From positions 186,001 to 250,000 of the forward strand of contig NZ_FOAF01000005.1 in the NCBI RefSeq assembly GCF_900109575.1: a DNA stretch of 64,000 nt. Direction: 5' to 3'. How positions within the stretch are numbered: position 1 is the stretch's first letter; the number at the start of each line of letters is the position of its first letter. Both the position numbers and the translations under genes were made by a program. Below the pieces are notes generated by a model, which ran no database searches, was not told the DNA's origin, and was given only the letters and a program-made list of their open reading frames with translations. This DNA comes from Olivibacter domesticus. GTDB taxonomy: Bacteria > Bacteroidota > Bacteroidia > Sphingobacteriales > Sphingobacteriaceae. This document shows positions 1 through 64,000 of this stretch, piece after piece.

Positions 1-527
1 ACCGCAATACTTTCCTTTTGCAGCGCTATCGCAGGGGCATCGGCAATTGATTGTTTCAATAACTCGATGTTTTCATTTTTCCTTGCACTAATAGGAACGA
101 CCTGTACCCCTAGTTTTTGAGACATTTTATCGATATCAACCACGATTTTCTCTTTTCTCGCGGCATCTGTCATATTTAGCGCTAAAATTACGGGGATCTT
201 TAAATCGGCAACTTGGGTAAACAGCAAGAGGTTTCTTTTGAGATTAGTTGCATCTACAACCACTACGATCAAGTCTGGATAGGAACTATTTTTTGGATTG
301 GTCAGCACTTCCAGCACAATAGCTTCATCCTTGCTTTTAGGATAAAGGCTATAACATCCCGGCAAATCGATTACCTCCACTTGTTGTCCGTTAGAAAGCT
401 TACAATGACCTGTTTTTTTATCTACCGTAATACCGGGAAAGTTTCCAATCTTTTGATTTAAACCCGTTAAACTATTAAATAAAGTCGATTTTCCCGTATT
501 AGGATTCCCTACTAGAGCGATTTTCAT
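1..527 (-). CDS. feoB: Ferrous iron transporter FeoB, N-terminal GTPase part (runs off the window)
   Basis: The reading frame from the ATG at 527 begins MKIALVGNPNTGKSTLFNSL, the P-loop (G1) of the FeoB GTPase domain. G3 (DLPGCYSL), a G4-like NMTD and a G5-like SAR follow in order. Known role: FeoB is the inner-membrane Fe(II) permease whose cytosolic N-terminal G domain gates transport. Only about 175 codons are present; the membrane part lies beyond base 1. It starts 17 bases after the feoA stop, so the two form a feoAB operon. NMTD in place of the usual NKxD is normal for FeoB. Confidence 0.96.
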   Translation of the reverse strand, partial: MKIALVGNPNTGKSTLFNSLTGLNQKIGNFPGITVDKKTGHCKLSNGQQVEVIDLPGCYSLYPKSKDEAIVLEVLTNPKNSSYPDLIVVVVDATNLKRNLLLFTQVADLKIPVILALNMTDAARKEKIVVDIDKMSQKLGVQVVPISARKNENIELLKQSIADAPAIALQKESIA

Positions 528-544
528 GAATTAGCGTACCTTAA

Positions 545-778
545 CTAAACTGTTTTGATCAATTCTTCAACAATAATAGTTGCAGCCTCTTCTTTGCGTA
601 AACTTAATTGATATCCCGACACAGAAATAGCAATCGGATCGCCCAAAGGCGCAACTCTTTCGAAAGTTATACGTTCGCCGGGTAAACACCCCATCTCCAT
701 TAACTTTACGGAAAGGTTGAGATCAGTAAAATCTTTGATGATACCAGATTTACCTGGTTTTAATGCTGTCAACTTCAT
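545..778 (-). CDS. feoA: FeoA-family Fe(II) transport accessory protein
   Basis: A 77-residue protein with the FeoA SH3-like pattern: an early Leu-rich segment, MEMGCLPGERI in the middle (compare the usual LxxMGLxPG), and a C-terminal SLRKEEAATI stretch. FeoA is a small cytosolic partner thought to bind the FeoB G domain. It directly precedes feoB. A good Bacteroidota-type promoter lies 18-48 bases upstream. Length and position fit a standalone FeoA. Confidence 0.92.
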   Translation of the reverse strand: MKLTALKPGKSGIIKDFTDLNLSVKLMEMGCLPGERITFERVAPLGDPIAISVSGYQLSLRKEEAATIIVEELIKTV

Positions 779-795
779 TATTCACTAAATTGGCT

Positions 796-826
796 CAAAT
801 GTACACTTTATTTAGAATGATTCAAA
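796..826 (-). promoter_or_regulatory. Bacteroidota-type promoter of feoAB
   Basis: On the minus strand a -33 TTTG (823-826) and a -7 TACATTTG (796-803) are separated by 19 bases. This matches the TTTG/TAnnTTTG consensus of the Bacteroidota primary sigma factor. It sits just upstream of the feoA start at 778. No Fur box was recognised by eye. Confidence 0.65.
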
Positions 827-847
827 AAAAGAAGCATTAGATATGTT

Positions 848-967
848 TTACCGGTGCCGATAATGACTTCGAATGGGAGGACACTTACATCCTTTTTTAA
901 AGATACCACATGCCGTTAAGCTTAAAACTACGCTGAGCATGAAGAGAATGGTATAAATACGTTTCAT
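848..967 (-). CDS. Small lipoprotein, 39 residues
   Basis: The frame from the ATG at 967 encodes 39 residues. It has a short Lys/Arg start (MKRIYTI), a hydrophobic segment, and a lipobox-like LTAC with the Cys at residue 20. A short Cys- and His-containing tail follows (GCKCPP, then SHYRHR). The layout fits a processed peptide of about 20 residues anchored by lipid. Two Cys and two His in the tail could bind metal, which would suit a neighbour of the feo operon, but that is inference. No family recognised. Confidence 0.5.
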   Translation of the reverse strand: MKRIYTILFMLSVVLSLTACGIFKKGCKCPPIRSHYRHR

Positions 968-1061
968 ATCCTTATTATTGGTTATTCGTTGTCAGTTATT
1001 AGCTCAGTAGCAAGACGTTAGTAGCAAGTATCAAGACAATTCATCATTCATTCGTCATTCA

Positions 1062-1442
1062 TCACTTACTAAAATTTCTATGAAGCACAAGGTACGAAAA
1101 AAGCCCCATTCCAGTACCTACAACATCCACAAAAAAATCCCACCAGTCGCCGCTCCGATACGTAAAAAACTGGTATTGTAAAAACTCTGTCAAAAGACCA
1201 AAACCTGTAGATATGATTGCCACTACAATGAGCGTAGACCATTGTGGCCTTTGCGTATTATTTTTACTTGAAAAACCCAAACAAAGCAATACTGAAAAGA
1301 CAAAGAAAAAACCTGTGTGCACCAACTTGTCCATACCGGGAAAGGCAGGTACTTTTTCCACAGTACTTTCCATTGGCAGACAGGTTAATAAGAGCACTAC
1401 TATTGCCCATAGTATCGCCAAAACAAAATGCTTCATAAACAA
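1062..1442 (-). CDS. VanZ-like family membrane protein
   Basis: A 126-residue protein with four hydrophobic segments. It has the VanZ-like signature DKLVHTGFFFVFSVLLCLG near residues 39-57 and a later TEFLQYQFFTYRSGDWWDFFVDVVG region. VanZ-like proteins are small integral membrane proteins; the founding member gives low teicoplanin resistance, but the role of most homologues is unknown. It lies downstream of gcvH on the same strand, separated by a strong terminator. The start may be the Met at 1442 or the one at 1436. Confidence 0.8.
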   Translation of the reverse strand: MFMKHFVLAILWAIVVLLLTCLPMESTVEKVPAFPGMDKLVHTGFFFVFSVLLCLGFSSKNNTQRPQWSTLIVVAIISTGFGLLTEFLQYQFFTYRSGDWWDFFVDVVGTGMGLFSYLVLHRNFSK

Positions 1443-1535
1443 TCTTTCAAATTAAATTATATAGATACCCTCAAAACGGACGTATTATTGAGGTGAATAA
1501 GAATCTGCTTCTAAAAGGTAGGCCACGTCTTTACA

Positions 1536-1580
1536 AAACAATTAGGTTGCCCACACCACGCGTAAGCAACCTAATTGTTT
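1536..1580 (-). terminator. Rho-independent terminator after gcvH
   Basis: A perfect 15-bp inverted repeat (1536-1550 with 1566-1580) encloses a 15-base loop. On the minus strand it is followed by a short T-rich stretch. It begins 30 bases past the gcvH stop, so it should end the gcvH transcript before the VanZ gene. Confidence 0.8.
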
Positions 1581-1609
1581 ATACAAAGTGGTTTTAAACG
1601 CCACCCGAC

Positions 1610-1990
1610 TTAAGCATCAACAAGCTCTTGGTAAGCCTCAGCAGACAATAAACTCTCCAATTGAGTGGTGTCGCTTATTTTTACTTTCACGATCCAACCG
1701 TCGCCGTAAGGGTCTGCATTCACTAACTCGGGAGCGTCTTCTAATTTTTCATTTACGCTTAATACTGTTGAAGTTACAGGCATGAAAAGATCTGAAACTG
1801 TTTTCACAGCTTCGATATTACCGAAAACTTCATTGCCCGCTATTTCTTCACCTGTGGTAGGAATATCAACAAAAACAATATCACCCAATTCGCGTTGCGC
1901 AAATTCTGTAATACCGATGGTTGCCTCATCGCCTTCAACACGGATCCATTCGTGATCTTTCGTGTACTTTAATTCAGCTGGAAAATTCAT
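1610..1990 (-). CDS. gcvH: Glycine cleavage system H protein
   Basis: A 126-residue lipoyl-carrier protein that shuttles the aminomethyl group between the P, T and L proteins of glycine cleavage. The start reads YTKDHEWI, and the lipoylation site is Lys63 within [10 protein letters not shown]. The C-terminal segment [13 protein letters not shown] is the usual end of the lipoyl domain. Length is normal. It stands alone here, without gcvT or gcvP, as is common in this phylum, and is followed by a strong terminator. Confidence 0.97.
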
Positions 1991-2177
1991 TATTTTTTTG
2001 ATTAATGCTTTAATAATTCCTCCATGTTATACCATAATATAACAAAGAAAATTAACTAGAATTTTTTTTGCCAAACTTAGATAAATTTGATTTCAAAAGC
2101 AATTTTCCTTTCGCGTTAAACGTTGGGCGAAACAGAAACGACGTCCTGTCCAACTTGCAACTCACAACATCCCTACC

Positions 2178-5100
2178 CTACTGAAGCAATATTCTTAAAT
2201 TAAAGCCAAAATTACTATAGGCAGTAGCATAGGTCTGTGAAGTATACGGTTTTACCGAATTGCTATCAAAGAACATCCTGAGGTTAAACCGATTGTTGAA
2301 CATATAATCAATAGACGGTCTATAGGTGATATTACGATTTCCTGAGGCCATTTCTGAGAACTCTGAATCGGAACGGTAAACCAGTGTTTTCATATCGTTA
2401 ATAGCCACATCTAATTTGAACGTCAGGTCATTCGAAACTTTTCTATTGGCAAACCAACCGAACGGAAATCTAAAATTCGCCACTCGATACCCTGCCCCTA
2501 ATATAAAACCTTCATCCAACAATTGTGCGAGCTGACTATTTTGTAAACTTAAACTTAATGTCCGTGCTTTACGGTATTCCGCATTCGCTGTTAAATTATT
2601 TTTAAAGCGAGCATTAACCCCTAGCAGCGGCAAAAACTGCTCTTGTAAAGTAATTTGTGAGAATTGGTATTGCGGCAAAAAATTACCATTTACATCTTTT
2701 ACAGAAGAACCACCATTAACCTCTCCATATCTAATTAAAGTGGTGTAACCATTTACATTATATAACGTACGGTAGCCATGCACCAATTCCAATGACGATA
2801 GGAACTCGCTAAAGAAAGGATTTTTAGCTAAGCCGTTATACATAATACGCCAGTTAGGGATCGGTATCCGTGGAAAATTACCTAAACTCTGTTTGGATGC
2901 ATTTTTTCCTGTATAAGCGGCCAAGAAAGCAGCCACTACCACATCTTGAGAAGCCCTGCCATACCCGTCCGCAAAACCTTCTGTCTCCCCCTGTGAGTTG
3001 GGATTCCGTTCTCCTAAACGTTTTGAAATAATCCCTCTATTTCTTTCAAAGGTTCTAAAAAGACCATCCTTGTTCGAGAAGGCTGTTAGTAAAGAGAAGA
3101 AAGATACGCTGTAATCTCCAGCAGTTACAGGCGTAACCTGTTGAAAGGTGCTCGTATTTTCGTCAAACAATATCTGTGTAGTAAAATTTTTATTCTCAAC
3201 ACGAGTAGCTGTCAGGTCCACGCGCAGATCCCTTATCGGCTCCAAAGTTGCTCGGATGCTTAGGTCTTCACGCAAAGATTTGGCATAAAACTGCGTCTGT
3301 AAGCTGTCCCTACTTAACCATCCATTGGCAATCGCTCGCCCAACAATATCGCTTTGACTACCAAATAGGAAACCTAATCCCGGTGCATTCATATCAAAAT
3401 CATATCCAAACAAATTAGTTTTACCTAAATAACCTGGTAAAAACATACCATCTACCCTTGTATAGGCCGCATTTATATCTTTGAAACCCGAAATAAAATT
3501 GGCTAGGAATGTCGTTGCGTTATTTCCTCCATTTCCATTTTTCGCATTTCTGAAGAAACTAAATTTATTAAACAATCCAACTAAATTAAACCGCGGATTT
3601 AACTGTATGGTTCTGGAATTTTGTATGCTGTTACCAATATTTAAATTAGGATCGTTTATTGCTAAAAGTGGTTGGGTCTGCCAAACAAACTGACTCCCGT
3701 ATCGGGCGGCAACATTAATCCAATCCAGACCCGGCAATTTATTTATTGGCACATCATATGTTAGGTTCATCATATGGTTATAATCGGTCGTCCTTCCCAG
3801 TCGCCAGAAATTCTCCCATAAAGTGTCTCGCTTCAATCCATCCAATCTTCCCTCAGGTTCATCAATGATGGAATAGTTAGTCGCGTTAAAATCGAGTTTT
3901 AATGAACGTGTAAGATTCCAGCTAATACCATAGAGCCTTGTCATCGTGAAATTTTTATTATAGAGTGTCCCTATATTTCCTGCTGGCAAATAGTTATCCG
4001 GAGAACTTCCCGTACGAAGTGTATTCTCCGTATAGAGACGTTGCACATCTATTCTAAAGTTTATAAAAGAAGGGAGCAGATTAAAATTTAGATCGCCTAA
4101 CAGTCTAGTGTATTTATTTTTAAAAAGCTTCTTTAACGGCTCAATATATTTCTCTTTATTCTGTACATAATCATAGGAAAAAGAGGCCCGATAATTATTC
4201 TGTACCGATTTCTCCGTAAGATAATCGCGGTGATAGAATTGTGAAAAGGCATAAGAAGCGCTAAAATTCTCAATATCCCATAGTTTTACAGGTTTTTCAT
4301 TATCCAATCGAAGCTTTCTAACATTCATAAAACTGAAGCTCTTACGTGTAGTATAATCTTGCGTAAGGCGCAGTAGCGAATCCCGCTGATCAGCATTCAA
4401 CCCCGCCAAAGCCGACTTCATCTCAATATCAGGCATCAAAGGATTATATTCAGGCGTACGCTTTTGGTTAGAATAATTGAAGAAGAATGGGATTCTGATT
4501 CCTGTCCTTTCCGGAAAGAATTTTCCTAACTCCACTGTACTGGTAACATCAAAAAACTGATCGTCCGACCGATTGCGCTCTCCTATACGTTGATCTATGG
4601 CACCAAATCCTATAGTACTTTTGCTTCCCATTAAGGTAACATCTGCAAAATCAGCCAGCTTCGCATTTAATCGGGCTGTAGCGGCCCAACCGCCCTTATC
4701 ATCATAATCCGTTAATCGCAGTTCATTGAACCAAACAATACCGGATTTCTCCAGGCCATCATCACTTGGATCTCCTTCTTTCTTCAAGGGATTTCTTACC
4801 CCTAACATGTAAAAACGGATTTTACTAATATCGGGCTGCCCCTTGATAGTAACTTTATTCGCTCCATCTGTAAAGCTATATGGAATATCAATCGGCCATG
4901 GACTTCCATCGGGCAACCTCGCTTTATTTCGTGCCTCCTTTGCGTCCTGAAACAACTTAATTTCAATATTCATTCTATTAGAAACTGGCCAGATAGCTTC
5001 CGGATCACGACTGCCGGGGATGGTTATCTCCAGTGGTATGTCATATTCATAGTAGTTATCCAAACCATCAATTCCCATCCGTAAAAACCCGTGTAAATCG

Positions 5101-8100
5101 CCCCCTTTCAACTGCTCACCTTCCGCATGGATAAACATCTGCAATCTCTTATAAGCCCTAAAATCATTGGTGGAAGTGCGATATGCCCCCTGCCCATATC
5201 CATCACTCAATCGATCAACCGTGAGTGATAATGCCTGTTCATTCAACTTCACATTGGTATTATAGTTACCATAATCTATCTGTCGCTCTATACCTGGAGG
5301 CACTACATAGGGTATTGGCTGCCTATTTCCATTTTCTTCTATATTTACCGCCGCTACTTCCAAAGTCGACTTATCTAATCCCGGTGTACCTAATTCAGGA
5401 TCAGCAATCACTTTTGTAGGGGATTTCTCAGCATTAAAACGCCTCCACTCCCCTCTTACTAATTGTAATCTTGCCATACGCAGTACCGTCGTATCAACAA
5501 AGTTTGTCATAAACATTCTCACAAAACGGATAGACTTGAAATCTTGCACATCCCCCACTCTTGATTCAAAAGCGGTAATAGGAATTCTAAACTGATACCA
5601 TTTTACTGTTTCTTTACTTCCATTAGCCAGTTCTACAGGTGCGTCGATCATATCCACAATAAAGTTTTTCCCCACCATCATGTCTTGTGGTTTAACAGAA
5701 ACTTTATACTGGTAATATTCATCCACCTGGTTCATGGTATTATCCCTATTTACATCTTCTCCATCTGGCAATAAAGTAGAAGCAGCACCATCCACCCCTG
5801 TTTCACTTTGTGATTGCTGGGCTGTTTTACTGTTTCCGTCCGTTCCATTAAATCGCTCATATCGTTTTAAGATACCTGCATTTTGGGCATCCAACTCATT
5901 ACTTCTATAATAGCTAAAGTTATCACTTGAAGGGTCATTGTTAAGCTCCTGAAAAGGTTGTGGGTTTAACGCTGCACTTGCCTGTCCTAAAAAATTTGAA
6001 AAATGATTACGTTCATCACCGTCGTTCAAGGCATCTAAACCTACGTCTTGCAATGCTCTCTGGTCGGGATTGTTAGCAAAAGCCTGCACCATCGGCTGAA
6101 GCTTAGGTACACGTCCCCAGTTAGTAAGATCCATCTGTGAATAATCACCATTAACAGGTAATGCATTTTCAACAGACCTTCTACCATCCTTTAAAATATC
6201 TTCCGAAATATTTCCCAGGTTGAAATAAAGATCTCCTCCCTGACCATTCTGTTTATAAATAAACGGATCCATCATCCACATCTCTATGAATTCAATGTTC
6301 TGCGATTCAAAATCAGGCGTTTGTATCTGCCTAAACATCCCTCCCCAGCGAGATTTAGGATTGGTTAACGTTCCATCATTATTCAGACCAGACGTAGTGT
6401 AATTATAAGGCCCTCTTATGTTAGGGTAAAAACTTAAATCGAGCGTCGACAGAAATAAGGGTTGCCCTGTAACTGTCTCTTTAAACGGAAACACTTCCTG
6501 CTCCAGCACTTCCCGTACATAGTGATTAGACAATTCCTGTAAATTGCCCCTAATATTAGGAGGTGTTAGGTTATTATTTCTATAAAATATAGGATCGATG
6601 TTATAAAAGGCTAGTCTTGCCCGGTTAAAACCGTATCGTAGATCATTATCAAATTGAGCTTCCGGAAACAATTGTGGCGTTCCTGAAATCTGCCAGCTGA
6701 TTGCACCTTTTAAATCGATCAACGATCGGCTATTTTCAAAATCATCAATATAACTAGCACCATTACTTGATCCAGCGATATTGGTGGCCTTCGAATGCCC
6801 AGGTGTCAGGTTTGCAAACTCACCATAAAAAGAGATAGAAGATTCTTCCTTCGTGTTGATGAACGGAATTTTATCCACCATCCTCGTTAACCATCTAGAA
6901 GGAGCATTGTAATTTACATCAAAACCCCACATCGTATTTGAAATAGGCTCCTGCGCTAAATTTACCTTTTGTGTCAGCGGCCTTTCAGACAAGTTCATGA
7001 TCGTACCACCTACTTGCAAATTATCATTTACAGTATAGTCCAAGCGTGTACCAAACATAGAGCGTTGCTGCATACCGAACAGTTCATTATTCTCCATTTT
7101 GATTCTAATTGCTTGGCCCGAACGCAGCATCGCTTCATTTAAAATTCGCACACGTCCGATGTCATAATCCACTGTAAAGTCAGCTCCTTCCTGTAAAGGG
7201 ATACCACCTGCAAATACCTGTACAGAACCACGTGGAATGTTGATGGCACCCAATTGAAATTCAGAACCCGCTTCCGACTCATAGGTACCTTTCATAAGAT
7301 ACCTATTCTTATTAACGAACAGCTGTTGCGCGACCACTTTAACCGAGTCGTAAAGTTCTTGGAAGGCATATTTCTCAGCCAGCGTCTCCTCTCCAGGAGC
7401 GAATAGTTTTTTTAAGTCATTACCAAAAGGTTCCACTACCGGAAAAATCACTCTACCATTCTCCGGATCAATTGTTATACCTTCTAAAAAGTCAAAAACT
7501 CCGTCCGATTGCTTATCATTCTGTGGATTCAATCGATCAAACCCAGTCAGCTGTGTCCAGAGTTTATTAGTCGTATTTCTACCCTCAAACATGACAGGGC
7601 GTTCCACTCCGGTTTCATCTTCTAGCCTGAATATATTTAATATAAAGTTATTTCTTCCTACGCGATACGCTCCAATGGAATAGATGTTTTTCATCATCAA
7701 ATCCCATATTGGCAAATTTGGTTTCAATACTTCATTTTTCAAGAGCTTTGTAAAGAGTACCTGCGGATTAGAGGGAGTAATCGGAATGTCTGTAGAAAAT
7801 TCACCCACCTGATATTCTCTTCCATTAGCTGTATAACGATAAGCCACTGTCAACACCTGATCCGCATTGAGTGGCGTATTCAAAGAGATGTAACCTAGCC
7901 GAGGATTCAATGTAAACTCCCTTTCAGTTAGTTTTCTAGCATTCGTCAGGCGTGCAAAATTATCATTCGCCCCGCTGCTCTGAAACATACTGGCCACAGC
8001 ATTTGAAGAACTGTACCTGGCATCCGGATATTGCTGTTGTAAAATTTGCAAGAGTCGGTTAGATTGTTCTGGGAAAGCAGGATCACCTACTACACCGGCT

Positions 8101-9281
8101 GCCGGCAGCGGAGAACCTCCAGGCTGGTTAAACATCGGATTCCAAGGTCTGTTCTCACCGAGGTCCATAAAACCTAATACATCGCGACTATTTTCAATGG
8201 CATTACTTCGATTCGTCACCCACACCTCAATCTGTGTAATGTTAACGTTCGTTAGTATCAAGGGAGCATTTGCCAATACCCTGCTATAATTATCACGAAA
8301 ATATTGAGCAAGAAAATAGTGCTTGTTCTGTTCGTAATCATCCGCCTTCAAAGCGAATTCATTTTGTTGTGCTCCATTGGAAATAGTAATCTCTTTACTT
8401 TGAGAGCGCTGTTGTGAGAATACGCTCGTTACACCCAACTTTCCAAACTGTAATTGTGTTTTTACCCCAAAGAGTGCTTGTGTACCTGAAATCAGGGTGG
8501 AATTTAAGGGCATGCTTACATTTCCCACCTCTATCCTGCGAATAATCGCATCATCCTTCCCTACATAATCAAGTTTTATTTGATTTTCAAAGTCGAACTG
8601 TGCTTCTGTATTATAATTGGTTATCAGTTTTAATCGATCACCTATTTGCCCTGTTAGGTTCATTTGAATCCGTTGGTCAAAGTCGAACCCTAGTTGTTTT
8701 CGCTGTCGCTCATTAAACATAGGGTTATCATTTTTGTTGTACTGCCCCATAATGGTAGCGTCAACACTTCCACGCGGTATAATATTGATCGTATTTCCGC
8801 CAAATATCTTTTCAAAAGTCGGACTGTTTACTTCAATGCTGGGAAAGAGTCCTTCTTTTCTTTTCCTTTGTGAAAATTCATCAGAAAGTTCCCGCCAGGT
8901 TCTATCTTTTAATGATCTGTTTTCATATTGTTGGTACTCATCAATGCTAAGATATTGAGGAGGGCGGTACATACTATTTCCAATATTTTCCCTTATGATA
9001 TACTGTCTGCTGATAGGATCAAAATCTACTTCTCTTTTAATGCTCCCCGGTTTCCGTAGATGGATACCATTTTCCCTTGGATATAGGTCTAAAAAAGGCT
9101 TGTCCTTAATGGGATATAAAATTTTTGTACTATCAATATCTGCTTTAGCGCTATCCTGTTTTTCGGGCAAAGCCTTCCTACTCTGGGCGTTTGAAGTCGG
9201 CAGCCCCAAGGTTAATAAACAGTTTATAAATAGCAATAAAAAAGTATAAGTGTTTCTCACATCACAGATAAATGAATGCAC
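2178..9281 (-). CDS. sprA: SprA/Sov, outer-membrane translocon of the type IX secretion system
   Basis: One uninterrupted frame of 2367 codons, close to the usual length of SprA (Flavobacterium) and Sov (Porphyromonas). A signal peptide runs to about residue 32 (LPTSNA-QS). The rest is a very long series of amphipathic beta strands with many aromatic girdle residues, ending in a typical outer-membrane stretch (FNLRILLQ). Known role: SprA is the giant single-chain barrel through which T9SS cargo crosses the outer membrane. No other T9SS gene is in the window, which is normal because T9SS genes are scattered. The start at 9281 gives a good signal peptide. Confidence 0.95.
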   Translation of the reverse strand: MHSFICDVRNTYTFLLLFINCLLTLGLPTSNAQSRKALPEKQDSAKADIDSTKILYPIKDKPFLDLYPRENGIHLRKPGSIKREVDFDPISRQYIIRENIGNSMYRPPQYLSIDEYQQYENRSLKDRTWRELSDEFSQRKRKEGLFPSIEVNSPTFEKIFGGNTINIIPRGSVDATIMGQYNKNDNPMFNERQRKQLGFDFDQRIQMNLTGQIGDRLKLITNYNTEAQFDFENQIKLDYVGKDDAIIRRIEVGNVSMPLNSTLISGTQALFGVKTQLQFGKLGVTSVFSQQRSQSKEITISNGAQQNEFALKADDYEQNKHYFLAQYFRDNYSRVLANAPLILTNVNITQIEVWVTNRSNAIENSRDVLGFMDLGENRPWNPMFNQPGGSPLPAAGVVGDPAFPEQSNRLLQILQQQYPDARYSSSNAVASMFQSSGANDNFARLTNARKLTEREFTLNPRLGYISLNTPLNADQVLTVAYRYTANGREYQVGEFSTDIPITPSNPQVLFTKLLKNEVLKPNLPIWDLMMKNIYSIGAYRVGRNNFILNIFRLEDETGVERPVMFEGRNTTNKLWTQLTGFDRLNPQNDKQSDGVFDFLEGITIDPENGRVIFPVVEPFGNDLKKLFAPGEETLAEKYAFQELYDSVKVVAQQLFVNKNRYLMKGTYESEAGSEFQLGAINIPRGSVQVFAGGIPLQEGADFTVDYDIGRVRILNEAMLRSGQAIRIKMENNELFGMQQRSMFGTRLDYTVNDNLQVGGTIMNLSERPLTQKVNLAQEPISNTMWGFDVNYNAPSRWLTRMVDKIPFINTKEESSISFYGEFANLTPGHSKATNIAGSSNGASYIDDFENSRSLIDLKGAISWQISGTPQLFPEAQFDNDLRYGFNRARLAFYNIDPIFYRNNNLTPPNIRGNLQELSNHYVREVLEQEVFPFKETVTGQPLFLSTLDLSFYPNIRGPYNYTTSGLNNDGTLTNPKSRWGGMFRQIQTPDFESQNIEFIEMWMMDPFIYKQNGQGGDLYFNLGNISEDILKDGRRSVENALPVNGDYSQMDLTNWGRVPKLQPMVQAFANNPDQRALQDVGLDALNDGDERNHFSNFLGQASAALNPQPFQELNNDPSSDNFSYYRSNELDAQNAGILKRYERFNGTDGNSKTAQQSQSETGVDGAASTLLPDGEDVNRDNTMNQVDEYYQYKVSVKPQDMMVGKNFIVDMIDAPVELANGSKETVKWYQFRIPITAFESRVGDVQDFKSIRFVRMFMTNFVDTTVLRMARLQLVRGEWRRFNAEKSPTKVIADPELGTPGLDKSTLEVAAVNIEENGNRQPIPYVVPPGIERQIDYGNYNTNVKLNEQALSLTVDRLSDGYGQGAYRTSTNDFRAYKRLQMFIHAEGEQLKGGDLHGFLRMGIDGLDNYYEYDIPLEITIPGSRDPEAIWPVSNRMNIEIKLFQDAKEARNKARLPDGSPWPIDIPYSFTDGANKVTIKGQPDISKIRFYMLGVRNPLKKEGDPSDDGLEKSGIVWFNELRLTDYDDKGGWAATARLNAKLADFADVTLMGSKSTIGFGAIDQRIGERNRSDDQFFDVTSTVELGKFFPERTGIRIPFFFNYSNQKRTPEYNPLMPDIEMKSALAGLNADQRDSLLRLTQDYTTRKSFSFMNVRKLRLDNEKPVKLWDIENFSASYAFSQFYHRDYLTEKSVQNNYRASFSYDYVQNKEKYIEPLKKLFKNKYTRLLGDLNFNLLPSFINFRIDVQRLYTENTLRTGSSPDNYLPAGNIGTLYNKNFTMTRLYGISWNLTRSLKLDFNATNYSIIDEPEGRLDGLKRDTLWENFWRLGRTTDYNHMMNLTYDVPINKLPGLDWINVAARYGSQFVWQTQPLLAINDPNLNIGNSIQNSRTIQLNPRFNLVGLFNKFSFFRNAKNGNGGNNATTFLANFISGFKDINAAYTRVDGMFLPGYLGKTNLFGYDFDMNAPGLGFLFGSQSDIVGRAIANGWLSRDSLQTQFYAKSLREDLSIRATLEPIRDLRVDLTATRVENKNFTTQILFDENTSTFQQVTPVTAGDYSVSFFSLLTAFSNKDGLFRTFERNRGIISKRLGERNPNSQGETEGFADGYGRASQDVVVAAFLAAYTGKNASKQSLGNFPRIPIPNWRIMYNGLAKNPFFSEFLSSLELVHGYRTLYNVNGYTTLIRYGEVNGGSSVKDVNGNFLPQYQFSQITLQEQFLPLLGVNARFKNNLTANAEYRKARTLSLSLQNSQLAQLLDEGFILGAGYRVANFRFPFGWFANRKVSNDLTFKLDVAINDMKTLVYRSDSEFSEMASGNRNITYRPSIDYMFNNRFNLRMFFDSNSVKPYTSQTYATAYSNFGFNLRILLQ

Positions 9282-9873
9282 TTTTTTTTCTTAAGTAATA
9301 ATATGATTGAATGTAAGTTTTGGTCTTTTTTCAAATTTAAATTGACCTTTATTTCAGCAGTACAAACGAACAAAAAACTACAGACTTGCAACTCGTTCAT
9401 TTTGTTCAGATTTTGTTTAATAAATTAGTTATGCATTGATGCTTACTCATTAATCACCTCAGTCTTCAGCAAAAAATTCAGGCTTTCAACAGCCTTTACG
9501 TTCTATTTATAAAGAACAGTTTGAACAAAAATATTATTAAATTGCGTAGAATATACGCCTTACATTTAATGAACAACCTGAACAGAATTAACATCAAAAG
9601 GACTCATCCATAACTTTTGGTTATAGGCTATAATAAAGTTTAGTTTAATATTTTTTTATAGTACTACTACATTTGGACTATGAAACCATCATGGTTTATT
9701 CAAATCACCACGCAGGGGGATGAACTAAGCGTAGCGCTCTCTTGAACGCCGTTGAAAAAATACAGAAAGTGAAAAATAAATATGATAGCTTCATCACCTT
9801 TAAAAAGCAAACTTAGCGAAGCGATCTCATTGATACCGCTATAAATAAACAATATATCAATAATTATATACAG
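9282..9873. other. Long AT-rich intergenic region between sprA and tsdA
   Basis: This 592-base gap separates divergent genes and should carry both promoters. On the plus strand a TACATTTG at 9668-9675 fits the Bacteroidota -7 element, but no clear -33 was seen. The last 160 bases hold an imperfect internal repeat, listed separately. No convincing small gene was found. Confidence 0.5.
9722..9845. repeat. Imperfect direct repeat in the tsdA leader
   Basis: Two related stretches about 87 bases apart: ctaagcgtagcgctctc (from about 9725) and cttagcgaagcgatctc (from about 9812), each followed by a partly matching ttga...ccg...t tail. They lie in the predicted 5' untranslated region of the tsdA transcript. 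They could be remnants of a small dispersed repeat or leader elements. Weak support. Confidence 0.3.
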
Positions 9874-10908
9874 ATGAAAAATGCAGACACAAACGGAAGC
9901 GGCCATCAGCGTACAAGGCAAGAGATACAAAAGCTCTTGAGTTATACAAAGGTGCTTGCGGCTATTATTGTATTACTCCTATTCTCTTGTGTTTATATTA
10001 TAAATGGTAAATCTGTTAACAAGCTCGCAGACGGCCTATCGGACGAAACGAATGTTCCAAGTATAAAGAACCTTGCCGATTTCCCTATCGAGCCTTTTCC
10101 TGACGGGAAAGAAGGAGAGATGGCCTCATATGGGCATAAATTAATTACCGAAACCTATAAATACTTAGGTCCTGAAATAAAAGAAGGGATGGTGGCGGGC
10201 AATAACCTTTCCTGTTCTAGCTGCCACCTTAATGCAGGTACAAAAGCTTATGCTGCTCCTTATGTAGGTTTATCAGGCATATTCCCAATCTATATTGGTA
10301 GAGAAAATAAAATTGAATCCTTAGAAGAGCGTATTAACGGATGTTTTGAACGCAGCATGAATGGCAAAGCACTTCCTACTGATAGTAAAGAGATGCGTGC
10401 CATCATCAGCTATATAAAATATCTCAGCAAACACATCCCTATTGGGGAGCGTATAACGGGGCAAGGTTTTGTCAAAATTACCGTACCCGAAAGGGCCGCC
10501 AACACCAAAAGTGGTGCTGCTGTCTTTCAACAATATTGTATCTCTTGTCACGGTGAAAATGGCCAAGGACATCGTAAAGGAAAGGCAGGTGACGGAAATG
10601 GTTATACCTACCCTCCACTTTGGGGAAGTGATTCCTTTAACAACGGAGCAGGGATGGCTCGTTTACTTACGGCGGCTAAATTTATAAAAGGAAATATGCC
10701 TCTAGGAGCAACAGCAGAGAACCCTATATTGACAGATGAAGAAGCCTACGACGTAGCCGCCTACATTAATAGCTTTGATAGACCAAAAAAGGCTAATAGA
10801 GAAGCAGATTATCCTGATTTATCAAAAAAACCAAAAGATTGTCCCTATCCTCCTTATCTAGATAATATCAACATAAAACAACATACATTGGGCCCATTCA
10901 ACTTTTAA
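9874..10908 (+). CDS. tsdA: TsdA-like diheme c-type cytochrome, probable thiosulfate dehydrogenase
   Basis: A 344-residue protein with one N-terminal membrane segment (about 27-44) and two CxxCH heme sites: CSSCH at 114-118 and CISCH at 222-226. Around them are marks of the TsdA family: SCHLNAGTKAYAAPYVG after the first heme, and INGCFERSMNGKALP, whose Cys157 is at the likely position of the heme-ligating Cys of TsdA enzymes. Known reaction: two thiosulfate to tetrathionate plus two electrons, or the reverse, in the periplasm. The next two genes fit a sulfur role. The uncleaved-looking anchor is less usual; other bacterial TsdA proteins are soluble. Confidence 0.8.
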   Translation: MKNADTNGSGHQRTRQEIQKLLSYTKVLAAIIVLLLFSCVYIINGKSVNKLADGLSDETNVPSIKNLADFPIEPFPDGKEGEMASYGHKLITETYKYLGPEIKEGMVAGNNLSCSSCHLNAGTKAYAAPYVGLSGIFPIYIGRENKIESLEERINGCFERSMNGKALPTDSKEMRAIISYIKYLSKHIPIGERITGQGFVKITVPERAANTKSGAAVFQQYCISCHGENGQGHRKGKAGDGNGYTYPPLWGSDSFNNGAGMARLLTAAKFIKGNMPLGATAENPILTDEEAYDVAAYINSFDRPKKANREADYPDLSKKPKDCPYPPYLDNINIKQHTLGPFNF

Positions 10909-10967
10909 ATATCAGTGCCCATAGAAAGCATGAATTCCCTCAATTTAAAAACAAATAAAATAAACAA

Positions 10968-11435
10968 ATGAAAACATTCATCTTTATCATCGCCGCATTT
11001 CTTTTTAATTTAGGCTCATACGTCTACGCACAAGACAATCAAGCTATCACTCATAACAAGGCGTATCAAGGAGCAGAAGCAACAGCAAACAAGTATCGGG
11101 CAATCTATCAGCTTGATAGCAATATACCCGCTACTATTGAAAAAGCGATACGAAACATCAATAATGTACTGCAAGACCCACGCATAAAAGGTAAAATTGA
11201 AATTGAGCTGGTGGCCTTTTCCGGTGGTACCGAAGCCTTTCTCAAGAACGGTAAATACGAAAATGCATTGAGAGACTTAATAGATAAAGGCGTTATTGTG
11301 GCACAGTGCCTCAACTCTTTAAAAGAACGTAATCTAAAAAAAGAAGCTTTATATGATTTTATTGCTTATGTACCCAGTGGCAATGGCGAGTTGGTAATTC
11401 GCTCCTCAGAGGGTTGGACCATCATAAAACCATAG
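10968..11435 (+). CDS. Secreted DsrE/DsrF-like sulfur-relay protein
   Basis: A 155-residue protein with a signal peptide ending near residue 21 (YVYAQ). The mature part matches DsrE-like proteins: IELVAFSGGTEAFLK, then GVIVAQCLNSLKE with the single conserved Cys114, then YVPSGNGELVIRSSEGW. Cytosolic DsrE-family proteins carry sulfur as a persulfide on this Cys; this version is exported. It lies 59 bases after tsdA on the same strand, so it may receive or trap sulfur in the periplasm. The family assignment is firm; the role is inferred. Confidence 0.8.
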   Translation: MKTFIFIIAAFLFNLGSYVYAQDNQAITHNKAYQGAEATANKYRAIYQLDSNIPATIEKAIRNINNVLQDPRIKGKIEIELVAFSGGTEAFLKNGKYENALRDLIDKGVIVAQCLNSLKERNLKKEALYDFIAYVPSGNGELVIRSSEGWTIIKP

Positions 11436-11505
11436 GGTCAACATGGCGACTTCTAACCTGCATATGCTCCGAGGAAAACATACAAGAACAAAATAAAACA
11501 AACAG

Positions 11506-12417
11506 ATGAAAAAATCCATTTTTTACACATTAATGCTCTTAGTCGCTACAATAGCCAAGGCTCAACAAAACCATCGTTATGATCCACCGTGGAACACGCC
11601 CCCCAGTTCAAGCGTGAATTTTACCGTTCCGGGCATTAATAATGTACCAGATCTTTTTGGAGACATCGAACACCCGCAACTCGTCGTGTTTTTTGCCGGT
11701 AATCAGTTTATGTGTATAGATGAGCTGATCAATGGCTTTAAGAAAAAATACCCTCAGTATGATCGTGTTTTTGCCGAAACACTACCTCCAGGAATACTGG
11801 CGCAACAAATAGAAGGAGGATCTTTAACCTTAGGCAATTTACGAATTACGCATAAGCCAGATGTTTACACCGCCGGAAAAGGACGGATAACACAAATGAA
11901 AGATTACTTTGATAGAACCGAAGTATACGCATATAATAAATTAGCGCTCATGGTTCCAAAAGGAAATCCAAAAAACATCAGCGGGATTAAGGATCTTGGT
12001 CAGCAAGCATTAAGAGTAAGTATGCCAAACCCGGCATGGGAAGGTATTGGAAAACAGATTGAAACAGCTTATGTAAAAGCCGGAGGAAAAACATTACATC
12101 AAACGATTATGCAAACGAAAGTTGCTGATAGCAGTACTTACCTAACCCGTATCCATCATAGAGAAAGCCCTATGCGAATATTATACGGACAAAGTGATGT
12201 AGCCCCTGTTTGGTATTCAGAAGCATATTACCAACAGCTGATCGGTCATCCCATTGAAATGATAACAATTGCTGAAGAGCAAAATATCCGGGCCACTTAC
12301 ATGGCTGGAAAGCTAAAGCAGGCACCGCATCCGGAAGCAGCTACTGACTTTATGGATTACCTAAGCTCTAACGAGGCGAAGCTCATCTATAAAAAATATG
12401 GTTTCGACACTGAATAA
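11506..12417 (+). CDS. Periplasmic substrate-binding protein, ModA/sulfate-binding type, without a transporter
   Basis: A 303-residue protein with a signal peptide (cleavage near AKA-QQ, residue 19). Its type II binding-protein fold is suggested by PQLVVFFAGNQFMCIDELINGF, then KLALMVPKGNPKNISGIKDL, and a late SDVAPVWYSEAYYQ hinge segment. These are features of anion-binding extracytoplasmic proteins such as ModA. No ABC permease or ATPase gene is adjacent. Following tsdA and the DsrE-like gene, it may bind a sulfur oxyanion. The ligand cannot be read from sequence. Confidence 0.65.
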   Translation: MKKSIFYTLMLLVATIAKAQQNHRYDPPWNTPPSSSVNFTVPGINNVPDLFGDIEHPQLVVFFAGNQFMCIDELINGFKKKYPQYDRVFAETLPPGILAQQIEGGSLTLGNLRITHKPDVYTAGKGRITQMKDYFDRTEVYAYNKLALMVPKGNPKNISGIKDLGQQALRVSMPNPAWEGIGKQIETAYVKAGGKTLHQTIMQTKVADSSTYLTRIHHRESPMRILYGQSDVAPVWYSEAYYQQLIGHPIEMITIAEEQNIRATYMAGKLKQAPHPEAATDFMDYLSSNEAKLIYKKYGFDTE

Positions 12418-12428
12418 TTACAAACAAA

Positions 12429-12459
12429 AGGCCTATCAGCTTTAAAAACTGATAGGCCT
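12429..12459. terminator. Bidirectional terminator between convergent units
   Basis: A perfect 11-bp inverted repeat (aggcctatcag / ctgataggcct) with a 9-base loop lies 12 bases after the binding-protein stop and 18 bases before the end of the DUF4249 gene on the other strand. A/T-rich stretches flank both sides, so it can serve both transcripts. Confidence 0.8.
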
Positions 12460-12476
12460 CTCTTATATGTTTTTGC

Positions 12477-13295
12477 CTATGGAACCCTGACCTCCATACT
12501 TTGCAAAGTATGCACACTAAAATAGCCTAAAGCACCGCCCTGTATGTTACTAACAGGATTCGCTGGAGTGGCAGAATTACTATCTCCGGTAGCACTGTTT
12601 TCCAAACTGAAGAAATATTTATAAATAGGTGCATCAATAGTTAACATCTCTACCTTTACCAAATCACCTGTCTTTATTTTCTCCTCGTCTTCCACATCAT
12701 CCTGATCGACATCTACAAATAATCGCGTTGCATTTCGGTTACCGTCAGTTAATTCATCATTGAACGCAAAGATTTGCTTCTTTTTTGTTCCATTTACATA
12801 TACCATAAAACGGTAAAAATTAAGCGCCCCTACCGGATCCATGTAACTAATTGTAGGCAATTTATACTTATCTCCAAAAAACATTTCTTCGGTAATATAT
12901 AAGCTATCCATTTTTACCAGAGAAGGCATGGTAGATCGCGCTGTAAAAGTTTCCGATTCAATATTTACCTGTAGATTATAGGTCGTACCTGGTATTCCTT
13001 TTAAAGCACTAGACTCGTACACACCAGGGGTATTTTCTACGAGCATCACACTGCTGTCACCTGTACCAATCTGCACCCTCGCACCGCTTACTGTGATCGG
13101 GGTATTGTCTTCATTAAAATCTTTCGTTTGACTTATCAGCACCCTGCAACCGCCAGCTTTATCTGTAACAACGGCCTCTATAACATATTTTTTTGCCGCT
13201 CCCTGCAGCTTTACATCGATTTCTTTTTCGCAAGAGCATAGTACTCCCGCGGTTAAGATGATGATATATAAAATGATATTTCGCATAGTATTCAA
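12477..13295 (-). CDS. DUF4249 lipoprotein, partner of a TonB receptor
   Basis: A 272-residue protein with a lipoprotein signal (VLCSC, Cys about residue 22) followed by EKEIDV, the hallmark start of DUF4249 proteins. Beta-rich segments follow (VIEAVVTDKAGGCRVLISQT; GVYES...GTTYNLQV), ending in QGGALGYFSV. DUF4249 proteins occur next to TonB receptors and are probably their surface partner, by analogy with SusD. It is 156 bases downstream of such a receptor. The start could also be the Met at 13286. Substrate unknown. Confidence 0.8.
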   Translation of the reverse strand: MNTMRNIILYIIILTAGVLCSCEKEIDVKLQGAAKKYVIEAVVTDKAGGCRVLISQTKDFNEDNTPITVSGARVQIGTGDSSVMLVENTPGVYESSALKGIPGTTYNLQVNIESETFTARSTMPSLVKMDSLYITEEMFFGDKYKLPTISYMDPVGALNFYRFMVYVNGTKKKQIFAFNDELTDGNRNATRLFVDVDQDDVEDEEKIKTGDLVKVEMLTIDAPIYKYFFSLENSATGDSNSATPANPVSNIQGGALGYFSVHTLQSMEVRVP

Positions 13296-13451
13296 TATTA
13301 TTTAAATGGCTATCTATTATATTGTCTATTAGTAAAAACGCCTCCTCTAACCCGCGATGAAATGTAATTAAGCTGCTTGAGATGCCTCGATTACCTTCAA
13401 ATATCTGGTTACACTCGGCATAACATTTTTAAGCAATAAACTAGGATACAT

Positions 13452-15776
13452 TTATTTAAATTTAAAATTATAAGATACTGAAGGGATGAACTTAAAAATT
13501 GCCAGCTGATTAGCAACTGTTTTATTTGGATCATCTTTGCTATCTTGAAACTCAATTGTATAAGCATTTTCTCGTCCATATGCATTATATAGCGAGAACG
13601 TTAGCTCCGAACTCCATCTTTTTCTTTGTTTGAGCTGCATGGTAGCACCAAGGTCCAAACGGTGGTAATTCGGCATACGGTATCCGTTCCGTTCCGTATA
13701 ATAATAAGTTGTCTGATCGTCAATAATATATTTTCCGGCCGGAAAAGTAACGGCATCGCCGGTATAATACACCCAGTTCGCAGATAAGGTCCATTTTTTG
13801 TTCAATTGATACATTGCTACAATAGCAATATCATGTGTTCTATCTTGACGGGCATTATACCAATCTCCATTATTGATACCGTTAATTTGCCGCTCGGTTT
13901 TGGATAACGTATAACTAATCCAACCACTTAATCTTCCCGTCCGCTTTCTCAATAGCCACTCGACACCATAGGCTCTGCCTTTCCCGAATAGCAGTTCACT
14001 TTCTATGGCATTATTTCCATTGTATACATCTGCACCATCCCTGTAGTCGATTTGGTTTTGCATCGTTTTATAATAAGTTTCCACGTTCAGTTCGTAAAGG
14101 CCATCACGCAGATCTTTGTAATAACCCAATGAAAATTGATCGGATATTTCCGGTTTAATAATATTTGTGCTAGCAACCCACTTATCTGTAGGAGTAGAAG
14201 ATGTGCTGTTGGCGATCAAATGTAAATTCTGCGTATTACGTACATAAGAAGCTTTTACCGAAGAACTGTTATTAAACTGATAACTAGCAGCCAAACGAGG
14301 TTCTAAGTTTAGATAGGTCTTCACCACTTCCCCGCTTTTATAATGGACAGTATCAAGAACCTTTCCTTCTCCATCAATGTTATAAAAATCGCCTTCACCC
14401 AAAATACTAAAAGCACTCAATCGCAAACCATAGGTTAAGCTAAACTTATCAGAGGCCTTCCACGTATTCGTGGCAAATACAGCATTATCTAGCGAGTAAC
14501 GCTTTTGCATCAGTTTATCATTTACAGATGATGAGTCGGGCGACGTTACCTCACCAGGTCTAATGGTATGGTATGTCGAGTTTAAGCCAAAACGTAAACT
14601 ATTTTTGTTATTTAAATACCACTGAAATTCCTGTTTTAAATTATAATCCCTGATATTGGAAAAGATATCAAAAATATCCGCGCCACTGTTAATGCCTATC
14701 TTGTACTTATAATTACTATAAATTAATGATGTATTAGAAAAAAGCTTATTGTTAAAAATGTGGTTCCATCTTAGTGTACCCGTCGTATTTCCCCAATCTA
14801 GACCAAAAAGATCTCCCACACCTAAATGATCGTTTCCTAAATATCCCGATATATATAAGCGATCTTTCTCACCTAATTGGTAATTCATCTTGGCATTAAA
14901 ATCATAAAAGTAAAGTTGATTGGTGTTTATGGACGAATCGTTTGAAAGTTTTAGAAACATGTCGGCATATGTTCTACGCCCCGACACTAGGAACGAAGAT
15001 TTACCTTTCTGTATAGGCCCCTCCACGTTCAATTTCGCTGAAATTAGGCCTACCCCTCCACTTACGTTAAAATCTTGATTATTCCCATCATTCATTTTAA
15101 TATCCAATACGGATGATAATCTTCCTCCATATTGCGCGGGCATACCTGCTTTGTAAACAGCTATGTCTTTTACCGCATCCGAATTGAAGGTAGAAAAGAA
15201 ACCCAGCAGGTGGGAAGCGTTGTAGACGGTAGCCTCATCAAGTAAAATCAAATTTTGATCGGCAGCACCACCACGTACATACATCCCGCTATTGCCCTCA
15301 CCGGCCGACTTGATGCCCGGAAGCAATTGCAGCACTTTGATGGCATCCTTTTCTCCCAATAACACGGGAACATTTTTAATATCTTGTGGGCTAATTTTTT
15401 CCATTCCCATCTGTGGACTGCCTAAGCTTCTGCGATTAGAAGCGGTGGACGAAATCACCACCTCCTCCAGCGTTTGTTCTGCATCCAATAAATCAATATT
15501 CACAACTGTGTTTTTACGCAAATTTAAGCTGTCACTGTAAGCCGTAAAAGAAACTGAGCTTATAACTAAAGGGTAAGTGCCCTCCGGAAGTGTAAGCGAA
15601 TAAAAGCCATATTCATTCGTTCTTGTTACATGGTTAGCTCCTGCACTAACAGTTGCTCCAATAATTGTTTCTCCCTTGCTGGCGGATTTGACGGTGCCGC
15701 TGACCGTAAATTTGTTCTGGGCAAAAGAGGTTGTACCCATTAAAAGTACAAGTGCTCCCAGTAAAAGTATCTTCAT
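13452..15776 (-). CDS. TonB-dependent outer-membrane receptor with N-terminal CarboxypepD_reg domain
   Basis: A 774-residue protein. The signal peptide ends near residue 19 (SFAQ). A carboxypeptidase-regulatory-like beta domain covers about 22-105, a plug domain about 115-245 (VLQLLPGIKSAGEGNSGMYV, RGGAADQNLILLDEATVYN), and the barrel runs to a C-terminal YNFKFK. It imports an unknown ligand across the outer membrane using TonB energy. It lacks the SusC signature and pairs with a DUF4249 lipoprotein, so it belongs to the non-SusC group. Confidence 0.9.
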   Translation of the reverse strand: MKILLLGALVLLMGTTSFAQNKFTVSGTVKSASKGETIIGATVSAGANHVTRTNEYGFYSLTLPEGTYPLVISSVSFTAYSDSLNLRKNTVVNIDLLDAEQTLEEVVISSTASNRRSLGSPQMGMEKISPQDIKNVPVLLGEKDAIKVLQLLPGIKSAGEGNSGMYVRGGAADQNLILLDEATVYNASHLLGFFSTFNSDAVKDIAVYKAGMPAQYGGRLSSVLDIKMNDGNNQDFNVSGGVGLISAKLNVEGPIQKGKSSFLVSGRRTYADMFLKLSNDSSINTNQLYFYDFNAKMNYQLGEKDRLYISGYLGNDHLGVGDLFGLDWGNTTGTLRWNHIFNNKLFSNTSLIYSNYKYKIGINSGADIFDIFSNIRDYNLKQEFQWYLNNKNSLRFGLNSTYHTIRPGEVTSPDSSSVNDKLMQKRYSLDNAVFATNTWKASDKFSLTYGLRLSAFSILGEGDFYNIDGEGKVLDTVHYKSGEVVKTYLNLEPRLAASYQFNNSSSVKASYVRNTQNLHLIANSTSSTPTDKWVASTNIIKPEISDQFSLGYYKDLRDGLYELNVETYYKTMQNQIDYRDGADVYNGNNAIESELLFGKGRAYGVEWLLRKRTGRLSGWISYTLSKTERQINGINNGDWYNARQDRTHDIAIVAMYQLNKKWTLSANWVYYTGDAVTFPAGKYIIDDQTTYYYTERNGYRMPNYHRLDLGATMQLKQRKRWSSELTFSLYNAYGRENAYTIEFQDSKDDPNKTVANQLAIFKFIPSVSYNFKFK

Positions 15777-16221
15777 AATTTTACGCTATTTTAAAGGAAG
15801 ACACCTATCTTTTAACTTACCCCTATGTCCTTTGTAAAAAAAAATTACCCGACAGACCTGCGCTAGATGCGGCAGCATTAGACGGTTATCGTAATCAACA
15901 TCGGCTCATGCTTTTTTCTTCTTCAAGGGTAACTAACAAATCTTTTCTTTTCCCCTCATTCTTAACGGGTCATTACATTGAAATGAGTGCCTAATAAATC
16001 AGAAAATTTAAAAAGGTTAACCGGTAGGTTTTTATAAAGGATGTATTAATTCAATTACCCTGTTAATTTCATTGCAAAACCACAAATTATTTAATAGCTT
16101 GCACGCTTAAATTATAATCATAGTTTAAGCAGATGGTTTATTTTTTGGAAAAGCCTATTAAAACTCCCAAATGCCAGACAAGGTCTAAAAACAACATATT
16201 AGTCCTTAACCGTAAAACAAC
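15777..16221. other. Intergenic region between divergent genes
   Basis: 445 AT-rich bases between the TonB receptor (minus) and a hypothetical gene (plus). Promoters for both are expected here, but no clear consensus, RNA gene or small coding frame was recognised. Confidence 0.4.
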
Positions 16222-16683
16222 ATGAGAGAACTGAGAATTAAACAGCAGTCAAGTAGCACTTTTATTGATTTTGACCCCGTAAACCAACAAAACCAGCTGC
16301 TCGTTGTTGTAAACGAGTGGAACTCTGATGAAATGAAAGTTTCCAAAATAACCTTTAACCTCACACAAGTTAAGGCGATACACGAATATTTAGGCAGTTT
16401 TCTTCAAGAAAAAGAAAATGATCTGAACGAAATACAGTCTAGGCGAAAGCGGGTGAAACTATCTTTTGAAAATATATATAAGGCAGCAAAGGATGTCAGT
16501 TTCATCACTTTTGAAGATCTTCAAAAAATCAAACAATTAGGCATTCCCATCTTTTCCATTCTGGCCAAAGATTTAAGCATTCCCGTCAGTGAAGTACAAC
16601 AGGCACTTGAAAACACGCCCTTGCCTTTCATCTTATTTCAAAAACATTATGATAGCTGTATAAAACATATAAATGAAAATTAA
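16222..16683 (+). CDS. Hypothetical protein, 153 residues
   Basis: Not recognised as a known family. It is soluble and charged. The first half looks beta-rich (TFIDFDPVNQQNQLLVVVNE). The second half looks helical and includes FITFEDLQKIKQLGIPIFSI followed by LAKDLSIPVSEVQQAL, which resembles a short element of phage tape-measure proteins; that likeness is weak and there are no phage genes nearby. It ends 27 bases before the convergent response regulator gene. Start at 16222 is preceded by an A-rich leader without a clear ribosome binding site. Confidence 0.6.
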   Translation: MRELRIKQQSSSTFIDFDPVNQQNQLLVVVNEWNSDEMKVSKITFNLTQVKAIHEYLGSFLQEKENDLNEIQSRRKRVKLSFENIYKAAKDVSFITFEDLQKIKQLGIPIFSILAKDLSIPVSEVQQALENTPLPFILFQKHYDSCIKHINEN

Positions 16684-16710
16684 CCGTGTTGAACAAAACA
16701 AAAACCTACA

Positions 16711-17358
16711 TTAAATTGAATCTTTCGCCTGTGGGAAAGCTATCAAATTATGTCTAAGCACCTCCAAAATAAGACCGATTCTATTCCGCACCTGAAATTT
16801 ATCAAAGAGCGTTGCACGGTATCCATCGATTGTTTTTATCGAAAGACACATAATAGAAGCAATTTCATGATAGGTTAAGTCTGTACAGGCCAACTTTAAA
16901 AATTCCATTTCATTCTCTTTCAAATCCATTAACTTTAGATTCGTTTCCTGATAACCCATATCTGTTATGCGCGAATTATAATAACCCTTTGCCCAAATTT
17001 CCTCCAATGCAAACTCAAGGTCATCTAAATTCATACTTTTTAATAAATATGCACAGCATCCAGACTTAATCATCTTCACAACACTCATAGAATCATCCAG
17101 TCCAGAAAGTGCTACCACTTTAATTGCCGGATAATTCTTTTTCAATTTTACAGCTACTTCCACTCCATCCATAAGAGGCATTCTTACATCAATTAGCAAG
17201 ATATCGGGAATGGAGAAATGTTGGTCAAGTTTTTCAAATAGATCTAAGCCGTTTGTAGCTGATAATACAACATCAAAATGGGAAAATGAATTTACCAGCA
17301 TCTCAAGAGATTTCAGTATTAGTTGCTGGTCCTCAACTATACCTATTGTTGCATTCAT
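16711..17358 (-). CDS. NarL/FixJ-type response regulator
   Basis: A 215-residue two-domain protein. The receiver domain covers about 1-120 and has acidic ED at 9-10, the phosphorylation site Asp57 in ILLIDVRMPLMDG, Ser in ALSG, and Lys in YLLKS. A LuxR-type helix-turn-helix follows at about 145-205 (LTYHEIASIMCLSIKTIDGY). It binds DNA on phosphorylation by a sensor kinase. No kinase gene is next to it; the TPR histidine kinase at 57.6-59.6 kb is of the matching type but far away, so pairing is only possible. Confidence 0.9.
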   Translation of the reverse strand: MNATIGIVEDQQLILKSLEMLVNSFSHFDVVLSATNGLDLFEKLDQHFSIPDILLIDVRMPLMDGVEVAVKLKKNYPAIKVVALSGLDDSMSVVKMIKSGCCAYLLKSMNLDDLEFALEEIWAKGYYNSRITDMGYQETNLKLMDLKENEMEFLKLACTDLTYHEIASIMCLSIKTIDGYRATLFDKFQVRNRIGLILEVLRHNLIAFPQAKDSI

Positions 17359-17781
17359 TTAATAACAGTTTAGATTAAATTACCATTACTGCTATATGCC
17401 CATCTTTGTGCCCTGCCTTCATGCTTTACAGCAAAACGACTATTGTTCAATTCTGTTGTTTAGGATTTTATAAACTTGTTGCAATCCTTAAACAACATTG
17501 GGTTATTTAGCTGTAGTGTTTTCTTGTATTTATAATTAAGAATAAAATTAACTAAAACACCTTTGAATTTGCAAGAAAAAATCATACAGACCTAGGTCGC
17601 CATCTAATAATGAGAAATTTTTGCAACACATAAACAGCTTTTTTGTCAACCTTAACATGTACTTTCACACCCTATCACAGATCATGAACAAAACAAGCTT
17701 CTCACTTGATGGACGACACCTAAGAATTCCATTTTATTTAACCATTCAGGATCAACTGATTGATCCTGAAAAAGGTCTATT
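17359..17781. other. Intergenic region with a stem-loop
   Basis: 423 bases between the response regulator start and the end of the next minus-strand gene. It holds a perfect 9-bp stem (17747-17755 with 17760-17768, loop ctga). The stem lies 13 bases past the stop of the lipoprotein gene and may end its transcript, though no T-run follows. A 42-codon plus-strand frame from 17657 crosses this stem and is not counted as a gene. Confidence 0.45.
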
Positions 17782-18552
17782 CTAAAAGTAATCACTTACT
17801 TTTGATACACTTTCAACCCAAATACCCGAATTAGCTTGTAAAACGTACTCGCTCATCCCCACATTATTTGATTCAGGTGCCCAGTCATACGTATAGCCTA
17901 AGCGTGTCCAAGGATAATGATAATCTGCTGCCGCTGACAACGTTCTGTAATAGGCAAAAACAATGTAACTATTAAACCAGGAGGCAAAGGTTTCAGAACT
18001 ATTATTACTTAGCGCGGCTCCGGCAGTAGTCGTTGTAACCGCCGGATCCCCTGCTGGTCTGTACAACCGCTCCGGGTTTACCCAAACTTCCGCAATATGC
18101 GTATTACTACGCTCATTAGCAGGAGGTAGACCCAATAATTGGCAAATCCGCATGGTCGTATCACTTTCAGCAGAGAAGGATGATCCAATACGTGCCTTCA
18201 TTTGTTGCGGGATAAATACCCATGACTCACCCCAGGAGTTGTTAATAGAATCACCAACTGGATAACTTGAAGGATAACGCATAAAACTAGCCAGTAAGAC
18301 ATGTGGCTTACCATTAATTGTTTTCCACTGTAAAGAAGTGTTTTCGGGTGTAAGGGCCCAGAGCGAGTCGATCACTTCAGTGCTATCCGCCACCATAGCA
18401 TCCAAGATGGCACTCTTATATAGATCGTCCATGGAAAGTGAGGGAGATTCAGGTTCTGATGGGATCACATTGTCCTTTTTACATCCAACCAGTAAACCAA
18501 ACATACATAACACGCATAATAAGGGAAAATAATTAATCTTTAAGGTGTGCAT
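17782..18552 (-). CDS. Lipoprotein of unknown function, 256 residues
   Basis: A lipoprotein signal peptide (hydrophobic 9-22, then LLVGC with the Cys at 24, followed by KKDN) precedes a mature region with no family I recognise. An acidic, Ser/Pro-rich linker (30-45) is followed by ILDAMVADSTEVIDSLWALT and SWVFIPQQMKARI. Further on are IAEVWVNPERLYRPAGDP and several Trp/Tyr-rich segments (TFASWFNSYIVFAYYRTLSA). It is likely an outer-membrane-anchored periplasmic or surface protein. Monocistronic by context. Confidence 0.7.
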   Translation of the reverse strand: MHTLKINYFPLLCVLCMFGLLVGCKKDNVIPSEPESPSLSMDDLYKSAILDAMVADSTEVIDSLWALTPENTSLQWKTINGKPHVLLASFMRYPSSYPVGDSINNSWGESWVFIPQQMKARIGSSFSAESDTTMRICQLLGLPPANERSNTHIAEVWVNPERLYRPAGDPAVTTTTAGAALSNNSSETFASWFNSYIVFAYYRTLSAAADYHYPWTRLGYTYDWAPESNNVGMSEYVLQANSGIWVESVSKVSDYF

Positions 18553-18982
18553 AAAATTTAAAAATTGTTAAAAATGAAGGTTGAAGATAATTAAATATAG
18601 GTTCATGAGGAAGTGAGTATATTTTACGCATATAGCAGAAATTACTCATTGGCAGAAGGAAAAACTGCGTTATTTCGCTAATACAGCTAACAATTAAATT
18701 ATTGTTCCCATAGAGGATAAAACCTATTCATCTTGTTCATTTTTGCTATGACTAAAGAAACAGCAATTGGCAAACCTTTTCTTTAAATGACAGATGGTAT
18801 TAAGTTAAGATGATATTATTGTAAAATTTGGCATACAAACGTTAGTTTAATTCCTTTTATTGCTCAATGAGCTAAAAAAACAGGATAATCCCTGTACTAA
18901 TTTGTGCTTTTTCCTATGACAATTGCAATTTTTTTCTCGCTCCTTTGTGTATAAATTTATTACACCAAAAAATGAGAAAATT
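18553..18982. other. Intergenic region between divergent genes
   Basis: 430 AT-rich bases separating the lipoprotein gene (minus) from a DNA-binding protein gene (plus). No hairpin, RNA gene or extra coding frame was recognised. The plus-strand frame stays open from 18923, but the reading before the Met at 18983 looks non-coding. Confidence 0.4.
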
Positions 18983-19366
18983 ATGGAAAAGCATTACGGT
19001 GAAGTTATAGAAAGAACTGTTAGACGCAATGGTTATAGTATAAGTGCGCTAGCAAGATCCATGAAAGTTAATAGAAGATCTATTTACAACTGGTTTAAAC
19101 AACCTAAATTTAAAGAAGAAATTATCTTTAAGATAGGTTGCGCATTGAAGTACGATTTTTCAACTGAATTTCCCGAATTATTTGCATCAGAAGAATTTCA
19201 AAAAGCCTTTAATTACAATCCGTCGCAACTAACTGAATTATTAACCGAAGAACGAGACAAAATCAATTACTGGAAAGACAAGTACATCAATTTATTAGAA
19301 GAATACAATCAAATCCTAACGGTAGCCAAAAATCATCTAAACACTAACGCTTATGTCTCCCTATGA
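18983..19366 (+). CDS. Small helix-turn-helix DNA-binding protein with C-terminal helix
   Basis: From the ATG at 18983 a 127-residue protein begins MEKHYGEVIERTVRRNGYSI. A Cro/C1-like helix-turn-helix follows (SALARSMKVNRRSIYNWFKQ). A C-terminal helical, possibly coiled segment (TEERDKINYWKDKYINLLEE) may dimerise. I chose this start because the HTH fold begins right after it and the upstream codons are unlike protein. The likely role is a transcription regulator; the target is unknown and no partner gene is adjacent. Confidence 0.75.
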   Translation: MEKHYGEVIERTVRRNGYSISALARSMKVNRRSIYNWFKQPKFKEEIIFKIGCALKYDFSTEFPELFASEEFQKAFNYNPSQLTELLTEERDKINYWKDKYINLLEEYNQILTVAKNHLNTNAYVSL

Positions 19367-19576
19367 GTATCTTTTACATAAAATACACTTAAAAAAATTT
19401 AATTAGTCTTTGCTCGTTATGGGCGTGTAATTGGCTTTATGATCGTTTAGTAACTAAAGCTACCAAGACGCCTAGCCAGTCAAAAAGAGTATTATTAAGA
19501 AAATTTATAATTAAATGATATCCATGAAATTTTAATGATAAAAACATAATCAGTACAATTGCTTACATTAAATGCT

Positions 19577-20044
19577 TTAGCCTAAAAAACCAAATGTTGT
19601 ATACCGACCTTTACCAGCAATTCCGAACCCACAAATAACAGACATTGGCTGTATGCAAAGTCCTCCATCACGTGATGAAGCAACCCTTCTATGTGGTTTC
19701 TGCTTGACCACTTTGGTTGGAACTGGTCCAAAAGATGCTAGCACATCACTAATAGACCTTTTTATAATGTCCCTCTTCTGCTCGGCAACCGGCTTGTAGA
19801 TCAAAAAATCCACCTTTCCTAACATTACTTGCATAGCTGTAATTGCTTTCCTTAATTCACTTTCACTAGCGGGGTTGGCCACAATAAAAAAACAGTTAAT
19901 TCCTTTATCAAGCAAACTTGCTTGTTGGCGCTCAAGTCTTCCAAGGTCTCGACCTATTATACCAACTCGATACCCGGCCTTTCCAAACTTCCTTGTTGAG
20001 CTAGCGTCAATCATTGTATTTATCAATAGAATTGATTTTTTCAT
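19577..20044 (-). pseudogene. Decayed short-chain dehydrogenase (SDR)
   Basis: The 155-codon frame keeps SDR-like pieces: MKKSILLIN, RKFGKAGYRVGIIGRDLGRL (Rossmann beta-alpha-beta) and VDFLIYKP. The glycine-rich NAD(P) motif is missing: INTMIDASSTRKFG stands where GxxxGIG should be. The active-site Ser/Tyr/Lys region is mostly lost, with only a short end-like segment (RDGGLCIQPMSVICGFGIAG). The usual length is about 240-250 residues, so the middle appears deleted. Probably a remnant without catalytic activity. Confidence 0.6.
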
Positions 20045-20142
20045 TCGAATAATTTGTTTTTAATGGCAATGAAGCTTGCATGAATTATTCATCTTTTTTG
20101 TGAAGAAGGCAGTTCATACAGGTTTCATCCGTAAATATTTAG

Positions 20143-20222
20143 TTCGTCCGCGTTTATTTTTTTTGCACTCATGAACCGCATAGCGTTTTTCTATCCATCC
20201 GTTGGATGGAGCTTACCACATT
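20143..20222. repeat. Dispersed repeat, copy A
   Basis: About 80 bases that match 25924-26003 at roughly 80 percent by eye. Shared core stretches include cgtttatttttt, ctcatgaaccgcatagc and cttacca. Both copies are in gaps between minus-strand genes and face the same way. Nature unknown; no terminal inverted repeats or transposase seen. Confidence 0.6.
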
Positions 20223-20290
20223 TAATCCACTAGCTACCAGCGGCGATATGTTGAACAATTGTGCCTATGAGCATTAGTGCTTATTAATTT

Positions 20291-21235
20291 TTAAAATCGA
20301 TAGTGGATACCCGTGCGCACAATAATACCGGTTTTATCCAATTCAGCTGAAGGCGCTCCCCTATCATCTAGGTTATTAAATGGAATCCAGTCTATTTTCT
20401 GATCTGTTGCATACTGACTTATTTTTTGCGTAAAATTATATCCAGCGGATGCTGCGACAACGAACTTTTTTGATATAGCATACTCATAAAATAATGTGCT
20501 ACTAAACTGCTGTACCTGCAAATAATCACTGTTCATCTTTTCCGACAGGCGATAGCTACCTCCCCCAATACCTAAATCAAGGTTAACACCGAAAGCACTT
20601 TTATCAGAGAGTTGATATTTTATTTTTTCCGATACAGGAAGTGTTCCTGAAAAGTTCAGTTTATCCGTAATATTCCAATCGATGCCCACAATAGGTATTA
20701 TTACCGACCCAAAAAACTGCTTGGAATAAGCCGCACCTACCGAGTAATTAAAATTATTCGAAACACGTACTTTTAACATTAAAGCACCCGAGTAGATCAT
20801 ATCCTCTCCAGATACATCTTTTAGATCAGAAGAAAGTGTTGGAATAAATGATGCTAGAATTGCATATTTTGGAGAGAGTGCCTTCTGAAAAGCAAGCGGC
20901 ACCGAAATGGCATGAAATCTTGTGCCTCCAAATTGGGTGCCGGTGCCTGATAACTGTAAACCACTATAGCTCACGCCTGCTAGCAAAAAGTCGAGCTTGC
21001 CTTCTTTCATACGGTTTACAACAGGCATTGTCAGTGCGCCGTCTATCTGCTGTATATTTATTTTTTTGCCATTGAGTGTAACCGGCGAATAGCTATAACC
21101 GGCAGTAAACGATCCTAATCCTGGAACAGAAGATATTAACAGCTTTTGGTTTGTTTTTAAATGCTTTTGAGCAGCTCCATTCATCGTTATTAAAATCACT
21201 GCTAGAAAAGATAAGATGATTGTTTTCATATTCAT
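20291..21235 (-). CDS. Outer-membrane beta-barrel protein, DUF6268-like
   Basis: A 314-residue protein from the Met at 21235 (MNMKTIILSF); the Met at 21229 is equally possible. A signal peptide ends near GAAQ. The rest alternates short hydrophobic strands with Tyr/Ser/Gly-rich turns and ends HYRF, the usual C-terminal aromatic of an outer-membrane barrel. Segments such as FTAGYSYSPVTLNGKKIN and FGVNLDLGIGGGSYRLSE resemble DUF6268 barrels of Bacteroidota. Function unknown. Codons before 21235 lack signal-peptide character and are excluded. Confidence 0.65.
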   Translation of the reverse strand: MNMKTIILSFLAVILITMNGAAQKHLKTNQKLLISSVPGLGSFTAGYSYSPVTLNGKKINIQQIDGALTMPVVNRMKEGKLDFLLAGVSYSGLQLSGTGTQFGGTRFHAISVPLAFQKALSPKYAILASFIPTLSSDLKDVSGEDMIYSGALMLKVRVSNNFNYSVGAAYSKQFFGSVIIPIVGIDWNITDKLNFSGTLPVSEKIKYQLSDKSAFGVNLDLGIGGGSYRLSEKMNSDYLQVQQFSSTLFYEYAISKKFVVAASAGYNFTQKISQYATDQKIDWIPFNNLDDRGAPSAELDKTGIIVRTGIHYRF

Positions 21236-21451
21236 AAAAAACAGCTTTTTATCAAAGTATCTCCTCATTTGTTAATTCAGTTAAGGAGCATCCTTCCAGC
21301 TGTTCAGTTCTTATGACAACGAGCAGTTCGCTTCCCCCCTAAGCGGATTTATTTTTTTTGCCCATTACACCATATGCCAGCAAGGCAAGCCCCCTGTGTT
21401 TATCAGCAAGATTCGGGTTTTATTTATGCGTATTCGTTCTTTTTTTTGTAC

Positions 21452-21751
21452 ATGTACCATCATTTAAAACTTGCCAACACTATAGAAAGCCGTAGAAAGA
21501 AATTAGCCTCATTGATCCACTCAGGAATGATAAACCTAGGAGGATATAAAAAAGCAAAGATTTATGGATTGCTCAGCTGTACAGCCGGAAAACGGATGAA
21601 GATAGAAAACAGGGTGTTTTTCAAAGATGAGAAAGAGGCTATTGAAAATGGTTACAGGCCGTGCAACACTTGCTTGCCGCAGCAATATAAATTATGGAAA
21701 GCTCAGCAGGAAAACCCAAAGAATAATGATCTTAACAGGTTGATACGTTAA
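21452..21751 (+). CDS. Ada metal-binding-domain-like protein
   Basis: About 99 residues from the ATG at 21452 (MYHHLKLANTI). A later Met at 21527 (MINLGG) is an alternative start. The core LGGYKKAKIYGLLSCTAGKR, then RVFFKDEKEAIENGYRPCNTC, resembles the zinc-binding N-domain of Ada, which in E. coli takes methyl groups from DNA phosphotriesters. Only three Cys are placed as in Ada; the missing one suggests altered metal binding, as in other stand-alone versions. No methyltransferase or AraC domain is attached. Confidence 0.7.
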   Translation: MYHHLKLANTIESRRKKLASLIHSGMINLGGYKKAKIYGLLSCTAGKRMKIENRVFFKDEKEAIENGYRPCNTCLPQQYKLWKAQQENPKNNDLNRLIR

Positions 21752-21818
21752 TGCGGCCAGTAGATGTATTGTAGTCATTTCTTCTACAACTGGTAGTCTC
21801 CCTGTAGCTATACCTTTC

Positions 21819-21849
21819 TTGGTTAGCTTATCAGGTTAAGATATCTTTG
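21819..21849 (+). promoter_or_regulatory. Bacteroidota-type promoter upstream of the Hcp-like gene
   Basis: A -33 TTGG (21819-21822) and a -7 TATCTTTG (21842-21849) are 19 bases apart, matching the phylum consensus. The predicted transcript would have a leader of about 135 bases before the ATG at 21991. Confidence 0.55.
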
Positions 21850-21990
21850 CTTTATTCATTGTATGGCGAAAAAATCTTATAATATGACAATACCTAAAAT
21901 TTGAAGCCCGTTTTAAAAAACAGATGCTCTTCCTAGCCCCTAGCTACAGAGCATTTAAGTATCGTACTATAATCATTAAACAGAAACACC

Positions 21991-22506
21991 ATGAAAATCA
22001 AACATTCCAGCCTGCTTATACTATTAGTATGCCTAGCATGCAATCTGACAACGTTTGCCCAACAAATAAGCCAACGGGTAAAACTAAAGCTTAGTGATCC
22101 TAAGACAAAAACAACTCAAACGTATCTACTAAATTCCATTAGTTACTCTCATTCGAATCCCTATCTAGATAGTCTTAATACACCGCAAAACGCCAATCTC
22201 TGTACGGTAAATATCGACTTTAAGCAAAATATGGACCCGTTTTTATTAAAATGGGTATCCGGTAAGATGAAGGAAGCAGATGGTGTCATCACCGTAGAAG
22301 CTGTTGATGGTGGCAAACAACCCAGAACCATTGCTTTTCAGGGAGGAACAGCAGCTTTCACCTCAGAAAGCTATATTTCCGGTGATAGTTATCTATCTGC
22401 ACAAATGTCCATCTATATAAACAAACTGGTGATAGATGGCGTCGTTATTTATACGGCGCCAACAAGCAAACCCCAACAAAAGACAGCAGCATTTTCAAGA
22501 TTATAA
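21991..22506 (+). CDS. Secreted protein with an Hcp/TssD-like core
   Basis: A 171-residue protein with a signal peptide (TTFAQQ, cleavage near residue 25). The mature part (VNIDFKQNMDPFLLKWVSGK; GKQPRTIAFQGGTAAFTSES; INKLVIDGVVI) has the strand order and wording of Hcp-type tube proteins such as Bacteroidota TssD. Type VI tube proteins normally have no signal peptide and sit among tss genes, which are absent here. So this is probably a periplasmic or surface relative, not a T6SS tube. It ends 7 bases from the convergent LRR gene. Confidence 0.5.
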   Translation: MKIKHSSLLILLVCLACNLTTFAQQISQRVKLKLSDPKTKTTQTYLLNSISYSHSNPYLDSLNTPQNANLCTVNIDFKQNMDPFLLKWVSGKMKEADGVITVEAVDGGKQPRTIAFQGGTAAFTSESYISGDSYLSAQMSIYINKLVIDGVVIYTAPTSKPQQKTAAFSRL

Positions 22507-22512
22507 TCTTGA
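22495..22512. terminator. Palindrome over the stop codon between convergent genes
   Basis: The 18 bases from 22495 form a perfect palindrome (tcaagatta / taatcttga) that covers the stop of the Hcp-like gene and reaches to 2 bases from the stop of the LRR gene. It may fold at the 3' end of both transcripts, though as an A/T-rich palindrome with no spare loop it would be a weak terminator. Confidence 0.4.
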
Positions 22513-22513
22513 T

Positions 22514-24997
22514 TTAACTACTTTCTAAGCCACAGAAAATGTTGGAGAAATCACCTTTTGCCAAATCACTTTTATGTATAACAAAATAGATTTCTCCAGC
22601 ATCCCAGAAGGAAAATCCGGTATTATTGTCAGAGCTTACTCTTAAAAGCACTATATAATCTTCCGGATGACCCTTTAACTTGTTAGATGCTTCTATTTGA
22701 GGGGAGCCGTGCTGTTTAAACACATAGCTATTTAGCCCATGCACTGGTTCAACAGCATGAGCAAGCAAGCTGGTTCTAAAAGCTTCGACTTCGTCATAGT
22801 TTGTTTCTTCTAGCTCTTTTAAATTTGTGGCATCCCCCTTATATAAGTGATCATCGCCATAGAAAGAAGGAATACTTACGTATTTGGAGACCTTCACACG
22901 AAATGGGGTAAAAATTCCATGATCATCATAAATAAATTCTTCGTCTACCGCTAAATCTTTTGCCGATTGTAATGCGCTTAGTTCACCGTCAAAATAAATT
23001 ACTTTCGCCTCAAATTCTTCCTGATCCGTTATAAAGAAATAGAGAACACCTTCGCGTGGTAAATAAGACTGATAAGGAGCGAGTTCTTCACAATTTAACT
23101 GCGCAATGAACTGATATCCCATGATATCTTTGTGGTAAGTGGTAAAGGTAGGATATTCCATAGTTGGAGGAAGATCCGGCAATCCTCCGAAACGTGTATT
23201 GCCTTTTTTATTATAGTCATCCTGCTCGGTCGTTTGAAGGGCAACCGCCCAGAGCGCCAACATTTCTAAACCCTTTTTATAGGTAATGAAATCAGTCTCT
23301 TTTATTACTTTATCCAATGTATTTATAAGTTCCCTATCCTGTTTTGCAAAAAAGATCTCATTCTTGAAAGCGATTATTCCTTTTCCATCGGCGCCTTTAT
23401 ATTCATAGTCGAGCAAAACCTGTTTTTTTTCCAATTCTAAATCAAGCTTCTCTACTTTTTGCAAATCTGGAGGTAAAGACTCAAAAGGATTTTTTGTTAT
23501 GTTTAACCATTTGAGATGCGGTAAATTTAAGATAGATGCTGGTAATGTCGTTAGCTGATTATTTTGGAGATATAGCGATTTCAAGCTGGATGATAATGTA
23601 GACGGAAGTTCGGTTAAGTGATTGTTAGACAAACTACAAAATTCGAGTTCAGGGAGCATCAAAATTTCGGGCGGAATGGTACGGGCTTTACTTCCAAAAA
23701 TATTAAGTGAGCGCAGCTTTTTTAAATCGCCTATTTCTTTCGGAATAACATCTACCTGTTCAATACCACTGAAAGACAATTCCTTCAACTGCGTAAACGT
23801 ATTAATTTTTGAAGGGATTTCCGTTAATTTTATATGTTGAGAAGTATTATCAGTATAAAATAAGCCAAAAGATTCCAAATTGATATAATCAAAAAGTTCC
23901 GACGGAAAGGTTTCCCTAGCCAAATCCGTTAAGTGTAAATGATGGACTACCTCCTTTGGTGCAGTACGTATTTCTTCGAGCGAACCGAAACGATAATGTT
24001 GCCAGGCCAATCCTTCTAGTGGTATTTTCTTTGCAAAACTTATTGGATAAATCTTCGTCTCCATAATATTTTGGAAATAACCGCTAAAACCTACCCAGCC
24101 CTCCTTTAATGTGAGTTCGCCATAAAACTCCAAACTGTAGTGAAAGCCACCTTTCCATAAATATGCCTTGTTAATCACATCTCTATCTTTTTTAAAAGAA
24201 ACCTGACCTGTTGGAATGCCTGCTTTGTATATATTTTTTAAAGTGAAATTTAAATAGATTTCGCCATCGTCATAGTCGTTTAAAATGTGCCCATGGGTTT
24301 TATCATCGTAGTTGCCTACCGTAGCTTTAAGGTTTATTGAAAGGTCATTGCCCGAATTACCCGTTGTGGTTACCAAAAAGGTAGAGCTGGGAAGGTATTC
24401 GAACGGTATATTGTCTACCAAAAAAGATTCTTTGCCATCTTCCGGAATCTGAAAGTCTACTATTTCTGGAATTTGCGTTGCTTCTTTTTCAGATTCAACA
24501 GTATCGCTTAGGTTCGCAAACAAGGCTGTCAATCCTTTTTGCTGCTCTTCCATCGCTTCCTGCGGATTACCGAAATATTGAAAGGTTCTCCAAGCCTCTT
24601 CAAACAAAGGGATGTAAAATGCTTGTTTACCTGTTTCGCAATCTCCTATAAAATCGTAGCTATATGCTTCACTTATATTCAGTACCGCAAAGAAAAAGAA
24701 ATAGCCCATTGTAGATTTTGCCATGCGTATGTAACTGGTGTGTCCTGCAACCTCTATGGTTTTATCTTCCACAATTTCAACTTCACCCCGTCGTTCCAGA
24801 CAACAGTTATAAAAGCGTTCGGCAAAATCATTACCTTTAAATTTGTTATAATAGCTATTCTCGTTTAAACCCACCGCAATCATGGCCGCATCGTCTCCAT
24901 CTTCATGCTCCGCACGAACGCTTTCCCATACCGTGCGAATATTTTCAAAAAGAGAAGGAATATTGATCTGAAATGTTTTTGTTTGAACCGTTTGCAT
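22514..24997 (-). CDS. Large cytosolic protein: leucine-rich repeats plus DUF1963 (YwqG-like) domain
   Basis: An 827-residue protein without signal peptide. Residues 1-165 form an alpha/beta domain I do not recognise. Residues about 365-505 contain leucine-rich repeats with the LxxLPxxL rhythm (LTELPSTLSSSLKSLYLQNN, QLTTLPASILNLPHLKWLNI). The last 250 residues match DUF1963/YwqG (RFGGLPDLPPTMEYPTF, then GYQFIAQLNCEEL and GVLYFFITD). DUF1963 proteins are often found near polymorphic toxin loci, some as suspected immunity proteins. No toxin gene is adjacent. Confidence 0.75.
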   Translation of the reverse strand: MQTVQTKTFQINIPSLFENIRTVWESVRAEHEDGDDAAMIAVGLNENSYYNKFKGNDFAERFYNCCLERRGEVEIVEDKTIEVAGHTSYIRMAKSTMGYFFFFAVLNISEAYSYDFIGDCETGKQAFYIPLFEEAWRTFQYFGNPQEAMEEQQKGLTALFANLSDTVESEKEATQIPEIVDFQIPEDGKESFLVDNIPFEYLPSSTFLVTTTGNSGNDLSINLKATVGNYDDKTHGHILNDYDDGEIYLNFTLKNIYKAGIPTGQVSFKKDRDVINKAYLWKGGFHYSLEFYGELTLKEGWVGFSGYFQNIMETKIYPISFAKKIPLEGLAWQHYRFGSLEEIRTAPKEVVHHLHLTDLARETFPSELFDYINLESFGLFYTDNTSQHIKLTEIPSKINTFTQLKELSFSGIEQVDVIPKEIGDLKKLRSLNIFGSKARTIPPEILMLPELEFCSLSNNHLTELPSTLSSSLKSLYLQNNQLTTLPASILNLPHLKWLNITKNPFESLPPDLQKVEKLDLELEKKQVLLDYEYKGADGKGIIAFKNEIFFAKQDRELINTLDKVIKETDFITYKKGLEMLALWAVALQTTEQDDYNKKGNTRFGGLPDLPPTMEYPTFTTYHKDIMGYQFIAQLNCEELAPYQSYLPREGVLYFFITDQEEFEAKVIYFDGELSALQSAKDLAVDEEFIYDDHGIFTPFRVKVSKYVSIPSFYGDDHLYKGDATNLKELEETNYDEVEAFRTSLLAHAVEPVHGLNSYVFKQHGSPQIEASNKLKGHPEDYIVLLRVSSDNNTGFSFWDAGEIYFVIHKSDLAKGDFSNIFCGLESS

Positions 24998-25136
24998 AAT
25001 AATCTATTTGAATCAATCTTTTATAAGATCATTCAAATGTAGCAAAGCAGTAAGAACATTGGCCTACAAAGAGCGTCTACTTAGCGTCTACCACCTACAT
25101 AAATTAAGAATAGAAATGGATCATGGCACTGGCAAT

Positions 25137-25910
25137 TTACCACCAATCAAGCGGAAATTTTATTTTATCGACCGAACTAACAACCAAGTCAGGTTTAAAT
25201 GCGTAGTGTACTAAATCTTCTTTTTTTGCTATTCCTGAGAGCACTAAAATGGTTTTATATCCCATCTGCACGCCCCCCTGAATATCTGTTTCCATGGTAT
25301 CTCCTATAACGGTAGTTTCGGCGGTTTCCAGCCCCAGAAACTTTCTTGCGGATCGCATCATAACGGGGCCAGGTTTACCTATTACAAAAGCCTTCTTACC
25401 TGTTGCTTCTTCAATCATGGCAGTTGTTGAAGCAATGCCCAGATTATTCCATCCTGGTTTCTTTGGAGATGGATCACGATTTGTAGTAATAAACTTAGCG
25501 CCTGCCAATATCATATCCACTGCACGTAAAACCATTTCCAATGTAAAATTTCTACCTTCACCTAGCACCACATATTCAGGATCCGTGTCCACCAACGTTA
25601 TTCCATTTTGATATAAACTGGTTAACAACCCACCCTCTCCCAATACATAAGCTGTACCATTCGGGCTCTGACCGCCCAAAAATTTCCCAGTAGCCATTGC
25701 ACTGGTATACACATGTTCCTCCGTTACCTTTATACCAAGTCTTTTTAGCTTTCGGACTACTTCAAGGCTGGTTCGCTGACTGTTATTAGTCATAAAAGCA
25801 AAGGGGATATCCTGCTCAATCAAATAAGCAATAAATTTATCTGCACCTTGAATTAAGGTTTCTCCGCCATAGATAACCCCATCCATATCAATTAATAATC
25901 CGTGTTTCAT
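25137..25910 (-). CDS. HAD-IIA family sugar phosphatase, NagD/AraL-like
   Basis: A 257-residue HAD hydrolase. Motif I is LLIDMDGVIYGG with nucleophile Asp8 and acid/base Asp10. Motif II is FMTNNS. The IIA cap holds AYVLGEGGLL and VVLGEGRNFT. Motif III Lys is in VIGKPGP, and motif IV is IGDTMETDIQGG. Such enzymes remove phosphate from small sugar or nucleotide phosphates; the true substrate cannot be read from sequence. Length is typical (about 255-260). It stands alone. Confidence 0.9.
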   Translation of the reverse strand: MKHGLLIDMDGVIYGGETLIQGADKFIAYLIEQDIPFAFMTNNSQRTSLEVVRKLKRLGIKVTEEHVYTSAMATGKFLGGQSPNGTAYVLGEGGLLTSLYQNGITLVDTDPEYVVLGEGRNFTLEMVLRAVDMILAGAKFITTNRDPSPKKPGWNNLGIASTTAMIEEATGKKAFVIGKPGPVMMRSARKFLGLETAETTVIGDTMETDIQGGVQMGYKTILVLSGIAKKEDLVHYAFKPDLVVSSVDKIKFPLDWW

Positions 25911-25923
25911 CTATAAATAATTT

Positions 25924-26003
25924 TTCGTTCGCGTTTATTTTTTGGCGCTCATGAACCGCATAGCAGTTTTTAATCCATCGGTCAAATGGCACTTACCATG
26001 TTC
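25924..26003. repeat. Dispersed repeat, copy B
   Basis: Pairs with 20143-20222 in the same orientation. Identical stretches include cgcgtttatttttt and ctcatgaaccgcatagc. It fills most of the gap between the HAD gene start and the DUF2784 gene end. Confidence 0.6.
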
Positions 26004-26088
26004 AAAATTACATTTGCCTTCGCAAGGAATCTTCTTCACATTTTTTGAACTGTTTATTTCTTTAAGCCATAGGAGCAAACGAATATCT

Positions 26089-26457
26089 TTATTTTTTTCG
26101 AAAAAAATTCAAATAAACCGATAATAATACGGCTAAGGCAAAGCAAACGGCAGTGCTTGTGTCAATCAAAGCCACACTACTGTCTACGCCCAAAATTTTA
26201 TCGACCATGTATTTGATAAAGGAATTAGGTAAATCGTGTTCTCCCAATTTATTTTTTACTTCCCACTGCCAATCCGTTATAGGGCAATAGCCTACCCCAA
26301 ACCAATATCCTAATACGAACCAGGAAAAGGCTGTTGCTGAAACCATATAAAAATGACCTTTTCTGGTAGCCTTCCATATCCAGCCCAATAGGTTAAACCC
26401 TATTACAGCAAGATGAAGTAAGGTGAAGAAACCGTCAAGAAAATGAAGCCATAACAT
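26089..26457 (-). CDS. DUF2784 membrane protein
   Basis: A 122-residue protein with three or four membrane segments. It shows the DUF2784 signature: FTLLHLAVIGFNLLGW, then GYWFGVGYCPITDWQW, and a late FIKYMVDKILG before the last membrane helix. The Cys and Trp in GYCPITDWQW are typical of the family. Function unknown. It lies upstream of the HAD gene on the same strand but 178 bases away with repeat B between, so co-transcription is doubtful. Confidence 0.85.
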   Translation of the reverse strand: MLWLHFLDGFFTLLHLAVIGFNLLGWIWKATRKGHFYMVSATAFSWFVLGYWFGVGYCPITDWQWEVKNKLGEHDLPNSFIKYMVDKILGVDSSVALIDTSTAVCFALAVLLSVYLNFFRKK

Positions 26458-26636
26458 AATATGAAAATACAGTTATAACTAAGTAAAAACAAATCTCGGA
26501 AATAGATCAATCATAAATTAGATGATTGTAGAAAGGATATTTTCTGTTTAGCCTAAATTGGATGAGTTTGTTTATTAAAGAAATTTTTAAGTTACAACGG
26601 GTAGATGTCAGCCTAAGGTAAGCTGTGAAAAAATAC

Positions 26637-26667
26637 TTGTATCAACAATTTTCAATACATACCTTTA
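26637..26667 (+). promoter_or_regulatory. Likely promoter of the zinc-ribbon gene
   Basis: A -33 TTG at 26637-26639 and a -7-like TACCTTTA at 26660-26667 are 20 bases apart, close to the Bacteroidota consensus. The ATG follows at 26697. Confidence 0.45.
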
Positions 26668-26696
26668 CAGTGTTGCCCCCCTAACCTTCTATTGTA

Positions 26697-26870
26697 ATGA
26701 TTGAAAATAAAGATACTTTTCTAAGCGATTCCGCCGTTTGTAGACGCTGCAAAAAAGATTCAGATTATCGGATTCAGCGAGACACACTTGGTCGCCTGAT
26801 CTCTCTTATCATACCGGTTAAAAGATTCTGGTGTCCACATTGTGATCGCTTTTTCTATGCAAAAAAATAA
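26697..26870 (+). CDS. Small zinc-ribbon protein, 57 residues
   Basis: The frame encodes 57 residues with two CxxC knuckles, VCRRCKK (Cys15, Cys18) and FWCPHCD (Cys46, Cys49), placed as in a zinc ribbon. Between them lies a basic segment with a hydrophobic stretch (LGRLISLIIPVKRF). A promoter-like sequence precedes it. Such small ribbons may bind nucleic acid or protein; no family assigned. It ends 46 bases from the end of a convergent gene. Confidence 0.65.
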   Translation: MIENKDTFLSDSAVCRRCKKDSDYRIQRDTLGRLISLIIPVKRFWCPHCDRFFYAKK

Positions 26871-26916
26871 GCAATTGAAGAATATACAGCAGGTGCAGTA
26901 AGTTTGGCTATCAAAC

Positions 26917-27351
26917 TCACTGCATTACTTCCATTGTTTTTAAGGCGTATTCATAACGCCCTCTTATTTTTGTTGCGTCAATGAAGTCGTTTTTTAAAAG
27001 ATACGACAAACGTACCGCAACTGCCTGCTCAAGCTTACGTGCATCGGCTTTCGGCTGTTCTTGCTGCAATACTTCCAGAATATCTTCTTTGAACCCATTT
27101 CCGAGATTATATAAGGCATAACTGATTTTATGATCGAGCTTACTCTCTGGATCAAAAACTTCAACAGGTTTAAGTATTCCTTTGACGCGAGGACTGCTAT
27201 TACGTGTTAAAATGTGATCTAGACCGAAATATTTAGCAGATTCTATTTTATTTTCTGATATAGCATCAATGGTAAATTGTAAACTTTTTATCTCAGACCT
27301 TTTATGATCGGCTAAAGAACTAAGATATTGGACTACTTTCTTTTCAAGCAT
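26917..27351 (-). CDS. Hypothetical protein, 144 residues
   Basis: A soluble, mostly helical protein I do not recognise. The N-terminal 40 residues look like a helix hairpin (VVQYLSSLADHKRSEIKSLQ). The second half (ISYALYNLGNGFKEDILEVL; AVAVRLSYLLKNDFIDATKI) may fold as a winged helix or small helical bundle. No signal peptide or membrane segment, no conserved-looking Cys. Codon use resembles its neighbours, so it is likely a real gene. Confidence 0.6.
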   Translation of the reverse strand: MLEKKVVQYLSSLADHKRSEIKSLQFTIDAISENKIESAKYFGLDHILTRNSSPRVKGILKPVEVFDPESKLDHKISYALYNLGNGFKEDILEVLQQEQPKADARKLEQAVAVRLSYLLKNDFIDATKIRGRYEYALKTMEVMQ

Positions 27352-27568
27352 TTGATTGGTTTTATTTCTTTATGTGGTATATGGCAAATATATATGCAAT
27401 TTAACAAAATAAAAAACAGCTCTTTATTAGCATGCTTGCTGCTCATTAGTTTCTGGCCAAATAGGTGTAAGGGCAATTTTTGTCATATTTATCTAACATC
27501 CCTCCTGTAATGACCAATTTAAACTTATAAATCTTATCTTTAACGTGTACCTCTTTAATATTTAAGTT

Positions 27569-27748
27569 ATGAATGCAAAAGAAACACCTGAAATTAAAGA
27601 CAACAAAAGTAAAATCAACAATTCTGTTACTGAAAAAGAGTTGATTTCAGTAGCAAAAGGCATGAAAAAAGACGGCTTTTCTACCGAAGAGATCGTCCGG
27701 GAAACGGGGCTTCCTACTCAACTTATTAGATCTCTGAAGCGAAAGTGA
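27569..27748 (+). CDS. Small putative HTH protein, 59 residues
   Basis: The frame encodes 59 residues: a charged, flexible N-terminus, then KELISVAKGMKKDGFSTEEI and VRETGLPTQLIRSLKRK. The second part has the helix-turn-helix look of small resolvase- or MerR-like DNA-reading units (GFSTEEIVRETGLP). It could be a small regulator or one half of a lost longer gene. No partner visible. Confidence 0.5.
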   Translation: MNAKETPEIKDNKSKINNSVTEKELISVAKGMKKDGFSTEEIVRETGLPTQLIRSLKRK

Positions 27749-28140
27749 ATAAAATACATCTTCAACAGTCCTTTATTCTTTCTAAATAAAACCAATTCCC
27801 TGCTACCCCTAGCCCACGGCACCAATGACGCGGTAGATTACTTTCCTACTGCGTCCTATCGAGTATAGGAAAACAAAGTCGACGCATCTCCCAAACAAAA
27901 AATATCGTCAAAAAAACAGATTAGCTATTACTTGAATCGATTATTATTTTCGGGTCAGGTTATTAATCAATAATCTATTTTCCTCAAACCTTAATAGAAA
28001 TAACCAATATAAAAAATCTTAACATCAACGTATTACATATATAGATTTAAATAATTATTTTTACGTACATTTAAACATGAATGTGGTAGCATATACTCGC
28101 TACGCATTCTTTATGTATTACCAAAAAAATAAACCGTATC
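27749..28140. other. Intergenic region upstream of aqpZ
   Basis: 392 AT-rich bases. No second gene, hairpin or repeat was recognised. The aqpZ promoter should lie here but no clear TAnnTTTG pair was found. Confidence 0.35.
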
Positions 28141-28827
28141 ATGACAAAAAAATTCTCAGCTGAATTTCTAGGCACCTTCTGGCTGGTGCTTGGTGGATGT
28201 GGCAGCGCAGTGCTTGCCGCAGGTTTTCCAGACACAGGGATTGGTTTCGTGGGTGTATCGCTAGCTTTTGGTTTAACCGTATTAACCATTGCCTATTCTT
28301 TAGGGCACATTTCTGGGGCCCACCTTAACCCCGCAGTGTCTTTTGGATTATGGGCAGGAGGAAGACTCCCTACAAAAGAACTGGTTCCCTACATTATTGC
28401 CCAGGTATTGGGAGGGCTTGCAGCAGCGGCAATTCTGTATGTTATTGCTACCGGCAATGGTTCCAGTATTGGTAATTTCGCAGCGAATGGTTATGGAGAG
28501 CACTCTCCCGGAAAATACAGCTTAACAGCTGCGCTAATTACGGAAATTGTGATGACATTTATGTTTCTGATAGTAATTTTAGGCGCCACTGATGCGCGGG
28601 CACCAAAAGGTTTCGCGGGTCTGGCTATTGGTCTTGCCCTTACATTAATACATCTTATTAGTATACCTGTTACCAATACCTCAGTTAATCCAGCGAGAAG
28701 TATCAGTCAAGCTGTCTTTGTGGGCGATTGGGCACTATCTCAGTTGTGGCTATTTATAGTAGCACCTATTATTGGGGCTATCATCGCAGGAATAGTATAT
28801 AAAGGGCTTTTCACTAAAGAAGATTAA
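28141..28827 (+). CDS. aqpZ: Aquaporin Z, water channel
   Basis: A 228-residue six-helix MIP-family channel in the inner membrane. The two NPA boxes are at residues 63-65 ([11 protein letters not shown]) and 183-185 (TSVNPARSI). His171 and Arg186 match the narrow selectivity filter of water-selective AqpZ rather than glycerol facilitators. The start [13 protein letters not shown] is canonical. It stands alone and is closed by an unusually strong terminator. Confidence 0.96.
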
Positions 28828-29134
28828 CACCTTCTCCGGTTTTTCTCCTCCCTAGAAAAAGTGAAAATTTAAAAAGAACGGATGCAAAAGAATGTTTGCA
28901 TCCGTTCTTTTTATCAGCCATAAAAATCCTATGTCTTCATGCATTCGCCGACTTGAAGTTTACGAATCCTCCAAAAGCAGAGCGCGCTGTAAAAAGCAAA
29001 CAATATAATTAAATGGAGTATAGAAGCGAGATTGTGTGAAATGCACGGCTACTACCTCCATGAAAATAGAATCAATCACATAACCATAACGAGTAAAGAT
29101 AAAAGGTACATGAATGATTAGGTTATTCAAGCAC
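28828..29134. other. Intergenic region after aqpZ and after the terpene operon
   Basis: 307 bases between convergent units. The first 85 hold the aqpZ terminator. The rest contains a 56-codon minus-strand frame (28960-29130, TTG start) just after the last terpene synthase. It lacks a ribosome binding site or recognisable family and is not called. Confidence 0.4.
28871..28912. terminator. Strong terminator after aqpZ
   Basis: A perfect 18-bp inverted repeat (28871-28888 with 28895-28912) with a 6-base loop (agaatg). The stem has an A-run at its left edge and a T-run at its right, so it can end transcription in both directions, including read-through from the terpene operon. Confidence 0.92.
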
Positions 29135-30112
29135 CTATGTAAGCAGTTTTTCCATCACCTGCTCAGTATCCTGATAGCGATTTGTGTCATATAACACCCA
29201 TTCGTGATTCCCGCTGATCAGTGCCTTTATTGACTTTACATAACAGCTCAATTCTTTGTTGGTTTCTGCATCAAAAAAAGGCAGCGAACGTTCCAATTCC
29301 AGCAGACGGGCTAAATCCGAATTATGAATAGCTAAGGTTTCTTTCAGTGCTTCCGTTAAAGACAACTGCCGCTCCTTCATCAGTATGATGACCATGTTCT
29401 CCGCACCTTCTTTATCAAGCTCTTTGCCGAAAGAGTGGATATCATTCGCCCAACTAGCGATCCTGATAGCCAATAAAAGCATTTGCCGAATCACATCAAG
29501 TTTATATATATAAAAGGATAAATGAAATTCGGTACCCAAAGACAGCAGGCTACAGCAGACGTTCCCTCCTGAAAAATAAGGTCTCATTTGTATATAGTTT
29601 TCGAGGTTTAAGCCCTTGTTTGCTTTAATCAGTTTGGCCTCCAGTTGCCAAGCTTTAAGCATTTCTAGCATTTCCTTTACAAACCACTGTTGCCATTCAA
29701 CTCCTCTATGCTGCCTGATTCTATACCATAAGTCGCTGAAACATGCTCCAAAACCGTCTTCATCAGTCATTAGTAGCATTTTATTATGAACAAGAATATC
29801 CACCACATGATGCTTCATCCTCTCCAATGTCTTGTTATTCTCCTCCTCGTTTGCTTCAGCAATTAAATCATCCGCAATAAAAAATAGGGTTGTCCAGCAG
29901 CCCACAAGGAAAAACCCCTCTTTATCAGCAAAGGGAAAGGTTCTAGCCGTCCACCAGATATATTTTTCTTCATGATATCGCTGAATAGATTCTTCTGTGG
30001 GAAGTAAGCCGAAGCTGCTAATCCATTTAAATATATCATGATGAGCATCGTGCACATAAGACGAAATACCAAAAGAGAAAGGGTACTGAATTTGTTGAAA
30101 GATCTTTTTCAT
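29135..30112 (-). CDS. Class I terpene synthase (first of two)
   Basis: 325 residues from the Met at 30112 (MKKIFQQIQY); the longer frame to 30163 has no family support. Bacterial class I terpene cyclase motifs are complete: the Asp-rich motif DDLIAE at 81-86, the diphosphate-sensing Arg177 (exactly 46 residues before the NSE triad), the NSE motif NDIHSFGKE at 223-231, and the RY pair at 312-313. Such soluble enzymes ionise a linear C10-C20 diphosphate and cyclise it. Last gene of the operon. The product cannot be predicted by eye; a sesqui- or diterpene is likely given the upstream synthase. Confidence 0.92.
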   Translation of the reverse strand: MKKIFQQIQYPFSFGISSYVHDAHHDIFKWISSFGLLPTEESIQRYHEEKYIWWTARTFPFADKEGFFLVGCWTTLFFIADDLIAEANEEENNKTLERMKHHVVDILVHNKMLLMTDEDGFGACFSDLWYRIRQHRGVEWQQWFVKEMLEMLKAWQLEAKLIKANKGLNLENYIQMRPYFSGGNVCCSLLSLGTEFHLSFYIYKLDVIRQMLLLAIRIASWANDIHSFGKELDKEGAENMVIILMKERQLSLTEALKETLAIHNSDLARLLELERSLPFFDAETNKELSCYVKSIKALISGNHEWVLYDTNRYQDTEQVMEKLLT

Positions 30113-30186
30113 TTTATTTGTTTCCTTTAATGCCAACCACTTTTTAAACTTTACAAACGTCAAAAATTTGCTAAAACATACCCGAT

Positions 30187-31128
30187 TTACGTATACTCCC
30201 TATACCGTTTAGTCGTCTTATACCAAGAAAGATGTCCTTGCAAGAACACTTTCAAATAGGTTACATACAATTGTATCCCCTTATTCATGGCGCCGAAATC
30301 AGGCAATCGGTCACTCAGGCTAATAAATTGTGCGAGATCCAGATCATGTATTTCTAAAGCTTGTATTTTAGCCTCTTCCGCTGAGCATTGCTGCTCGTGT
30401 TGAATAACGGAAATAAGATTCATCGCTTCGTGATCATGTCGCTCTTTTTCATAGGAGAAAAAATCGTTTGACCAAGCGGCCATACGAGTAACCAATCGCC
30501 GGAGTTGCTGTAAAGAAACATCTCTATATACATCGTCTGACAGCATAACGCCAGTTGCTATCTCCATCAAATCGAGTAAAGGATGTACTAAAACAATTTG
30601 TTCTCTAAGCAGTACGTATTCTTGGAGCGTTGGATATTCTATAATGGATCTATAGCTATAATCTGTGCTATCTTTTACCAAGCTTTCAAAATACTTATCA
30701 TTGCTTTCAATAAAACGACTCATCCACTCAGGTGTTGTGTAAGGTAATAGCTCATTCACGAATAGTTGTAGCTGCTGAAATACCGGAGCTTCCTTGCGTG
30801 TCACCTTATCTCCCTTTAAGATGGCCGCGGCTCGATTAGCTACGATTTGTATTTCTTTATGGGGCAATTGTCCATAATAGTCGTCTACCACAAAGGCATA
30901 CGTTATATACCTTGCAATCGGGCAAAGCAATTCCCAGCTTACCGTAGGATAAAATCGGGCAGTGACATCCCCAAACAAGCCTTTTTTTAACTTTTGCCTT
31001 AAAGGCTGAGGGACATTATCGTATTCATCTATCCACTGCGACACCTGGCGTTCAATAGCCTCAAGATGGCCATTAACCAGGTCAGGAAAAGGATAAGACA
31101 AGAGTGGCATTGCTTGTTCAGCATTCAT
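30187..31128 (-). CDS. Class I terpene synthase (second of two)
   Basis: A 313-residue protein with all class I cyclase motifs: DDYYG with Asp82-Asp83, sensor Arg175 (again 46 before the triad), NSE motif NDFFSYEKE at 221-229, and RY at 308-309. It is only distantly related to the downstream synthase beyond these motifs, so the pair is not a recent duplication and probably makes different products or acts in sequence. Same operon, 74 bases upstream of the other synthase's start. Confidence 0.92.
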   Translation of the reverse strand: MNAEQAMPLLSYPFPDLVNGHLEAIERQVSQWIDEYDNVPQPLRQKLKKGLFGDVTARFYPTVSWELLCPIARYITYAFVVDDYYGQLPHKEIQIVANRAAAILKGDKVTRKEAPVFQQLQLFVNELLPYTTPEWMSRFIESNDKYFESLVKDSTDYSYRSIIEYPTLQEYVLLREQIVLVHPLLDLMEIATGVMLSDDVYRDVSLQQLRRLVTRMAAWSNDFFSYEKERHDHEAMNLISVIQHEQQCSAEEAKIQALEIHDLDLAQFISLSDRLPDFGAMNKGIQLYVTYLKVFLQGHLSWYKTTKRYREYT

Positions 31129-31174
31129 GAGATTTGAAATTGACAGTTAAAAAAATTTACTTCTAATACCGCTC

Positions 31175-32086
31175 TCACCATCGTATTACACCAATTAGAA
31201 ATATTAATAAACAAAACAGATAAAGAAAAGACGTATAACTCTTATGATCGTCGCTTGCTGTTCTGAACTTCAAAATTCGATAGGCAATAAACCAATTAAA
31301 TAGTAGGATCAATATAAAAAGTATGTTTAGCACACTACTGCTGATCAGTCGCTCGATTGGGATGTTGGTAGCAAACAGCAGAAGGATGATTAAGGGAGAA
31401 AGCACAAGAAAAAAAAGTGCCAAGACAATTCTAGCATTCCTATCTCCAATAGCTAGGGGTAATGTCTTTCTTCCGACAAGCTGATCACCGGCCTGATCGC
31501 GCATGTCCTGTATATGAAAAGCGAACCCTGACCAAATAGACAAGACAATAGCATATTGATATATTGAAGCATCTAATGGTTGTATGATCTGCCATTGGGA
31601 GCAGAACAATGCAAAAACACCCATGGTCATAAATACCAGATTTTTAGCCCCAAGAAAAATATGCCAACGCATTCGATCGGTGAAGAAAGTTACCAGTTGC
31701 CATAGAACAGCGAAATACAATATATTCAGCTGATGGGCCAATAAGACCAATAATATATTGGCAAAAACCCCTCTGCTATAAGTACCTGGAATGGTAACTA
31801 AGTTTGAAGGAAGAGGGCGCCAAGGCTTATTCCTACGATCTTCTTCTATCGATAAAAGCTGACTGGATAAGCAGACCGTATAAAGGAACAAAAAACTATA
31901 GCTTAAAGAGTACAGAAAATATAGCGGAAGAATACTGAGAGAAGCCCCACTAACTATCCACGAAGCAAACAGCGTGAGCGCACCGGGGACAAAAACTGCA
32001 AACAGATCCGACTTAATAAATAAATACGTCAGATTAAACTCTTTTAACAATTTGGAAGAAATCATGGTGGATGTTTCGTGAGACAT
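31175..32086 (-). CDS. UbiA-superfamily membrane protein (prenyltransferase or membrane terpene cyclase)
   Basis: A 303-residue protein with about eight membrane helices. The second Asp motif is complete: DMRDQAGD (Asp194, Asp197, Asp201). The first is degenerate: SQLLSIEEDRRNKPWRPLPS (75-94) keeps only Asp83 of the usual NDxxDxxxD, though the trailing NKPxRP is kept. UbiA enzymes bind prenyl diphosphate through Mg at these motifs. Altered first motifs occur in UbiA-type terpene cyclases, so transfer to an aromatic or cyclisation are both possible. Placed between ispH and the two terpene synthases in one operon. Confidence 0.8.
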   Translation of the reverse strand: MSHETSTMISSKLLKEFNLTYLFIKSDLFAVFVPGALTLFASWIVSGASLSILPLYFLYSLSYSFLFLYTVCLSSQLLSIEEDRRNKPWRPLPSNLVTIPGTYSRGVFANILLVLLAHQLNILYFAVLWQLVTFFTDRMRWHIFLGAKNLVFMTMGVFALFCSQWQIIQPLDASIYQYAIVLSIWSGFAFHIQDMRDQAGDQLVGRKTLPLAIGDRNARIVLALFFLVLSPLIILLLFATNIPIERLISSSVLNILFILILLFNWFIAYRILKFRTASDDHKSYTSFLYLFCLLIFLIGVIRW

Positions 32087-32104
32087 TTTATCTTATTTAA
32101 TCAT

Positions 32105-33304
32105 TCAGCTATTCAATGATAATTCATAAAAAGAAAGCAGCCTGCGTATTACATTTTCAATAAGAATATCCGGGCAGGAAGCACCGCTGGTTAAGTGCAA
32201 TGTGAGTGAGTTCGATGGCAAATAAGCATATGAAGTGGTTAGTCGATGGCGATGAATATCCCAATGTTCTATTTCTGTATCCGACAACAAACTGTCGCTA
32301 GAAGAAATAAAATAGGTAGGTAACTTAGCTTCGCATAACTCCACCAAATGAGAGGTGTTTGAACTGTTATATCCACCTACTACAATGGCCAAATCGGCAT
32401 CAAGGGATAGCATATTAATCACCGCCGTTTGATTGTCATGCGTTGCGTAGCAAAGGGTATCCCGCATATTCGCAAAATGCGCTGCTACTTGATCGTCGCT
32501 AAGGTGGTGATGCTCTTGAATCGTCCGTTGCAAAAAATCCGCTATCTGTTGTGTTTCACTGGCAAGCAAAGTTGTTTGATTTACTACACCAATCCGGTTC
32601 AGATCGCGTGTCACATCAAAGCCCTCGGAATACCTCCCTTTAAACAGCGCGTAAAAATCCGTAGGAGGCCTTCGGTTTCCGATAAAATCAGCTAACAATC
32701 TTGCCTCCCTCAAGTCTTTGATAATGATAGAGGCGGCAACACTTTTACTATGAGAGAAAGTCGCCCGAGTTTCTTCATGATTAGGTTTTCCATGTACAAT
32801 AACCGTATAACCCTTATCAGCAATCTGCGAAACCCTGGTCCACACCTTTTCTACAAAAGGGCATTTACTCCGGTAATAAATCTGCTCGATTCCTTTTTCC
32901 TTTAAAATACGCTCTATCTCCAGCGTGGTACCAAAAGCAGGAATGATCACTACATCAGCCGCTGTGATATCCTCCCAGGAGATCAGCTGATTTCCGAGGG
33001 TATCCATAATAAACCGGACACCATTTTCCAAAAGCGACTGGTTTACATATTGGTTGTGGATGATCTCACTTAACAGATAAATCTGTTTATCTGGATTATC
33101 CTGAATAGCCGCATAAGCAGTTTCGATGGCATTCTCTACCCCATAACAGAAGCCGAAGTGACGGGCCAAGTGAATTTTAACCTTCCCGAAATCAAGAATA
33201 GTGGGATTAAAGTCTCTCTTCAGATGGTCGTCCTCTTGTCTGCTTTTTTTGATGGCACTTATTGTCTCACTTTTATATACTGTAGGGATATCAAAGGCTT
33301 TCAT
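32105..33304 (-). CDS. ispH: 4-hydroxy-3-methylbut-2-enyl diphosphate reductase, long form
   Basis: A 399-residue IspH, the last enzyme of the MEP pathway, making IPP and DMAPP with an iron-sulfur cluster. Cluster Cys are C53 (FGFCYGVENAI), C148 (YRSKCPFVEKVW) and C285 (DTLCYATHDNQ). Substrate-contact segments HNQYVNQ, NHEET and GGYNSSNTSHL are present. At about 400 residues it is like the cyanobacterial and plant type; common bacterial forms have about 280-310. Its start overlaps the dxs stop by 14 bases, showing tight coupling. Probably a pathway-dedicated extra copy, which the window alone cannot prove. Confidence 0.93.
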   Translation of the reverse strand: MKAFDIPTVYKSETISAIKKSRQEDDHLKRDFNPTILDFGKVKIHLARHFGFCYGVENAIETAYAAIQDNPDKQIYLLSEIIHNQYVNQSLLENGVRFIMDTLGNQLISWEDITAADVVIIPAFGTTLEIERILKEKGIEQIYYRSKCPFVEKVWTRVSQIADKGYTVIVHGKPNHEETRATFSHSKSVAASIIIKDLREARLLADFIGNRRPPTDFYALFKGRYSEGFDVTRDLNRIGVVNQTTLLASETQQIADFLQRTIQEHHHLSDDQVAAHFANMRDTLCYATHDNQTAVINMLSLDADLAIVVGGYNSSNTSHLVELCEAKLPTYFISSSDSLLSDTEIEHWDIHRHRLTTSYAYLPSNSLTLHLTSGASCPDILIENVIRRLLSFYELSLNS

Positions 33305-35237
33305 GTTTTACCAGTTTTTGTGTTAGTACCAGATCTTGCAGCATTTCTTTTGCCGCTGTTATAATCCCAATTTTGTCAAAACCACATTCCCGATGCAACT
33401 CGTTTACTTTACCATGCTCAACAATACGGTCCGGAACACCCAGTATCCGTACATGCGCATGGTATTGTTTCGCTGCCATAAACTCGAGTACAGCACTACC
33501 TAATCCACCAATAACACAACCATCTTCCACGGTAATAATGTGCTGGTAGTTTTCGAAAACATAATGCAGGAGTTTTTCATCAATCGGCTTTACAAAGCGC
33601 ATGTCAAAAAGGGCCGCGCTAAGCCCTTCCTCCTCTAGTTCACTACAGGCTTCCAAAGCAAAATTGCCGGGATGCCCAAAGGAAAGAATGGCGATATCTC
33701 TCCCCTCCCGAATTTGTCTTCCCGTTCCCACCTTTATTTTCTCAAAAGGTGTTTTCCAGTTCGGCATCACACCCTGCCCTCTGGGATACCTAATCATAAA
33801 GGGTTGCTCCAAACCTGGAAGCTGTGCCGTATACATTAGGTTCCTTAGTTCGGACTCGTTCATCGGCGAGCTAATGACCAAACCAGGCAGGCAGCGCGAG
33901 TAGGCGATATCATAGATACCGTGATGGGTAGCCCCGTCTTCGCCTACCAAACCACCCCTATCCAAGCAAAAAATAACCGGTAGTTGCTGCAACACTACGT
34001 CATGCACCAGCTGATCGTAACCCCGCTGCATAAATGAAGAATAGATATTGCAGAATGCTGTCATACCCTGCGTGGCAAGGCCCGCGGCTAAGGTTACAGC
34101 ATGCTGTTCACAGATCCCTACATCAAATGTGCGCTTAGGCATCTTCTCCATCATAAACTTTAGAGAAGAGCCTGATAACATAGCAGGCGTAATCCCAACG
34201 ATCTTGTCATTCCGTTCTGCCAACTCAATAATACTATGCCCAAAAACATCCTGATATTTGGGAGCTTGCGGCGTATCGTTCGTCGCTTTATGTATCTTGC
34301 CGGTCACTTTATCAAAGAGCCCTGGAAAATGCCATAATGTTTTTTCCTGTTCTGCAGGCGCATAACCCTTACCCTTGGTGGTCACCACATGCAATAATTT
34401 AGGACCAGGAATATTGCGCATATCCCGTAATGTTTCGGCCAAGTTCAATACATCATGCCCATCCACCGGACCAAAATAGCGTAAATTCAATGCTTCAAAA
34501 AAGTTCGCATGTTCTGAGAACATGCTTTTAATGCCCGACTTAGTTCTGTGCAGTAATTCTTTAGAACGCTCGCCAACCAGTGGTAATTTATGAATCGTTT
34601 TTCCTACGTTTTTACGAAGGCTATTATACGTTTTCGACAGCGCTAAGTGCGTTAAATATTCTTTTAATGCCCCTACATTCTGATCAATTGACATGCAATT
34701 ATCATTGAGAATGACGATCAGATTGGTATCCGTTGCACCGGCATGATTCAGTGCTTCAAAAGCCATCCCTGCAGTCATCGCACCATCACCGATTACGGCT
34801 ATATGCTGCTTATCATGCTCACCCCTATGTTTAGCAGCAATGGCCATTCCCAATGCTGCAGAGATCGAAGTAGAAGAGTGGCCGGTACCGAAAGCATCAT
34901 ATTCGCTTTCGCTTCGACGAGGAAAACCACTAATCCCTTTATATTTTCTGTTGCTAGAGAAAAAATCCCGTCTTCCGGTCAATATCTTATGCCCATAGGC
35001 CTGGTGTCCTACATCCCAAACCAATTGGTCGTAAGGCGTGTTCATCACATAATGCAAAGCAGCTGTCAGCTCCACCGTCCCCAAGCTCGCCCCAAAATGG
35101 CCGCCATGCTGGCTGACGGTCTCTACTAGAAAGGCCCTCAGTTCATCGCATAATTGCGGTAATTGAGCAGGTTTCAGCTTCTTTAGATCGAGGGGATTAT
35201 CTATCTGATCAAGTAGGGATAATTTAGTTTTTCTCAT
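33291..35237 (-). CDS. dxs: 1-deoxy-D-xylulose-5-phosphate synthase
   Basis: 648 residues from the Met at 35237 (MRKTKLSLLDQIDNP); the frame stays open further upstream but those codons overlap little-protein-like sequence. The thiamine-diphosphate enzyme joins pyruvate and glyceraldehyde 3-phosphate, the committed step of the MEP pathway. Motifs: HYVMNTPYDQLVWDVGHQAY, GDGAMTAGMAFEALNHAG, LNDNCMSIDQNVGAL, and the catalytic FDVGICEQHAVTLAAGLA. Length is normal. It lies between the prenyl synthase and ispH. Confidence 0.96.
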   Translation of the reverse strand: MRKTKLSLLDQIDNPLDLKKLKPAQLPQLCDELRAFLVETVSQHGGHFGASLGTVELTAALHYVMNTPYDQLVWDVGHQAYGHKILTGRRDFFSSNRKYKGISGFPRRSESEYDAFGTGHSSTSISAALGMAIAAKHRGEHDKQHIAVIGDGAMTAGMAFEALNHAGATDTNLIVILNDNCMSIDQNVGALKEYLTHLALSKTYNSLRKNVGKTIHKLPLVGERSKELLHRTKSGIKSMFSEHANFFEALNLRYFGPVDGHDVLNLAETLRDMRNIPGPKLLHVVTTKGKGYAPAEQEKTLWHFPGLFDKVTGKIHKATNDTPQAPKYQDVFGHSIIELAERNDKIVGITPAMLSGSSLKFMMEKMPKRTFDVGICEQHAVTLAAGLATQGMTAFCNIYSSFMQRGYDQLVHDVVLQQLPVIFCLDRGGLVGEDGATHHGIYDIAYSRCLPGLVISSPMNESELRNLMYTAQLPGLEQPFMIRYPRGQGVMPNWKTPFEKIKVGTGRQIREGRDIAILSFGHPGNFALEACSELEEEGLSAALFDMRFVKPIDEKLLHYVFENYQHIITVEDGCVIGGLGSAVLEFMAAKQYHAHVRILGVPDRIVEHGKVNELHRECGFDKIGIITAAKEMLQDLVLTQKLVKHESL

Positions 35238-35289
35238 GGCAGAAAATTGTTTAACGGTAAATATGAAAAACAGGGGGTTGGTGTCTTTT

Positions 35290-36261
35290 TTAAGACTGGC
35301 GTACCAATAGTGAGCTGGCCAGTTCCAGCAGTTTCTCCTTTTTGAAAACGGGCACATCTATCTCTTCCAATTTATCAAAGGCGATAGCTGTGTAAGACCT
35401 AATCGCTTCTACGGCCCACAAATCCACTTCAAGTATTTTATAACAGTCCATAACAGCTCGGATTTTATCTTCGCCCTTACGTTGGAAGGCCTCTTTTAGT
35501 CTTATTAGTTGTTCTGACGTTGCTTGTTCAAATGCCTTGACCAACAATGCTGTTTTTTTGTTTTCCAGAATATCGCCTCCTACTTGTTTACCGGTATGTG
35601 CGCTAGCGCCAAAAGTATCCAAATAATCATCTTGTATCTGAAAGGCGATTCCTATGTTCTTAGCAAATTCGTATAGACCGACTTGCTGCCCTTCATCTGC
35701 ACCGCCCATCATTGCGCCGCACTGAGCAGCGCCGCCTAATAGCACAGACGTTTTCAGTGTAATCATTTCAAGATAATCGGCATAATTTACCGTTTCCATT
35801 TCCATACCCTCCATATCAATGTCCAACTGCTGCCCTTCACATACTAGCCGTGCCGTATCCGCAAACAGCTCGATGATTTGCGTTCGGTAGATACTTTCAA
35901 TTTGATTGAGTAATGCATAACATTGGATGAGCAAGGTGTCTCCAGCAAGTATAGCCGTACCTTCATTGTATTTTATATGTAAGGTTGGCCGTCCTCTACG
36001 TAAGGGAGAACGGTCCATAATATCGTCGTGAATGAGCGTAAAATTGTGAAAGAGATCAAAAGCATAAGCAACAATATATGTATCAGCATGTATGTTATCA
36101 AATAACTCGTTCACCATCAAACACATTGCCGGTCGGACTCTTTTGCCCGGAAGGTCCAAAAAATAATTAATCGACCCATATAGATTTTTGGGGGAAGTCG
36201 GAAACACAAACGTATCTCGCTGTTTCTGGTAAAGCTTGCAGATTTCTGAAAAGGAATGCAT
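35290..36261 (-). CDS. Isoprenyl diphosphate synthase, probable GGPP or FPP synthase
   Basis: A 323-residue trans-prenyl elongase. First Asp-rich motif DDIMD (79-83) with RRGRPT; second motif DDYLD (211-215). The residue five before the first motif is Phe74, and the motif has no two-residue insertion. In the usual scheme an aromatic at -5 without insertion marks archaeal-type GGPP synthases, so C20 is the better guess, with C15 possible. First gene of the terpene operon, 52 bases before the dxs start. Confidence 0.9.
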   Translation of the reverse strand: MHSFSEICKLYQKQRDTFVFPTSPKNLYGSINYFLDLPGKRVRPAMCLMVNELFDNIHADTYIVAYAFDLFHNFTLIHDDIMDRSPLRRGRPTLHIKYNEGTAILAGDTLLIQCYALLNQIESIYRTQIIELFADTARLVCEGQQLDIDMEGMEMETVNYADYLEMITLKTSVLLGGAAQCGAMMGGADEGQQVGLYEFAKNIGIAFQIQDDYLDTFGASAHTGKQVGGDILENKKTALLVKAFEQATSEQLIRLKEAFQRKGEDKIRAVMDCYKILEVDLWAVEAIRSYTAIAFDKLEEIDVPVFKKEKLLELASSLLVRQS

Positions 36262-36294
36262 AATATGGGGATTATGGTGAACGTAAAAAATATA

Positions 36295-36317
36295 ATTTAT
36301 CCTTTACGAGGATAAAT
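36295..36317 (-). promoter_or_regulatory. Hairpin plus T-run in the leader of the terpene operon
   Basis: Perfect 9-bp stem (atttatcct / aggataaat) with a 5-base loop (ttacg), 34-56 bases before the first ATG. On the minus strand it is followed by TATATTTTTT. It has the shape of a weak intrinsic terminator inside the leader, so attenuation is possible. Confidence 0.4.
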
Positions 36318-36371
36318 ATGGATCTGTATGAATTTATAATTTCTGCTTTGACTAATTTAGCAAGTTCGAGA

Positions 36372-36403
36372 TAAGTGTTTCTTGTTCAAATTGTTCAGTT
36401 TAT
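36372..36403. repeat. 32-bp direct repeat, left copy
   Basis: Identical over 32 bases (begins taagtgtttcttgttcaaat) to 45842-45873, same orientation. It lies outside the 3' end of the utilisation locus and 111 bases upstream of the prenyl synthase start. Weaker similarity extends about 20 bases to the left of both copies. Confidence 0.85.
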
Positions 36404-36489
36404 TGAACTTAAATTTTTTCTAGTATGGCGAAGTAAAAATTTGGTAAAGATTACAAACGTATTCAAGAGAAAACTTAAAATGACACGAA

Positions 36490-36528
36490 GAGTTTTGCCG
36501 CGTTGTATATTCCAACACAGCAAAACTC
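36490..36528 (-). terminator. Stem-loop after the GH5 gene
   Basis: Arms gagttttgc (36490-36498) and gcaaaactc (36520-36528), extended after three unpaired bases by gttg/caac. It lies 58 bases past the GH5 stop at the end of the sus operon. On the minus strand T-rich sequence follows some bases later, so it is a fair terminator. Confidence 0.6.
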
Positions 36529-36585
36529 AAATTAGGGATAGGTTGTTTTGCTTAATTCCGTGTATCAATCACGGGCGGTATTCAC

Positions 36586-38571
36586 TTATTGCATAGCTAT
36601 TAGTTTAATATAGTCCTGACTAAGTTCATATCCTGAGCTACTGGCATTTTTACCAGTTACCTCAAATTTAAAATTTCGGGCACCATCCCAAAGGGTGACA
36701 TTACTGGCAATCAATAACTCTTTATATTCCACATTAGCACTATATTGGTCGAATATAGCACCCTTTGCGACTCCAGCTTCATATAACTGACACTGCCCAC
36801 GATTAGGTCCAGCCAGATAACGTAGGTAAACATTATAATTCGTTTGACCGCCGGTGTGGTTGATGGTATATGTTATAAAATCTCCCGCGCCATCGGCGGC
36901 AAGCCTAACCCACGCGCCACCACTCGCATTGAGATCGTTAACAGGAGCATAAGAAGCACCATTTGACCACTTGCTTAAATTTTCGGCTTCATTGGGGGTA
37001 CCACTGCCCGAAACAAATTCTACCCAATTTACATTGTAACCAATGCCTTCAAATTCTAATCGAAGTATTTTATTAGTTCCCGCATTGATGTTCACATTCT
37101 CCAATGTAAAGCTCTGATAGGTGTCCCATCCGCCTGTATTAGTTGGCGTAATTGTTCCCAAGGTTACACCATCCAACTTAATAGTGACACTCCTACCCGG
37201 CGTTGCATCACCACAGGCTACACGAAGGTTAACATTATAGGTACCTGAATTGATATTTGCTATCGTATATTCCAACCATTCGCCCGGATTTATATAGCCT
37301 ATTGTATGGCCCCCGCCGTCATCCGTGGTAGTACCAATGTCAACAGGCGTATTACGATACACACCACCTTGATTATCATAAGTAGTTTCGTAAAAGGAAA
37401 CGTCCTGTCCTCCATTATCGAAATTTTCTGCTTGTATTTTTCCTGGAATAGTTTGCGTGGCAAAAGCCGTTTGTGGGCCAGGGATAAAACCGCCTGCCTG
37501 ATTATGGTTTTGCTTTTCGAAAAGCCAGTCGCGAATGAATTTACCCTGATTTTCTCCGCTCATCAGATTCCAGTTCCAATCAAACATCTGTGGCTTCCAG
37601 TAGTTATCAAAGATATAATTCGCCCAACCAATATGAGGATGATTATCCATATAAGTACGGAACTGCTTACCCCATCCCCCAGAAGTGCCATAAGTAACCC
37701 CGTCCGAATAATTAGGATCAGCGTTCCAGCCAAATTCGGTGATCACAATGGGAATACTGTTGGCTGCATTGCCAAATTTTGAATCAAGACTGGAGGTACT
37801 AGCCGGCTGGTTGGGATAGATATGATAAACATAGGCCATATTATGATCATCAAAAGGATTCGCAGCCGCCTCATTCACTCTAGTGCTCCATTGTGGTCCG
37901 CCCATCAGAATTAAGTTGTTCGGCGCAACGGCACGAATGGTATCAATTACCGGTTGTATAAAATCCTTCCAGGTAGTCCAAGTATCGGGATTAATAGGCT
38001 CGTTATAAACTTCAAAAATCACCTGCGGATTATTTGCATAACGAGGTGCAACGTAACTCCAAAAATCCAGCACTTTTGATTGAGGTGTTCCTCCCGTTCC
38101 GTAGTTCGATACGAGGTGAAGATCCACAATAACGTACTGGCCAAGTGAAATCGCTTGCTGTACAAAGGGATCTATATGATTAGCAAAAGCCGCTACCGGA
38201 TCACTGTATGCCTGGTGCACCCCGATCCGGACGACGCGTGAGAACCATCCTTTTGAAGTATCGGCCTGCAGAGCGAGCAACTCACTTATGGGCTTTGTAT
38301 TACAGGTTCCACATTCGTCGTTACTTTCATTTGGAAGAAGGGAGAAACCTCTAAGGGTAACTACATTCCCTGCCTCGTCTTTGATTTGGTTACCTTCTAC
38401 ATGTAGCCATGGTAATGTTGCATTATTAACGCCATTGGCAAGCATCTTTTTGTTTGCGTCGTTCATTAATTTTACATCTTCTTCTGGAAGCCTTTTGCAA
38501 GCCGATATCATAAACACACATGCTAACATAAGCATGAGAAGACTTTTTTCAGTGTACTTGAGTAATTTCAT
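36586..38571 (-). CDS. Lipoprotein GH5 endoglucanase-type glycosidase with CBM6 modules
   Basis: 661 residues from the Met at 38571 (MKLLKYTEKS). A lipoprotein signal ends at Cys25 (MISAC). The GH5 (alpha/beta)8 domain covers about 50-350, with acid/base Glu191 in VIFEVYNEPIN and nucleophile Glu279 in VITEFGW. A CBM6 domain follows (about 376-535; KIQAENFDNGGQD at its start), then a second CBM-like beta-sandwich (about 540-658; NEAENLSKWSNGA). It should cut a beta-1,4-linked glucan or mannan at the cell surface. Last gene of the sus operon. Exact GH5 subfamily not assigned. Confidence 0.92.
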   Translation of the reverse strand: MKLLKYTEKSLLMLMLACVFMISACKRLPEEDVKLMNDANKKMLANGVNNATLPWLHVEGNQIKDEAGNVVTLRGFSLLPNESNDECGTCNTKPISELLALQADTSKGWFSRVVRIGVHQAYSDPVAAFANHIDPFVQQAISLGQYVIVDLHLVSNYGTGGTPQSKVLDFWSYVAPRYANNPQVIFEVYNEPINPDTWTTWKDFIQPVIDTIRAVAPNNLILMGGPQWSTRVNEAAANPFDDHNMAYVYHIYPNQPASTSSLDSKFGNAANSIPIVITEFGWNADPNYSDGVTYGTSGGWGKQFRTYMDNHPHIGWANYIFDNYWKPQMFDWNWNLMSGENQGKFIRDWLFEKQNHNQAGGFIPGPQTAFATQTIPGKIQAENFDNGGQDVSFYETTYDNQGGVYRNTPVDIGTTTDDGGGHTIGYINPGEWLEYTIANINSGTYNVNLRVACGDATPGRSVTIKLDGVTLGTITPTNTGGWDTYQSFTLENVNINAGTNKILRLEFEGIGYNVNWVEFVSGSGTPNEAENLSKWSNGASYAPVNDLNASGGAWVRLAADGAGDFITYTINHTGGQTNYNVYLRYLAGPNRGQCQLYEAGVAKGAIFDQYSANVEYKELLIASNVTLWDGARNFKFEVTGKNASSSGYELSQDYIKLIAMQ

Positions 38572-38657
38572 TTTTAATCTAATTTTTGGTTTATAATTAT
38601 ATTTGATATTGGTTTTATTTAACATACTGCCACTCGTCAACCAAACATCCATGCCAC

Positions 38658-40232
38658 TTAATAGCCGGGATTTTGACTAAGATTCGTATTGATGTCAATC
38701 TCCTTTTGCGGTATAGGCAATAAACCTTGGTTCGCCTGCAAGCGAGCTATCGGCACATCTGGATGACTTTCTTGAATAAAATGCAGCACATATTGCATAC
38801 CGGCCCTTCGCAAGGTCCACCACCAAGACATTTCAGCGGCAAATTCATGACGCCTTTCTGTCATAATGATATCGAAGGCTTCTTCTTTTGAAGATCCATA
38901 AACATCGGGCAGCGTGTTGGTAAACTCATCCGCCCTATCTCTTATTTCGTTCGCGATATGCAAAGCACCGACTATATTGTCATCTGCCATTAACAGAACT
39001 TCTGCATAATTAAGTAATACTTCCGCATATCGCATTAAGATGATATTATTCTCACCGGCAACGTGGGCACAGCCTCCACCACATACATCAGGCAATCTCC
39101 AATACTTCACCACGCCATATCCAGTTATCCCCCATGGATGTGCCGTGGTGCCATACGTATTAATTGGATGGCCATTTTCGTCCTTCACGCTTGTTCTTTC
39201 GGAAATATCAATATTCGGACTGGGGTGCCCTTCCCCGGGCCTGATGATCGAAGCTCTCCTTCTTAAATCGCCCTCTTCGAATGAGTCATAAAGCGATTTT
39301 GTACTGTTGTGTGAACCCCATCCTCCAGCTTCCGTAGGCATAGTAAGCACTTGCATCCAAGAGAGATGATCCTCACGATTCCATGATTGGTTAGCTTCTG
39401 CACGATGTTGTATTTCAAATATGGATTCTACACCATTGCGATTTTCCGGTTCATGAATCTGAAAATAGTTCCGCTCGAGTTGGTAAACGCCCTGATCAAT
39501 AATCTGCTTTAAACTTAGTTTAGCATCGTTCCATTTAGCCGGATTATAATTGGCCAACCACATTTGCGTCTGCCCAAGATAAGCCAGTGCAGCACCCTTC
39601 GTAGCCCTTCCTACATTTTCTGCACCATATGTCCACGGCAATACCTCAACAGCATCTTTCAGATCAGTTTCGATACTTTCAAATGTTTCTTCCTCGGTAT
39701 TTCTTGGAATTTTCATTTCTCCACCCGCCAATTGCTCTTCCAATATGAGCGGTACACCCCCAAAATTAACAGCCAAATAATAGTAATAGATCGCTCTTAA
39801 AAATTTAGCCTCTCCGATCAATCTATTGGTCAATTCTCCGTCAATAATACCTTTTTCGGCCATCTCTTGTATTTTGGGTATCGTTGCATTCGCACGGGCA
39901 ACCCCTTTGTAACAATCTCTCCAAAAACCAAACACGATATTAAACCCCGTAGGCACCTCATATAATGCATAAAATTCGTCAGCGCCCTGATTTCTTATAT
40001 CTTGCGAAAAATAATTGGCATGGTAATAAATCCCTTTGGATAGAAAATCGTCTTCACCCGTTCCCCCATGGAAGATATCATAAATCCCGGCAACAGCCGC
40101 TAAAGCATCTTCAGGCTTATTAAATAATACATCAGGCGTTGAGCCATCTAATTTTTGTTGAGACAAGAAATCCTCTCCACATCGCACGAAAGGAAAAGAG
40201 ATCAATATTATTATTTTAACTAGTTTTTTCAT
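38658..40232 (-). CDS. SusD/RagB-type glycan-binding lipoprotein
   Basis: A 524-residue outer-membrane lipoprotein (FPFVRC, Cys about residue 18, then GEDFLSQQ). The N-terminal SusD segment LSQQKLDGSTPDVLF and TPR-like helices (LIGEAKFLRAIYYYYLAVNF GG) are typical, and it ends with the RagB C-terminal region (IMTERRHEFAAEMSWWWTLR). It covers the SusC channel and binds the glycan. It starts 32 bases after the SusC stop and precedes the GH5 gene. Confidence 0.94.
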   Translation of the reverse strand: MKKLVKIIILISFPFVRCGEDFLSQQKLDGSTPDVLFNKPEDALAAVAGIYDIFHGGTGEDDFLSKGIYYHANYFSQDIRNQGADEFYALYEVPTGFNIVFGFWRDCYKGVARANATIPKIQEMAEKGIIDGELTNRLIGEAKFLRAIYYYYLAVNFGGVPLILEEQLAGGEMKIPRNTEEETFESIETDLKDAVEVLPWTYGAENVGRATKGAALAYLGQTQMWLANYNPAKWNDAKLSLKQIIDQGVYQLERNYFQIHEPENRNGVESIFEIQHRAEANQSWNREDHLSWMQVLTMPTEAGGWGSHNSTKSLYDSFEEGDLRRRASIIRPGEGHPSPNIDISERTSVKDENGHPINTYGTTAHPWGITGYGVVKYWRLPDVCGGGCAHVAGENNIILMRYAEVLLNYAEVLLMADDNIVGALHIANEIRDRADEFTNTLPDVYGSSKEEAFDIIMTERRHEFAAEMSWWWTLRRAGMQYVLHFIQESHPDVPIARLQANQGLLPIPQKEIDINTNLSQNPGY

Positions 40233-40264
40233 TATATCGATTTAATCCCCATGATAGGTTACCT

Positions 40265-43200
40265 TTAAAATGTTACATTAAGACCACATAAAATAATTTT
40301 CGGCAATGGATAAGAGCCTACGTCTATTCCGGTCGTTGTTATTTCATTACCGAGAGATCCGATTTCAGGATCCAGACCTGAATAGCCGGTAAATGTCAAT
40401 AAGTTTTGGCCGCTTATGTAAATACGGGCCCGCTTGATCCGAAGATTATGTGTAATATGCTGGGGTAAGGTGTAGCCAATCTGGATATTTTTCAACCTAA
40501 TAAACGAACCATCTTCAACAAAATGGTCAGAAACCCTTCCGTTTTGGTTAAAATCGTCCACGGTAGCTCTTGCCATGGTATTGGAAGTTCCTTCACCATG
40601 CCAACGATTTTGATAATAGTTTGTTGATATATTGGTAAAACCGACGCTTTTATCAAATCCGATGTTTTCCAGTACATTTTTGGAATAATTGAGGATATCA
40701 TTTCCAAACGAACCATTAAAGAATACGCTAAAATCAAAATTCTTATAACTGGCTTCAAAATTGATTCCCATAAAAGCGTCTGGGATGGGGCTACCTATAA
40801 TGGTCCTATCGAGATCATTAATTACACCATCAGGACCCGTGGGGTTTCCGTTTTCATCCAATGGTCCGGCAATATCGATAAACCGTCTATCGCCCGCAAC
40901 AGTTTGCCCAGATTGGAAAGCGTGGTTAGCTACCTCCTGTTGATTCTGAAAAATTCCATCAGTTTTCCATCCATAGAATGCGCCAATCTCTCCACCCTCC
41001 TTCGTGATAGTAAAATTATCAAATTGGCCAAATGCCGGAATAGCCAACGTGCTGGCATTAAATATGGCCCCTCCCCCTCCCAAGCTCATTACTTTATTAT
41101 TTACGGTGGTTACATTGGCGTTTACGCTCCATTGAAAATCGCCGTCCACATCCTGATAGCCTAGCGTGACCTCAAAGCCATTATTTTGGATAGTTCCAGC
41201 ATTACGGAACGCAGAAGTTGTCCCTGAAGTACTAGGTAGCGGTATATTGAGTAGAATATCTTCTGATTTTCTATTATAATAATCTGCTACTAATGTTATC
41301 CGGCCGTCAAATAGGGACGCATCGAATCCGATATCACTTTGCGTTGACGTTTCCCATTTCAAATCTGGATTGGATAGTCCAGTGGGTGCAATACCCAAAT
41401 TAACGGTTGGATCATTGCCGAAGATATAAGAATTATTGATAGCGCTCCAGGTAACCAGATACGAGAATGGATTGATATCTTGATTACCAGTTTGCCCCCA
41501 GCTACCTCGAATTTTAAAATCATGCAACCACTTAGCGCCCGATAAAAAGGATTCTTCGGACACCCTCCAAGCGAGGGACGCGGATGGGAAGGTACCAAAT
41601 TTATTATTAGGTCCGAAGTTAGAAGAGCCGTCCCTTCGTATAGTACCTGTTAATATATATGTATCGAGCAATTTATAATTCACTCTAGCAAAATACGAGG
41701 CGATTGATTGCGTAACTTGCGAACCGGCAGCGTTTCTGAAAATGCCATCTTGAAGGTTTCGTAATTCGTTGCTTACAAAATCAGACGCATTTCCAGACAA
41801 CCATCTGTATGTCCATTCCTGACCAGATTGACCTGCCAATAAGGTCAAGTCATGTGCCTGACCGAATTGTTTTTCATAAGTGAGTGTATTTTCTATCAAA
41901 TAATCGGTGCGTACATTTTGATATTGACTATAAATGGCAGCCGTATTCGAACTTCTTCCTCTATTATAGGAGGGAGTAAAGCTAAATCCATTGTTTTGGA
42001 TATAGTCTATACCAAGGTTAATCTTGTAAGTAAGCGCTGGTAGAATTTTCCATTCGGCAAATGTGGTATTGATGATCCTGTTTACCTTATTATCCTGATC
42101 AAAAGTCTCTATACGCGCTATAGGATTGTCCATCGTATTGGGCACAGCATCAGAAAATGGCCAATACCCATAATTACCATTTAATTTAACGCTACCATTT
42201 GTTCCGCCGGCAGTAAGTATTGGTTGCAATTCAATGATTTGTTTCAATGAACCTTCGTTAGCCGTTTCAGAATTTAACAGCTGGATCTTTTGTGATAAAG
42301 AAGCGGCCATACTTGTTCCTACCTTAACCTTCGTACCGATCCTATGATCAATATTGGCTCTTATACTATATCTTTTAAAATTGGATGCCTTTACGATGCC
42401 ATTTTGATTAAAATAACCAAATGACAGGGACGATTGTGTTTGATCATTGCCCCCTGTTAGGGACAGGTTATAGCTTTGTTGAAGTGCTTTTCTGAAAATT
42501 TCATCTTGCCAATTTATTGAGGGAAATGATCCCGGGTTTCTCCATTCGTCCAAAACCACCTCCCCTTCTGCATCTCCAACTTGCACGGCTAAGTCGGCAA
42601 ACGCTCCCGCACTTGCCATTTCATATTCGTTGGGACGTTGTTGAATGCCCCAATAGGAATCAAAATTAATAATAGTTCCACCTGCGGCCCCTCTTTTGGT
42701 AGAAACAATAACAACACCATTAGTAGCTCGCGTACCATAAATAGCTGTTGCAGAAGCATCTTTTAGTACTTCAATAGATTCCACATCGTTGGGATTAAGA
42801 TTCTGTAAAGCATTTCGCGAGGTAGGAAACCCATCAATTACATACAGCGGATCATTGTTTCCCAGCGAGCTAATACCTCTGATCCGAACCGAGACGCCCC
42901 CTCCTGGTACTCCGGAATTTTGACTTACCTGCACACCAGAAGCCAACCCCTGCAGCCCTTGATCTAGGGTAGTTACCGCTTGCTTTTCAATATCTTTCCC
43001 ATCCACGGTGGCAATAGAACCAGTAAGATCACTTCTCTTCATGGTTCCATACCCTACCACCACCACTTCGTTTAGGTTGCTCACAGATTCTTGCATAATC
43101 GCATTCACAGTAGATGAATTGTTTATAGACAGCTCTAGAAGTTCGTAACCCACAATGGTAAACACCAGCACATCTTCCCGCTCTGCTGTTACCCGATAAT

Positions 43201-43717
43201 TCCCTTCTTTATTTGTTTTAGTAACTACCGTAGTTCCCTTGACCTTTACGGTCGCCCCTTCCAACGGCATTCCCGCCTGATCGGTCACCCGACCTGTAAT
43301 CTCCCGCTGTAATTCGATTGCGTTTTTCAGTTTATCCCCATGAGGATCGACCTTCCGCTCTATCAGCACCCGGTTTTCCCGAATCTTGTAAGTAAGTTCC
43401 TGTTCATGAAAACAATAATCTAAAATAGTCTCTATGGGTGTATTAATCGAACGAAGGCTCACTGGTTTGGCCAACTTTAAGTCCTCTTCCAAGTATAGAA
43501 AATGGTACCCTGTTTGCTGACGTAACGCTGCAAATACGTCTTTCAGACTGACGTTATTAGCTTTGATTGTAGCATTTTGTGCAAATACAGAAGCCCCTGC
43601 TTGTGAAACAGTGAGCGCCAGGAGCAATAAAGTAACCTTTAACATAATAAAAAGCCTAAATAGGACACTATAATCAGCACAGATGAGGCATGCTAATTTT
43701 TTTTTATACATTTGCAT
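40265..43717 (-). CDS. SusC/RagA-type TonB receptor with N-terminal STN signalling domain
   Basis: About 1150 residues from the Met at 43717; the Met at 43711 is an alternative and the open frame beyond lacks signal-peptide character. Order: signal peptide (ends near SVFAQ), STN domain (VSLKDVFAALRQQTGYHFLY), CarboxypepD_reg domain (ITGRVTDQAGMPLEGATVKV), plug with the SusC signature (NEVVVVGYGTMKRSDLTGSI), then a barrel. STN-bearing receptors signal ligand arrival to FecR in the inner membrane, which fits the FecR and ECF sigma genes just upstream. Transports the oligosaccharide made by the GH5 enzyme. Confidence 0.95.
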   Translation of the reverse strand: MQMYKKKLACLICADYSVLFRLFIMLKVTLLLLALTVSQAGASVFAQNATIKANNVSLKDVFAALRQQTGYHFLYLEEDLKLAKPVSLRSINTPIETILDYCFHEQELTYKIRENRVLIERKVDPHGDKLKNAIELQREITGRVTDQAGMPLEGATVKVKGTTVVTKTNKEGNYRVTAEREDVLVFTIVGYELLELSINNSSTVNAIMQESVSNLNEVVVVGYGTMKRSDLTGSIATVDGKDIEKQAVTTLDQGLQGLASGVQVSQNSGVPGGGVSVRIRGISSLGNNDPLYVIDGFPTSRNALQNLNPNDVESIEVLKDASATAIYGTRATNGVVIVSTKRGAAGGTIINFDSYWGIQQRPNEYEMASAGAFADLAVQVGDAEGEVVLDEWRNPGSFPSINWQDEIFRKALQQSYNLSLTGGNDQTQSSLSFGYFNQNGIVKASNFKRYSIRANIDHRIGTKVKVGTSMAASLSQKIQLLNSETANEGSLKQIIELQPILTAGGTNGSVKLNGNYGYWPFSDAVPNTMDNPIARIETFDQDNKVNRIINTTFAEWKILPALTYKINLGIDYIQNNGFSFTPSYNRGRSSNTAAIYSQYQNVRTDYLIENTLTYEKQFGQAHDLTLLAGQSGQEWTYRWLSGNASDFVSNELRNLQDGIFRNAAGSQVTQSIASYFARVNYKLLDTYILTGTIRRDGSSNFGPNNKFGTFPSASLAWRVSEESFLSGAKWLHDFKIRGSWGQTGNQDINPFSYLVTWSAINNSYIFGNDPTVNLGIAPTGLSNPDLKWETSTQSDIGFDASLFDGRITLVADYYNRKSEDILLNIPLPSTSGTTSAFRNAGTIQNNGFEVTLGYQDVDGDFQWSVNANVTTVNNKVMSLGGGGAIFNASTLAIPAFGQFDNFTITKEGGEIGAFYGWKTDGIFQNQQEVANHAFQSGQTVAGDRRFIDIAGPLDENGNPTGPDGVINDLDRTIIGSPIPDAFMGINFEASYKNFDFSVFFNGSFGNDILNYSKNVLENIGFDKSVGFTNISTNYYQNRWHGEGTSNTMARATVDDFNQNGRVSDHFVEDGSFIRLKNIQIGYTLPQHITHNLRIKRARIYISGQNLLTFTGYSGLDPEIGSLGNEITTTGIDVGSYPLPKIILCGLNVTF

Positions 43718-43791
43718 ATCAGGTTTAACTCCATTTATTGGTTGGCAAATCAGTAAATAATTAACTTGGTTTATGGCGAGTGAATCGTCTG

Positions 43792-43816
43792 CCAGAAGTG
43801 CCGCGAACACTTCTGG
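43792..43816. terminator. Hairpin between fecR and susC-like genes
   Basis: Perfect 9-bp stem (ccagaagtg / cacttctgg) with a 7-base loop. The T-run follows it on the plus strand, the wrong side for the minus-strand operon. It may slow, process or protect the transcript between the regulator genes and the transport genes. Confidence 0.5.
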
Positions 43817-43849
43817 TTTTTTCAACACTGTCTCCTTAGTGTGTCCTTT

Positions 43850-44992
43850 TTATCGCATAATCACAACCTCCTTTCCTTTTCGTTCAAATGTGAAATTTCC
43901 CAACATACTCAGGTCAGCCAACAGCTCATCGAGCGTTGCATCCCTTGGGAATGTCCCACCAAACCGCTTTTTGGGAATAACTCCTTCTACCACAACTTGA
44001 ATGTCGTACCACCTCGCCACATTTTTCATTATCGATACAATGTCCATCTCCTCAAACACAAAGTATCCATTTTTCCAAGCCAGGGTCTGCTCAATATTGG
44101 CCTTCTGTTTAACAATTGATTGCTGGTCTGCATGCGTGACAGCTTTATATCCTGGACGAAGAGAAATCGCTTTGCCATCTTTGTTCACATTTACTCCTCC
44201 TTCTAACAAAGTGGTAGTAACCGTTTTATCTGAAGCATAAGCAGTGACATTGAAATGCGTACCTGTCACCCTAATTTGAGTATGATCGGCTGTGATTCGG
44301 AAGGGCTTGCTATGATCATGAGCCACTTCAAAATAAGCCTCTCCTTCAAGCGTTACATGGCGTTCGTTCATTCCAAAATGAACCGGATAAGTAAGTGTGC
44401 TTGCTGCATTTAGCCATACCCTCGTACCGTCAGCGAGCTTTAATTGAAATTGCTTACCATTGGGTACATGTATGACGTTGTATTTGATCTCTCGCCCCAC
44501 CTCGACTGCTCCTCCCTGATTAGTCTCATACACCATTTGTCCAGCTTCCTTTTTTAGGATAGAAAAGTCTTCTGTTTCCTGTATGACACCGGTATCCAAC
44601 GATTCTAAATTAAGTGAAGTGCCGTTAGATAGCGTCAGCGTGATCTCCTTTTGATTCGTTACCGACTCATTAATAACCAAGCGTTTATTGTTTATTTCAT
44701 CTTTAACCAGTTTTGGCCAAAACAACACCAGACCTACTATTAAGATAATTGATGCGGCCACCCCCATCAAACGGTATTTCCAACGAGCTTTCAGCTTCGT
44801 ACCCAAGCGTAAATCATCAATTCCTTGTTTAATCCGGATCCCCATTAGCTTCCGTTCTTCGTCGCTATTCCATTCCCAATCGCCCACCATGGGCTTACGC
44901 AATATCATATCTTCTAGCTTCTTTCGTTCTGCGCGCGACGCCGTACCTTCCGAGTACTTTCGTAATAAATCCCTAAATGCGGCTTTATCCAT
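43850..44992 (-). CDS. FecR-family anti-sigma factor
   Basis: A 380-residue protein. The cytosolic anti-sigma part covers about 1-75 (FRDLLRKYSEGTASRAERKK). One membrane helix is near 78-93 (VAASIILIVGLVLFW). The FecR domain follows (HVPNGKQFQLKLADGTRVWL, TLEGEAYFEVAHD), then a C-terminal DUF4974 domain (IVSIMKNVARWYDIQVVVEG). It holds the sigma factor until the STN receptor signals. It lies 159 bases downstream of the sigma gene. Confidence 0.94.
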   Translation of the reverse strand: MDKAAFRDLLRKYSEGTASRAERKKLEDMILRKPMVGDWEWNSDEERKLMGIRIKQGIDDLRLGTKLKARWKYRLMGVAASIILIVGLVLFWPKLVKDEINNKRLVINESVTNQKEITLTLSNGTSLNLESLDTGVIQETEDFSILKKEAGQMVYETNQGGAVEVGREIKYNVIHVPNGKQFQLKLADGTRVWLNAASTLTYPVHFGMNERHVTLEGEAYFEVAHDHSKPFRITADHTQIRVTGTHFNVTAYASDKTVTTTLLEGGVNVNKDGKAISLRPGYKAVTHADQQSIVKQKANIEQTLAWKNGYFVFEEMDIVSIMKNVARWYDIQVVVEGVIPKKRFGGTFPRDATLDELLADLSMLGNFTFERKGKEVVIMR

Positions 44993-45151
44993 TTGGAAAT
45001 TAATTTATAATCGGTGTTAATATAAGTAAGAGCGTATCTAGGTACTTATGGTGGTACAGGTGAATAAAAAAAAGGCAAATAAAAATTTATCACACTGATA
45101 ATCAGCTGAAAAAAATTTAGGAAGGGGATAGTTTAACAGGATTGATAGGCG

Positions 45152-45739
45152 TTATCCAAGCACATCGATGATCATTAAGATCGTTAGATAGGGTATATAG
45201 GATTTGTCCATACGGACACGTAGATATTTCAAAGCTCTACTGATTTGTTTCTTTACCGTTTCGTCAGATATTTCTAAACGTTCGGCAATTTCCTGATAAG
45301 ACAGGTGTTCTTTTCGACTAAGAACAAACACTTCTCTCATTTTTTCAGGTAATCTTCCAATTTCTGCATCAATAAGATCTGCTAAATCCTTCAATTCAAT
45401 CGTCAACTCCATACTTACCTCGGTATTAGCATAAAATTCAACCAGGTGTTCTCCGGCTGTTTCCTGTCTCAAGTTTTCCCGGAAGCGTCTAAAAGCTAAG
45501 TTGCGCGCCATGATAAAGAGATAGGCTTTGATAGATCTCACCTTAGCCAAGCGGTTACGCAGCTCCCAAAAAGTCACGAAAGTTTCCTGCACAACGTCCG
45601 CAACTTCATCTTCTTCTGGTAAAATACGGATAACATATTTAAATAAAGAGGCCCAATACTGCTCATAGATAGCTGTAAACGCTGACTCATTACCTTCCTG
45701 TAATTGACGGATGCATTCACTATCTTGGATCTTGCCCAT
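45152..45739 (-). CDS. ECF sigma factor (sigma-70 family)
   Basis: A 195-residue extracytoplasmic-function sigma factor. Region 2 is LFKYVIRILPEEDEVADVVQ then ETFVTFWELRNRL. Region 4 is LPEKMREVFVLSRKEHLSYQ then EIAERLEISDETVKKQISRA. It directs RNA polymerase to the utilisation-locus promoter once released by FecR. First gene of the five-gene unit; the right copy of the 32-bp repeat lies 103 bases upstream. Confidence 0.95.
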   Translation of the reverse strand: MGKIQDSECIRQLQEGNESAFTAIYEQYWASLFKYVIRILPEEDEVADVVQETFVTFWELRNRLAKVRSIKAYLFIMARNLAFRRFRENLRQETAGEHLVEFYANTEVSMELTIELKDLADLIDAEIGRLPEKMREVFVLSRKEHLSYQEIAERLEISDETVKKQISRALKYLRVRMDKSYIPYLTILMIIDVLG

Positions 45740-46036
45740 GGTGACAGCTTATAATGGTTAATTGGTTCCCCTGCAAGTATACAAATTTTTGATATGAATC
45801 AAAAAATTAGTACTCTGAATGATTAATTCACTTATTCAAGCTAAGTGTTTCTTGTTCAAATTGTTCAGTTTATCTATTTCAAGCGCTCGGTTTTAGAAAT
45901 TTACATATATTTAACCTATTAAAAGATTTGTTCTTTCTTAGTTCAATTTTTAAATCTTGTTGGAGTTTCCAATCACACTTTTTCAGACTGGGCCAGAAAA
46001 TATCAAATTGATTAACATATTTTAATTTATGATTTT
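45740..46036. other. Divergent intergenic region, ECF sigma gene to pncA
   Basis: 297 AT-rich bases that carry the promoters for the sigma operon (minus) and pncA (plus), plus the right 32-bp repeat. No other structure recognised. Confidence 0.4.
45842..45873. repeat. 32-bp direct repeat, right copy
   Basis: Identical to 36372-36403 over 32 bases, same orientation. It lies upstream of the ECF sigma gene, outside the 5' end of the utilisation locus, so the two copies bracket a segment of about 9.4 kb. Confidence 0.85.
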
Positions 46037-46627
46037 ATGAACGCGCTCGTTATTATCGATATACAATATGATTTTTTACCTGGTGGCGCATTAGCGGTCA
46101 ATCACGGTGATGAAATCGTCCCTACAATTAATGAACTGCAAGCAACGTATGATTTAGTCGTAGCCACGCAAGATTGGCACCCAAAAGGTCATAAAAGCTT
46201 CTATACTTCACATCCAAATAAAAAAGCATTTGAGGTGATCTCCCTAAATGGATTAGACCAGGTATTATGGCCAGAACATTGCATTCAAGGAACGAAAGGA
46301 GCTGAATTAGTTCCGGAATTGCTAACAAATTCAATAGAGGCCATCTTTAGAAAAGGAATGGATAAAGAGATTGATAGTTATAGCGGATTTTTCGATAATG
46401 GCAGAAAAAAATCCACTGGAATGGCCGATTATCTCAAAGGAAGAGGAGTTACTGAAGTTGCCGTTTGTGGTGTGGCCGCCGATTATTGTGTGTATTACAC
46501 AGCAAATGATGCCTTAGATCTAGGGTTTAAAGCCAGCATTATAGAAAAGGCCTCCAAGCCGATCGACCTGGAAAGATATGAACGAATTAAATTGGACTTT
46601 CAGTTAAAGGGCGGTATCATTATTTAA
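46037..46627 (+). CDS. pncA: Nicotinamidase
   Basis: A 196-residue isochorismatase-fold enzyme that converts nicotinamide to nicotinate for NAD salvage. The catalytic triad is Asp8 (LVIIDIQYDF), Lys106 (IFRKGMDKEID) and Cys151 (GVAADYCVYYT). Metal ligands fit Asp46 and His48 (TQDWHPKGHKSF) and His81 (WPEHCIQGTKG). All PncA motifs are intact and length is normal. Monocistronic by spacing. Confidence 0.95.
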   Translation: MNALVIIDIQYDFLPGGALAVNHGDEIVPTINELQATYDLVVATQDWHPKGHKSFYTSHPNKKAFEVISLNGLDQVLWPEHCIQGTKGAELVPELLTNSIEAIFRKGMDKEIDSYSGFFDNGRKKSTGMADYLKGRGVTEVAVCGVAADYCVYYTANDALDLGFKASIIEKASKPIDLERYERIKLDFQLKGGIII

Positions 46628-46657
46628 TGGCAAATCGTTAATTTAATATATAAATTT

Positions 46658-46846
46658 TCAATTTGTCCTTCCGGGATAAGCGTCCAAGCCTTTCTCAATA
46701 CAGCACAGAGCTTCTTTTAAGTCGGCTTGGCTAAGTACGTAGGCCAGCGGGACCTCATTATCACCCTTTCCCGGTGTGCTATAAAATCCGGCAGCCGGGG
46801 TCATCATGACCGTTTTACGATCGTAAGAAAACTTTCTAACATAAGA
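46658..46846 (-). pseudogene. C-terminal fragment of a PLP-dependent aminotransferase
   Basis: The minus-strand frame ending at 46658 encodes RKFSYDRKTVMMTPAAGFYS, then TPGKGDNEVPLAYVLSQADL and a final EKGLDAYPGRTN. This matches the last 60 residues of class I aspartate-type aminotransferases of Bacteroidota. The remaining 330 or so residues, including the PLP-binding Lys, are absent; the frame hits a stop upstream and has no start codon. So it is the leftover 3' end of a deleted gene. The membrane AraC gene begins about 50 bases further right on the other strand. Confidence 0.8.
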
Positions 46847-46896
46847 GTAATGAAAAATCGCTAACCCTTTAACATAATTTCAAACATGTTTAATCA

Positions 46897-48099
46897 ATGA
46901 GCATTATAGGTTACACCCTTGTTATAGCTGGCATTATCTTTTGTTGGCTAATATCTATTCTTTTATGGCGGTTTAGTTATAAAGAAGGAATACAACAAAA
47001 ATTACTTTCGCTGATTTTTCTAATTATTGGTTGGTATGCTTTTACCTATTTGTTGGTGGCAAAAGGTTGGTTTATTTATTGTCCTTTTGTCTTTAGATTG
47101 GGCATGCCATTTTATTACTTAGTTCCGCCATTTGCCTTGTTTTATACTCAATTATTATTAAAAGAACGAAATACCATTTCCTCAAAAATAAATTTCGTTC
47201 ATTGCCTCCCTTTCCTAGTATCACTTGTAGACTTAGCAGTCTACTATAGTAAAAATTATGGGAACCTACGTTATATTACTGAGCAGGTGTTGCTTGATCC
47301 TGTCAACTCATATATTCTTGGAAGTGGTTTTATTCCTGCCTGGAGGCATTATTTCTTTAGACCTGTACATGGATGCTTTTATGTAATTTTAATTGCTGTC
47401 ACTTTCTATAAGGCTTTAAAATCAAAACGAATACAAAACATAGACAAACGATCACGAAGGTGGCTTTTTACGCTAGACGGCTTTTTGACACTTAATTATA
47501 CCTCCATTTTCTATACGTCTTTTATAAAACCAACAAACAGCTATCCCGTGCTTGAGACCAGTATCATTTTTGCATTTACGCTAGTTGTCTGTTTTTTCCT
47601 TATGTCGATCAAGCCTTTCTTCTCTCCTTTTTTAATTTACCAAAGTAAAGATAAGAACAATAATAAGTCGGTAGCACCTATTTACGAACAAGCCAACAAC
47701 GAAGCCCCTGACATAGTGAATGTAGTGCTCTCGGAACCAAAAAAAAAACTGCTTTCTCATGAGCGGGCTATGGAGATTGCTTCTGTCATGGACAAGGCCA
47801 TGAGCGAACAACAATTATTTAAGAAGGTTAGTAAAATTGGAAATTTGGCTGATTATTTAAATCTCTCTCCTCGGTATTTATCGTATGTATTAAATAAACA
47901 TTATGAACTCAATTTCAACGATTATCTTAATTCTTTTCGTATAAACTATGTGATCCAGTTAATAGAAAATGAGCAGCATAAACAGTTTACTTTTGAAGCC
48001 CTGGCAAGAGAAGCCGGCTTTTCTTCCCGCACAACTTTTTTCACCGCATTTAAAAAACAAATGGGTGTAAATCCTACGCAATATTTAAACGAAAAATAG
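46897..48099 (+). CDS. AraC-family regulator with N-terminal membrane domain
   Basis: A 400-residue protein. The first 250 residues hold about seven hydrophobic segments (VIAGIIFCWLISILLW at 9-24; later AFTLVVCFFLMSI). A linker follows, then an AraC DNA-binding domain (about 290-400) with two helix-turn-helix units (LADYLNLSPRYLSYVLNKHY; FEALAREAGFSSRTTFFTAF) and the end MGVNPTQYL. It is likely a one-component membrane sensor that binds DNA from the membrane. Target unknown. Confidence 0.9.
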   Translation: MSIIGYTLVIAGIIFCWLISILLWRFSYKEGIQQKLLSLIFLIIGWYAFTYLLVAKGWFIYCPFVFRLGMPFYYLVPPFALFYTQLLLKERNTISSKINFVHCLPFLVSLVDLAVYYSKNYGNLRYITEQVLLDPVNSYILGSGFIPAWRHYFFRPVHGCFYVILIAVTFYKALKSKRIQNIDKRSRRWLFTLDGFLTLNYTSIFYTSFIKPTNSYPVLETSIIFAFTLVVCFFLMSIKPFFSPFLIYQSKDKNNNKSVAPIYEQANNEAPDIVNVVLSEPKKKLLSHERAMEIASVMDKAMSEQQLFKKVSKIGNLADYLNLSPRYLSYVLNKHYELNFNDYLNSFRINYVIQLIENEQHKQFTFEALAREAGFSSRTTFFTAFKKQMGVNPTQYLNEK

Positions 48100-48137
48100 G
48101 TAAGTGTTATAATTTAGACAAGAATTTCGGTAATTAT

Positions 48138-48169
48138 AAAGCGAAGCAAAAAGAGCTTTGCTTCGCTTT
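48138..48169. terminator. Terminator between the AraC gene and the VWA genes
   Basis: A perfect 13-bp inverted repeat (aaagcgaagcaaa / tttgcttcgcttt) with a 6-base loop, T-run on the plus side and A-run on the other. It serves the plus-strand AraC gene and possibly the convergent VWA gene, whose stop is at 48211. Confidence 0.9.
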
Positions 48170-48210
48170 TTTATCCTTTCACTGCAAAAAACAGGATCTA
48201 AGATGATGTT

Positions 48211-49602
48211 TTATTGGATTAAAAAGGCCACCCAGGCGATTTTTTCTACATTATGTTCCCCTCCTGATAATGGTTTGGCATACGCAACCAGCTCGTTCAT
48301 CCTGATTTTAAAGCCGGTATTGGTTACCTGAGAAATACGGAGACCCGGCGTATCCGGTCCGTTAAAAGTTTGCACTTCAGGAACCACAACCACTTGCGAT
48401 CCAACTGGATACGGTTTAGGGAACGTAACCGTTATAAATGTACTGTCGTCCCCTACTTTTGTTGCAGACGGTTTATCACTAACTAGGTCTATTACTCCTA
48501 CTTGAATTTGAAATTTTCCGCAATCATGTGTTGAATTATTTCCTGACATATCTGTTGTTTGATTATTATTTGTTCCCACTTTAAGTTTAATATCGAATCC
48601 GCCTTCGTTGTTTTCATGACCGATGTCACCATATAAGAAAACAATCTCGCCATCGCTGGGAGCAATCCAGTCGAAAACACCTGTTCCGATAGGCGTTTGC
48701 GTATCGCCTATTTGAACAAACAGCCGACCAACTTGGGAATTTTCCTTGTGACCTTGAGGACCATGCCATGGATAATCAGCTCCATATTTAGCAAATCCGG
48801 AAGCAAGAATATCAATTTTGTCACCTTTTTTAACCTGAATGCCGGTTCTGACTCCTTCAGCCTGCACAGCAGGAAGATAACCTTCCCAGCGTTGAGAAAC
48901 GCAGGGATCTTTATCCTTACAACCGCAAGGATTTTCTTTCTCCTCAATACTTTCCTCTTGGGGCACTTTACTAGCGCAGATGGTCTTCTTGAGCACATCT
49001 TTAAAATTGGCCATTCCGGAAGTATGAATAAAATGCTCACCGCCCGTTTTTGAAGCCAGGCGTGTAAACTCTTCGATCATGTCCTCCTCATCCTTTTTGG
49101 TAGGATAAGGTGTATGTGGAGCGCCCAAATATGTATTTACTTTAACATTATGTTTAAGTGCCGTGGCGATAGCATTGTCATTTGCCTTAACAGCTGCAGG
49201 CGTAACCACCATCTCACCGGCGTCAAGCGATTCATCCTGTAATAGGAATATAGCGCGTTCAGCCCCCTCGCGCCAGTCATAATGTTCACTCACATCTTCT
49301 ACTGCGCGGGCGCCATCTTCGTTAGCACCGGCGCCGGGTAATGATTTCCTTACTCTGCTTTTTAACGATGCCGCATTAACACCTTTTTTGGTTAGGTAAT
49401 TTCTAATGGTCTCGTCAAATTTGGTATTTTCAAATGTTCCTTCGATTCCAAGGTAATCCACCCTTAAATCAGACGGACAGGAACTTTTAGCTTCATCAAC
49501 AGCACTAGCGATTGCCTTGCTGATTGCTTCTGCTGTACTTTTCATTGATCCGCTCGTATCAATTACGATGACAAGATCTACCTTTTTTGTATTTTCGCTC
49601 AT
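48211..49602 (-). CDS. VWA protein with LecA-like and H-type lectin domains
   Basis: A 463-residue protein with no signal peptide. A von Willebrand A domain covers about 8-215, with MIDAS start DTSGS (15-19). A Cys-containing joint (about 212-235) follows. The next domain (about 240-350; GDKIDILASGFAKYGAD, then WHGPQGH, and IGTGVFDWIAPSDGEIVFLY) resembles the calcium- and galactose-binding LecA/PA-IL lectin of Pseudomonas. The last 95 residues (FITVTFPKPYPVGSQVVVVP ... EKIAWVAFLIQ) resemble an H-type lectin domain. It should bind sugars; where is unclear. It lacks the Pro/Lys linker of its two paralogues. Confidence 0.85.
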   Translation of the reverse strand: MSENTKKVDLVIVIDTSGSMKSTAEAISKAIASAVDEAKSSCPSDLRVDYLGIEGTFENTKFDETIRNYLTKKGVNAASLKSRVRKSLPGAGANEDGARAVEDVSEHYDWREGAERAIFLLQDESLDAGEMVVTPAAVKANDNAIATALKHNVKVNTYLGAPHTPYPTKKDEEDMIEEFTRLASKTGGEHFIHTSGMANFKDVLKKTICASKVPQEESIEEKENPCGCKDKDPCVSQRWEGYLPAVQAEGVRTGIQVKKGDKIDILASGFAKYGADYPWHGPQGHKENSQVGRLFVQIGDTQTPIGTGVFDWIAPSDGEIVFLYGDIGHENNEGGFDIKLKVGTNNNQTTDMSGNNSTHDCGKFQIQVGVIDLVSDKPSATKVGDDSTFITVTFPKPYPVGSQVVVVPEVQTFNGPDTPGLRISQVTNTGFKIRMNELVAYAKPLSGGEHNVEKIAWVAFLIQ

Positions 49603-49683
49603 TTTAATTTTCCTCGGTTGTTATAGTTATTTGTCTATAGAGTCGGCTACCATGTTAATTCTTAAGCACCGACATAAGCAGCA

Positions 49684-49720
49684 TCTATTGGGCGATATCT
49701 GTAAAAACCTCTCCAATAGA
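49684..49720 (-). terminator. Inverted repeat between VWA genes
   Basis: An 8-bp inverted repeat (tctattgg at 49684-49691, ccaataga at 49713-49720) with a 21-base loop, 27 bases after the stop of the middle VWA gene. A possible weak terminator. Confidence 0.4.
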
Positions 49721-49746
49721 TTTATACCGCAATTTAAGTGATATGA

Positions 49747-51600
49747 CTAAGCGATTTTTGGATATGCCCGAGAGGAAAGATTTCCATAAGAAGCACTTCC
49801 CCAACCACCATCGTATATTTTTTCTACCTTCTCTGGTGATGAAAAATTTGACTTCGCAATGAACCGCTTTGCGCCGCCACTTCCCTTTATGCCTCCTGCC
49901 AGATAAACACCGCCGTGGCTATCGAAGGCGAGGCCAAAGTACGAACACTTTTCGCCTGCTTCACCCGCACTAGCAAATTGACAAAGGTACTTGGCTTCCC
50001 AGTCGGTGCCCTGCGTATTATCCACCCGCCATGCACGCCCGCTAGAATCCAATAGGTAGGCGCGATCATCGCCATCGAAGGCTATATCAATGATACCTGT
50101 TCCGTTACCGAAAGGTTGATGTGGATTGCCCGCCGCACCTTTTACCTGTACAGTACTATAGTTGGTTTGCGGGTGCTTAAAGGTATAGATTTTTCCACCC
50201 TCAATAGCTGAGAAGAAAAAACCTGTATCATCTTTCCTAAAAGCAAAAGCATCTTTCCCTTTTCCTCCAGATAAACCTCTCAAGTATTCAAAGTTTTGCC
50301 CTTCCTTTCGCCGATAAATCTGGTTAGCTTGCCAGCCAAAATAATGGGTACCATCAGAAGTAGTAGCATTACTCCAGCCCGCTCCGTGTTGATTATCGAT
50401 TGCTTTCCGAATCCGTTCTCCATTGCCACCGTTATGGACATAAATATCCCCATTATCTGCTTGGTTCCCTGGAAAGGCCCCGTCGTAATAAGTAATGGCG
50501 TAGATTTGATCGATTTCGCTGTAGGTCGGTGTGGCCGGAGGAGCAGGTTTTTCTCCTACTGGTTTCTCGGCTACCGGTTTTTCTGGAGTAGGCTTATTTT
50601 CAACAGGCTTGTCTGGAGCAGGCTTATTCTCCGTAGGTTTTTCAGTTGGTTTTGGATCTACAGGTTTAGGTGTTGCCGGTGTTGTTGTCTCGTTAGCAGG
50701 TTTTTTGTCCTTACACTTGCAATCCTCGTCATGCTCTTTTGCGTTCTTACATACCTCCTCAAAGTTTTTAAGAAAAGTTGTTAGTGTATTGATAGCTTTC
50801 GCGATTTCCGGTAACTGGTCGCAGAGATCAGTACAAGTTAATTTCCCTCCCGTTGGCTTATCTGTAGATGTCTCTTCCTTAGGTTTATCCGTCGGCTTGT
50901 CTTCCAAATCATCCGCTTCATCTTTTTTATCATCGATACTCACCTCCTGTGGGATTTTGCTGGCACAGATGGTATCTTTTAATACCTTTTTAAAATCCGG
51001 TAGTCCGTTAATATATATATTGTGGTCACCCCCCGTCCGCAATGCAAGACGCTTAAACTCCTTGATCATATTCTCCTCATCTTGCTTCGTGGGGTATTTC
51101 AGGCTTGCGTCCGGCGTTCCCAGATAAGTATGTACCTTCACCTCATTTTTAATAGCGGTAGCGATAGCATTATTATTTGCCTTAATACCCGCAGGCGTAA
51201 CCACCATATCACCGGCATCAAGTGATTCATCCTGCAATAAAAATATCGAACGTTCAGCGCCTTCCCTCCAATCGTAATGTTCACTCACATCTTCCACTGC
51301 ACGGGCACCATCTTCATTGGCACCGGCATTCGCTAACGATTTCCTTACTCTACTTTTTAACGATGCAGCATCAACACCTACTTTTTGAGTTAAGTAACTT
51401 CTAACGGTTTCGTCAAATTTGGTATTCTCAAAGGTTCCTTCAATTCCTAGGTAATCCACACGCAGATCAGACGGACAGTCACTTTTGGCTTGTTCCACTG
51501 CAGCACTGATGGCTGCACTTAAGGCCTGTGCTTCATCTTTCATAGATCCACTTGTATCTATCACGATGACAAGGTCTACTTTTTTCGTGTTGTCGCTCAT
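49747..51600 (-). CDS. VWA protein with Cys-rich region, Pro/Lys linker and propeller-like C-terminus
   Basis: A 617-residue protein with no signal peptide. VWA domain about 8-215 (DTSGS at 15-19), nearly the same as in the downstream gene. A short acidic Lys/Pro linker (222-252) leads to a helical segment with five Cys (KLTCTDLCDQLPEIAKAINT; later EEVCKNAKEHDEDCKCKDKK). A 55-residue linker of repeated KPxxxKP units (301-357) follows. Residues 360-617 have repeated beta-propeller-like strands (QIYAITYYDG, GKIYTFKHPQ, RAYLLDSSGRAWRVDNTQG, GVYLAGG). Ligand unknown. Confidence 0.85.
   Translation of the reverse strand: MSDNTKKVDLVIVIDTSGSMKDEAQALSAAISAAVEQAKSDCPSDLRVDYLGIEGTFENTKFDETVRSYLTQKVGVDAASLKSRVRKSLANAGANEDGARAVEDVSEHYDWREGAERSIFLLQDESLDAGDMVVTPAGIKANNNAIATAIKNEVKVHTYLGTPDASLKYPTKQDEENMIKEFKRLALRTGGDHNIYINGLPDFKKVLKDTICASKIPQEVSIDDKKDEADDLEDKPTDKPKEETSTDKPTGGKLTCTDLCDQLPEIAKAINTLTTFLKNFEEVCKNAKEHDEDCKCKDKKPANETTTPATPKPVDPKPTEKPTENKPAPDKPVENKPTPEKPVAEKPVGEKPAPPATPTYSEIDQIYAITYYDGAFPGNQADNGDIYVHNGGNGERIRKAIDNQHGAGWSNATTSDGTHYFGWQANQIYRRKEGQNFEYLRGLSGGKGKDAFAFRKDDTGFFFSAIEGGKIYTFKHPQTNYSTVQVKGAAGNPHQPFGNGTGIIDIAFDGDDRAYLLDSSGRAWRVDNTQGTDWEAKYLCQFASAGEAGEKCSYFGLAFDSHGGVYLAGGIKGSGGAKRFIAKSNFSSPEKVEKIYDGGWGSASYGNLSSRAYPKIA
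50530..50700 (-). repeat. Low-complexity Pro/Lys/Thr/Glu linker coding repeat
   Basis: Encodes about 57 residues built from KPTE, KPVE, KPAP-like units of roughly five residues. The third VWA gene has a similar but longer and differently arranged block (codons about 311-372, 52594-52779). Such blocks often change length by slippage. Confidence 0.7.
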
Positions 51601-51736
51601 TTTTTTGTTCTTTTTACGTTAAAAATTATTGATTGTTTTATTATTAGATGATCATTCCCCTCTATAAGTCTCCTAGGCAAGCGTTCATTTACCAAAATAA
51701 AGATGGGAATTCATAATATTAAGAACTTTGGATTCA

Positions 51737-51777
51737 GATTCCGCCAGCCAGGTAGTATTAACTTGACTAGCGGAATC
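51737..51777 (-). terminator. Long stem-loop after the third VWA gene
   Basis: Perfect 8-bp outer arms (gattccgc at 51737-51744; gcggaatc at 51770-51777), extended inward with a few mismatches. It starts 16 bases past the stop at 51793. T-containing but not T-run sequence follows. Each VWA gene thus seems to have its own 3' structure. Confidence 0.6.
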
Positions 51778-51792
51778 ATCTCCTTATTTAAC

Positions 51793-53709
51793 TTACAGCG
51801 CAAATTTTGGATAAGCGCGGGAAGCCAGGTTACCATAAGAAGCGCTACCCCAAGGTCCCTGATAAATCCGTTCTAATTTATCCGGCGAAGCAAAACTTGA
51901 TTTTACGATAAAACGCATTGCCCAACCATTGTGCAGATTCCCACCCGAAAGATACACGCCGCCATGACTGTCAAAAGCCAAGCCGTAGTAATCACATCTT
52001 TCACCTGCCTGGCCGGAAAATGAAGGTGAAAATTTACAGAGATGCTTAGCTACAAGGTCCGTGCCTTTCGTATTATCCACACGCCAGATATGTCCAGATA
52101 CTGACATTAAATAGAGACGATCATCTCCATCAAAGTTGATATCAGAGATCATGTTCTCAAATTGGGTAGTAAAAGGCTGCAGAGGGTCGCCTGCCGTACC
52201 CCTCACCTGTACGGTATTATAAGTGGTTTGAGGATGTTGAAAGGTATAGATTTTTCCCCCTTCATATGCACTATAGAAAAAGCCTACATCATCTTTCCTA
52301 AAAGCAAAGCCATCTTTTCCTCTTCCTCCTGATAAGCCTCTTAGGTATTCAAGACGTTGGCCCTCCTTACCTCTATAAATCTGATTTGGGTTCCAGGCTA
52401 AGTAGTGGGTTTGATCCGAAGTAAGCCCATTACTTTGACCACTTCCAACAGAACTTTCGATCGCTTTTCTTAGAAGTTCTCCAGATCCACCACGGTGCGC
52501 ATAAATATCACCATTGTCATTAGGTTGATTATTTATCTTCATTACACCGTTATCCAAAACAATTGCGAAAATCTCATCAACTTCTGTGTAAACCGGAGCT
52601 GTCGGTGTCGCGGGTTTTTCTGGTGTTACCGCCGGCTTTTCTGCCACAGGCTTTTGTGGTGTAGTTTCCGTCGTTGCTGGCTTCTCTGCGACCGGTTTCT
52701 CCTCCACGGGTTTTTCTACTGGTTTCGAATCTTCAGGTTTAGGCGTTACGGGTGTTGTCGTCTCGTTAGCCGGTTTTTTATCCTTACACTTGCAATCTTC
52801 ATCATGCTCTTTTGCGTTCTTACATACCTCTTCAAAGTTTTTAAGAAAGGTTGTTAGTGTATCGACAGCCTTTGCAATTTCCGGTAACTGATCACAGAGA
52901 TCCGTGCAGGTTAATTTTCCTACTGTTGGCTTATCTGTGGGCGTCTCTTCCTTAGGCTTATCCGTTGGTTTTTCTTCTGTTGGTTTATCAGTCGGTTTGT
53001 CTGCCGGCACCTCTTTGTCCAAGTTATCGGCTTCATCCTTTTTATCTTCGATACTTTCTTCCTGTGGAATTTTACTGGCGCATATGGTATCTTTTAGCAC
53101 CTTCTTAAAATCTGGCAATCCGTTAACGTATATATTATGGTCACCCCCAGTCCGCAATGCGAGGCGCTTAAATTCCTTGATCATATCCTCCTCAGCTTCC
53201 TTTGAAGGATATTGCAAACTTGCATCCGGAGTGCCTAGATACGTATGTACCTTCACTTCATTTTTTAAAGCAGCTTCAATCGCCTTATCATTCGCTTCGA
53301 TAGCTGACGGTGTCACGATCATGTCGCCCCCATCGAGCGACTCGTCCTGAAGCAAAAAAATGGCTCGTTCAGCACCTTCCCGCCATTTATTATGTTCACT
53401 GAGATCTTCCACCACGCGTGCACCATCCTCTTGAGCACCAGAACCTGGCAACGATTTTCTTAACCGACTTTTAAAGGCCTTCGGATCAGCTCCTGCTTTC
53501 GTTAAATGGCCTCTCACCGTTTCAACGAATTTGGTACCCGGGAAAGTACCTTCAATCCCTAGGTAAGTCACCCGTAAATCAGATGGGCAAGCTTTTTTAG
53601 CTTCACTTACGGCAGCCTCAATAGCAGCACTGATTGCCTGCGCTTCATCCTTCATGGAATTGCTCGTATCTATTGCGATGACGAGATCTACTTTTTTTGT
53701 TTCGCTCAT
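51793..53709 (-). CDS. VWA protein with Cys-rich region, Pro/Lys linkers and propeller-like C-terminus (paralogue)
   Basis: A 638-residue paralogue of the gene at 49747-51600 with the same layout: no signal peptide; VWA domain (MIDAS DTSNS at 14-18, with Asn where the others have Gly); Lys/Pro linker (222-263); the five-Cys segment at 265-312, almost identical to its neighbour; a longer linker (313-372); and propeller-like repeats (375-638). The Cys segment and its codons are far better conserved between the two than the propeller part, which suggests recent duplication or gene conversion. Confidence 0.85.
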   Translation of the reverse strand: MSETKKVDLVIAIDTSNSMKDEAQAISAAIEAAVSEAKKACPSDLRVTYLGIEGTFPGTKFVETVRGHLTKAGADPKAFKSRLRKSLPGSGAQEDGARVVEDLSEHNKWREGAERAIFLLQDESLDGGDMIVTPSAIEANDKAIEAALKNEVKVHTYLGTPDASLQYPSKEAEEDMIKEFKRLALRTGGDHNIYVNGLPDFKKVLKDTICASKIPQEESIEDKKDEADNLDKEVPADKPTDKPTEEKPTDKPKEETPTDKPTVGKLTCTDLCDQLPEIAKAVDTLTTFLKNFEEVCKNAKEHDEDCKCKDKKPANETTTPVTPKPEDSKPVEKPVEEKPVAEKPATTETTPQKPVAEKPAVTPEKPATPTAPVYTEVDEIFAIVLDNGVMKINNQPNDNGDIYAHRGGSGELLRKAIESSVGSGQSNGLTSDQTHYLAWNPNQIYRGKEGQRLEYLRGLSGGRGKDGFAFRKDDVGFFYSAYEGGKIYTFQHPQTTYNTVQVRGTAGDPLQPFTTQFENMISDINFDGDDRLYLMSVSGHIWRVDNTKGTDLVAKHLCKFSPSFSGQAGERCDYYGLAFDSHGGVYLSGGNLHNGWAMRFIVKSSFASPDKLERIYQGPWGSASYGNLASRAYPKFAL

Positions 53710-54269
53710 TTTTTTGTTCCTCCGATGTTATAAGTCATGAATTGTTGTTATGATATATTAATTGAATTACATTCATATTCTTAGAAGCAGCTGTTAATAG
53801 AGGCAAGTTTATCCGCCCCCATCATGGGGCAACCTTTCTCAATCTGTTTCAAAATCGCCTTATTGGATTTATTTCAAGAAAACCTACACTTTTCTATGTA
53901 CGAATTAAAAATTTCACATTATACATATGAAATTAACATTAAATTAACTTTGGTGTTTTTTTATTGGTAATGCAAACGTAGGCAATTTCTTAAAAAGCAA
54001 AAACATATTTACACATACACTTCTCACATTTACACATAATTACACACTCATTACACAAAACAGAAGTTGGAGCTAAAAAGGCTAGAAAACGTAGATTTTT
54101 GTATTTTCTTTCAGCTGATCTCTTGTCGTAATTTGCCATTAATTAGGATTGAATAGCTTTCAGAACATAAAAAAGATCGAAAATCAATGATTAGAGATAT
54201 TCGGTTTTCAGAAAACCGAACATCATATAGTGGGGAACTATCTTGTTCAGGTTCGGGGATTTTCTATTA
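53710..54269. other. AT-rich intergenic region upstream of the VWA genes
   Basis: 560 bases. Contains the phased TTACACA boxes listed next and otherwise AT-rich sequence with homopolymer runs. No gene recognised. Likely regulatory DNA for the first VWA gene of the run. Confidence 0.45.
54009..54057. promoter_or_regulatory. Four helically phased TTACACA boxes
   Basis: TTACACA occurs at 54009, 54030, 54040 and 54051. The spacings are 21, 10 and 11 bases, so all four face the same side of the helix. They lie 300-350 bases upstream of the first VWA gene. This is the pattern of a multi-site regulator-binding array; the regulator is unknown. Confidence 0.5.
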
Positions 54270-54401
54270 TCAATCGGTTGGTCTTCTTCTGCTATAGTCG
54301 ATATGGCTTGAAGCAACAATGCCTGCCATTGCTAGATAAACGGCTGTTGTAAACAACATCAACAAGATAAAGAACAGATAGTTAATAAGAAAGCTTTTCA
54401 C
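54270..54401 (-). CDS. Possible 43-residue membrane peptide overlapping the NmrA gene end
   Basis: From a GTG at 54401, 43 codons encode a short basic start, one hydrophobic helix (LINYLFFILLMLFTTAVYLA) and a polar, Arg-rich end (HIDYSRRRPTD). It overlaps the last 20 bases of the NmrA-like gene in another frame, as in coupled genes. The segment YLAMAGIVAS resembles YLATAGVVAS read in the same direction near 59.8 kb. No ATG and no family, so it may be chance. Confidence 0.3.
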   Translation of the reverse strand: MKSFLINYLFFILLMLFTTAVYLAMAGIVASSHIDYSRRRPTD

Positions 54402-55329
54402 CTTGCCAACCAGTAGTCTGTAGAAACTGTTCCCAAGTAAGGCTATTAGGATTTATTTGGCGGCTCCACTCCAGATCGCGATCTTTCCTAAAATAGCCAT
54501 ATTCAGCAGCGTACTCCGCCATTCCCAAAATTTCACGAACCAACATCTCATTTGAATGAAATTCCGGAAAATGATGAAGCAAATTCTCTTGCGTAAATGC
54601 CGAACTGTATACAGCCTTCTTCCCCGTAACTCGGATGAACGTATCGACCATCTCCTGAGGTGATATCATATCGCCGATTACAGGCAAGGATCTCCCAGCA
54701 TATTTACCTGGATTCGAAAAAATCTCCAAAACAGCCGGGCCTGTGGCAGTAAGTGGGTCAACAAAAGGAGCGCGAAAGTCTTTAGGCAAATAAATCGGAA
54801 ATACAAGTGTATCGCCATTCATGGCAGGTGGATAAAATTCCATCAGATTAGTATAAAAGAAAGCCATGTAGATAAACGAACTGGTGACTGGTAGTGTACG
54901 GATATGGTGTTCAATTTTGGCCTTGTCTGTAAAATGTGGAGCAAACTTTTTCCCTTTCGTAATTTTATCTACATTTTCCAAGCTACTGAAGACAATATGC
55001 CCTACCCCCGCTTCCACCGCAGCGTCCGCCAACTCTTTACCCAAGGCCACCTCATGCATTTCTGGTGGAACAATGCTTGGCGTCATCAGGAAAACACCTT
55101 CTGCCCCACGAAATGCTTCCACAAAGTCTTTTTTATGTCCCAAATCAAGTGCTAATCTTACAAGTTCAACCCCTTGTTCTGCCAAATCAAGTGCCTCAGG
55201 GGAGTCAACGCGACGGGTGATGCCGCGTACGCGATAACGTCCGCTACGTAATAATGTGTGAGCAGCACTGCGGCCTTGCTTACCCAAAATGCCGACGATC
55301 GTAATGAGTGGTTTATCTTTTTGTATCAT
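54382..55329 (-). CDS. NmrA-like NAD(P)-binding protein
   Basis: A 315-residue atypical SDR. The nucleotide-binding start is ITIVGILGKQGRSAAHTLLR; then YRVRGITRR, GVFLMTPSIVPPEMHEV and IVFSSLENVDKITKGKKFAP. NmrA-like proteins bind NAD(P) and act either as redox sensors or as reductases. The gene is divergent from an HxlR regulator with a shared palindromic operator, a common pairing for oxidant- or aldehyde-responsive genes. Substrate not readable. Confidence 0.88.
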   Translation of the reverse strand: MIQKDKPLITIVGILGKQGRSAAHTLLRSGRYRVRGITRRVDSPEALDLAEQGVELVRLALDLGHKKDFVEAFRGAEGVFLMTPSIVPPEMHEVALGKELADAAVEAGVGHIVFSSLENVDKITKGKKFAPHFTDKAKIEHHIRTLPVTSSFIYMAFFYTNLMEFYPPAMNGDTLVFPIYLPKDFRAPFVDPLTATGPAVLEIFSNPGKYAGRSLPVIGDMISPQEMVDTFIRVTGKKAVYSSAFTQENLLHHFPEFHSNEMLVREILGMAEYAAEYGYFRKDRDLEWSRQINPNSLTWEQFLQTTGWQGEKLSY

Positions 55330-55348
55330 TGCTTTTAAAATAATTTAT

Positions 55349-55367
55349 AACTATAATAATTATAGTT
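55349..55367. promoter_or_regulatory. Palindromic operator between the NmrA-like gene and hxlR
   Basis: Perfect 9-bp arms around one central base: aactataat-a-attatagtt. It lies in the 104-base divergent gap, next to the NmrA-like start and touching the -33 element of the HxlR promoter. HxlR dimers bind such A/T-rich palindromes, so autoregulation plus control of the NmrA-like gene is likely. Confidence 0.65.
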
Positions 55368-55396
55368 GCAAAACTAATTTTAGTACTATACATTTG
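55366..55396 (+). promoter_or_regulatory. Promoter of the HxlR gene
   Basis: A -33 TTG (55366-55368) and a -7 TACATTTG (55389-55396) are 20 bases apart. The ATG is at 55434. The upstream palindrome overlaps the -33 element. Confidence 0.6.
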
Positions 55397-55433
55397 CAAT
55401 AACTATCAAAAAGGATAGGTTAAAAGAATCAGG

Positions 55434-55835
55434 ATGAAAACAGAATGTATTGGCGATTTTGTAAAACTGGGAGATAAGACCTACCCCTGTACAGTAAGCC
55501 TTACGATGGATTTAGTGGGTGGAAAATGGAAAGCTGTCATTCTTTACCATTTACAGGATGAGGCAAAAAGATACAACGAACTTCGTAAAGAAATGCCTTC
55601 TGTTACGGAAATGACCTTGAGCCTGCAATTGAAACAATTAGAAAAAGACGGTCTGGTATCAAGAAAAGTCCATGGCAAAAAACCACCTGTCAAAGTCGTT
55701 TATAGCTTAACTGATTTTGGCAAAACGTTCATCCCTGTATTGAAAGCCATTACAGCATGGGGCAATCAGGTTGTCAGTGAAAAAGGGGAGTTTGTAAAAA
55801 GCAACCTTCCCGTACCCAGTTATCCTGCTACATAG
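55434..55835 (+). CDS. HxlR-family transcription regulator
   Basis: A 133-residue winged-helix protein. The HxlR start is intact: CTVSLTMDLVGGKWKAVILY with a preceding Cys often used for redox or aldehyde sensing (YPCTVS). Then RYNELRKEMPSVTEMTLSLQ and LKQLEKDGLVSRKV form the wing region. It likely represses the divergent NmrA-like gene and itself through the palindrome between them. Cys5 and Cys20 could sense electrophiles. Confidence 0.93.
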   Translation: MKTECIGDFVKLGDKTYPCTVSLTMDLVGGKWKAVILYHLQDEAKRYNELRKEMPSVTEMTLSLQLKQLEKDGLVSRKVHGKKPPVKVVYSLTDFGKTFIPVLKAITAWGNQVVSEKGEFVKSNLPVPSYPAT

Positions 55836-55924
55836 GGAGGTGATACTTACATTTATGCCAATACTCCGGGGGACTTTCCCGAATAACCTGCAAAGATGGC
55901 TTCATACAGACAAGCATTTAAAAA

Positions 55925-56620
55925 TTAATATCTTCTTTGCTTAAAAGTATCAATCCTCTTTTTAAGTTCCTGAAATGCCTCCTCCATCTTTTCTTTTCCA
56001 ATTCCTGCTTCAATAAGTTCATCCAAGTTTTTATTACGTCCTTTCGAAAGGATCTGACCATGTTTGATCTCTGTAGCACTTAATAAATTTATAATCAATT
56101 GCTTTTCCACTGTTGGTATTTCATAAAAAAGGAGAAAAGTTGGCTTATAAAGTAATTCATATAACTGAAGTAATAACTTTTCGCCATCTGCCGTCAGCTT
56201 TAGCAATTTCGCTCTTTTGTCAGTAGGATCTTCGCGTTCCGAAATATAACCTGCTTTTTTTATCCGGTTTAAGATGTCCACTCCGGTAGAGTGCTCCATC
56301 AAATGAAAACTAATAATATCGGTTTTATTGGCTTCCTGTAGATGATAAATAGCGTTAAGGAAATAGAACCACTCCAACTCGATCCCATCCGTTTCTTTCA
56401 GCGCCATCCTGGAATAAATAATCTGCATCACACTGATCCTTCCTATCAGCTTTGCAAGAGTGGTATCTAAATCTGGGGGTGCCATTCCTTTGAATACCAC
56501 CTGCTTCTCTTCTTTTTTCTTTTTTGCTAAATAATACGTACAGAAGTCTTCCACATTCGCATCTTCGCGTCTGCTTGAAAAAATATCCCATTCCGTAATC
56601 AACTCTATGATCGGCTTCAT
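55925..56620 (-). CDS. MarR-like winged-helix regulator
   Basis: A 231-residue protein, longer than most MarR proteins (about 140-160). The core winged helix is at about 70-150 (LEWFYFLNAIYHLQEANKTD, then HSTGVDILNRIKKAGYISER and the wing DPTDKRAKLLKLTADGEKLL). The N-terminal 60 residues and a Lys-rich C-terminal tail (ELIEAGIGKEKMEEAFQELK) are extra. It is divergent from a SnoaL-like gene with clear palindromic boxes between them, so it likely represses both. Confidence 0.85.
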   Translation of the reverse strand: MKPIIELITEWDIFSSRREDANVEDFCTYYLAKKKKEEKQVVFKGMAPPDLDTTLAKLIGRISVMQIIYSRMALKETDGIELEWFYFLNAIYHLQEANKTDIISFHLMEHSTGVDILNRIKKAGYISEREDPTDKRAKLLKLTADGEKLLLQLYELLYKPTFLLFYEIPTVEKQLIINLLSATEIKHGQILSKGRNKNLDELIEAGIGKEKMEEAFQELKKRIDTFKQRRY

Positions 56621-56649
56621 CTAATTCCATTTAAATACAAAAAACATAC

Positions 56650-56682
56650 AACGAATTCGTTTTAAATTGTAACGAATTCGAC
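56650..56682. promoter_or_regulatory. Two MarR-type operator boxes
   Basis: A perfect 12-bp palindrome aacgaattcgtt (56650-56661) and a near copy aacgaattcgac (56671-56682). Their centres are 21 bases apart, two helical turns, in the gap between the MarR-like gene and the SnoaL-like gene. Confidence 0.7.
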
Positions 56683-56719
56683 TTATATGCATCCTATAAA
56701 TATCGAAATCATTTTTATT

Positions 56720-57280
56720 ATGAAAAAATATATGTCAACAAAAGTTCTACTACTGATCGTGCTCTTCATTAACGCACTCGTAATTATTTCAAATTTCATC
56801 TACGTAACACCATCCATCGTATTGAAAAGCGAGCCTTTTTCAAAAGAAAGAACGGATGATGTAGAAGAGATTAAAGCATTGGAAGCCATTGTTGCAAAAG
56901 GTTGGGCTACTGGTGATGCCCGTATGATGGCATCTGCTTATACCGACGATGCAGACTACGTCACCTTCAACGGTGAGTGGCTAAAAGGGAAACAAGCAAT
57001 TATTGACACCCATCAATCTCTATTTGATGGTGTATTAAAAGGCTCTTCCCTTGCAGACAGAGAGATAAAAGCCATCCGCTTCCTGACAGAAAATGTCGCG
57101 CTTGTTCACGTAACAGGTTCGGTAAAACAAAAATGGCGTGAAAAACCCGCCAAAAGCAGAAAATCAATCCAGACTCTGGTGGCCATAAAAAAAGACGGTA
57201 TATGGAAGTTTGCAACATTTCACAATACGCGGGTTAGCAGAATTTCTTTATGGGATGCAATCATCATGTCATTTAAATAG
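56720..57280 (+). CDS. Membrane-anchored SnoaL-like (SgcJ/EcaC, DUF4440-type) protein
   Basis: About 186 residues from the ATG at 56720 (MKKYMSTKVL); an in-frame ATG at 56687 is less likely because it adds non-signal-like residues. An N-terminal hydrophobic anchor is followed by the cone-shaped SnoaL/DUF4440 fold: IVAKGWATGDARMMASAYTD, then DADYVTFNGEWLKGKQAIID, and a late VAIKKDGIWKFATFHNTRV. These domains bind small hydrophobic molecules and some are enzymes. Control by the divergent MarR-like protein is likely. Function unknown. Confidence 0.8.
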   Translation: MKKYMSTKVLLLIVLFINALVIISNFIYVTPSIVLKSEPFSKERTDDVEEIKALEAIVAKGWATGDARMMASAYTDDADYVTFNGEWLKGKQAIIDTHQSLFDGVLKGSSLADREIKAIRFLTENVALVHVTGSVKQKWREKPAKSRKSIQTLVAIKKDGIWKFATFHNTRVSRISLWDAIIMSFK

Positions 57281-57621
57281 TCATTCCCTTAAAAACCGCG
57301 ACCCACATACTAACACTATATATTTACAGTTAATTTTCGAAGATTTAGAATCGGTGAGAACCTTCAACGGTCGGCTCCCACCGCCTACAACTTCAACACT
57401 ATGGTTCTTCCTTTATTGTATCACCTTTTGCGGTTGTTGCTATCGCTTCCTCATATTATTTCTCCTTCCCACTCAAAACTTTTTTACGCTCACCTTATGA
57501 GGCCGGCCCTGCAAGCTCACTCTCACAACTCGTAACGGGCAACTCACAATTTATTAAACGAGGCCGGTCCTGTAAGCAAGTAAACGGACGCCAACAGTTC
57601 TTGCTACCCGCGGAGGTCTAT
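57281..57621. other. Intergenic region with repeats, before the histidine kinase end
   Basis: 341 bases. Holds repeat C copy 1 (57445-57516) and a near-identical 18-base pair inside and after it (gaggccggccctgcaagc at 57499-57516; gaggccggtcctgtaagc at 57560-57577). No gene recognised. Confidence 0.5.
57445..57516. repeat. Dispersed repeat C, copy 1
   Basis: Matches 59876-59949 in the same direction, at about 80 percent or better by eye. Shared stretches: gcttcctcatattattt, tctcaaaactttttt-like and cgctcaccttatgag, then ctgcaagc. The two copies bracket the histidine kinase gene. Confidence 0.65.
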
Positions 57622-59619
57622 TCAAAGAAAAAGTTCGACATGTACCGTTGTGCCCTGATTTTCTGCTGAATCTATTTTTATATTACCGTTCATATACTCT
57701 ACCCGGTTACGTATATTGCTTAGGCCAATTCCCTCGCCATCGGTATTGTAAGGATCAAATCCTTTCCCATTATCTTCTACCGTGATAAGGAAAAGATTAC
57801 CGTTCTGTAAACATTGTACAATGATATGAGATGCCATGCCATGACGGATCGCATTGTTAAGCAGTTCCTGGACAATGCGATAAATGTTGACCTGTACCAT
57901 TTCGTCCATATTCCGCTGAATACCATCTACCTCTAACACAACATAGGTCATTTTCGTGGTAAGCGCGTTACAAAGATCTGCAAGAGCGGTTTTCAATCCA
58001 GATCGAAGCAGGCTTTCCGGCATCATATTTCTCGCAATTCGTCTCAATTCACCGATAGAGGCATCAAGTTGCACAATAGTCTCCTCCATAACGGGAAAGC
58101 CATCTTCCATTAGCTGACCAGAAAGCTTAAATCGGATTCCCGCAAGCGCCCCACCAAGCCCATCATGTAGATCCCGGGCAATACGTTTCCGTTCACGTTC
58201 TTCTCCCTCCAGCATTGCCTTGCTTAATTGTAATTGCTGCTGCTGTTCCATCTCACGGAGCTGTTGGCGATGGTTGATTTCCTTTTGTTCGGAAAGCTTC
58301 TTATTATGACGCAGGTAATAAAATAAAAACCCAACAAGCAGTAACAGGAAAAGACAAGCAGCGCTCCATAGAAGACTATGGAGTTTTGCTGTATGCACAC
58401 TAAAATCGCTTTCGCGCTTTTTAGCAGTAAGCGTCATGATTTCTTTTTCTTTCTCGGCTGTTTGATATTTTTTCTCCAACTCGTGTATATCTGTTTTGTA
58501 CTTCGCCTCATTCAAGGTATCTGCCAAGTCGATATATTTTTGCGACCATTCGTACGCTTCTCTTGGCTTTCCCGCTCCGGCGTAAGTCATGGCAAGCTGC
58601 CGATAATAAAGTTGCCTGTCTAGCGGCATTAGAATTTTGCTCTCCAAGAGATGCTGCATTACATTAATTGCGGCATGATAATCTTGTTTTTTACGTAGAC
58701 TTTCAAACTTGAAAAATTTCAGGCGATTAACAAAGTAATTCTCCGTGTTATCCGAAGCAAAAGCCACCCCTTTATCAAAGCTGGCCACGGCTTCTCCGTA
58801 TTTTTTCAGGTAATCATAGTAAAGGCCCTCACAGTAGTAATATTGTATATGCGCGTTAGACTGCGGGTAATTTTTTAAAATATCCCTCACTTTTTTTAGC
58901 TGTAGGGTAACTACGGCTGGTTTATTAAGATAAATATTGTTTTCAGCAACAACCAGCGCCACTTCAATAATGGATTCCGGTTTTCGGTAAAGGCCCTCCG
59001 GTTCTGACTTCTCAAAAAGCTGCAGCGCTTCATGAAGATATTTATCAGCTTTTTCGCGTTGCTTTGCGTTTAATAAACTGATGCCAACAAACTTATTGGC
59101 ATTAGCCATTAAGAACAGATCATTGGTCTTTTTGGCCAAGGGAAGAGCCTGGTTAATATAAGCATCCAATCCACCTTTTTCATTACCCTTCATTTGCTCA
59201 AGAACCCCCAATAAGATCCAGACATTACTTCTCACCTTAAATGCTTCCCGATTATTTTTGATTTGAGCTAATAGCGAATCACTTTTACGCAAATTACGTT
59301 CGACAAGTCCGATATCCGAGGTACCAAGCATGGAGAAAGCTTGGTAATAATAAGAGGCTGCTTTTAAAAATCCGTTACCTTTAGAAAGCGCAATCCCTTC
59401 ATCCAAATAATGCTTAGCATTTTCTACATTCTTCGCCCTTTTATTAATTTGCGAGAGTAAAAAAGCAGCTTGCGCCTTTGCACTATCCGTGGTGGCAGCC
59501 GAAAACTTCTTATTAAGGCTGTTGATATAAGCAGTATCATCAGCCAGTTTGATCATCATTTGGGCTTTTGCGCAGCATAAGCCAACAAAATAAAGCAGGA
59601 TGAAGGTGTAAGTTTTCAT
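57622..59619 (-). CDS. TPR-containing sensor histidine kinase (HisKA_3, NarX/LiaS type)
   Basis: 665 residues from the Met at 59619 (MKTYTFILLY); codons further upstream are not signal-like. Order: signal peptide (CAKAQ), periplasmic TPR-like helices over about 20-390, one membrane helix near 412-430 (LHSLLWSAACLFLLLLVGFL), coiled linker, dimerisation box with phospho-His in ERKRIARDLHDGLGGALAGI, and an ATPase domain with N box ELLNNAIRHG and G box VEDNGKGFDP / GIGLSNIRNRV. It should phosphorylate a NarL-type regulator; none is adjacent. The one at 16.7-17.4 kb is a candidate only. Confidence 0.93.
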   Translation of the reverse strand: MKTYTFILLYFVGLCCAKAQMMIKLADDTAYINSLNKKFSAATTDSAKAQAAFLLSQINKRAKNVENAKHYLDEGIALSKGNGFLKAASYYYQAFSMLGTSDIGLVERNLRKSDSLLAQIKNNREAFKVRSNVWILLGVLEQMKGNEKGGLDAYINQALPLAKKTNDLFLMANANKFVGISLLNAKQREKADKYLHEALQLFEKSEPEGLYRKPESIIEVALVVAENNIYLNKPAVVTLQLKKVRDILKNYPQSNAHIQYYYCEGLYYDYLKKYGEAVASFDKGVAFASDNTENYFVNRLKFFKFESLRKKQDYHAAINVMQHLLESKILMPLDRQLYYRQLAMTYAGAGKPREAYEWSQKYIDLADTLNEAKYKTDIHELEKKYQTAEKEKEIMTLTAKKRESDFSVHTAKLHSLLWSAACLFLLLLVGFLFYYLRHNKKLSEQKEINHRQQLREMEQQQQLQLSKAMLEGEERERKRIARDLHDGLGGALAGIRFKLSGQLMEDGFPVMEETIVQLDASIGELRRIARNMMPESLLRSGLKTALADLCNALTTKMTYVVLEVDGIQRNMDEMVQVNIYRIVQELLNNAIRHGMASHIIVQCLQNGNLFLITVEDNGKGFDPYNTDGEGIGLSNIRNRVEYMNGNIKIDSAENQGTTVHVELFL

Positions 59620-59734
59620 TGAAACAGCTTTTAGATTTAGTTTATCCCCATTAATTTTACAATTATACAAAATTCGGAGAGTAGACAACCCCGATCTATT
59701 TGGATTACAAGAATTCACTGATAACTACATTGAA

Positions 59735-59769
59735 AATCCTCCTGCACAACATGAGTATGCAGGAGGATT
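59735..59769 (-). terminator. Strong hairpin upstream of the histidine kinase
   Basis: Perfect 12-bp inverted repeat (aatcctcctgca / tgcaggaggatt), 11-base loop. It lies 13 bases after the stop of a broken minus-strand frame, so it may once have ended that gene; it now sits about 115 bases before the kinase start. Confidence 0.6.
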
Positions 59770-59875
59770 CGATAGCACTAAGTTAGTTCTCCTTCGCTAC
59801 TGTTGAAATAGCGGAGGCCACTACACCTGCGGTGGCTAGGTAGCCTGCAATGCGAATCACCGTTGCCGGTAATTC

Positions 59876-59949
59876 GCTTCCTCATATTATTTCCCCATCC
59901 CTCTCAAAACTTTTTTTTGCGCTCACCTTATGAGATCGGTGCTGCAAGC
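59876..59949. repeat. Dispersed repeat C, copy 2
   Basis: Partner of 57445-57516; see that entry. The core ttttttgcgctca also recalls the start of repeats A and B, so the families may be related, though this is weak. Confidence 0.65.
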
Positions 59950-60139
59950 GTGCCGTTTCACCTAACGGTATAGTCTTTCCGTTATGCTATAAGCTCTTAG
60001 GACAGTCGGTTCATATCCGAGAAAATCGGCCTTAAATATTCCGGCTATCACAGGCCAAGTAGTGGCACTAACGTTCGAAGGAAGATTGCAGCCGCGGCTT
60101 TTTTTGTTACTTTTTTTAGCTGAAGAAAAAAAGTAAAAA

Positions 60140-60340
60140 CTACTTATAAGCCCCAAAGTACTCGCTATCCGAAAAGAACTTACCATCACGGCTACCCATG
60201 CAAACGTAAAGGTGCAAGGTGCTTTCGGGTGATTCCGTCTGTAAATCGATTTTTACGCCCCCACTCTCGCGTGTTGCTTCACTTACCGCAACTGTTTTTG
60301 CTGCTACGTTACCCTTGGTCGGTTTTGTCCCTATTTTTTA
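60140..60340 (-). pseudogene. C-terminal gene fragment resembling DUF6266
   Basis: A minus-strand frame of 65 or so codons ends at 60140. It reads GTKPTKGNVAAKTVAVSEAT early and STLHLYVCMGSRDGKFFSDS then EYFGAYK at its end. The pattern resembles the C-terminus of DUF6266 proteins, which are common in Sphingobacteriaceae and usually over 200 residues. A stop codon lies just upstream and no start is present. Probably a leftover of a deleted gene; family assignment uncertain. Confidence 0.45.
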
Positions 60341-60375
60341 TGTCTTTAAAAACGTATAAGTACAAAATTAGCATA

Positions 60376-61344
60376 ATGAAAGCAGTAAAAGTAATTGGAT
60401 TGATCCTACTCGGATTGTTGGTAATCGTGGCTGCTGCCGGCACTTATGTAAAGGTAGCATTACCAGACACAGGCGCTGCGCCTCAAATTAAAATAGAACG
60501 CACAGCAGAACGAATAAAACGTGGCGAATATTTAGCCAACAACGTTTCTGCTTGTATGGATTGCCACAGCACCAAGGACAAGAGTTTGTACGCAGGCCCA
60601 GTGGTGGGAGGCTTTGGGGCCGGAGGTGAAGTGTTTGATCAGCAGATGGATCTTCCCGGCAAGTTTTACGCATCTAACATAACCCCCTATAAATTAATTA
60701 GTTGGACAGATGGCGAAATATTCAGGGCGTTAACTGCTGGGGAGAACAAATTCGGCAAAGCCATCTTTCCAATAATGCCTTGGGGTCATATAGGGCAGAT
60801 GGATAAAGAAGACGTGTATAGCATTATTGCTTATTTGCGTTCAATTCCCTCAATTAAAAAGGACATACCAGCGTCAGAAATTGACTTTCCGGTCAATTTT
60901 ATCGTTAATACTATGCCACATAAGGCAAATTTGGGTAAGCGGCCATCGGAAAAAGATACCATCAAGTACGGCGCTTATTTGGTTAACGCGGCGGCTTGTG
61001 TTGATTGTCATAGTAAAAGATATCATGGGGATATCATACCTGGAACAGAATTTGGCGGTGGAATGGAATTTAAACAGCAGGGAGGTGTTGTATATTCTGC
61101 AAATATCACATCTGATACGTTAACCGGTATTGGAGCATGGAGTGAAGAGGTATTTATCCGACGATTTAAAGGCTTTGAAGGTAAAGAAAAGCTAGCCGCT
61201 AAACTCAAGCCCGGCGATCCACAAATACCAATGCCCTGGTATATGTATGCAGGAATGAAGGCCAACGATCTTGCAGCTATTTATGCTTATTTAAGAACTG
61301 TTAAACCGATCAATAATCAGGTTATTGCGTTTCAGAAGTTTTGA
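60376..61344 (+). CDS. Membrane-anchored diheme cytochrome c
   Basis: 322 residues from the ATG at 60376 (MKAVKVIGLI); the frame is open earlier but overlaps gene debris. One N-terminal helix (7-22) anchors or exports it. Two cytochrome c domains: CMDCH at 60-64 and CVDCH at 208-212, each followed by a conserved region with likely Met ligands (PIMPWGHIG; IPMPWYMYAG). The repeated ASNITP/SANITS and W-x-D/EEx segments show the halves are homologous. It is like the cytochrome subunits of alcohol or aldehyde dehydrogenases. No dehydrogenase gene is adjacent, so its electron donor is unknown. Confidence 0.88.
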   Translation: MKAVKVIGLILLGLLVIVAAAGTYVKVALPDTGAAPQIKIERTAERIKRGEYLANNVSACMDCHSTKDKSLYAGPVVGGFGAGGEVFDQQMDLPGKFYASNITPYKLISWTDGEIFRALTAGENKFGKAIFPIMPWGHIGQMDKEDVYSIIAYLRSIPSIKKDIPASEIDFPVNFIVNTMPHKANLGKRPSEKDTIKYGAYLVNAAACVDCHSKRYHGDIIPGTEFGGGMEFKQQGGVVYSANITSDTLTGIGAWSEEVFIRRFKGFEGKEKLAAKLKPGDPQIPMPWYMYAGMKANDLAAIYAYLRTVKPINNQVIAFQKF

Positions 61345-61446
61345 GAGCTAATTACTCAGGTAAAAGAGAAAAATAAATTTTCTTTAAACAATTTAATGAT
61401 ACCTTTAACTTTGATAGACCTATGATGGGTGTTACCAGTGTTTGGG

Positions 61447-62544
61447 TTATTTATCAAGCCATTTTTTAAATTCCGACACTTTGTTTTTACTGATGATAAT
61501 CGGCTCAGGGCATTTCGGTTTGGTATCTATCCGTAATTGGTTACGACCATATATCCATATATTTTCAATAGCATTAATGTTGACTATGAATTGGCGGTTG
61601 GCTCTATAAAAAATCTCACTGTCCAATTCTTTCATTAAATCATCTAAACTGGTATTCAGACTGTATGTCTTGTGCTGAAAAGTAAATACCGAAACAGTAT
61701 TTTCAATCAGAATAATATAGGTGATATCTTCTGTATCAATGGTTATGATTTCATCTTTCAAATAAGTAATTAGCCGTTTTCTTGCATTTTCTTCTTTCTG
61801 AATATTGCTATTTTCTGTTGCCTGTTGCTGCTTGTTCTCCAATTGTCTGTTAAGCATACTCAGGTTGTTCACTTCCTCATTTAATCCTGAAATTTTCAAT
61901 TCCATTTGCTGCTCATGCTTGCGATATATAAGCCTTATGAGCCAAAAGCAAATTCCCGTAATGATAATGACCAATATTAACGTGCCTATCCAAAATTTTT
62001 GATACAAATTATCTAACTGCGTTTGAATGACTTTTACATTAGCGTGGCTTGCCAGCATCCACTCTGTTCCTCTTACAGGATAAACGCTTACAATTTCAGA
62101 ACTTCGGTTAGTATTCTTGGGGAAAGTTCTGATACCAGATGTTAACTTGCCACTGTTGAGGAGTTTCTGAAAGCTTTGTTTTTTGTCTGAACCTGAGAAA
62201 TTAGAATTTCCAGCATCTATTTTTGTTCCTATCAATGATGGGTTGGGGTGGCACAATTCTATTCCTTTGGTATTGTACATACATACAAATTCACTTTGAA
62301 CATCCGTATTCTGTATGCTCTGTTGGAGATTTTCAATGACCTTGACTGACGGAATTCCTGCTTGAAGTTGTTGTTCTAATAATATACCTAATTCACGGAT
62401 TTCCCTTTGTCCTGATTCCGTTTTCTGTTTCAAGAGTGCTTCGCAGGAATTTGTATAATAGAACCTCAAAGCTCCTATTGCTACCACTAAACTAACAATA
62501 GCGATTACAGCAAATGTATATATGTAAAGTTTTACTCTTCCCAT
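61447..62544 (-). CDS. Membrane-bound one-component regulator: Cache-like sensor with LytTR DNA-binding domain
   Basis: 365 residues from the Met at 62544 (MGRVKLYIYT). Helix 1 (about 9-26), a periplasmic domain of about 150 residues with Cache features (FVCMYNTKGIELCHPNPSLI; EIVSVYPVRGTEWMLASHAN), helix 2 (FWIGTLILVIIITGICFWL), a coiled segment, then a LytTR DNA-binding domain (YLKDEIITIDTEDITYIILI; FYRANRQFIVNINAIENIWI). There is no receiver or kinase, so signal and DNA binding are in one chain. It lies between two cytochrome genes and may control them. Confidence 0.88.
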   Translation of the reverse strand: MGRVKLYIYTFAVIAIVSLVVAIGALRFYYTNSCEALLKQKTESGQREIRELGILLEQQLQAGIPSVKVIENLQQSIQNTDVQSEFVCMYNTKGIELCHPNPSLIGTKIDAGNSNFSGSDKKQSFQKLLNSGKLTSGIRTFPKNTNRSSEIVSVYPVRGTEWMLASHANVKVIQTQLDNLYQKFWIGTLILVIIITGICFWLIRLIYRKHEQQMELKISGLNEEVNNLSMLNRQLENKQQQATENSNIQKEENARKRLITYLKDEIITIDTEDITYIILIENTVSVFTFQHKTYSLNTSLDDLMKELDSEIFYRANRQFIVNINAIENIWIYGRNQLRIDTKPKCPEPIIISKNKVSEFKKWLDK

Positions 62545-62760
62545 TGTCGAAATTGAAAAAACTAAATTAAATCTTTTATCATTGGTATGAAAGTTTTTGG
62601 TGTTTGGCATTCATTCTAATTCACCGGATACTTTTTCCTGTCCCGCTTTAAAGTCTAGTATTCCCTTTTACCTGCCATTTTATCCCTTTGGACAACCGGT
62701 TTGTTCCATAACACATTCATTAACAATAATTTTGCTCCTGTAAAATAAATAGTTTCAATA

Positions 62761-63732
62761 ATGAAAAAACGAGTTTTAGTGCTGATCTTATTAGCGATTT
62801 GTGTGGGTCCTTTACAGTTTGTAAAACCCGAAGAACCGGAATACATGCCTGTTAATAACCTAACGGGAATACCTGAAGAAGTAAATTCCATCATCCGAAA
62901 TTCCTGCTTTAATTGTCATTCTACGGAAACAAATTTGGAATGGTATGATAAATTTACCCCTGCCAATTTCTTCGTTTACGACCATATCCGCAAAGGGCGT
63001 AACGCAATGGATTTTTCAAAATGGGATTCGTTAGCACCAGCACAACAAAATGCAAAACTTTACTATTCGCTCAATAAAATTCTGGAGGGAGAAATGCCAC
63101 TGCCATCCTATACGGCTATCCATAGAAATGCAAAATTATCAGATAGGGATATTCAAGTTCTAAAAGAGTTTTTGCTAACAAGAACGCCACGGAAACCAAT
63201 AGACAGTATTCAAATTGATGAGATCAATAAGCAGTTCTCTGATTTTGTCAGTCAAAAATCCATATCATCGAAAAAAAATGTGCAACCAACAGCTAATGGC
63301 ATTGAATACATTTCCGATTATCGAAACTGGAAGGTAATCAATATTTCGGATCGTTTTGATAATGGAACAATGCGAATAATTTATGGAAATGATGTTGCAG
63401 TAAAAGCCATACAAAATCAAACGATAAACCCTTGGCCAGATGGAGCTATTTTCGCTAAAACAGCATGGAAACAACTGACCAATCCTGACGGAAGCATTTC
63501 AACAGGAGAATTTGTGCAAGTAGAATTTATGATAAAGGGTGCAAAAAAATATGCTTCTACTAAAGGTTGGGGATGGGCAAGATGGCGAGGAATGGATTTA
63601 AAACCTTACGGAGAAAAGGCAATTTTTACAACCGAATGTACTGCCTGTCATAAACCAATGAAAAGCAATGATTATGTATTTACAAAACCATTTTACCTAA
63701 AAGATTATTCACAGAAAAGCAAAACAAAATGA
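62761..63732 (+). CDS. Heme-binding domain plus cytochrome P460-like protein
   Basis: A 323-residue exported protein (signal peptide about 1-20). The first domain has the haem-binding signature SCFNCHSTETNLEW with CFNCH at 49-53. The C-terminal domain reads GTMRIIYGNDVAVKA, then WPDGAIFAKTAWKQ, WGWARWRGMD and the late heme site CTACH at 293-297, matching cytochrome P460. Known P460 proteins oxidise hydroxylamine or bind NO. The two-domain fusion and a second P460-like gene overlapping its end suggest a periplasmic redox pair. Confidence 0.88.
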   Translation: MKKRVLVLILLAICVGPLQFVKPEEPEYMPVNNLTGIPEEVNSIIRNSCFNCHSTETNLEWYDKFTPANFFVYDHIRKGRNAMDFSKWDSLAPAQQNAKLYYSLNKILEGEMPLPSYTAIHRNAKLSDRDIQVLKEFLLTRTPRKPIDSIQIDEINKQFSDFVSQKSISSKKNVQPTANGIEYISDYRNWKVINISDRFDNGTMRIIYGNDVAVKAIQNQTINPWPDGAIFAKTAWKQLTNPDGSISTGEFVQVEFMIKGAKKYASTKGWGWARWRGMDLKPYGEKAIFTTECTACHKPMKSNDYVFTKPFYLKDYSQKSKTK

Positions 63733-64000
63733 AACATAATTTATATATAACCCTAACCATAGCAGTTCTTTCCTTATTTGGATGTAATCCCAAAAATGGA
63801 TTAGGCTTAAATGAAAATGCTTCTCTAAACAGCTTTGGAGACTTACCTGAAAATCCATTATTACTGAATGCTATAACCACATCTATTCTTCAAAAAGATG
63901 GCTCGATGACAATTCTATATGGCAACGATCTCGCATATAACCATGCCAAAATGAGCAGTAAGGGTAACTATCCTACAGGCTCGGTATTATATGGTGTCAT
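63729..64000 (+). CDS. P460-like lipoprotein, N-terminal part (runs off the window)
   Basis: The ATG at 63729 overlaps the stop of the previous gene (ATGA), so the two are translationally coupled. The product starts with a lipoprotein signal (AVLSLFGC, Cys19). A cytochrome P460-like segment follows (GSMTILYGNDLAYNHAKMSS; YPTGSVLYGV). No heme motif is reached before the edge. It is probably the partner or paralogue of the preceding P460-like protein. Confidence 0.75.
   Translation, partial: MKHNLYITLTIAVLSLFGCNPKNGLGLNENASLNSFGDLPENPLLLNAITTSILQKDGSMTILYGNDLAYNHAKMSSKGNYPTGSVLYGV

Follow-up and report, generated by a model that had tools for sequence, protein, structure and literature searches.

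A terpene operon of Olivibacter domesticus that probably carries its own precursor supply

Described systems closest to the locus

The nearest precedent for the operon analyzed here, whose presence was confirmed by the analysis, is the sodorifen (sod) cluster of Serratia plymuthica, a small cluster where a cyclase likewise lies beside supply genes (the idi gene sodA and the dxs gene sodB) and the product is a volatile hydrocarbon (PMC6366047). As outlined there, the sod cluster combines idi, a C-methyltransferase and one cyclase (PMC6366047), whereas our operon has neither idi nor a methyltransferase but contains ispH, a prenyl diphosphate synthase gene (PPS) and two or three cyclases. No SodC-like methyltransferase next to a SodD-like cyclase was found among the six operon genes, and relatives of the operon, unlike the sod cluster, add dxr and ispG. 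The dxs of the sod cluster is described as not crucial for sodorifen emission (PMC6366047), a point against reading our locus as a terpene operon with its own supply.

The UbiA-fold protein of the operon shares with EriG, Fma-TC, Tps1A/Tps2A, StlTC and StsC the UbiA fold, the QDxxDxxxD form of motif II and a motif I that has lost its middle Asp (PMC9835599, PMC10301674, PMC7693059). It differs from them in motif I, which reads SxxxSxxxD where theirs is Nxxx(G/A)xxxD when compared by published signature rather than by direct alignment, and in that class I synthases and MEP genes lie in the same operon. Terpene synthases of the same enzyme class as ours have been described from Chitinophagaceae, the family that also holds the nearest relatives of the UbiA-fold protein, and the accessible part of that study makes no mention of a gene cluster, dxs, the MEP pathway or a supply operon (PMC12723471). 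In titles and abstract openings of the open-access literature, with subscription journals mostly outside, no described pathway of this type or with this gene set was found, in line with the original prediction.

Gene order and borders of the operon

The window, i.e. the whole stretch of 64,000 nucleotides that was analyzed, carries on its minus strand at 29135–36261 six ORFs in the order PPS, dxs, ispH, UbiA, TS2 and TS1 (Table 1), all with family matches over cut-off; the predicted head-to-tail arrangement with short gaps or overlap was thus borne out. With corrected starts, PPS and dxs are separated by 52 nt, dxs and ispH overlap, and the following gaps are 18 nt (ispH to UbiA), 46 nt (UbiA to TS2) and 74 nt (TS2 to TS1). 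The start of dxs was moved because its alignment with the orthologue of the sister genome (G001) begins only at residue 38, the first Met after that being M41, and that of TS1 because its alignment runs from M18, giving an ATG start. From this layout, the six genes are likely to be transcribed as one unit.

Regarding the borders, the strong terminator-like hairpin lies between TS1 and a convergent aquaporin gene and was by far the longest site in a terminator scan (15 sites versus 6.7 expected), while a scan for sigma-70 type promoters gave no excess (20 sites versus 20.5 in shuffles). No P450 or methyltransferase was recognized near the operon (four neighbours by Pfam, the others by sequence only), again as predicted. 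Rfam gave no match in the window at gathering score, and tRNA-mediated insertion of the operon was rejected, the window being devoid of tRNA. SprA and SusC/SusD-like genes point to a host among the Bacteroidota.

Table 1. Positions of the operon genes and associated features in the window
Feature	Position	Strand	Evidence
PPS, short-chain prenyl diphosphate synthase (C15-C20 class), first gene	35290..36261	-	PF00348 237 bits, DDIMD
dxs, second copy	33291..35237 (start corrected from 35357)	-	TIGR00204 772 bits
ispH (lytB), long type, second copy	32105..33304	-	PRK13371 460 bits, 14-nt overlap with dxs
Membrane protein of UbiA fold, probably a membrane terpene cyclase	31175..32086	-	PF01040 56 bits
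UbiA motif I SQLLSIEED, residues 75-83	31838..31864	-	alignment with clade rows
UbiA motif II QDMRDQAGD, residues 193-201	31484..31510	-	fits QDxxDxxxD
TS2, class I terpene synthase	30187..31128	-	PF19086 123 bits; DDYYGQ, NDFFSYEKE, RY
TS1, class I terpene synthase	29135..30112 (start corrected from 30163)	-	PF19086 123 bits; DDLIAE, NDIHSFGKE, RY
Terminator-like hairpin after TS1	28870..28913	-	19 pairs, T-rich tail
Presumed operon promoter region, 324-nt intergenic	36262..36585	-	position only

Supply genes and soluble terpene synthases

The three supply genes scored above the curated Pfam cut-offs (LYTB for IspH, 221 bits; DXP_synthase_N for Dxs, 394 bits; polyprenyl_synt for PPS, 237 bits), and Dxs (TIGR00204) and IspH (PRK13371 and TIGR00216) also passed the cut-offs of equivalog models. 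Dxs carries GDGA, NDN and GICEQH, which we take to be its functional motifs, and IspH holds the three cysteine motifs CYGV, SKCPFV and SGASCP. Both are second copies in the genome, the other IspH being a short form; a second dxs was checked in the window's genome (G000) and G001 only, and a second ispH and PPS in G000 only. The operon Dxs is 86% identical to the operon copy of G001 and 62% to the other copy of its own genome (C3:454610). PPS, one of three in the genome altogether, shows 62–75% identity to the PPS of the five other operons described below and 43% to the nearer of the two other PPS in the genome; its residues before the first Asp motif are nearly the same as in this 43% homologue and do not single out a chain length.

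Among 399 sampled genomes of the family, 6 yielded a long-type IspH, in each case within a PPS-(ispG)-dxs-ispH operon with one to six terpene synthases. Chance clustering of the six genes was ruled out by this recurrence, the PPS-dxs-ispH core being present in five genomes besides that of the window. Three of the six operons add dxr, two of them also with ispG (the ispG and dxr of the G675 and G773 operons and the dxr of the G472 operon are additional to a copy elsewhere in the genome); where both are present, the operon covers four of the seven steps of the MEP pathway. In trees, operon Dxs and operon IspH each formed one group (100/100 each; 25 of 29 non-operon loci were kept in the IspH tree after a motif filter), in keeping with a single origin. 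As to the expectation that relatives would show the same six-gene order, the full set was observed in the window's genome only, and the conserved part is the supply core: the sister genome has PPS-dxs-ispH-TS1 with a single terpene synthase, and the UbiA gene occurs in 1 of the 399 genomes. A first contig scan with TS1 alone as query returned no relatives. Long-type IspH as a class-wide marker of terpene operons was rejected, as 169 of 395 class genomes carry one; the best 29 non-self class loci had no dxs, PPS, UbiA or like terpene synthase in their flanks (~1.5 kb per side, shorter in two), and operons outside the family may accompany IspH ranking below these 29 loci.

Both TS1 and TS2 exceeded the PF19086 cut-off of 23.7 bits by far, and both have the C-terminal RY pair and an Arg upstream of the NSE motif. 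The completeness of catalytic motifs originally stated for both cyclases was slightly overstated: TS1 has DDLIAE as motif 1, which fits DDxx(x)(D/E), and the NSE motifs of TS1 (NDIHSFGKE) and TS2 (NDFFSYEKE) fit (N/D)Dxx(S/T)xxxE, but motif 1 of TS2 (DDYYGQ) shows two Asp and lacks the third acid. The G001 operon has one terpene synthase, to which TS1 is 64% identical (dN 0.22, dS too large to compute). All 16 operon terpene synthases of the six genomes retain DD and RY; the NSE motif is standard in 12 of them and reads NExxSxxxD in the remaining four, which form one orthologous group. In the synthase tree, the trait of lying in an operon changed 4 times versus 7.6 times in shuffles (3 of 500 shuffles were as low), from which it appears that operon synthases tend to be mutual relatives and that cyclase exchange has been limited. 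Regarding products, (+)-T-muurolol synthase is the closest solved structure for both TS1 and TS2 but, at ~100 bits, too distant for product prediction, and NCBIfam equivalogs all scored far under cut-off; no known product was found for any of the 16 synthases or for the UbiA-fold candidate cyclase.

The UbiA-fold protein and possible working of the operon

The UbiA-fold protein scored above the PF01040 cut-off of 34.2 bits. Its motif II keeps three Asp (D194, D197 and D201) and has the QDxxDxxxD form given as a signature of UbiA-type terpene synthases (PMC9835599). In motif I the final Asp (D83) is kept and residues 75 and 79 are Ser, replacing an Asn that all 13 other rows of the clade retain and a Gly retained in 12 of the 14 rows (NxxxGxxED). 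This motif fits neither Nxxx(G/A)xxxD of UbiA-type terpene synthases nor NDxxDxxxD of canonical prenyltransferases, and we therefore describe the protein as working like a UbiA-type synthase and not as a proven member. In the tree it grouped with Chitinophaga proteins (99/99) within a bacterial 14-row clade (94/99) whose motifs resemble those of UbiA-type terpene synthases; this clade stood apart, on long branches, from 19 other UbiA-family proteins sampled. The clade comprises 13 distinct proteins, L079 and L089 being identical, and some relatives were fetched by peptide patterns that include portions of motifs I and II, though not the Asn; agreement in those portions is partly by construction. 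The 19 outgroup proteins were 15 of the 28 class-search loci L050–L077 and four other UbiA-family proteins of the genome, the latter being long-branched and in part misaligned at the motifs; L093 and L094, which nearly duplicate other Latescibacterota/Gemmatimonadota loci, were omitted. The tree program gave two warnings, one on long branches joining at the clade's base and one on the deviating composition of four actinobacterial rows. On motifs and tree, an ordinary MenA/UbiA-type enzyme was rejected as first choice, and a third, membrane cyclase is more likely than a prenyltransferase. Since motif I deviates at both the Asn and the Gly, its catalytic activity is uncertain.

In the reading that we consider probable, this is a dedicated terpene operon carrying its own precursor supply, with PPS feeding two soluble synthases and a probable UbiA-fold cyclase. 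The self-supplying operon originally predicted thus stands as the best reading, the extra MEP genes being tied to terpene synthases in all six operon genomes. The second Dxs and the second, long-type IspH would add enzyme capacity where the MEP pathway begins and ends, PPS would join C5 units into a C15 or C20 diphosphate, and TS1, TS2 and the probably membrane-embedded UbiA-fold cyclase would convert this pool into several terpene hydrocarbons or alcohols. What the sequences show directly are the gene identities and layout, the duplicated supply genes, the core common to six genomes, the varying cyclases, and the fold and grouping of the UbiA protein; co-transcription, the flux increase, the chain length, all enzyme activities and the number and identity of products are what we infer from the genes. 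Points against this reading are the two Ser residues in UbiA motif I, the third acid absent from motif 1 of TS2, the limited cyclase exchange and the occurrence of the full gene set in a single genome. Hydrocarbon or alcohol products accord with what had been predicted, whereas a prenylated product, also named then, has become less likely because the UbiA-fold protein is probably a cyclase.

That the UbiA-fold protein is instead a recent arrival, inactive owing to its changed motif I, which would leave a two-cyclase system, appears rather unlikely: the two Ser residues and the occurrence in a single family genome speak for it, but the reading frame is intact, the structure model is confident (pLDDT 91.3), D83 and the motif II Asp residues are kept, and in L081, a relative from Chitinophaga, the Gly is likewise replaced by Ser. 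We find it unlikely that the protein is a true intramembrane prenyltransferase whose acceptor is made elsewhere, yielding a meroterpenoid or a prenylated lipid or quinone while TS1 and TS2 make separate terpenes. Its fold is that of the UbiA superfamily, the best PDB matches of the model (6m31, 7bpu and 4tq4; TM 0.64–0.67) are UbiA-family enzymes, the nearest solved structures being prenyltransferases, and all 12 NCBIfam matches are prenyltransferase models, although every one is under cut-off. Against this, motif I is without the middle Asp of NDxxDxxxD, motif II is as in cyclases, the protein is placed apart from the sampled UbiA-family proteins (94/99, long branches), 10 of its 13 clade relatives have a gene for a PPS, a terpene synthase or a P450 close by (a raw count with no background rate from other UbiA genes), and the operon has no acceptor gene. 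It is very improbable that the operon serves a general isoprenoid need (carotenoid, quinone or membrane lipid) with the terpene synthases as passengers, since, although Dxs and IspH provide precursors for isoprenoids in general and PPS is similar to one of the other PPS in the genome, terpene synthases accompany the core at every one of the six loci, the rest of the gene row is PPS, MEP or, here, UbiA, and the genome holds other dxs, ispH and PPS copies.

In the reading as a dedicated terpene operon, PPS-dxs-ispH is a module that part of the family has conserved, with the cyclases behind it varying by genome; here a UbiA and TS2 pair lies between ispH and TS1, the latter being common to the sister genome. 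More tentatively, given that operon synthases are mostly mutual relatives, the operons may represent an undescribed plug-in family in which an MEP core assembled once is combined with synthases (one to six) that change by exchange, duplication or loss, joined here by a structurally unrelated, membrane-embedded cyclase with an altered motif I, soluble class I and UbiA-type enzymes all drawing on one shared precursor pool.

Precursor supply often limits terpene production. Supply genes and changing cyclases in one operon would be a natural counterpart of hand-built engineering and may offer ready combinations of MEP genes, and the 16 operon terpene synthases of six genomes and the UbiA-fold candidate cyclase provide leads. 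They also pose a testable question, whether UbiA-type cyclases tolerate a Ser replacing the Asn of motif I and still function.

Operon layout and supply genes

All six minus-strand ORFs of the original prediction were recovered at the coordinates given there, each matching its expected Pfam family above the curated cut-off, and the starts of dxs and of the first terpene synthase gene (TS1) were moved by comparison with orthologues. With the corrected starts, the spacings in the order from the prenyl diphosphate synthase gene (PPS) to TS1 were 52, −14, 18, 46 and 74 nt, in agreement with the short gaps and overlap described before. The nearest recognised genes were GH5/CBM upstream and aquaporin and DUF2784 downstream, all of non-tailoring type.

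Features of the window and of related loci
Feature	Location	Remark
dxs, corrected	33291-35237 (-)
TS1, corrected	29135-30112 (-)
UbiA protein gene	31175-32086 (-)
Intergenic region		324 nt, upstream of operon
Terminator-like hairpin	28913-28870	19 pairs, between TS1 and convergent aquaporin gene, downstream
Polysaccharide-use type locus	36586-45739	same strand as operon, directly upstream
Three tandem paralogues	48211-53709
Second dxs of G000 (window's genome)	C3:454610	62% identical to operon copy
Second ispH of G000	C3:542604	short form
UbiA gene, Bacillus subtilis plasmid record	L079:5761-6681
UbiA gene, Brevibacterium oceani contig	L089:2988-3908
Hybrid kinase, Chitinophaga	L080:8022-9848	98 nt to UbiA gene
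Hybrid kinase, Chitinophaga	L081:8094-9869	95 nt to UbiA gene
Hybrid kinase, Chitinophaga	L082:8109-9881	14 nt to UbiA gene
Second hybrid kinase, C. barathri	L080:11000-12853	between UbiA gene and terpene synthase
Terpene synthase, C. barathri	L080:12953-13912	near UbiA gene

The polysaccharide-use type locus contained a GH5 cellulase with CBM6 (Pfam) along with genes that, by their sequence alone, resemble SusD, SusC, FecR and a sigma factor. Each of the three tandem paralogues starts with a sequence that we take to be von Willebrand A-like from its DTSGSM-like motif; one also matched the PA-IL lectin family (Pfam, 47.8 bits), and the other two had no Pfam family match at E 0.001.

The host genome (6.78 Mb, 23 contigs) is recorded with 100% completeness and 4.17% contamination. 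Contamination is an unlikely source of the operon locus, since the same contig carries the only ispG of the genome and a DUF2784 gene common with the sister genome G001. Besides the second dxs and ispH copies, the genome has three PPS genes in all. The three cysteine motifs were intact in the operon IspH; long-type IspH occurred in 169 of 395 sampled class genomes (E ≤ 1e-60), being common elsewhere in the class and rare in the O. domesticus family.

When an even sample of 399 family genomes was searched with the operon IspH (E ≤ 1e-60), six genomes of three genera matched, and all six loci were gene rows of one kind. The exact six-gene order, whose presence in related genomes was the support first asked for, was found only in G000, whereas the PPS, dxs and ispH core was present at every locus.

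Gene order at the six operon-type IspH loci
Genome	Genes
G000	PPS-dxs-ispH-UbiA-TS2-TS1
G001 (genus of G000)	PPS-dxs-ispH-TS
G472	PPS-dxs-ispH-TS-dxr-TS x5
G675	PPS-ispG-dxs-ispH-dxr-TS x2
G729	PPS-dxs-ispH-TS x2
G773	PPS-ispG-dxs-ispH-dxr-TS x3

The identities of ispG and dxr in G675 and G773 and of dxr in G472 were confirmed by Pfam, each being additional to another copy in its own genome, and the 14-nt dxs/ispH overlap was identical in five of the six operons. In midpoint-rooted trees, the six operon Dxs formed one group apart from 19 other Dxs (100/100), and the six operon IspH one group apart from 25 other IspH (100/100), with matching genus-wise grouping. Judged from these sequences, the core is a conserved module. 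The operon IspH group clustered (90/93) with seven proteins that belong to a single other family, f36, a hint that it was imported from there; in the class search, neither dxs nor PPS was found beside the 29 top-ranking IspH loci, self excluded. In gene content and conservation (six ORFs, extra supply copies, core in all six loci), the self-supplying terpene operon originally proposed is real and coherent.

Class I terpene synthases

The cyclases vary between the genomes. When 25 terpene synthases were placed in one tree (16 operon enzymes, 6 solitary ones and 3 encoded near Chitinophaga UbiA genes), the operon enzymes fell into several lineages: one orthologue set was common to G472, G675, G729 and G773, TS1 and the G001 enzyme formed a separate set, and TS2 had moderate support (85/80) for grouping with a solitary synthase from the same genome that sits on a long branch. 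The fourth synthase of G472 was 89% identical to a solitary G000 synthase, L035 (dN 0.049, dS 0.41), indicating that the same enzyme occurs inside and outside operons. Thirteen of the 16 operon synthases, all from genera g4 and g14, formed one 15-row group with two solitary ones (92/91), and the label 'in an operon' changed 4 times on the tree versus 7.6 in shuffles (3/500 as low). Part of the cyclase turnover is thus due to synthases of a related set being duplicated and lost, and the tree speaks against free exchange; clear replacement shows mainly between genus g1 and the other genera.

The DD and RY motifs were kept in all 16 operon synthases and the NSE motif was standard in 12, the remaining four, with NExxSxxxD, being the set common to G472, G675, G729 and G773. 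Comparison of TS1 with its G001 orthologue (dN 0.22, dS too large to compute) is consistent with purifying selection. Three more, solitary synthases were observed on contig C10 of G000 (L034, L035, L036); in L036, EDTYS replaces the DD motif.

The UbiA-fold protein

The UbiA protein was found in 1 of 399 family genomes (12-row profile, E ≤ 1e-15); as a single query it matched 41 of 395 class genomes at E ≤ 0.001, the best other match having E 2.5e-7 and 26% identity. A scan of 84,980 species (one genome each, three-row alignment) gave 16 loci, namely Chitinophaga barathri (two), C. sp. CF118, C. tropicalis, three Nocardia, Plesiocystis, Spirulina, Brevibacterium, Rhodococcus and five Latescibacterota or Gemmatimonadota; their motif likeness is partly by construction, because the two peptide patterns used span part of motif I (Gly onward, without Asn) and part of motif II. 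Two plasmid matches came from Streptomyces and Bacillus. The UbiA protein grouped with the four Chitinophaga proteins (99/99) inside a 14-row clade, which was set apart from three rows of Latescibacterota/Gemmatimonadota and from 19 further members of the UbiA family (94/99, the 94 falling just below the program's mark of 95, with a program warning of long branches meeting at the clade base). The Bacillus subtilis and Brevibacterium oceani records carry an identical UbiA protein adjoined by PPS, through either recent transfer or a mislabelled record.

All 14 rows keep DxxDxxxD of motif II, the residue before it being Q in 10 rows and E in the other 4; motif I read NxxxGxxxD in 12 and NxxxSxxxD in L081, and only the window protein has SxxxSxxxD. 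Around the 13 other clade genes, in a tally of these loci alone with some of the neighbours run through Pfam, PPS was near in L078, L079, L087, L089 and L090 (weak match in L086) and a terpene synthase in L080 and L083; no PPS, terpene synthase or P450 was recognised in L081, L082 or L088. The predicted structure (pLDDT 91.3) matched UbiA-family membrane enzymes, a fold that by itself does not tell cyclase from transferase. From motifs, clade, neighbours and fold, we read the protein as a probable membrane cyclase, and lean modestly towards its being active. The motif I signature of UbiA-type terpene synthases was absent from it, so it is not filed as a proven member.

In the Nocardia and Plesiocystis loci (L084, L085, L086, L087), the UbiA gene has a cytochrome P450 gene upstream of it, in the same orientation, making cyclase-P450 pairs possible. 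In three of four Chitinophaga loci, a hybrid histidine kinase lies directly upstream on the same strand; these kinases have HisKA, HATPase and receiver domains, an N-terminal part with 4-6 hydrophobic helices and sensor parts 37-44% identical, and may sense a terpenoid or control its making. The sensor part of the second C. barathri kinase did not match that of the first. The terpene synthase beside it (DELFN, DDLFLVSRS, no RY) may be inactive, as standard catalytic motifs are absent.

Proposed working and known systems

As for chain length, enzyme activities and products, we infer from sequence that Dxs and IspH would raise C5 supply, PPS would elongate the C5 units, and TS1, TS2 and probably the UbiA protein would cyclise the product. 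IspH yields both IPP and DMAPP, so the absence of idi is compatible with this scheme.

Bacterial UbiA-type synthases are described from Streptomyces in excerpts on StlTC (PMC10301674) and StsC (PMC7693059). In titles and abstract openings of the open-access literature, we found neither a PPS-dxs-ispH terpene operon nor a UbiA-type cyclase of Bacteroidota, in line with the original prediction, which knew of no described pathway with exactly that gene set; term searches of PMC12723471, PMC12181424, PMC9814573 and PMC7192455 returned no such operon. Within the literature searched, both the operon family, which adds as many as four MEP genes, and the combination of cyclases of different folds appear new. 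The self-supplied terpene cluster as an idea is already known, the sodorifen cluster being an earlier case of a terpene cluster that includes supply genes; knock-outs there, as excerpted, showed that dxs was not crucial (PMC6366047), and by analogy the supply genes of the Olivibacter operon may tune rather than enable terpene making.

Follow-up and report, generated by a model that had tools for sequence, protein, structure and literature searches.

The window, a stretch of 64,000 nucleotides from Olivibacter domesticus, carries six tightly spaced minus-strand genes, of which the fourth, placed between IspH and two terpene synthases, encodes a UbiA-superfamily protein. The features of this operon, from its first gene onwards and with the two metal-binding motifs of the UbiA protein listed below it, are as follows (window coordinates):

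35290..36261, minus strand: short-chain polyprenyl diphosphate synthase, operon gene 1, with DDIMD and DDYLD (Pfam, 2.2e-70)
33291..35357, minus strand: 1-deoxy-D-xylulose-5-phosphate synthase, DXS (TIGR00204, 5.6e-232)
32105..33304, minus strand: IspH (LytB), 4-hydroxy-3-methylbut-2-enyl diphosphate reductase (PRK13371, 460.5 bits, cut-off 440)
31175..32086, minus strand: UbiA-superfamily membrane protein of 303 aa, candidate membrane-bound terpene cyclase (Pfam, AlphaFold2, VIA-align)
31838..31864, minus strand: motif I, residues 75-83, SQLLSIEED; family form NQxx[G/S]xxED
31484..31510, minus strand: motif II, residues 193-201, QDMRDQAGD (QDxxDxxxD; signature from PMC9835599)
30187..31128, minus strand: class I terpene synthase 1, with NDFFSYEKE, a C-terminal RY, and DDYYG replacing DDxxD (PF19086, 1.5e-35)
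29135..30163, minus strand: class I terpene synthase 2, with DDLIAE, NDIHSFGKE and RY, TTG start as listed (PF19086, 1.3e-35)

An earlier note had placed the UbiA gene inside a terpene operon beside two soluble cyclases, and the tight minus-strand arrangement and the PF19086 matches of both terpene synthases, which keep NDxxSxxxE and RY, bear this out. As listed, genes 1 and 2 share 68 nt and genes 2 and 3 share 14 nt, and gaps of 18, 46 and 23 nt separate the remaining pairs; the longer overlap, between the prenyl synthase and DXS, probably reflects a DXS start listed too far upstream, with the true start lying downstream. This DXS is the second full copy in the genome (the other is on contig 3, at G000:C3:454682), which suggests a dedicated precursor supply. 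The operon thus provides both C5 units and an allylic diphosphate alongside two soluble cyclases, and no acceptor-making gene was found among its genes in the window. The next genes upstream of the operon encode a glycoside hydrolase of the GH5 type and a SusC/SusD pair, a gene content in keeping with Bacteroidota.

Only the minus strand has an open frame at 31175-32086; the UbiA ORF there starts with ATG at 32086, and its product belongs to the UbiA superfamily by its match to Pfam UbiA PF01040 (3.6e-15, 56.4 bits, cut-off 34.2). The structure was predicted with high confidence (AlphaFold2 with 12 aligned sequences, pLDDT 93.2, pTM 0.89), and solved UbiA structures ranked top for the model in Foldseek and VIA-align, the best-scoring ones reaching Z 17-22.5. 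Foremost among these in VIA-align was the DGGGP synthase 6m31 (Z 22.5 over 274 residues, 16% identity), and 4tq4 (AfUbiA) scored Z 20.7; the UbiA structures stand clear of the helical background because soluble prenyl synthases reach just Z about 15 against the same model. A PDB sequence search with the single window protein as query gave no match. None of the NCBIfam prenyltransferase models reached its cut-off for the family members tested, and the window protein scored 28-42 bits against the DGGGP synthase-like and geranylgeranyl transferase models (cut-offs 269-353), well outside these equivalogs.

The first metal motif had been described in the earlier note as broken, with S75, Q76, S79 and D83 where canonical enzymes have N, D, D and D, and the second as complete. 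The letters themselves are confirmed: motif I reads C-L-S-S75-Q76-L-L-S79-I-E-E-D83-R-R-N-K-P-W-R-P, and motif II reads I-Q193-D194-M-R-D197-Q-A-G-D201, with Q193, D194, D197 and D201 all in place. However, "broken" is the wrong word for motif I, since three of its four letters are normal for the protein's family (33 members) and only N75S is special. In a comparison of these 33 members with other UbiA proteins, 16 of which have a letter at positions 75/76, Q76 was present in every member and in none of the 16 others, which have D or N there in 13 cases and never Q. Residue 79 is S in 17 members and G in 16, while Q76, E82, D83, N86, K87, R90, D194, R196, D197, D201 and R206 never vary across the family; the other UbiA proteins compared lack R206 altogether, E82 is found in a single one of them, and R196 in three. 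All residues that define the Chitinophaga-type UbiA clade are present in the window protein. Because Q76 and D83 are each found in 33/33 members and residue 79 alternates between S and G, the departure in motif I is not random damage; as judged from the aligned sequences, it is mostly a family trait, with N75S as the sole exception. S75 is private to the window protein: the remaining 32 members have N here, as do 16/16 of the other UbiA proteins with a residue at this position. The S75 codon is AGT, which a single base change would turn into AAT (Asn). Canonical NDxxDxxxD, by which motif I of aromatic prenyltransferases is recognized, is missing from all 33 members.

Scanning the genome collection with the window protein alone gave no match, and relatives were found with a profile from an alignment of the window protein and two plasmid relatives. 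In species genomes, this profile detected close relatives in Chitinophaga (35-43% identity) and more weakly matching proteins in Nocardia, Plesiocystis, Spirulina, Brevibacterium and Rhodococcus; the family is present in 27 of 79 Chitinophaga species and is sporadic elsewhere. Phylum-wide and nearby-genus searches returned only remote UbiA proteins, with none in four congeners, so that the family is not fixed in the lineage of the window. Two overlapping sets of Actinomycetes genomes (296 and 394) yielded a single clear member, in the Nocardia that served as centre; of the other matches that were read, none carried the family motifs. Latescibacterota and Gemmatimonadota loci L057-L061 were left out of the family, as they carry NDLCGITED and KDLED, and L057, the one tested, scores with DGGGP synthases.

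Neighbouring genes of the relatives outside and within Chitinophaga include further parts of terpene pathways. The Streptomyces plasmid relative adjoins a prenyl diphosphate synthase, and such synthases lie near relatives in Streptomyces, Rhodococcus, two Nocardia and Brevibacterium; a P450 stands beside the relatives at the Nocardia and Plesiocystis loci examined, a flavin monooxygenase lies near those of Rhodococcus and of the Brevibacterium/"Bacillus" cassette, and class I terpene synthases lie near those of C. barathri and C. tropicalis. No acceptor-pathway genes were seen among the annotated neighbours of the relatives. The cassette is found on plasmid CP123774.1, which is labelled Bacillus subtilis DK01 (source noted as a mixed culture) and encodes a UbiA protein identical to that of Brevibacterium oceani (L045/L055), with a prenyl synthase, an idi-annotated gene and the flavin monooxygenase beside it; a mislabelled species or a recent move of the cassette could explain this.

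The phylogeny comprised 51 rows, 33 of them from the family, with E. coli UbiA, MenA, CyoE, ApUbiA, UBIAD1, ChlG and DGGGP synthases as outgroups. All 33 family rows fell on one side of a 90/93 branch (94% of bootstrap trees) with every outgroup beyond it, a branch that is not starred and is to be read with the caution that several outgroup rows are long or partial and four PDB rows are fragments. The window protein grouped with 24 Chitinophaga rows in a 99/99 clade, apart from E. coli UbiA, MenA, ApUbiA and UBIAD1 and outside the clade of the M. jannaschii DGGGP synthase. Placement in an aromatic prenyltransferase clade with the same motif, named beforehand as the outcome that would speak against a cyclase, was therefore not seen, as the 90/93 branch separates the two and motif I differs.

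For fungal UbiA-type terpene synthases, the signatures NxxxG/AxxxD (motif I) and QDxxDxxxD (motif II) have been published, and in Tps1A the mutants D100A in motif I and D215A, D218A and D222A in motif II abolish product (PMC9835599). Motif II of the window protein matches its signature exactly, whereas motif I departs at S75 and S79 and keeps the final D83. By motif I, the protein thus falls outside formal membership of the UbiA-type terpene synthases as sequences define it; on present evidence, and judged by the published motifs, it would work like this group. Compared in the same way with the fungal Tps1A/Tps2A, Fma-TC and EriG, it shares the UbiA superfamily, the QDxxDxxxD of motif II and a motif I in which positions two and three are not the canonical Asp while the last Asp is kept (PMC9835599), but it has SxxxSxxxD instead of NxxxG/AxxxD, is bacterial, and is encoded in an operon that includes its own DXS and IspH. 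Bacterial UbiA-type cyclases are represented by StlTC (S. lydicus, lydicene), StsC (S. somaliensis, somaliensenes) and the UbiA-type diterpene synthase of the platensimycin/platencin pathways (PMC10301674, PMC9835599), which, likened to the window protein by description only, are bacterial membrane cyclases of the kind proposed here; they make di- or sesterterpenes and are actinobacterial.

Gene neighbourhoods in Chitinophaga provided a further line of evidence. There, 22 of the 24 UbiA loci have a membrane hybrid histidine kinase gene next to UbiA, and the other neighbours of UbiA vary. Some of the loci are near-copies, so that independent events are fewer than loci. The kinase is about 590 aa long, with HisKA, HATPase and receiver domains and an N-terminal part in which 4-5 segments exceed a simple hydropathy threshold. 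UbiA lies directly downstream of it on the same strand at 21 of the 24 loci, including L122, whose kinase gene has a split frame and is separated from UbiA by a small antisense ORF; at L118 the kinase is downstream of UbiA and convergent, and at two loci no kinase stands beside UbiA. Based on a profile of the N-terminal sensor, the kinase family is present in all 79 Chitinophaga genomes, with 1-12 copies each. We sampled copies without UbiA at 40 loci of high scorers (42 kinases) and, as a check for bias, took the 20 lowest-scoring among the matches listed (kinase loci in Chitinophaga: L118-L137, L046-L048, L174-L213 and L250-L269). A class I terpene synthase is next downstream and convergent in 28/42 of the former and next downstream, in either orientation, in 19/20 of the latter; pooled, 47 of the 62 UbiA-free kinase copies have such a synthase beside them. 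By comparison, of the other ORFs of at least 300 aa at these loci, whose selection enriches them for terpene synthases, 17/306 lie next to one, and with 1-17 terpene synthases per Chitinophaga genome, random adjacency should be below 1%.

In the kinase tree, copies linked to UbiA are scattered among those linked to a terpene synthase, and the starred branches require the label to change at least 5-6 times. UbiA therefore seems to have replaced a terpene synthase, or a terpene synthase UbiA, on more than one occasion. UbiA seems to fill the terpene-synthase slot beside the kinase, an adjacency that is an association and not proof of function. Chitinophaga class I terpene synthases (e.g., 18-hydroxydolabella-3,7-diene synthase, PMC5588592) resemble UbiA in proposed chemistry and in this kinase-side slot, but are soluble and unrelated in sequence. 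The window operon contains no membrane hybrid histidine kinase, and the sensor-profile search of the window genome found no match to the kinase family; the slot argument accordingly applies to the relatives at 34-43% identity.

We conclude that the window protein is probably an integral-membrane UbiA-superfamily terpene cyclase rather than an aromatic prenyltransferase, a reading supported by the motif II signature, by the separation in the tree and by the relatives' occupation of a slot of class I terpene synthases. The third, membrane-bound cyclase proposed in the earlier note stands on these three points, while the match of motif I to known cyclases is partial. Against it, two soluble cyclases are already present in the operon, and both structural similarity and NCBIfam scores point to DGGGP synthase and related prenyltransferases as the protein's nearest described relatives. 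Under the cyclase reading, the prenyl diphosphate synthase of the operon would provide the enzyme in the membrane with its substrate (FPP, GGPP or GFPP), and Mg2+ held by D194/D197/D201 and by D83 (with E82) would ionise it. The resulting cation would cyclise in the membrane cavity instead of attacking an aromatic ring, and would be quenched by proton loss or trapped by water. The absence of Asp at 76 and 79 would here be a family trait, and the private N75S may be taken as tolerated because the metals would be carried by D83 and motif II.

It is unlikely that the protein is instead a prenyltransferase that transfers a linear or cyclised terpenyl group onto an acceptor made elsewhere (a quinol, sugar, lipid or soluble-cyclase product), although its superfamily, its nearest solved fold and its top NCBIfam scores, to DGGGP synthase-like prenyltransferases and all below cut-off, are consistent with such a role. 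The M. jannaschii DGGGP synthase (PDB 6m31/7bpu), while closest in fold, has its own NDxxDxxxD, sits in a separate clade of the tree and transfers to a glycerol phosphate lipid, whereas the canonical motif is absent from 33/33 members of the family, which forms a distinct clade. Acceptor-biosynthesis genes are likewise absent from both the window operon and the annotated neighbours of the relatives. Moreover, housekeeping prenylations have other candidates, as four more UbiA-like genes are encoded elsewhere in the genome, namely MqnP/UbiA-like, CyoE, EboC and one weak match.

Still less probable is that this protein, with its N75S, is no longer an active cyclase or retains some other role, such as partner of the soluble cyclases, while its relatives are active. 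S75 is unique among the 33 homologues at a position held by N in all other UbiA proteins with a letter there, but the frame is intact and tightly packed within the operon, all other family-invariant residues are kept, and the structure model is confident over its whole length. Least probable of all is that UbiA in Chitinophaga is a component of the kinase pathway (e.g., making or presenting a lipid ligand) beside which terpene synthases lie for some other reason, as the kinase in 22/24 otherwise variable neighbourhoods might suggest, given that the window and non-Chitinophaga members sit with terpene-pathway genes with no such kinase seen adjoining, and that most other copies of this kinase family have a class I terpene synthase as their neighbour.

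If the cyclase reading is true, Bacteroidota have an uncharacterised branch of membrane terpene cyclases in which motif I is cut to one canonical Asp, which would reveal which motif I ligands are truly needed for the reaction. Possibly, the kinase-adjoining loci are terpene-sensing modules. We see about an even chance that, throughout Chitinophaga, class I synthases and UbiA-type cyclases are paired with kinases of one family in self-contained modules, in which the kinase senses or is regulated by its neighbour's terpene, and that the window protein represents the UbiA branch outside such a module, in a full precursor-to-terpene operon. The pairing of terpene synthase and histidine kinase was not found in the open-access literature searched, though it may still be known, and the papers on bacterial terpene synthases that it covered, some of them on Chitinophagaceae enzymes, do not mention kinases. 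From the kinase link, particular membrane kinases would be expected to have particular terpenes as ligands, and the link makes the purpose of bacterial terpenes testable, with dozens of natural enzyme-kinase pairs.

Elsewhere in the window genome, four class I terpene synthases lie outside the window (G000:C10:1561620, C10:2141417, C10:1440469 and C12:842786), none of them adjoining the kinase family. The fifth UbiA-like protein of the genome, with the window protein counted in (L005, G000:C10:654442-654999, 312 aa), is very divergent, with no NCBIfam match and a score below the Pfam cut-off. Among the Chitinophaga kinases, one clade (L195-L198, L202, L203 and L208) has no adjoining terpene synthase; its kinases precede a conserved, apparently secreted protein of ~440-510 aa that looks by eye like a sugar dehydrogenase.

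Follow-up and report, generated by a model that had tools for sequence, protein, structure and literature searches.

The lectins LecA (PA-IL) and PllA are single-domain tetramers without a signal peptide. LecA homologues and LecA-type superlectins have already been published, among them EclA, in which LecA is joined to a second sugar-binding domain; this C-terminal domain of EclA (EclA-C, 6yf6) binds fucose through calcium (PMC11875179). In Enterobacter ludwigii, a "carbohydrate-binding protein" gene combining VWA with EclA-C was found beside LecA genes (PMC11875179). Propeller lectins are known from Photorhabdus, in which the PLL lectins, built of seven W-motif blades and free of VWA domains, are encoded by a cluster of five genes with no recognised signal peptide, and two of the products were detected extracellularly (PMC12203525). 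Furthermore, the MoxR-vWA ternary systems combine a vWA with a C-terminal beta-propeller in variable architectures, next to a MoxR AAA+ ATPase and a third component (PMC7159879).

A tandem set of three genes comparable to these systems was analysed in Olivibacter domesticus, within a window of 64,000 nucleotides (the whole stretch of DNA under analysis). An ORF check agreed with the original prediction on coordinates and minus strand: P0003 (51793-53709, 638 aa) and P0002 (49747-51600, 617 aa) each consist of a VWA half, a Cys-helix, a Pro/Lys linker and a beta-propeller, while P0001 (48211-49602, 463 aa) consists of a VWA half, a LecA-like domain and an H-type or tail-fibre-like lectin domain. 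The gaps between the genes are 192 bp (P0003/P0002) and 144 bp (P0002/P0001), and the reading frames are intact in all three copies. Since a strong terminator-like stem of 13 bp (48138-48169, between the convergent AraC gene and P0001) ends the block and no comparable minus-strand terminator was found between the three genes, they are likely to be carried on one transcript. The surrounding genes are ordinary: they encode an AraC regulator, an isochorismatase, regulators of the NmrA-like, HxlR-like and MarR-like kinds, a sigma factor and SusC/SusD. An Rfam search was empty, and an empty-site comparison found no syntenic copy of a flanking gene in four congeners. Elsewhere in the window, a 2367-aa ORF (2178-9281, minus strand), long for its neighbourhood, has a hydrophobic stretch near its N-terminus.

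The VWA halves occupy 48940-49602 in P0001, 50935-51600 in P0002 and 53044-53709 in P0003, all on the minus strand. Their Pfam VWA scores fall under the cut-off (E 0.001-0.05), but fold and residues place them in the VWA family with a MIDAS of the DxSxS...D type. The AF2 model showed a VWA fold at high confidence, with BatB, integrin I domains and the SpaC pilus adhesin as Foldseek neighbours, and the MIDAS residues (D15-x-S17-x-S19 and D123 in P0001) were invariant in 26/26 aligned homologues. The VWA assignment made by the original prediction is upheld by these results; its description of the halves as near-identical was overstated, as pairwise identity is 78% for P0001/P0002, 78% for P0002/P0003 and 68% for P0001/P0003.

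The LecA-like domain of P0001 (48571-48891, minus strand) was recognised firmly, as had been proposed, by PF07828 (E 1.8e-12; residues 239-340, 47.8 bits against a curated cut-off of 22.5) and by PllA (E 1.6e-13). The alignment to PllA matches the KYG tyrosine and, in the calcium loop, the Asp and the Asn-Asn; the calcium/sugar loop is two residues shorter than that of PllA, which counts against a lectin function. The domain may bind galactosides in a calcium-dependent manner. The last domain (48214-48522, minus strand) had been called an H-type lectin. Its PF09458 score is below the curated cut-off (17.3 bits against 24; E 0.005 for the domain alone), and a gp53-like tail-fibre C domain scores similarly (E 0.03), with a PHROG tail fibre at 2e-6; the class is thus less secure than the module itself, which is conserved at 49-54% identity in L097, L123 and L124 with 36 invariant columns and is a genuine domain. 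Small cyanobacterial proteins (L123:2259-3498, L124:2687-3193) consist of this H-lectin/gp53-like module alone, two near-identical copies standing in tandem in L123. Since these proteins, to which the P0001 domain is 54% identical, start with a classical-looking signal sequence, the module would work outside cells in those cyanobacteria.

In P0002 and P0003, the VWA half is followed by a Cys-rich helical segment (50707-50846 in P0002, with C-x3-C ... C-x-C and a helix at 256-286; 52777-52916 in P0003, 96% identical), a Pro/Lys/Glu-rich linker (50521-50706, disordered with pLDDT under 50; 52591-52776, seen in the sequence) and a beta-propeller (49750-50520; 51796-52590), all on the minus strand. 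The P0002 propeller was modelled by AF2 with pLDDT about 90, and VIA gave Z 15.5 and an rmsd of 3.6 over 209 residues, with six-bladed designed and YWTD propellers as the best matches. Sequence, AF2 and VIA together confirmed the helices, linkers and propeller-like domains of the original prediction. Structure modelling, which it had proposed as a check, settled the VWA and P0002 propeller folds; of the P0001 model, the VWA part was usable and the lectin half was not. The P0002 propeller found no match up to E 1 among the sequences of solved structures in the PDB. Its fold is generic, and this, together with the missing sequence match, counts against a lectin reading; a PLL-type lectin does not appear in the VIA-align list for the propeller, an absence that does not exclude one.

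Compared with the described systems, the window proteins share parts with each and coincide with none. P0001 holds a PA-IL domain at residues 238-344 and resembles LecA and PllA in lacking a signal peptide, but also contains a VWA head and a further lectin-like domain. EclA and the E. ludwigii protein offer the same kinds of partnership, LecA with a second sugar-binding domain and VWA with EclA-C next to LecA genes (PMC11875179), whereas the window proteins form a tandem Bacteroidota set in which VWA is fused to LecA plus H-lectin or to a propeller. No 6yf6 match was found among their hits, so that the EclA-type combination of LecA with EclA-C is absent here; it is present in L117, and an EclA-C tail in L020. 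The Photorhabdus PLL proteins, tandem and signal-less as well, have no sequence match to P0002. The window genes also differ from the MoxR-vWA ternary systems, since no adjacent MoxR AAA+ gene or third component was found among the AraC, isochorismatase, NmrA-like and HxlR-like flanks. The earlier suggestion of an undescribed system is not supported in that form, because superlectins, signal-less propeller lectins and one VWA-EclA-C protein have been published (PMC12203525, PMC11875179). In the open-access literature that was searched, no description was found of a VWA-LecA-H-lectin fusion, of a propeller tail common to LecA and VWA heads, of a VWA family across four phyla or of a recombining tandem set.

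The proposed pattern of a shared N-terminus with swapped C-terminal readers is real and extends far beyond this locus. VWA heads were found with EclA-C/CBM_4_9 tails in Serratia and Pantoea, the Serratia tail matching 6yf6 at 2.4e-20; with propellers of the window type in Winslowiella and Ralstonia; with another propeller and long coiled coils in Nostocales; with DUF1349 in Sorangium; and with an OmpA peptidoglycan-binding domain in Citreicoccus. A stand-alone relative of the Nostocales propeller in Lyngbya matches DUF4394/DUF6923, and the parts that Nostoc has as a fusion are encoded in Lyngbya by individual genes of one cluster. In one Enterobacteriaceae-type genome (G725), LecA heads carry helix, linker and propeller in one gene and EclA-C in another, two further LecA genes stand alone, and VWA heads carry a helix, a helix with linker and propeller, or an H-lectin. 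Since LecA-headed proteins have the same Cys-helix-linker-propeller or EclA-C tails as VWA-headed ones, both heads, judged from their sequences, draw on one common pool of tails. In L094 and L095, LecA genes directly adjoin VWA genes, and the two domains are fused in P0001. When 346 Enterobacterales genomes were searched for the LecA-propeller protein, the true protein came back only from its own genome, all other matches being to the Pro/Lys linker.

Several relatives depart from this scheme. Proteus and Providencia commonly carry a VWA-Cys-helix gene that has no lectin tail; this is counted against a lectin reading and implies that this core has some role without a fused reader. It occurs as a single gene in many species (L008, L023, L024, L026, L031, L032 and others), in L008 between adenosine-deaminase-like and ydgA-like genes. 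VWA proteins of myxobacteria (L030, L034, L046, L047, L049) and cyanobacteria (L022, L052) have unnamed N-terminal domains (LDLVFWD...DWNQWRYIPDGLGG; TFxVxNxDGSxxGKGCFTxE) and a conserved CCCQxxVE-type motif at the end. In a Ralstonia propeller protein (L058:9581-11314), the central part of the VWA domain is missing (about residues 61-159); the head seems to have decayed and the tail is intact. L050 and L029 have a haem peroxidase and a catalase-like gene downstream of the VWA-propeller gene; such oxylipin-type neighbours (with a lipase in one case) were seen at only two cyanobacterial loci and were given no functional weight.

The family is rare. Other VWA plus lectin or propeller arrays in Sphingobacteriaceae, a check named in the original prediction, did not appear: among 300 genomes of its family and 394 of its phylum (some 690 other Bacteroidota), nothing close to the VWA half was seen, the best match reaching E 2.4e-6 at 30% identity, and 150 genomes of the family yielded no close relative of the lectin half. 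Scanning about 85,000 species genomes turned up 40 loci, which lie in Serratia, Pantoea, Winslowiella, Proteus, Providencia, Ralstonia, Nostocales, other cyanobacteria and the myxobacteria Sorangium, Polyangium, Nannocystis and Citreicoccus. Even in these groups it is uncommon, being present in 6/198 genomes of the Enterobacteriaceae-type family, 3/144 of the Sorangium class and 8/196 of the Nostocales-type order, where two more matches are to the H-lectin module alone. Since the window VWA is 59-67% identical to its Enterobacterales homologues and lacks close relatives in its own family and phylum, lateral acquisition by the lineage of the window would be the simplest account. A viral origin was rejected, as viral contigs yielded nothing related to the VWA, the propeller or the H-lectin module, and phage records nothing related to P0001 or P0002.

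Within the set, the N-half of P0002 is like P0001 to about codon 148 and then like P0003 as far as the linker, a switch reached in 0/20000 permutations, and the N-halves of the three genes are, on these sequence grounds, recombination mosaics. The propellers of P0002 and P0003 are 65% identical, while that of P0002 is 74% identical to its counterpart in G725; for the VWA, P0002 is only 49% identical to the same G725 gene, against 78% to its window neighbours. This cross-genome discordance, in a direction that the trees favour, is suggestive only. A proof by trees, with the P0002 propeller but not its VWA as sister to L096, fails on the weak pairing of the propellers (74/80; AU for P2+P3 p 0.187) and on an alternative VWA clade, P1-P3+L096, which is not rejected (p 0.38), although P2+L096 alone is rejected for the VWA (p 0.029).

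The absence of an export signal, claimed before, was upheld. In all three genes, the seventh codon before the ATG is an in-frame stop, and the first VWA strand begins at residue 7, so that a missed upstream signal peptide is ruled out. NCBIfam detected no sorting tail. The genome has no VipB (T6SS) or phage-type sheath gene, which counts against export by such systems, and cargo of a T6SS or other contractile system was rejected. As the PLL lectins, two of which were found outside cells, lack signals too (PMC12203525), the missing signal doesn't imply action inside the cell.

In the best explanation, given about even odds, P0001-P0003 would be laterally acquired and locally expanded modular lectins, signal-less and released outside the producing cell. 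The gene set would have been taken up from a pool shared with Enterobacterales and afterwards expanded in tandem. Glycans may be bound by the C-terminal modules, namely the LecA-like and H-lectin-like ones of P0001 and the propellers of P0002 and P0003. The VWA head, because it stands where LecA does in sister proteins, may bind a protein or a partner head through its metal site, and the Cys-helix may oligomerise. The products would most likely be multivalent cross-linkers, with sugar-reading tails on one side and the metal-dependent VWA head and Cys-helix on the other. Release could follow lysis or another non-classical route, as seems to be the case for LecA-type and PLL lectins, and once outside the proteins may serve in adhesion or aggregation, or recognise host or neighbour cells. 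This reading is built on the architecture, the conserved metal site, the adjacency of the genes and relatedness to a domain proven to bind sugar; it draws on the P0001 LecA domain, the adjacency and fusion of LecA and VWA, the common tails, the EclA-C match, the invariant MIDAS, the signal-less extracellular PLL lectins, the N-half recombination and the pattern of lateral acquisition.

Three other explanations were considered. Cytosolic conflict or defence proteins, in which a co-chaperone-like VWA would bind peptides and the C-termini would sense glycans or proteins of invaders, would fit the absent export signal and the pattern of Kaur et al. 2020 (PMC7159879), a constant vWA with variable C-termini and a propeller. 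In Nostocales and relatives (L050, L048, L055, L033, L028, L041), the VWA-propeller gene does have an AAA_35 ATPase gene and a pentapeptide-repeat gene divergently upstream of it. However, no MoxR, VMAP, FtsH or other ATPase gene was found near the window or Enterobacterales genes, and the tails appear to resemble sugar-binding rather than effector domains, which makes this unlikely; a known defence system was rejected, since PADLOC returned nothing. The OmpA domain of the Citreicoccus homologue and the pilus adhesins among the fold neighbours would suit envelope or matrix proteins exported without a recognisable signal, namely surface adhesins like the VWA pilus-tip adhesins. Pro/Lys linkers, typical of extracellular stalks, also speak for them, but a signal peptide, a sorting tail and dedicated secretion genes were looked for and none was found, so that such adhesins are quite improbable. 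The tail-less genes of Proteus and Providencia would agree with a tandem duplicate of a horizontally acquired housekeeping-like cytosolic gene, for example in metal-dependent assembly, with an incidental resemblance to sugar-binding proteins. The repeated pairing of VWA heads with different lectin modules, and metal site and frames intact in all three copies, leave this a very slim chance.

If the proteins are modular lectins, they may, as a more tentative and somewhat doubtful extension, form a combinatorial unexported repertoire, in which interchangeable VWA and LecA heads and recombining glycan-reading tails that cross phyla would diversify recognition rather than serve a single adhesin. 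LecA-type lectins are drug targets, and at issue here are the assembly of their relatives and the meaning of the absent signal peptide. The recombining N-halves make diversification testable through strain sequencing. The sharing of the same sugar-reading tails by VWA and LecA heads gives a direct way into the role of the VWA head, and the tandem set of this environmental-type Bacteroidota genome lends itself to such a study.
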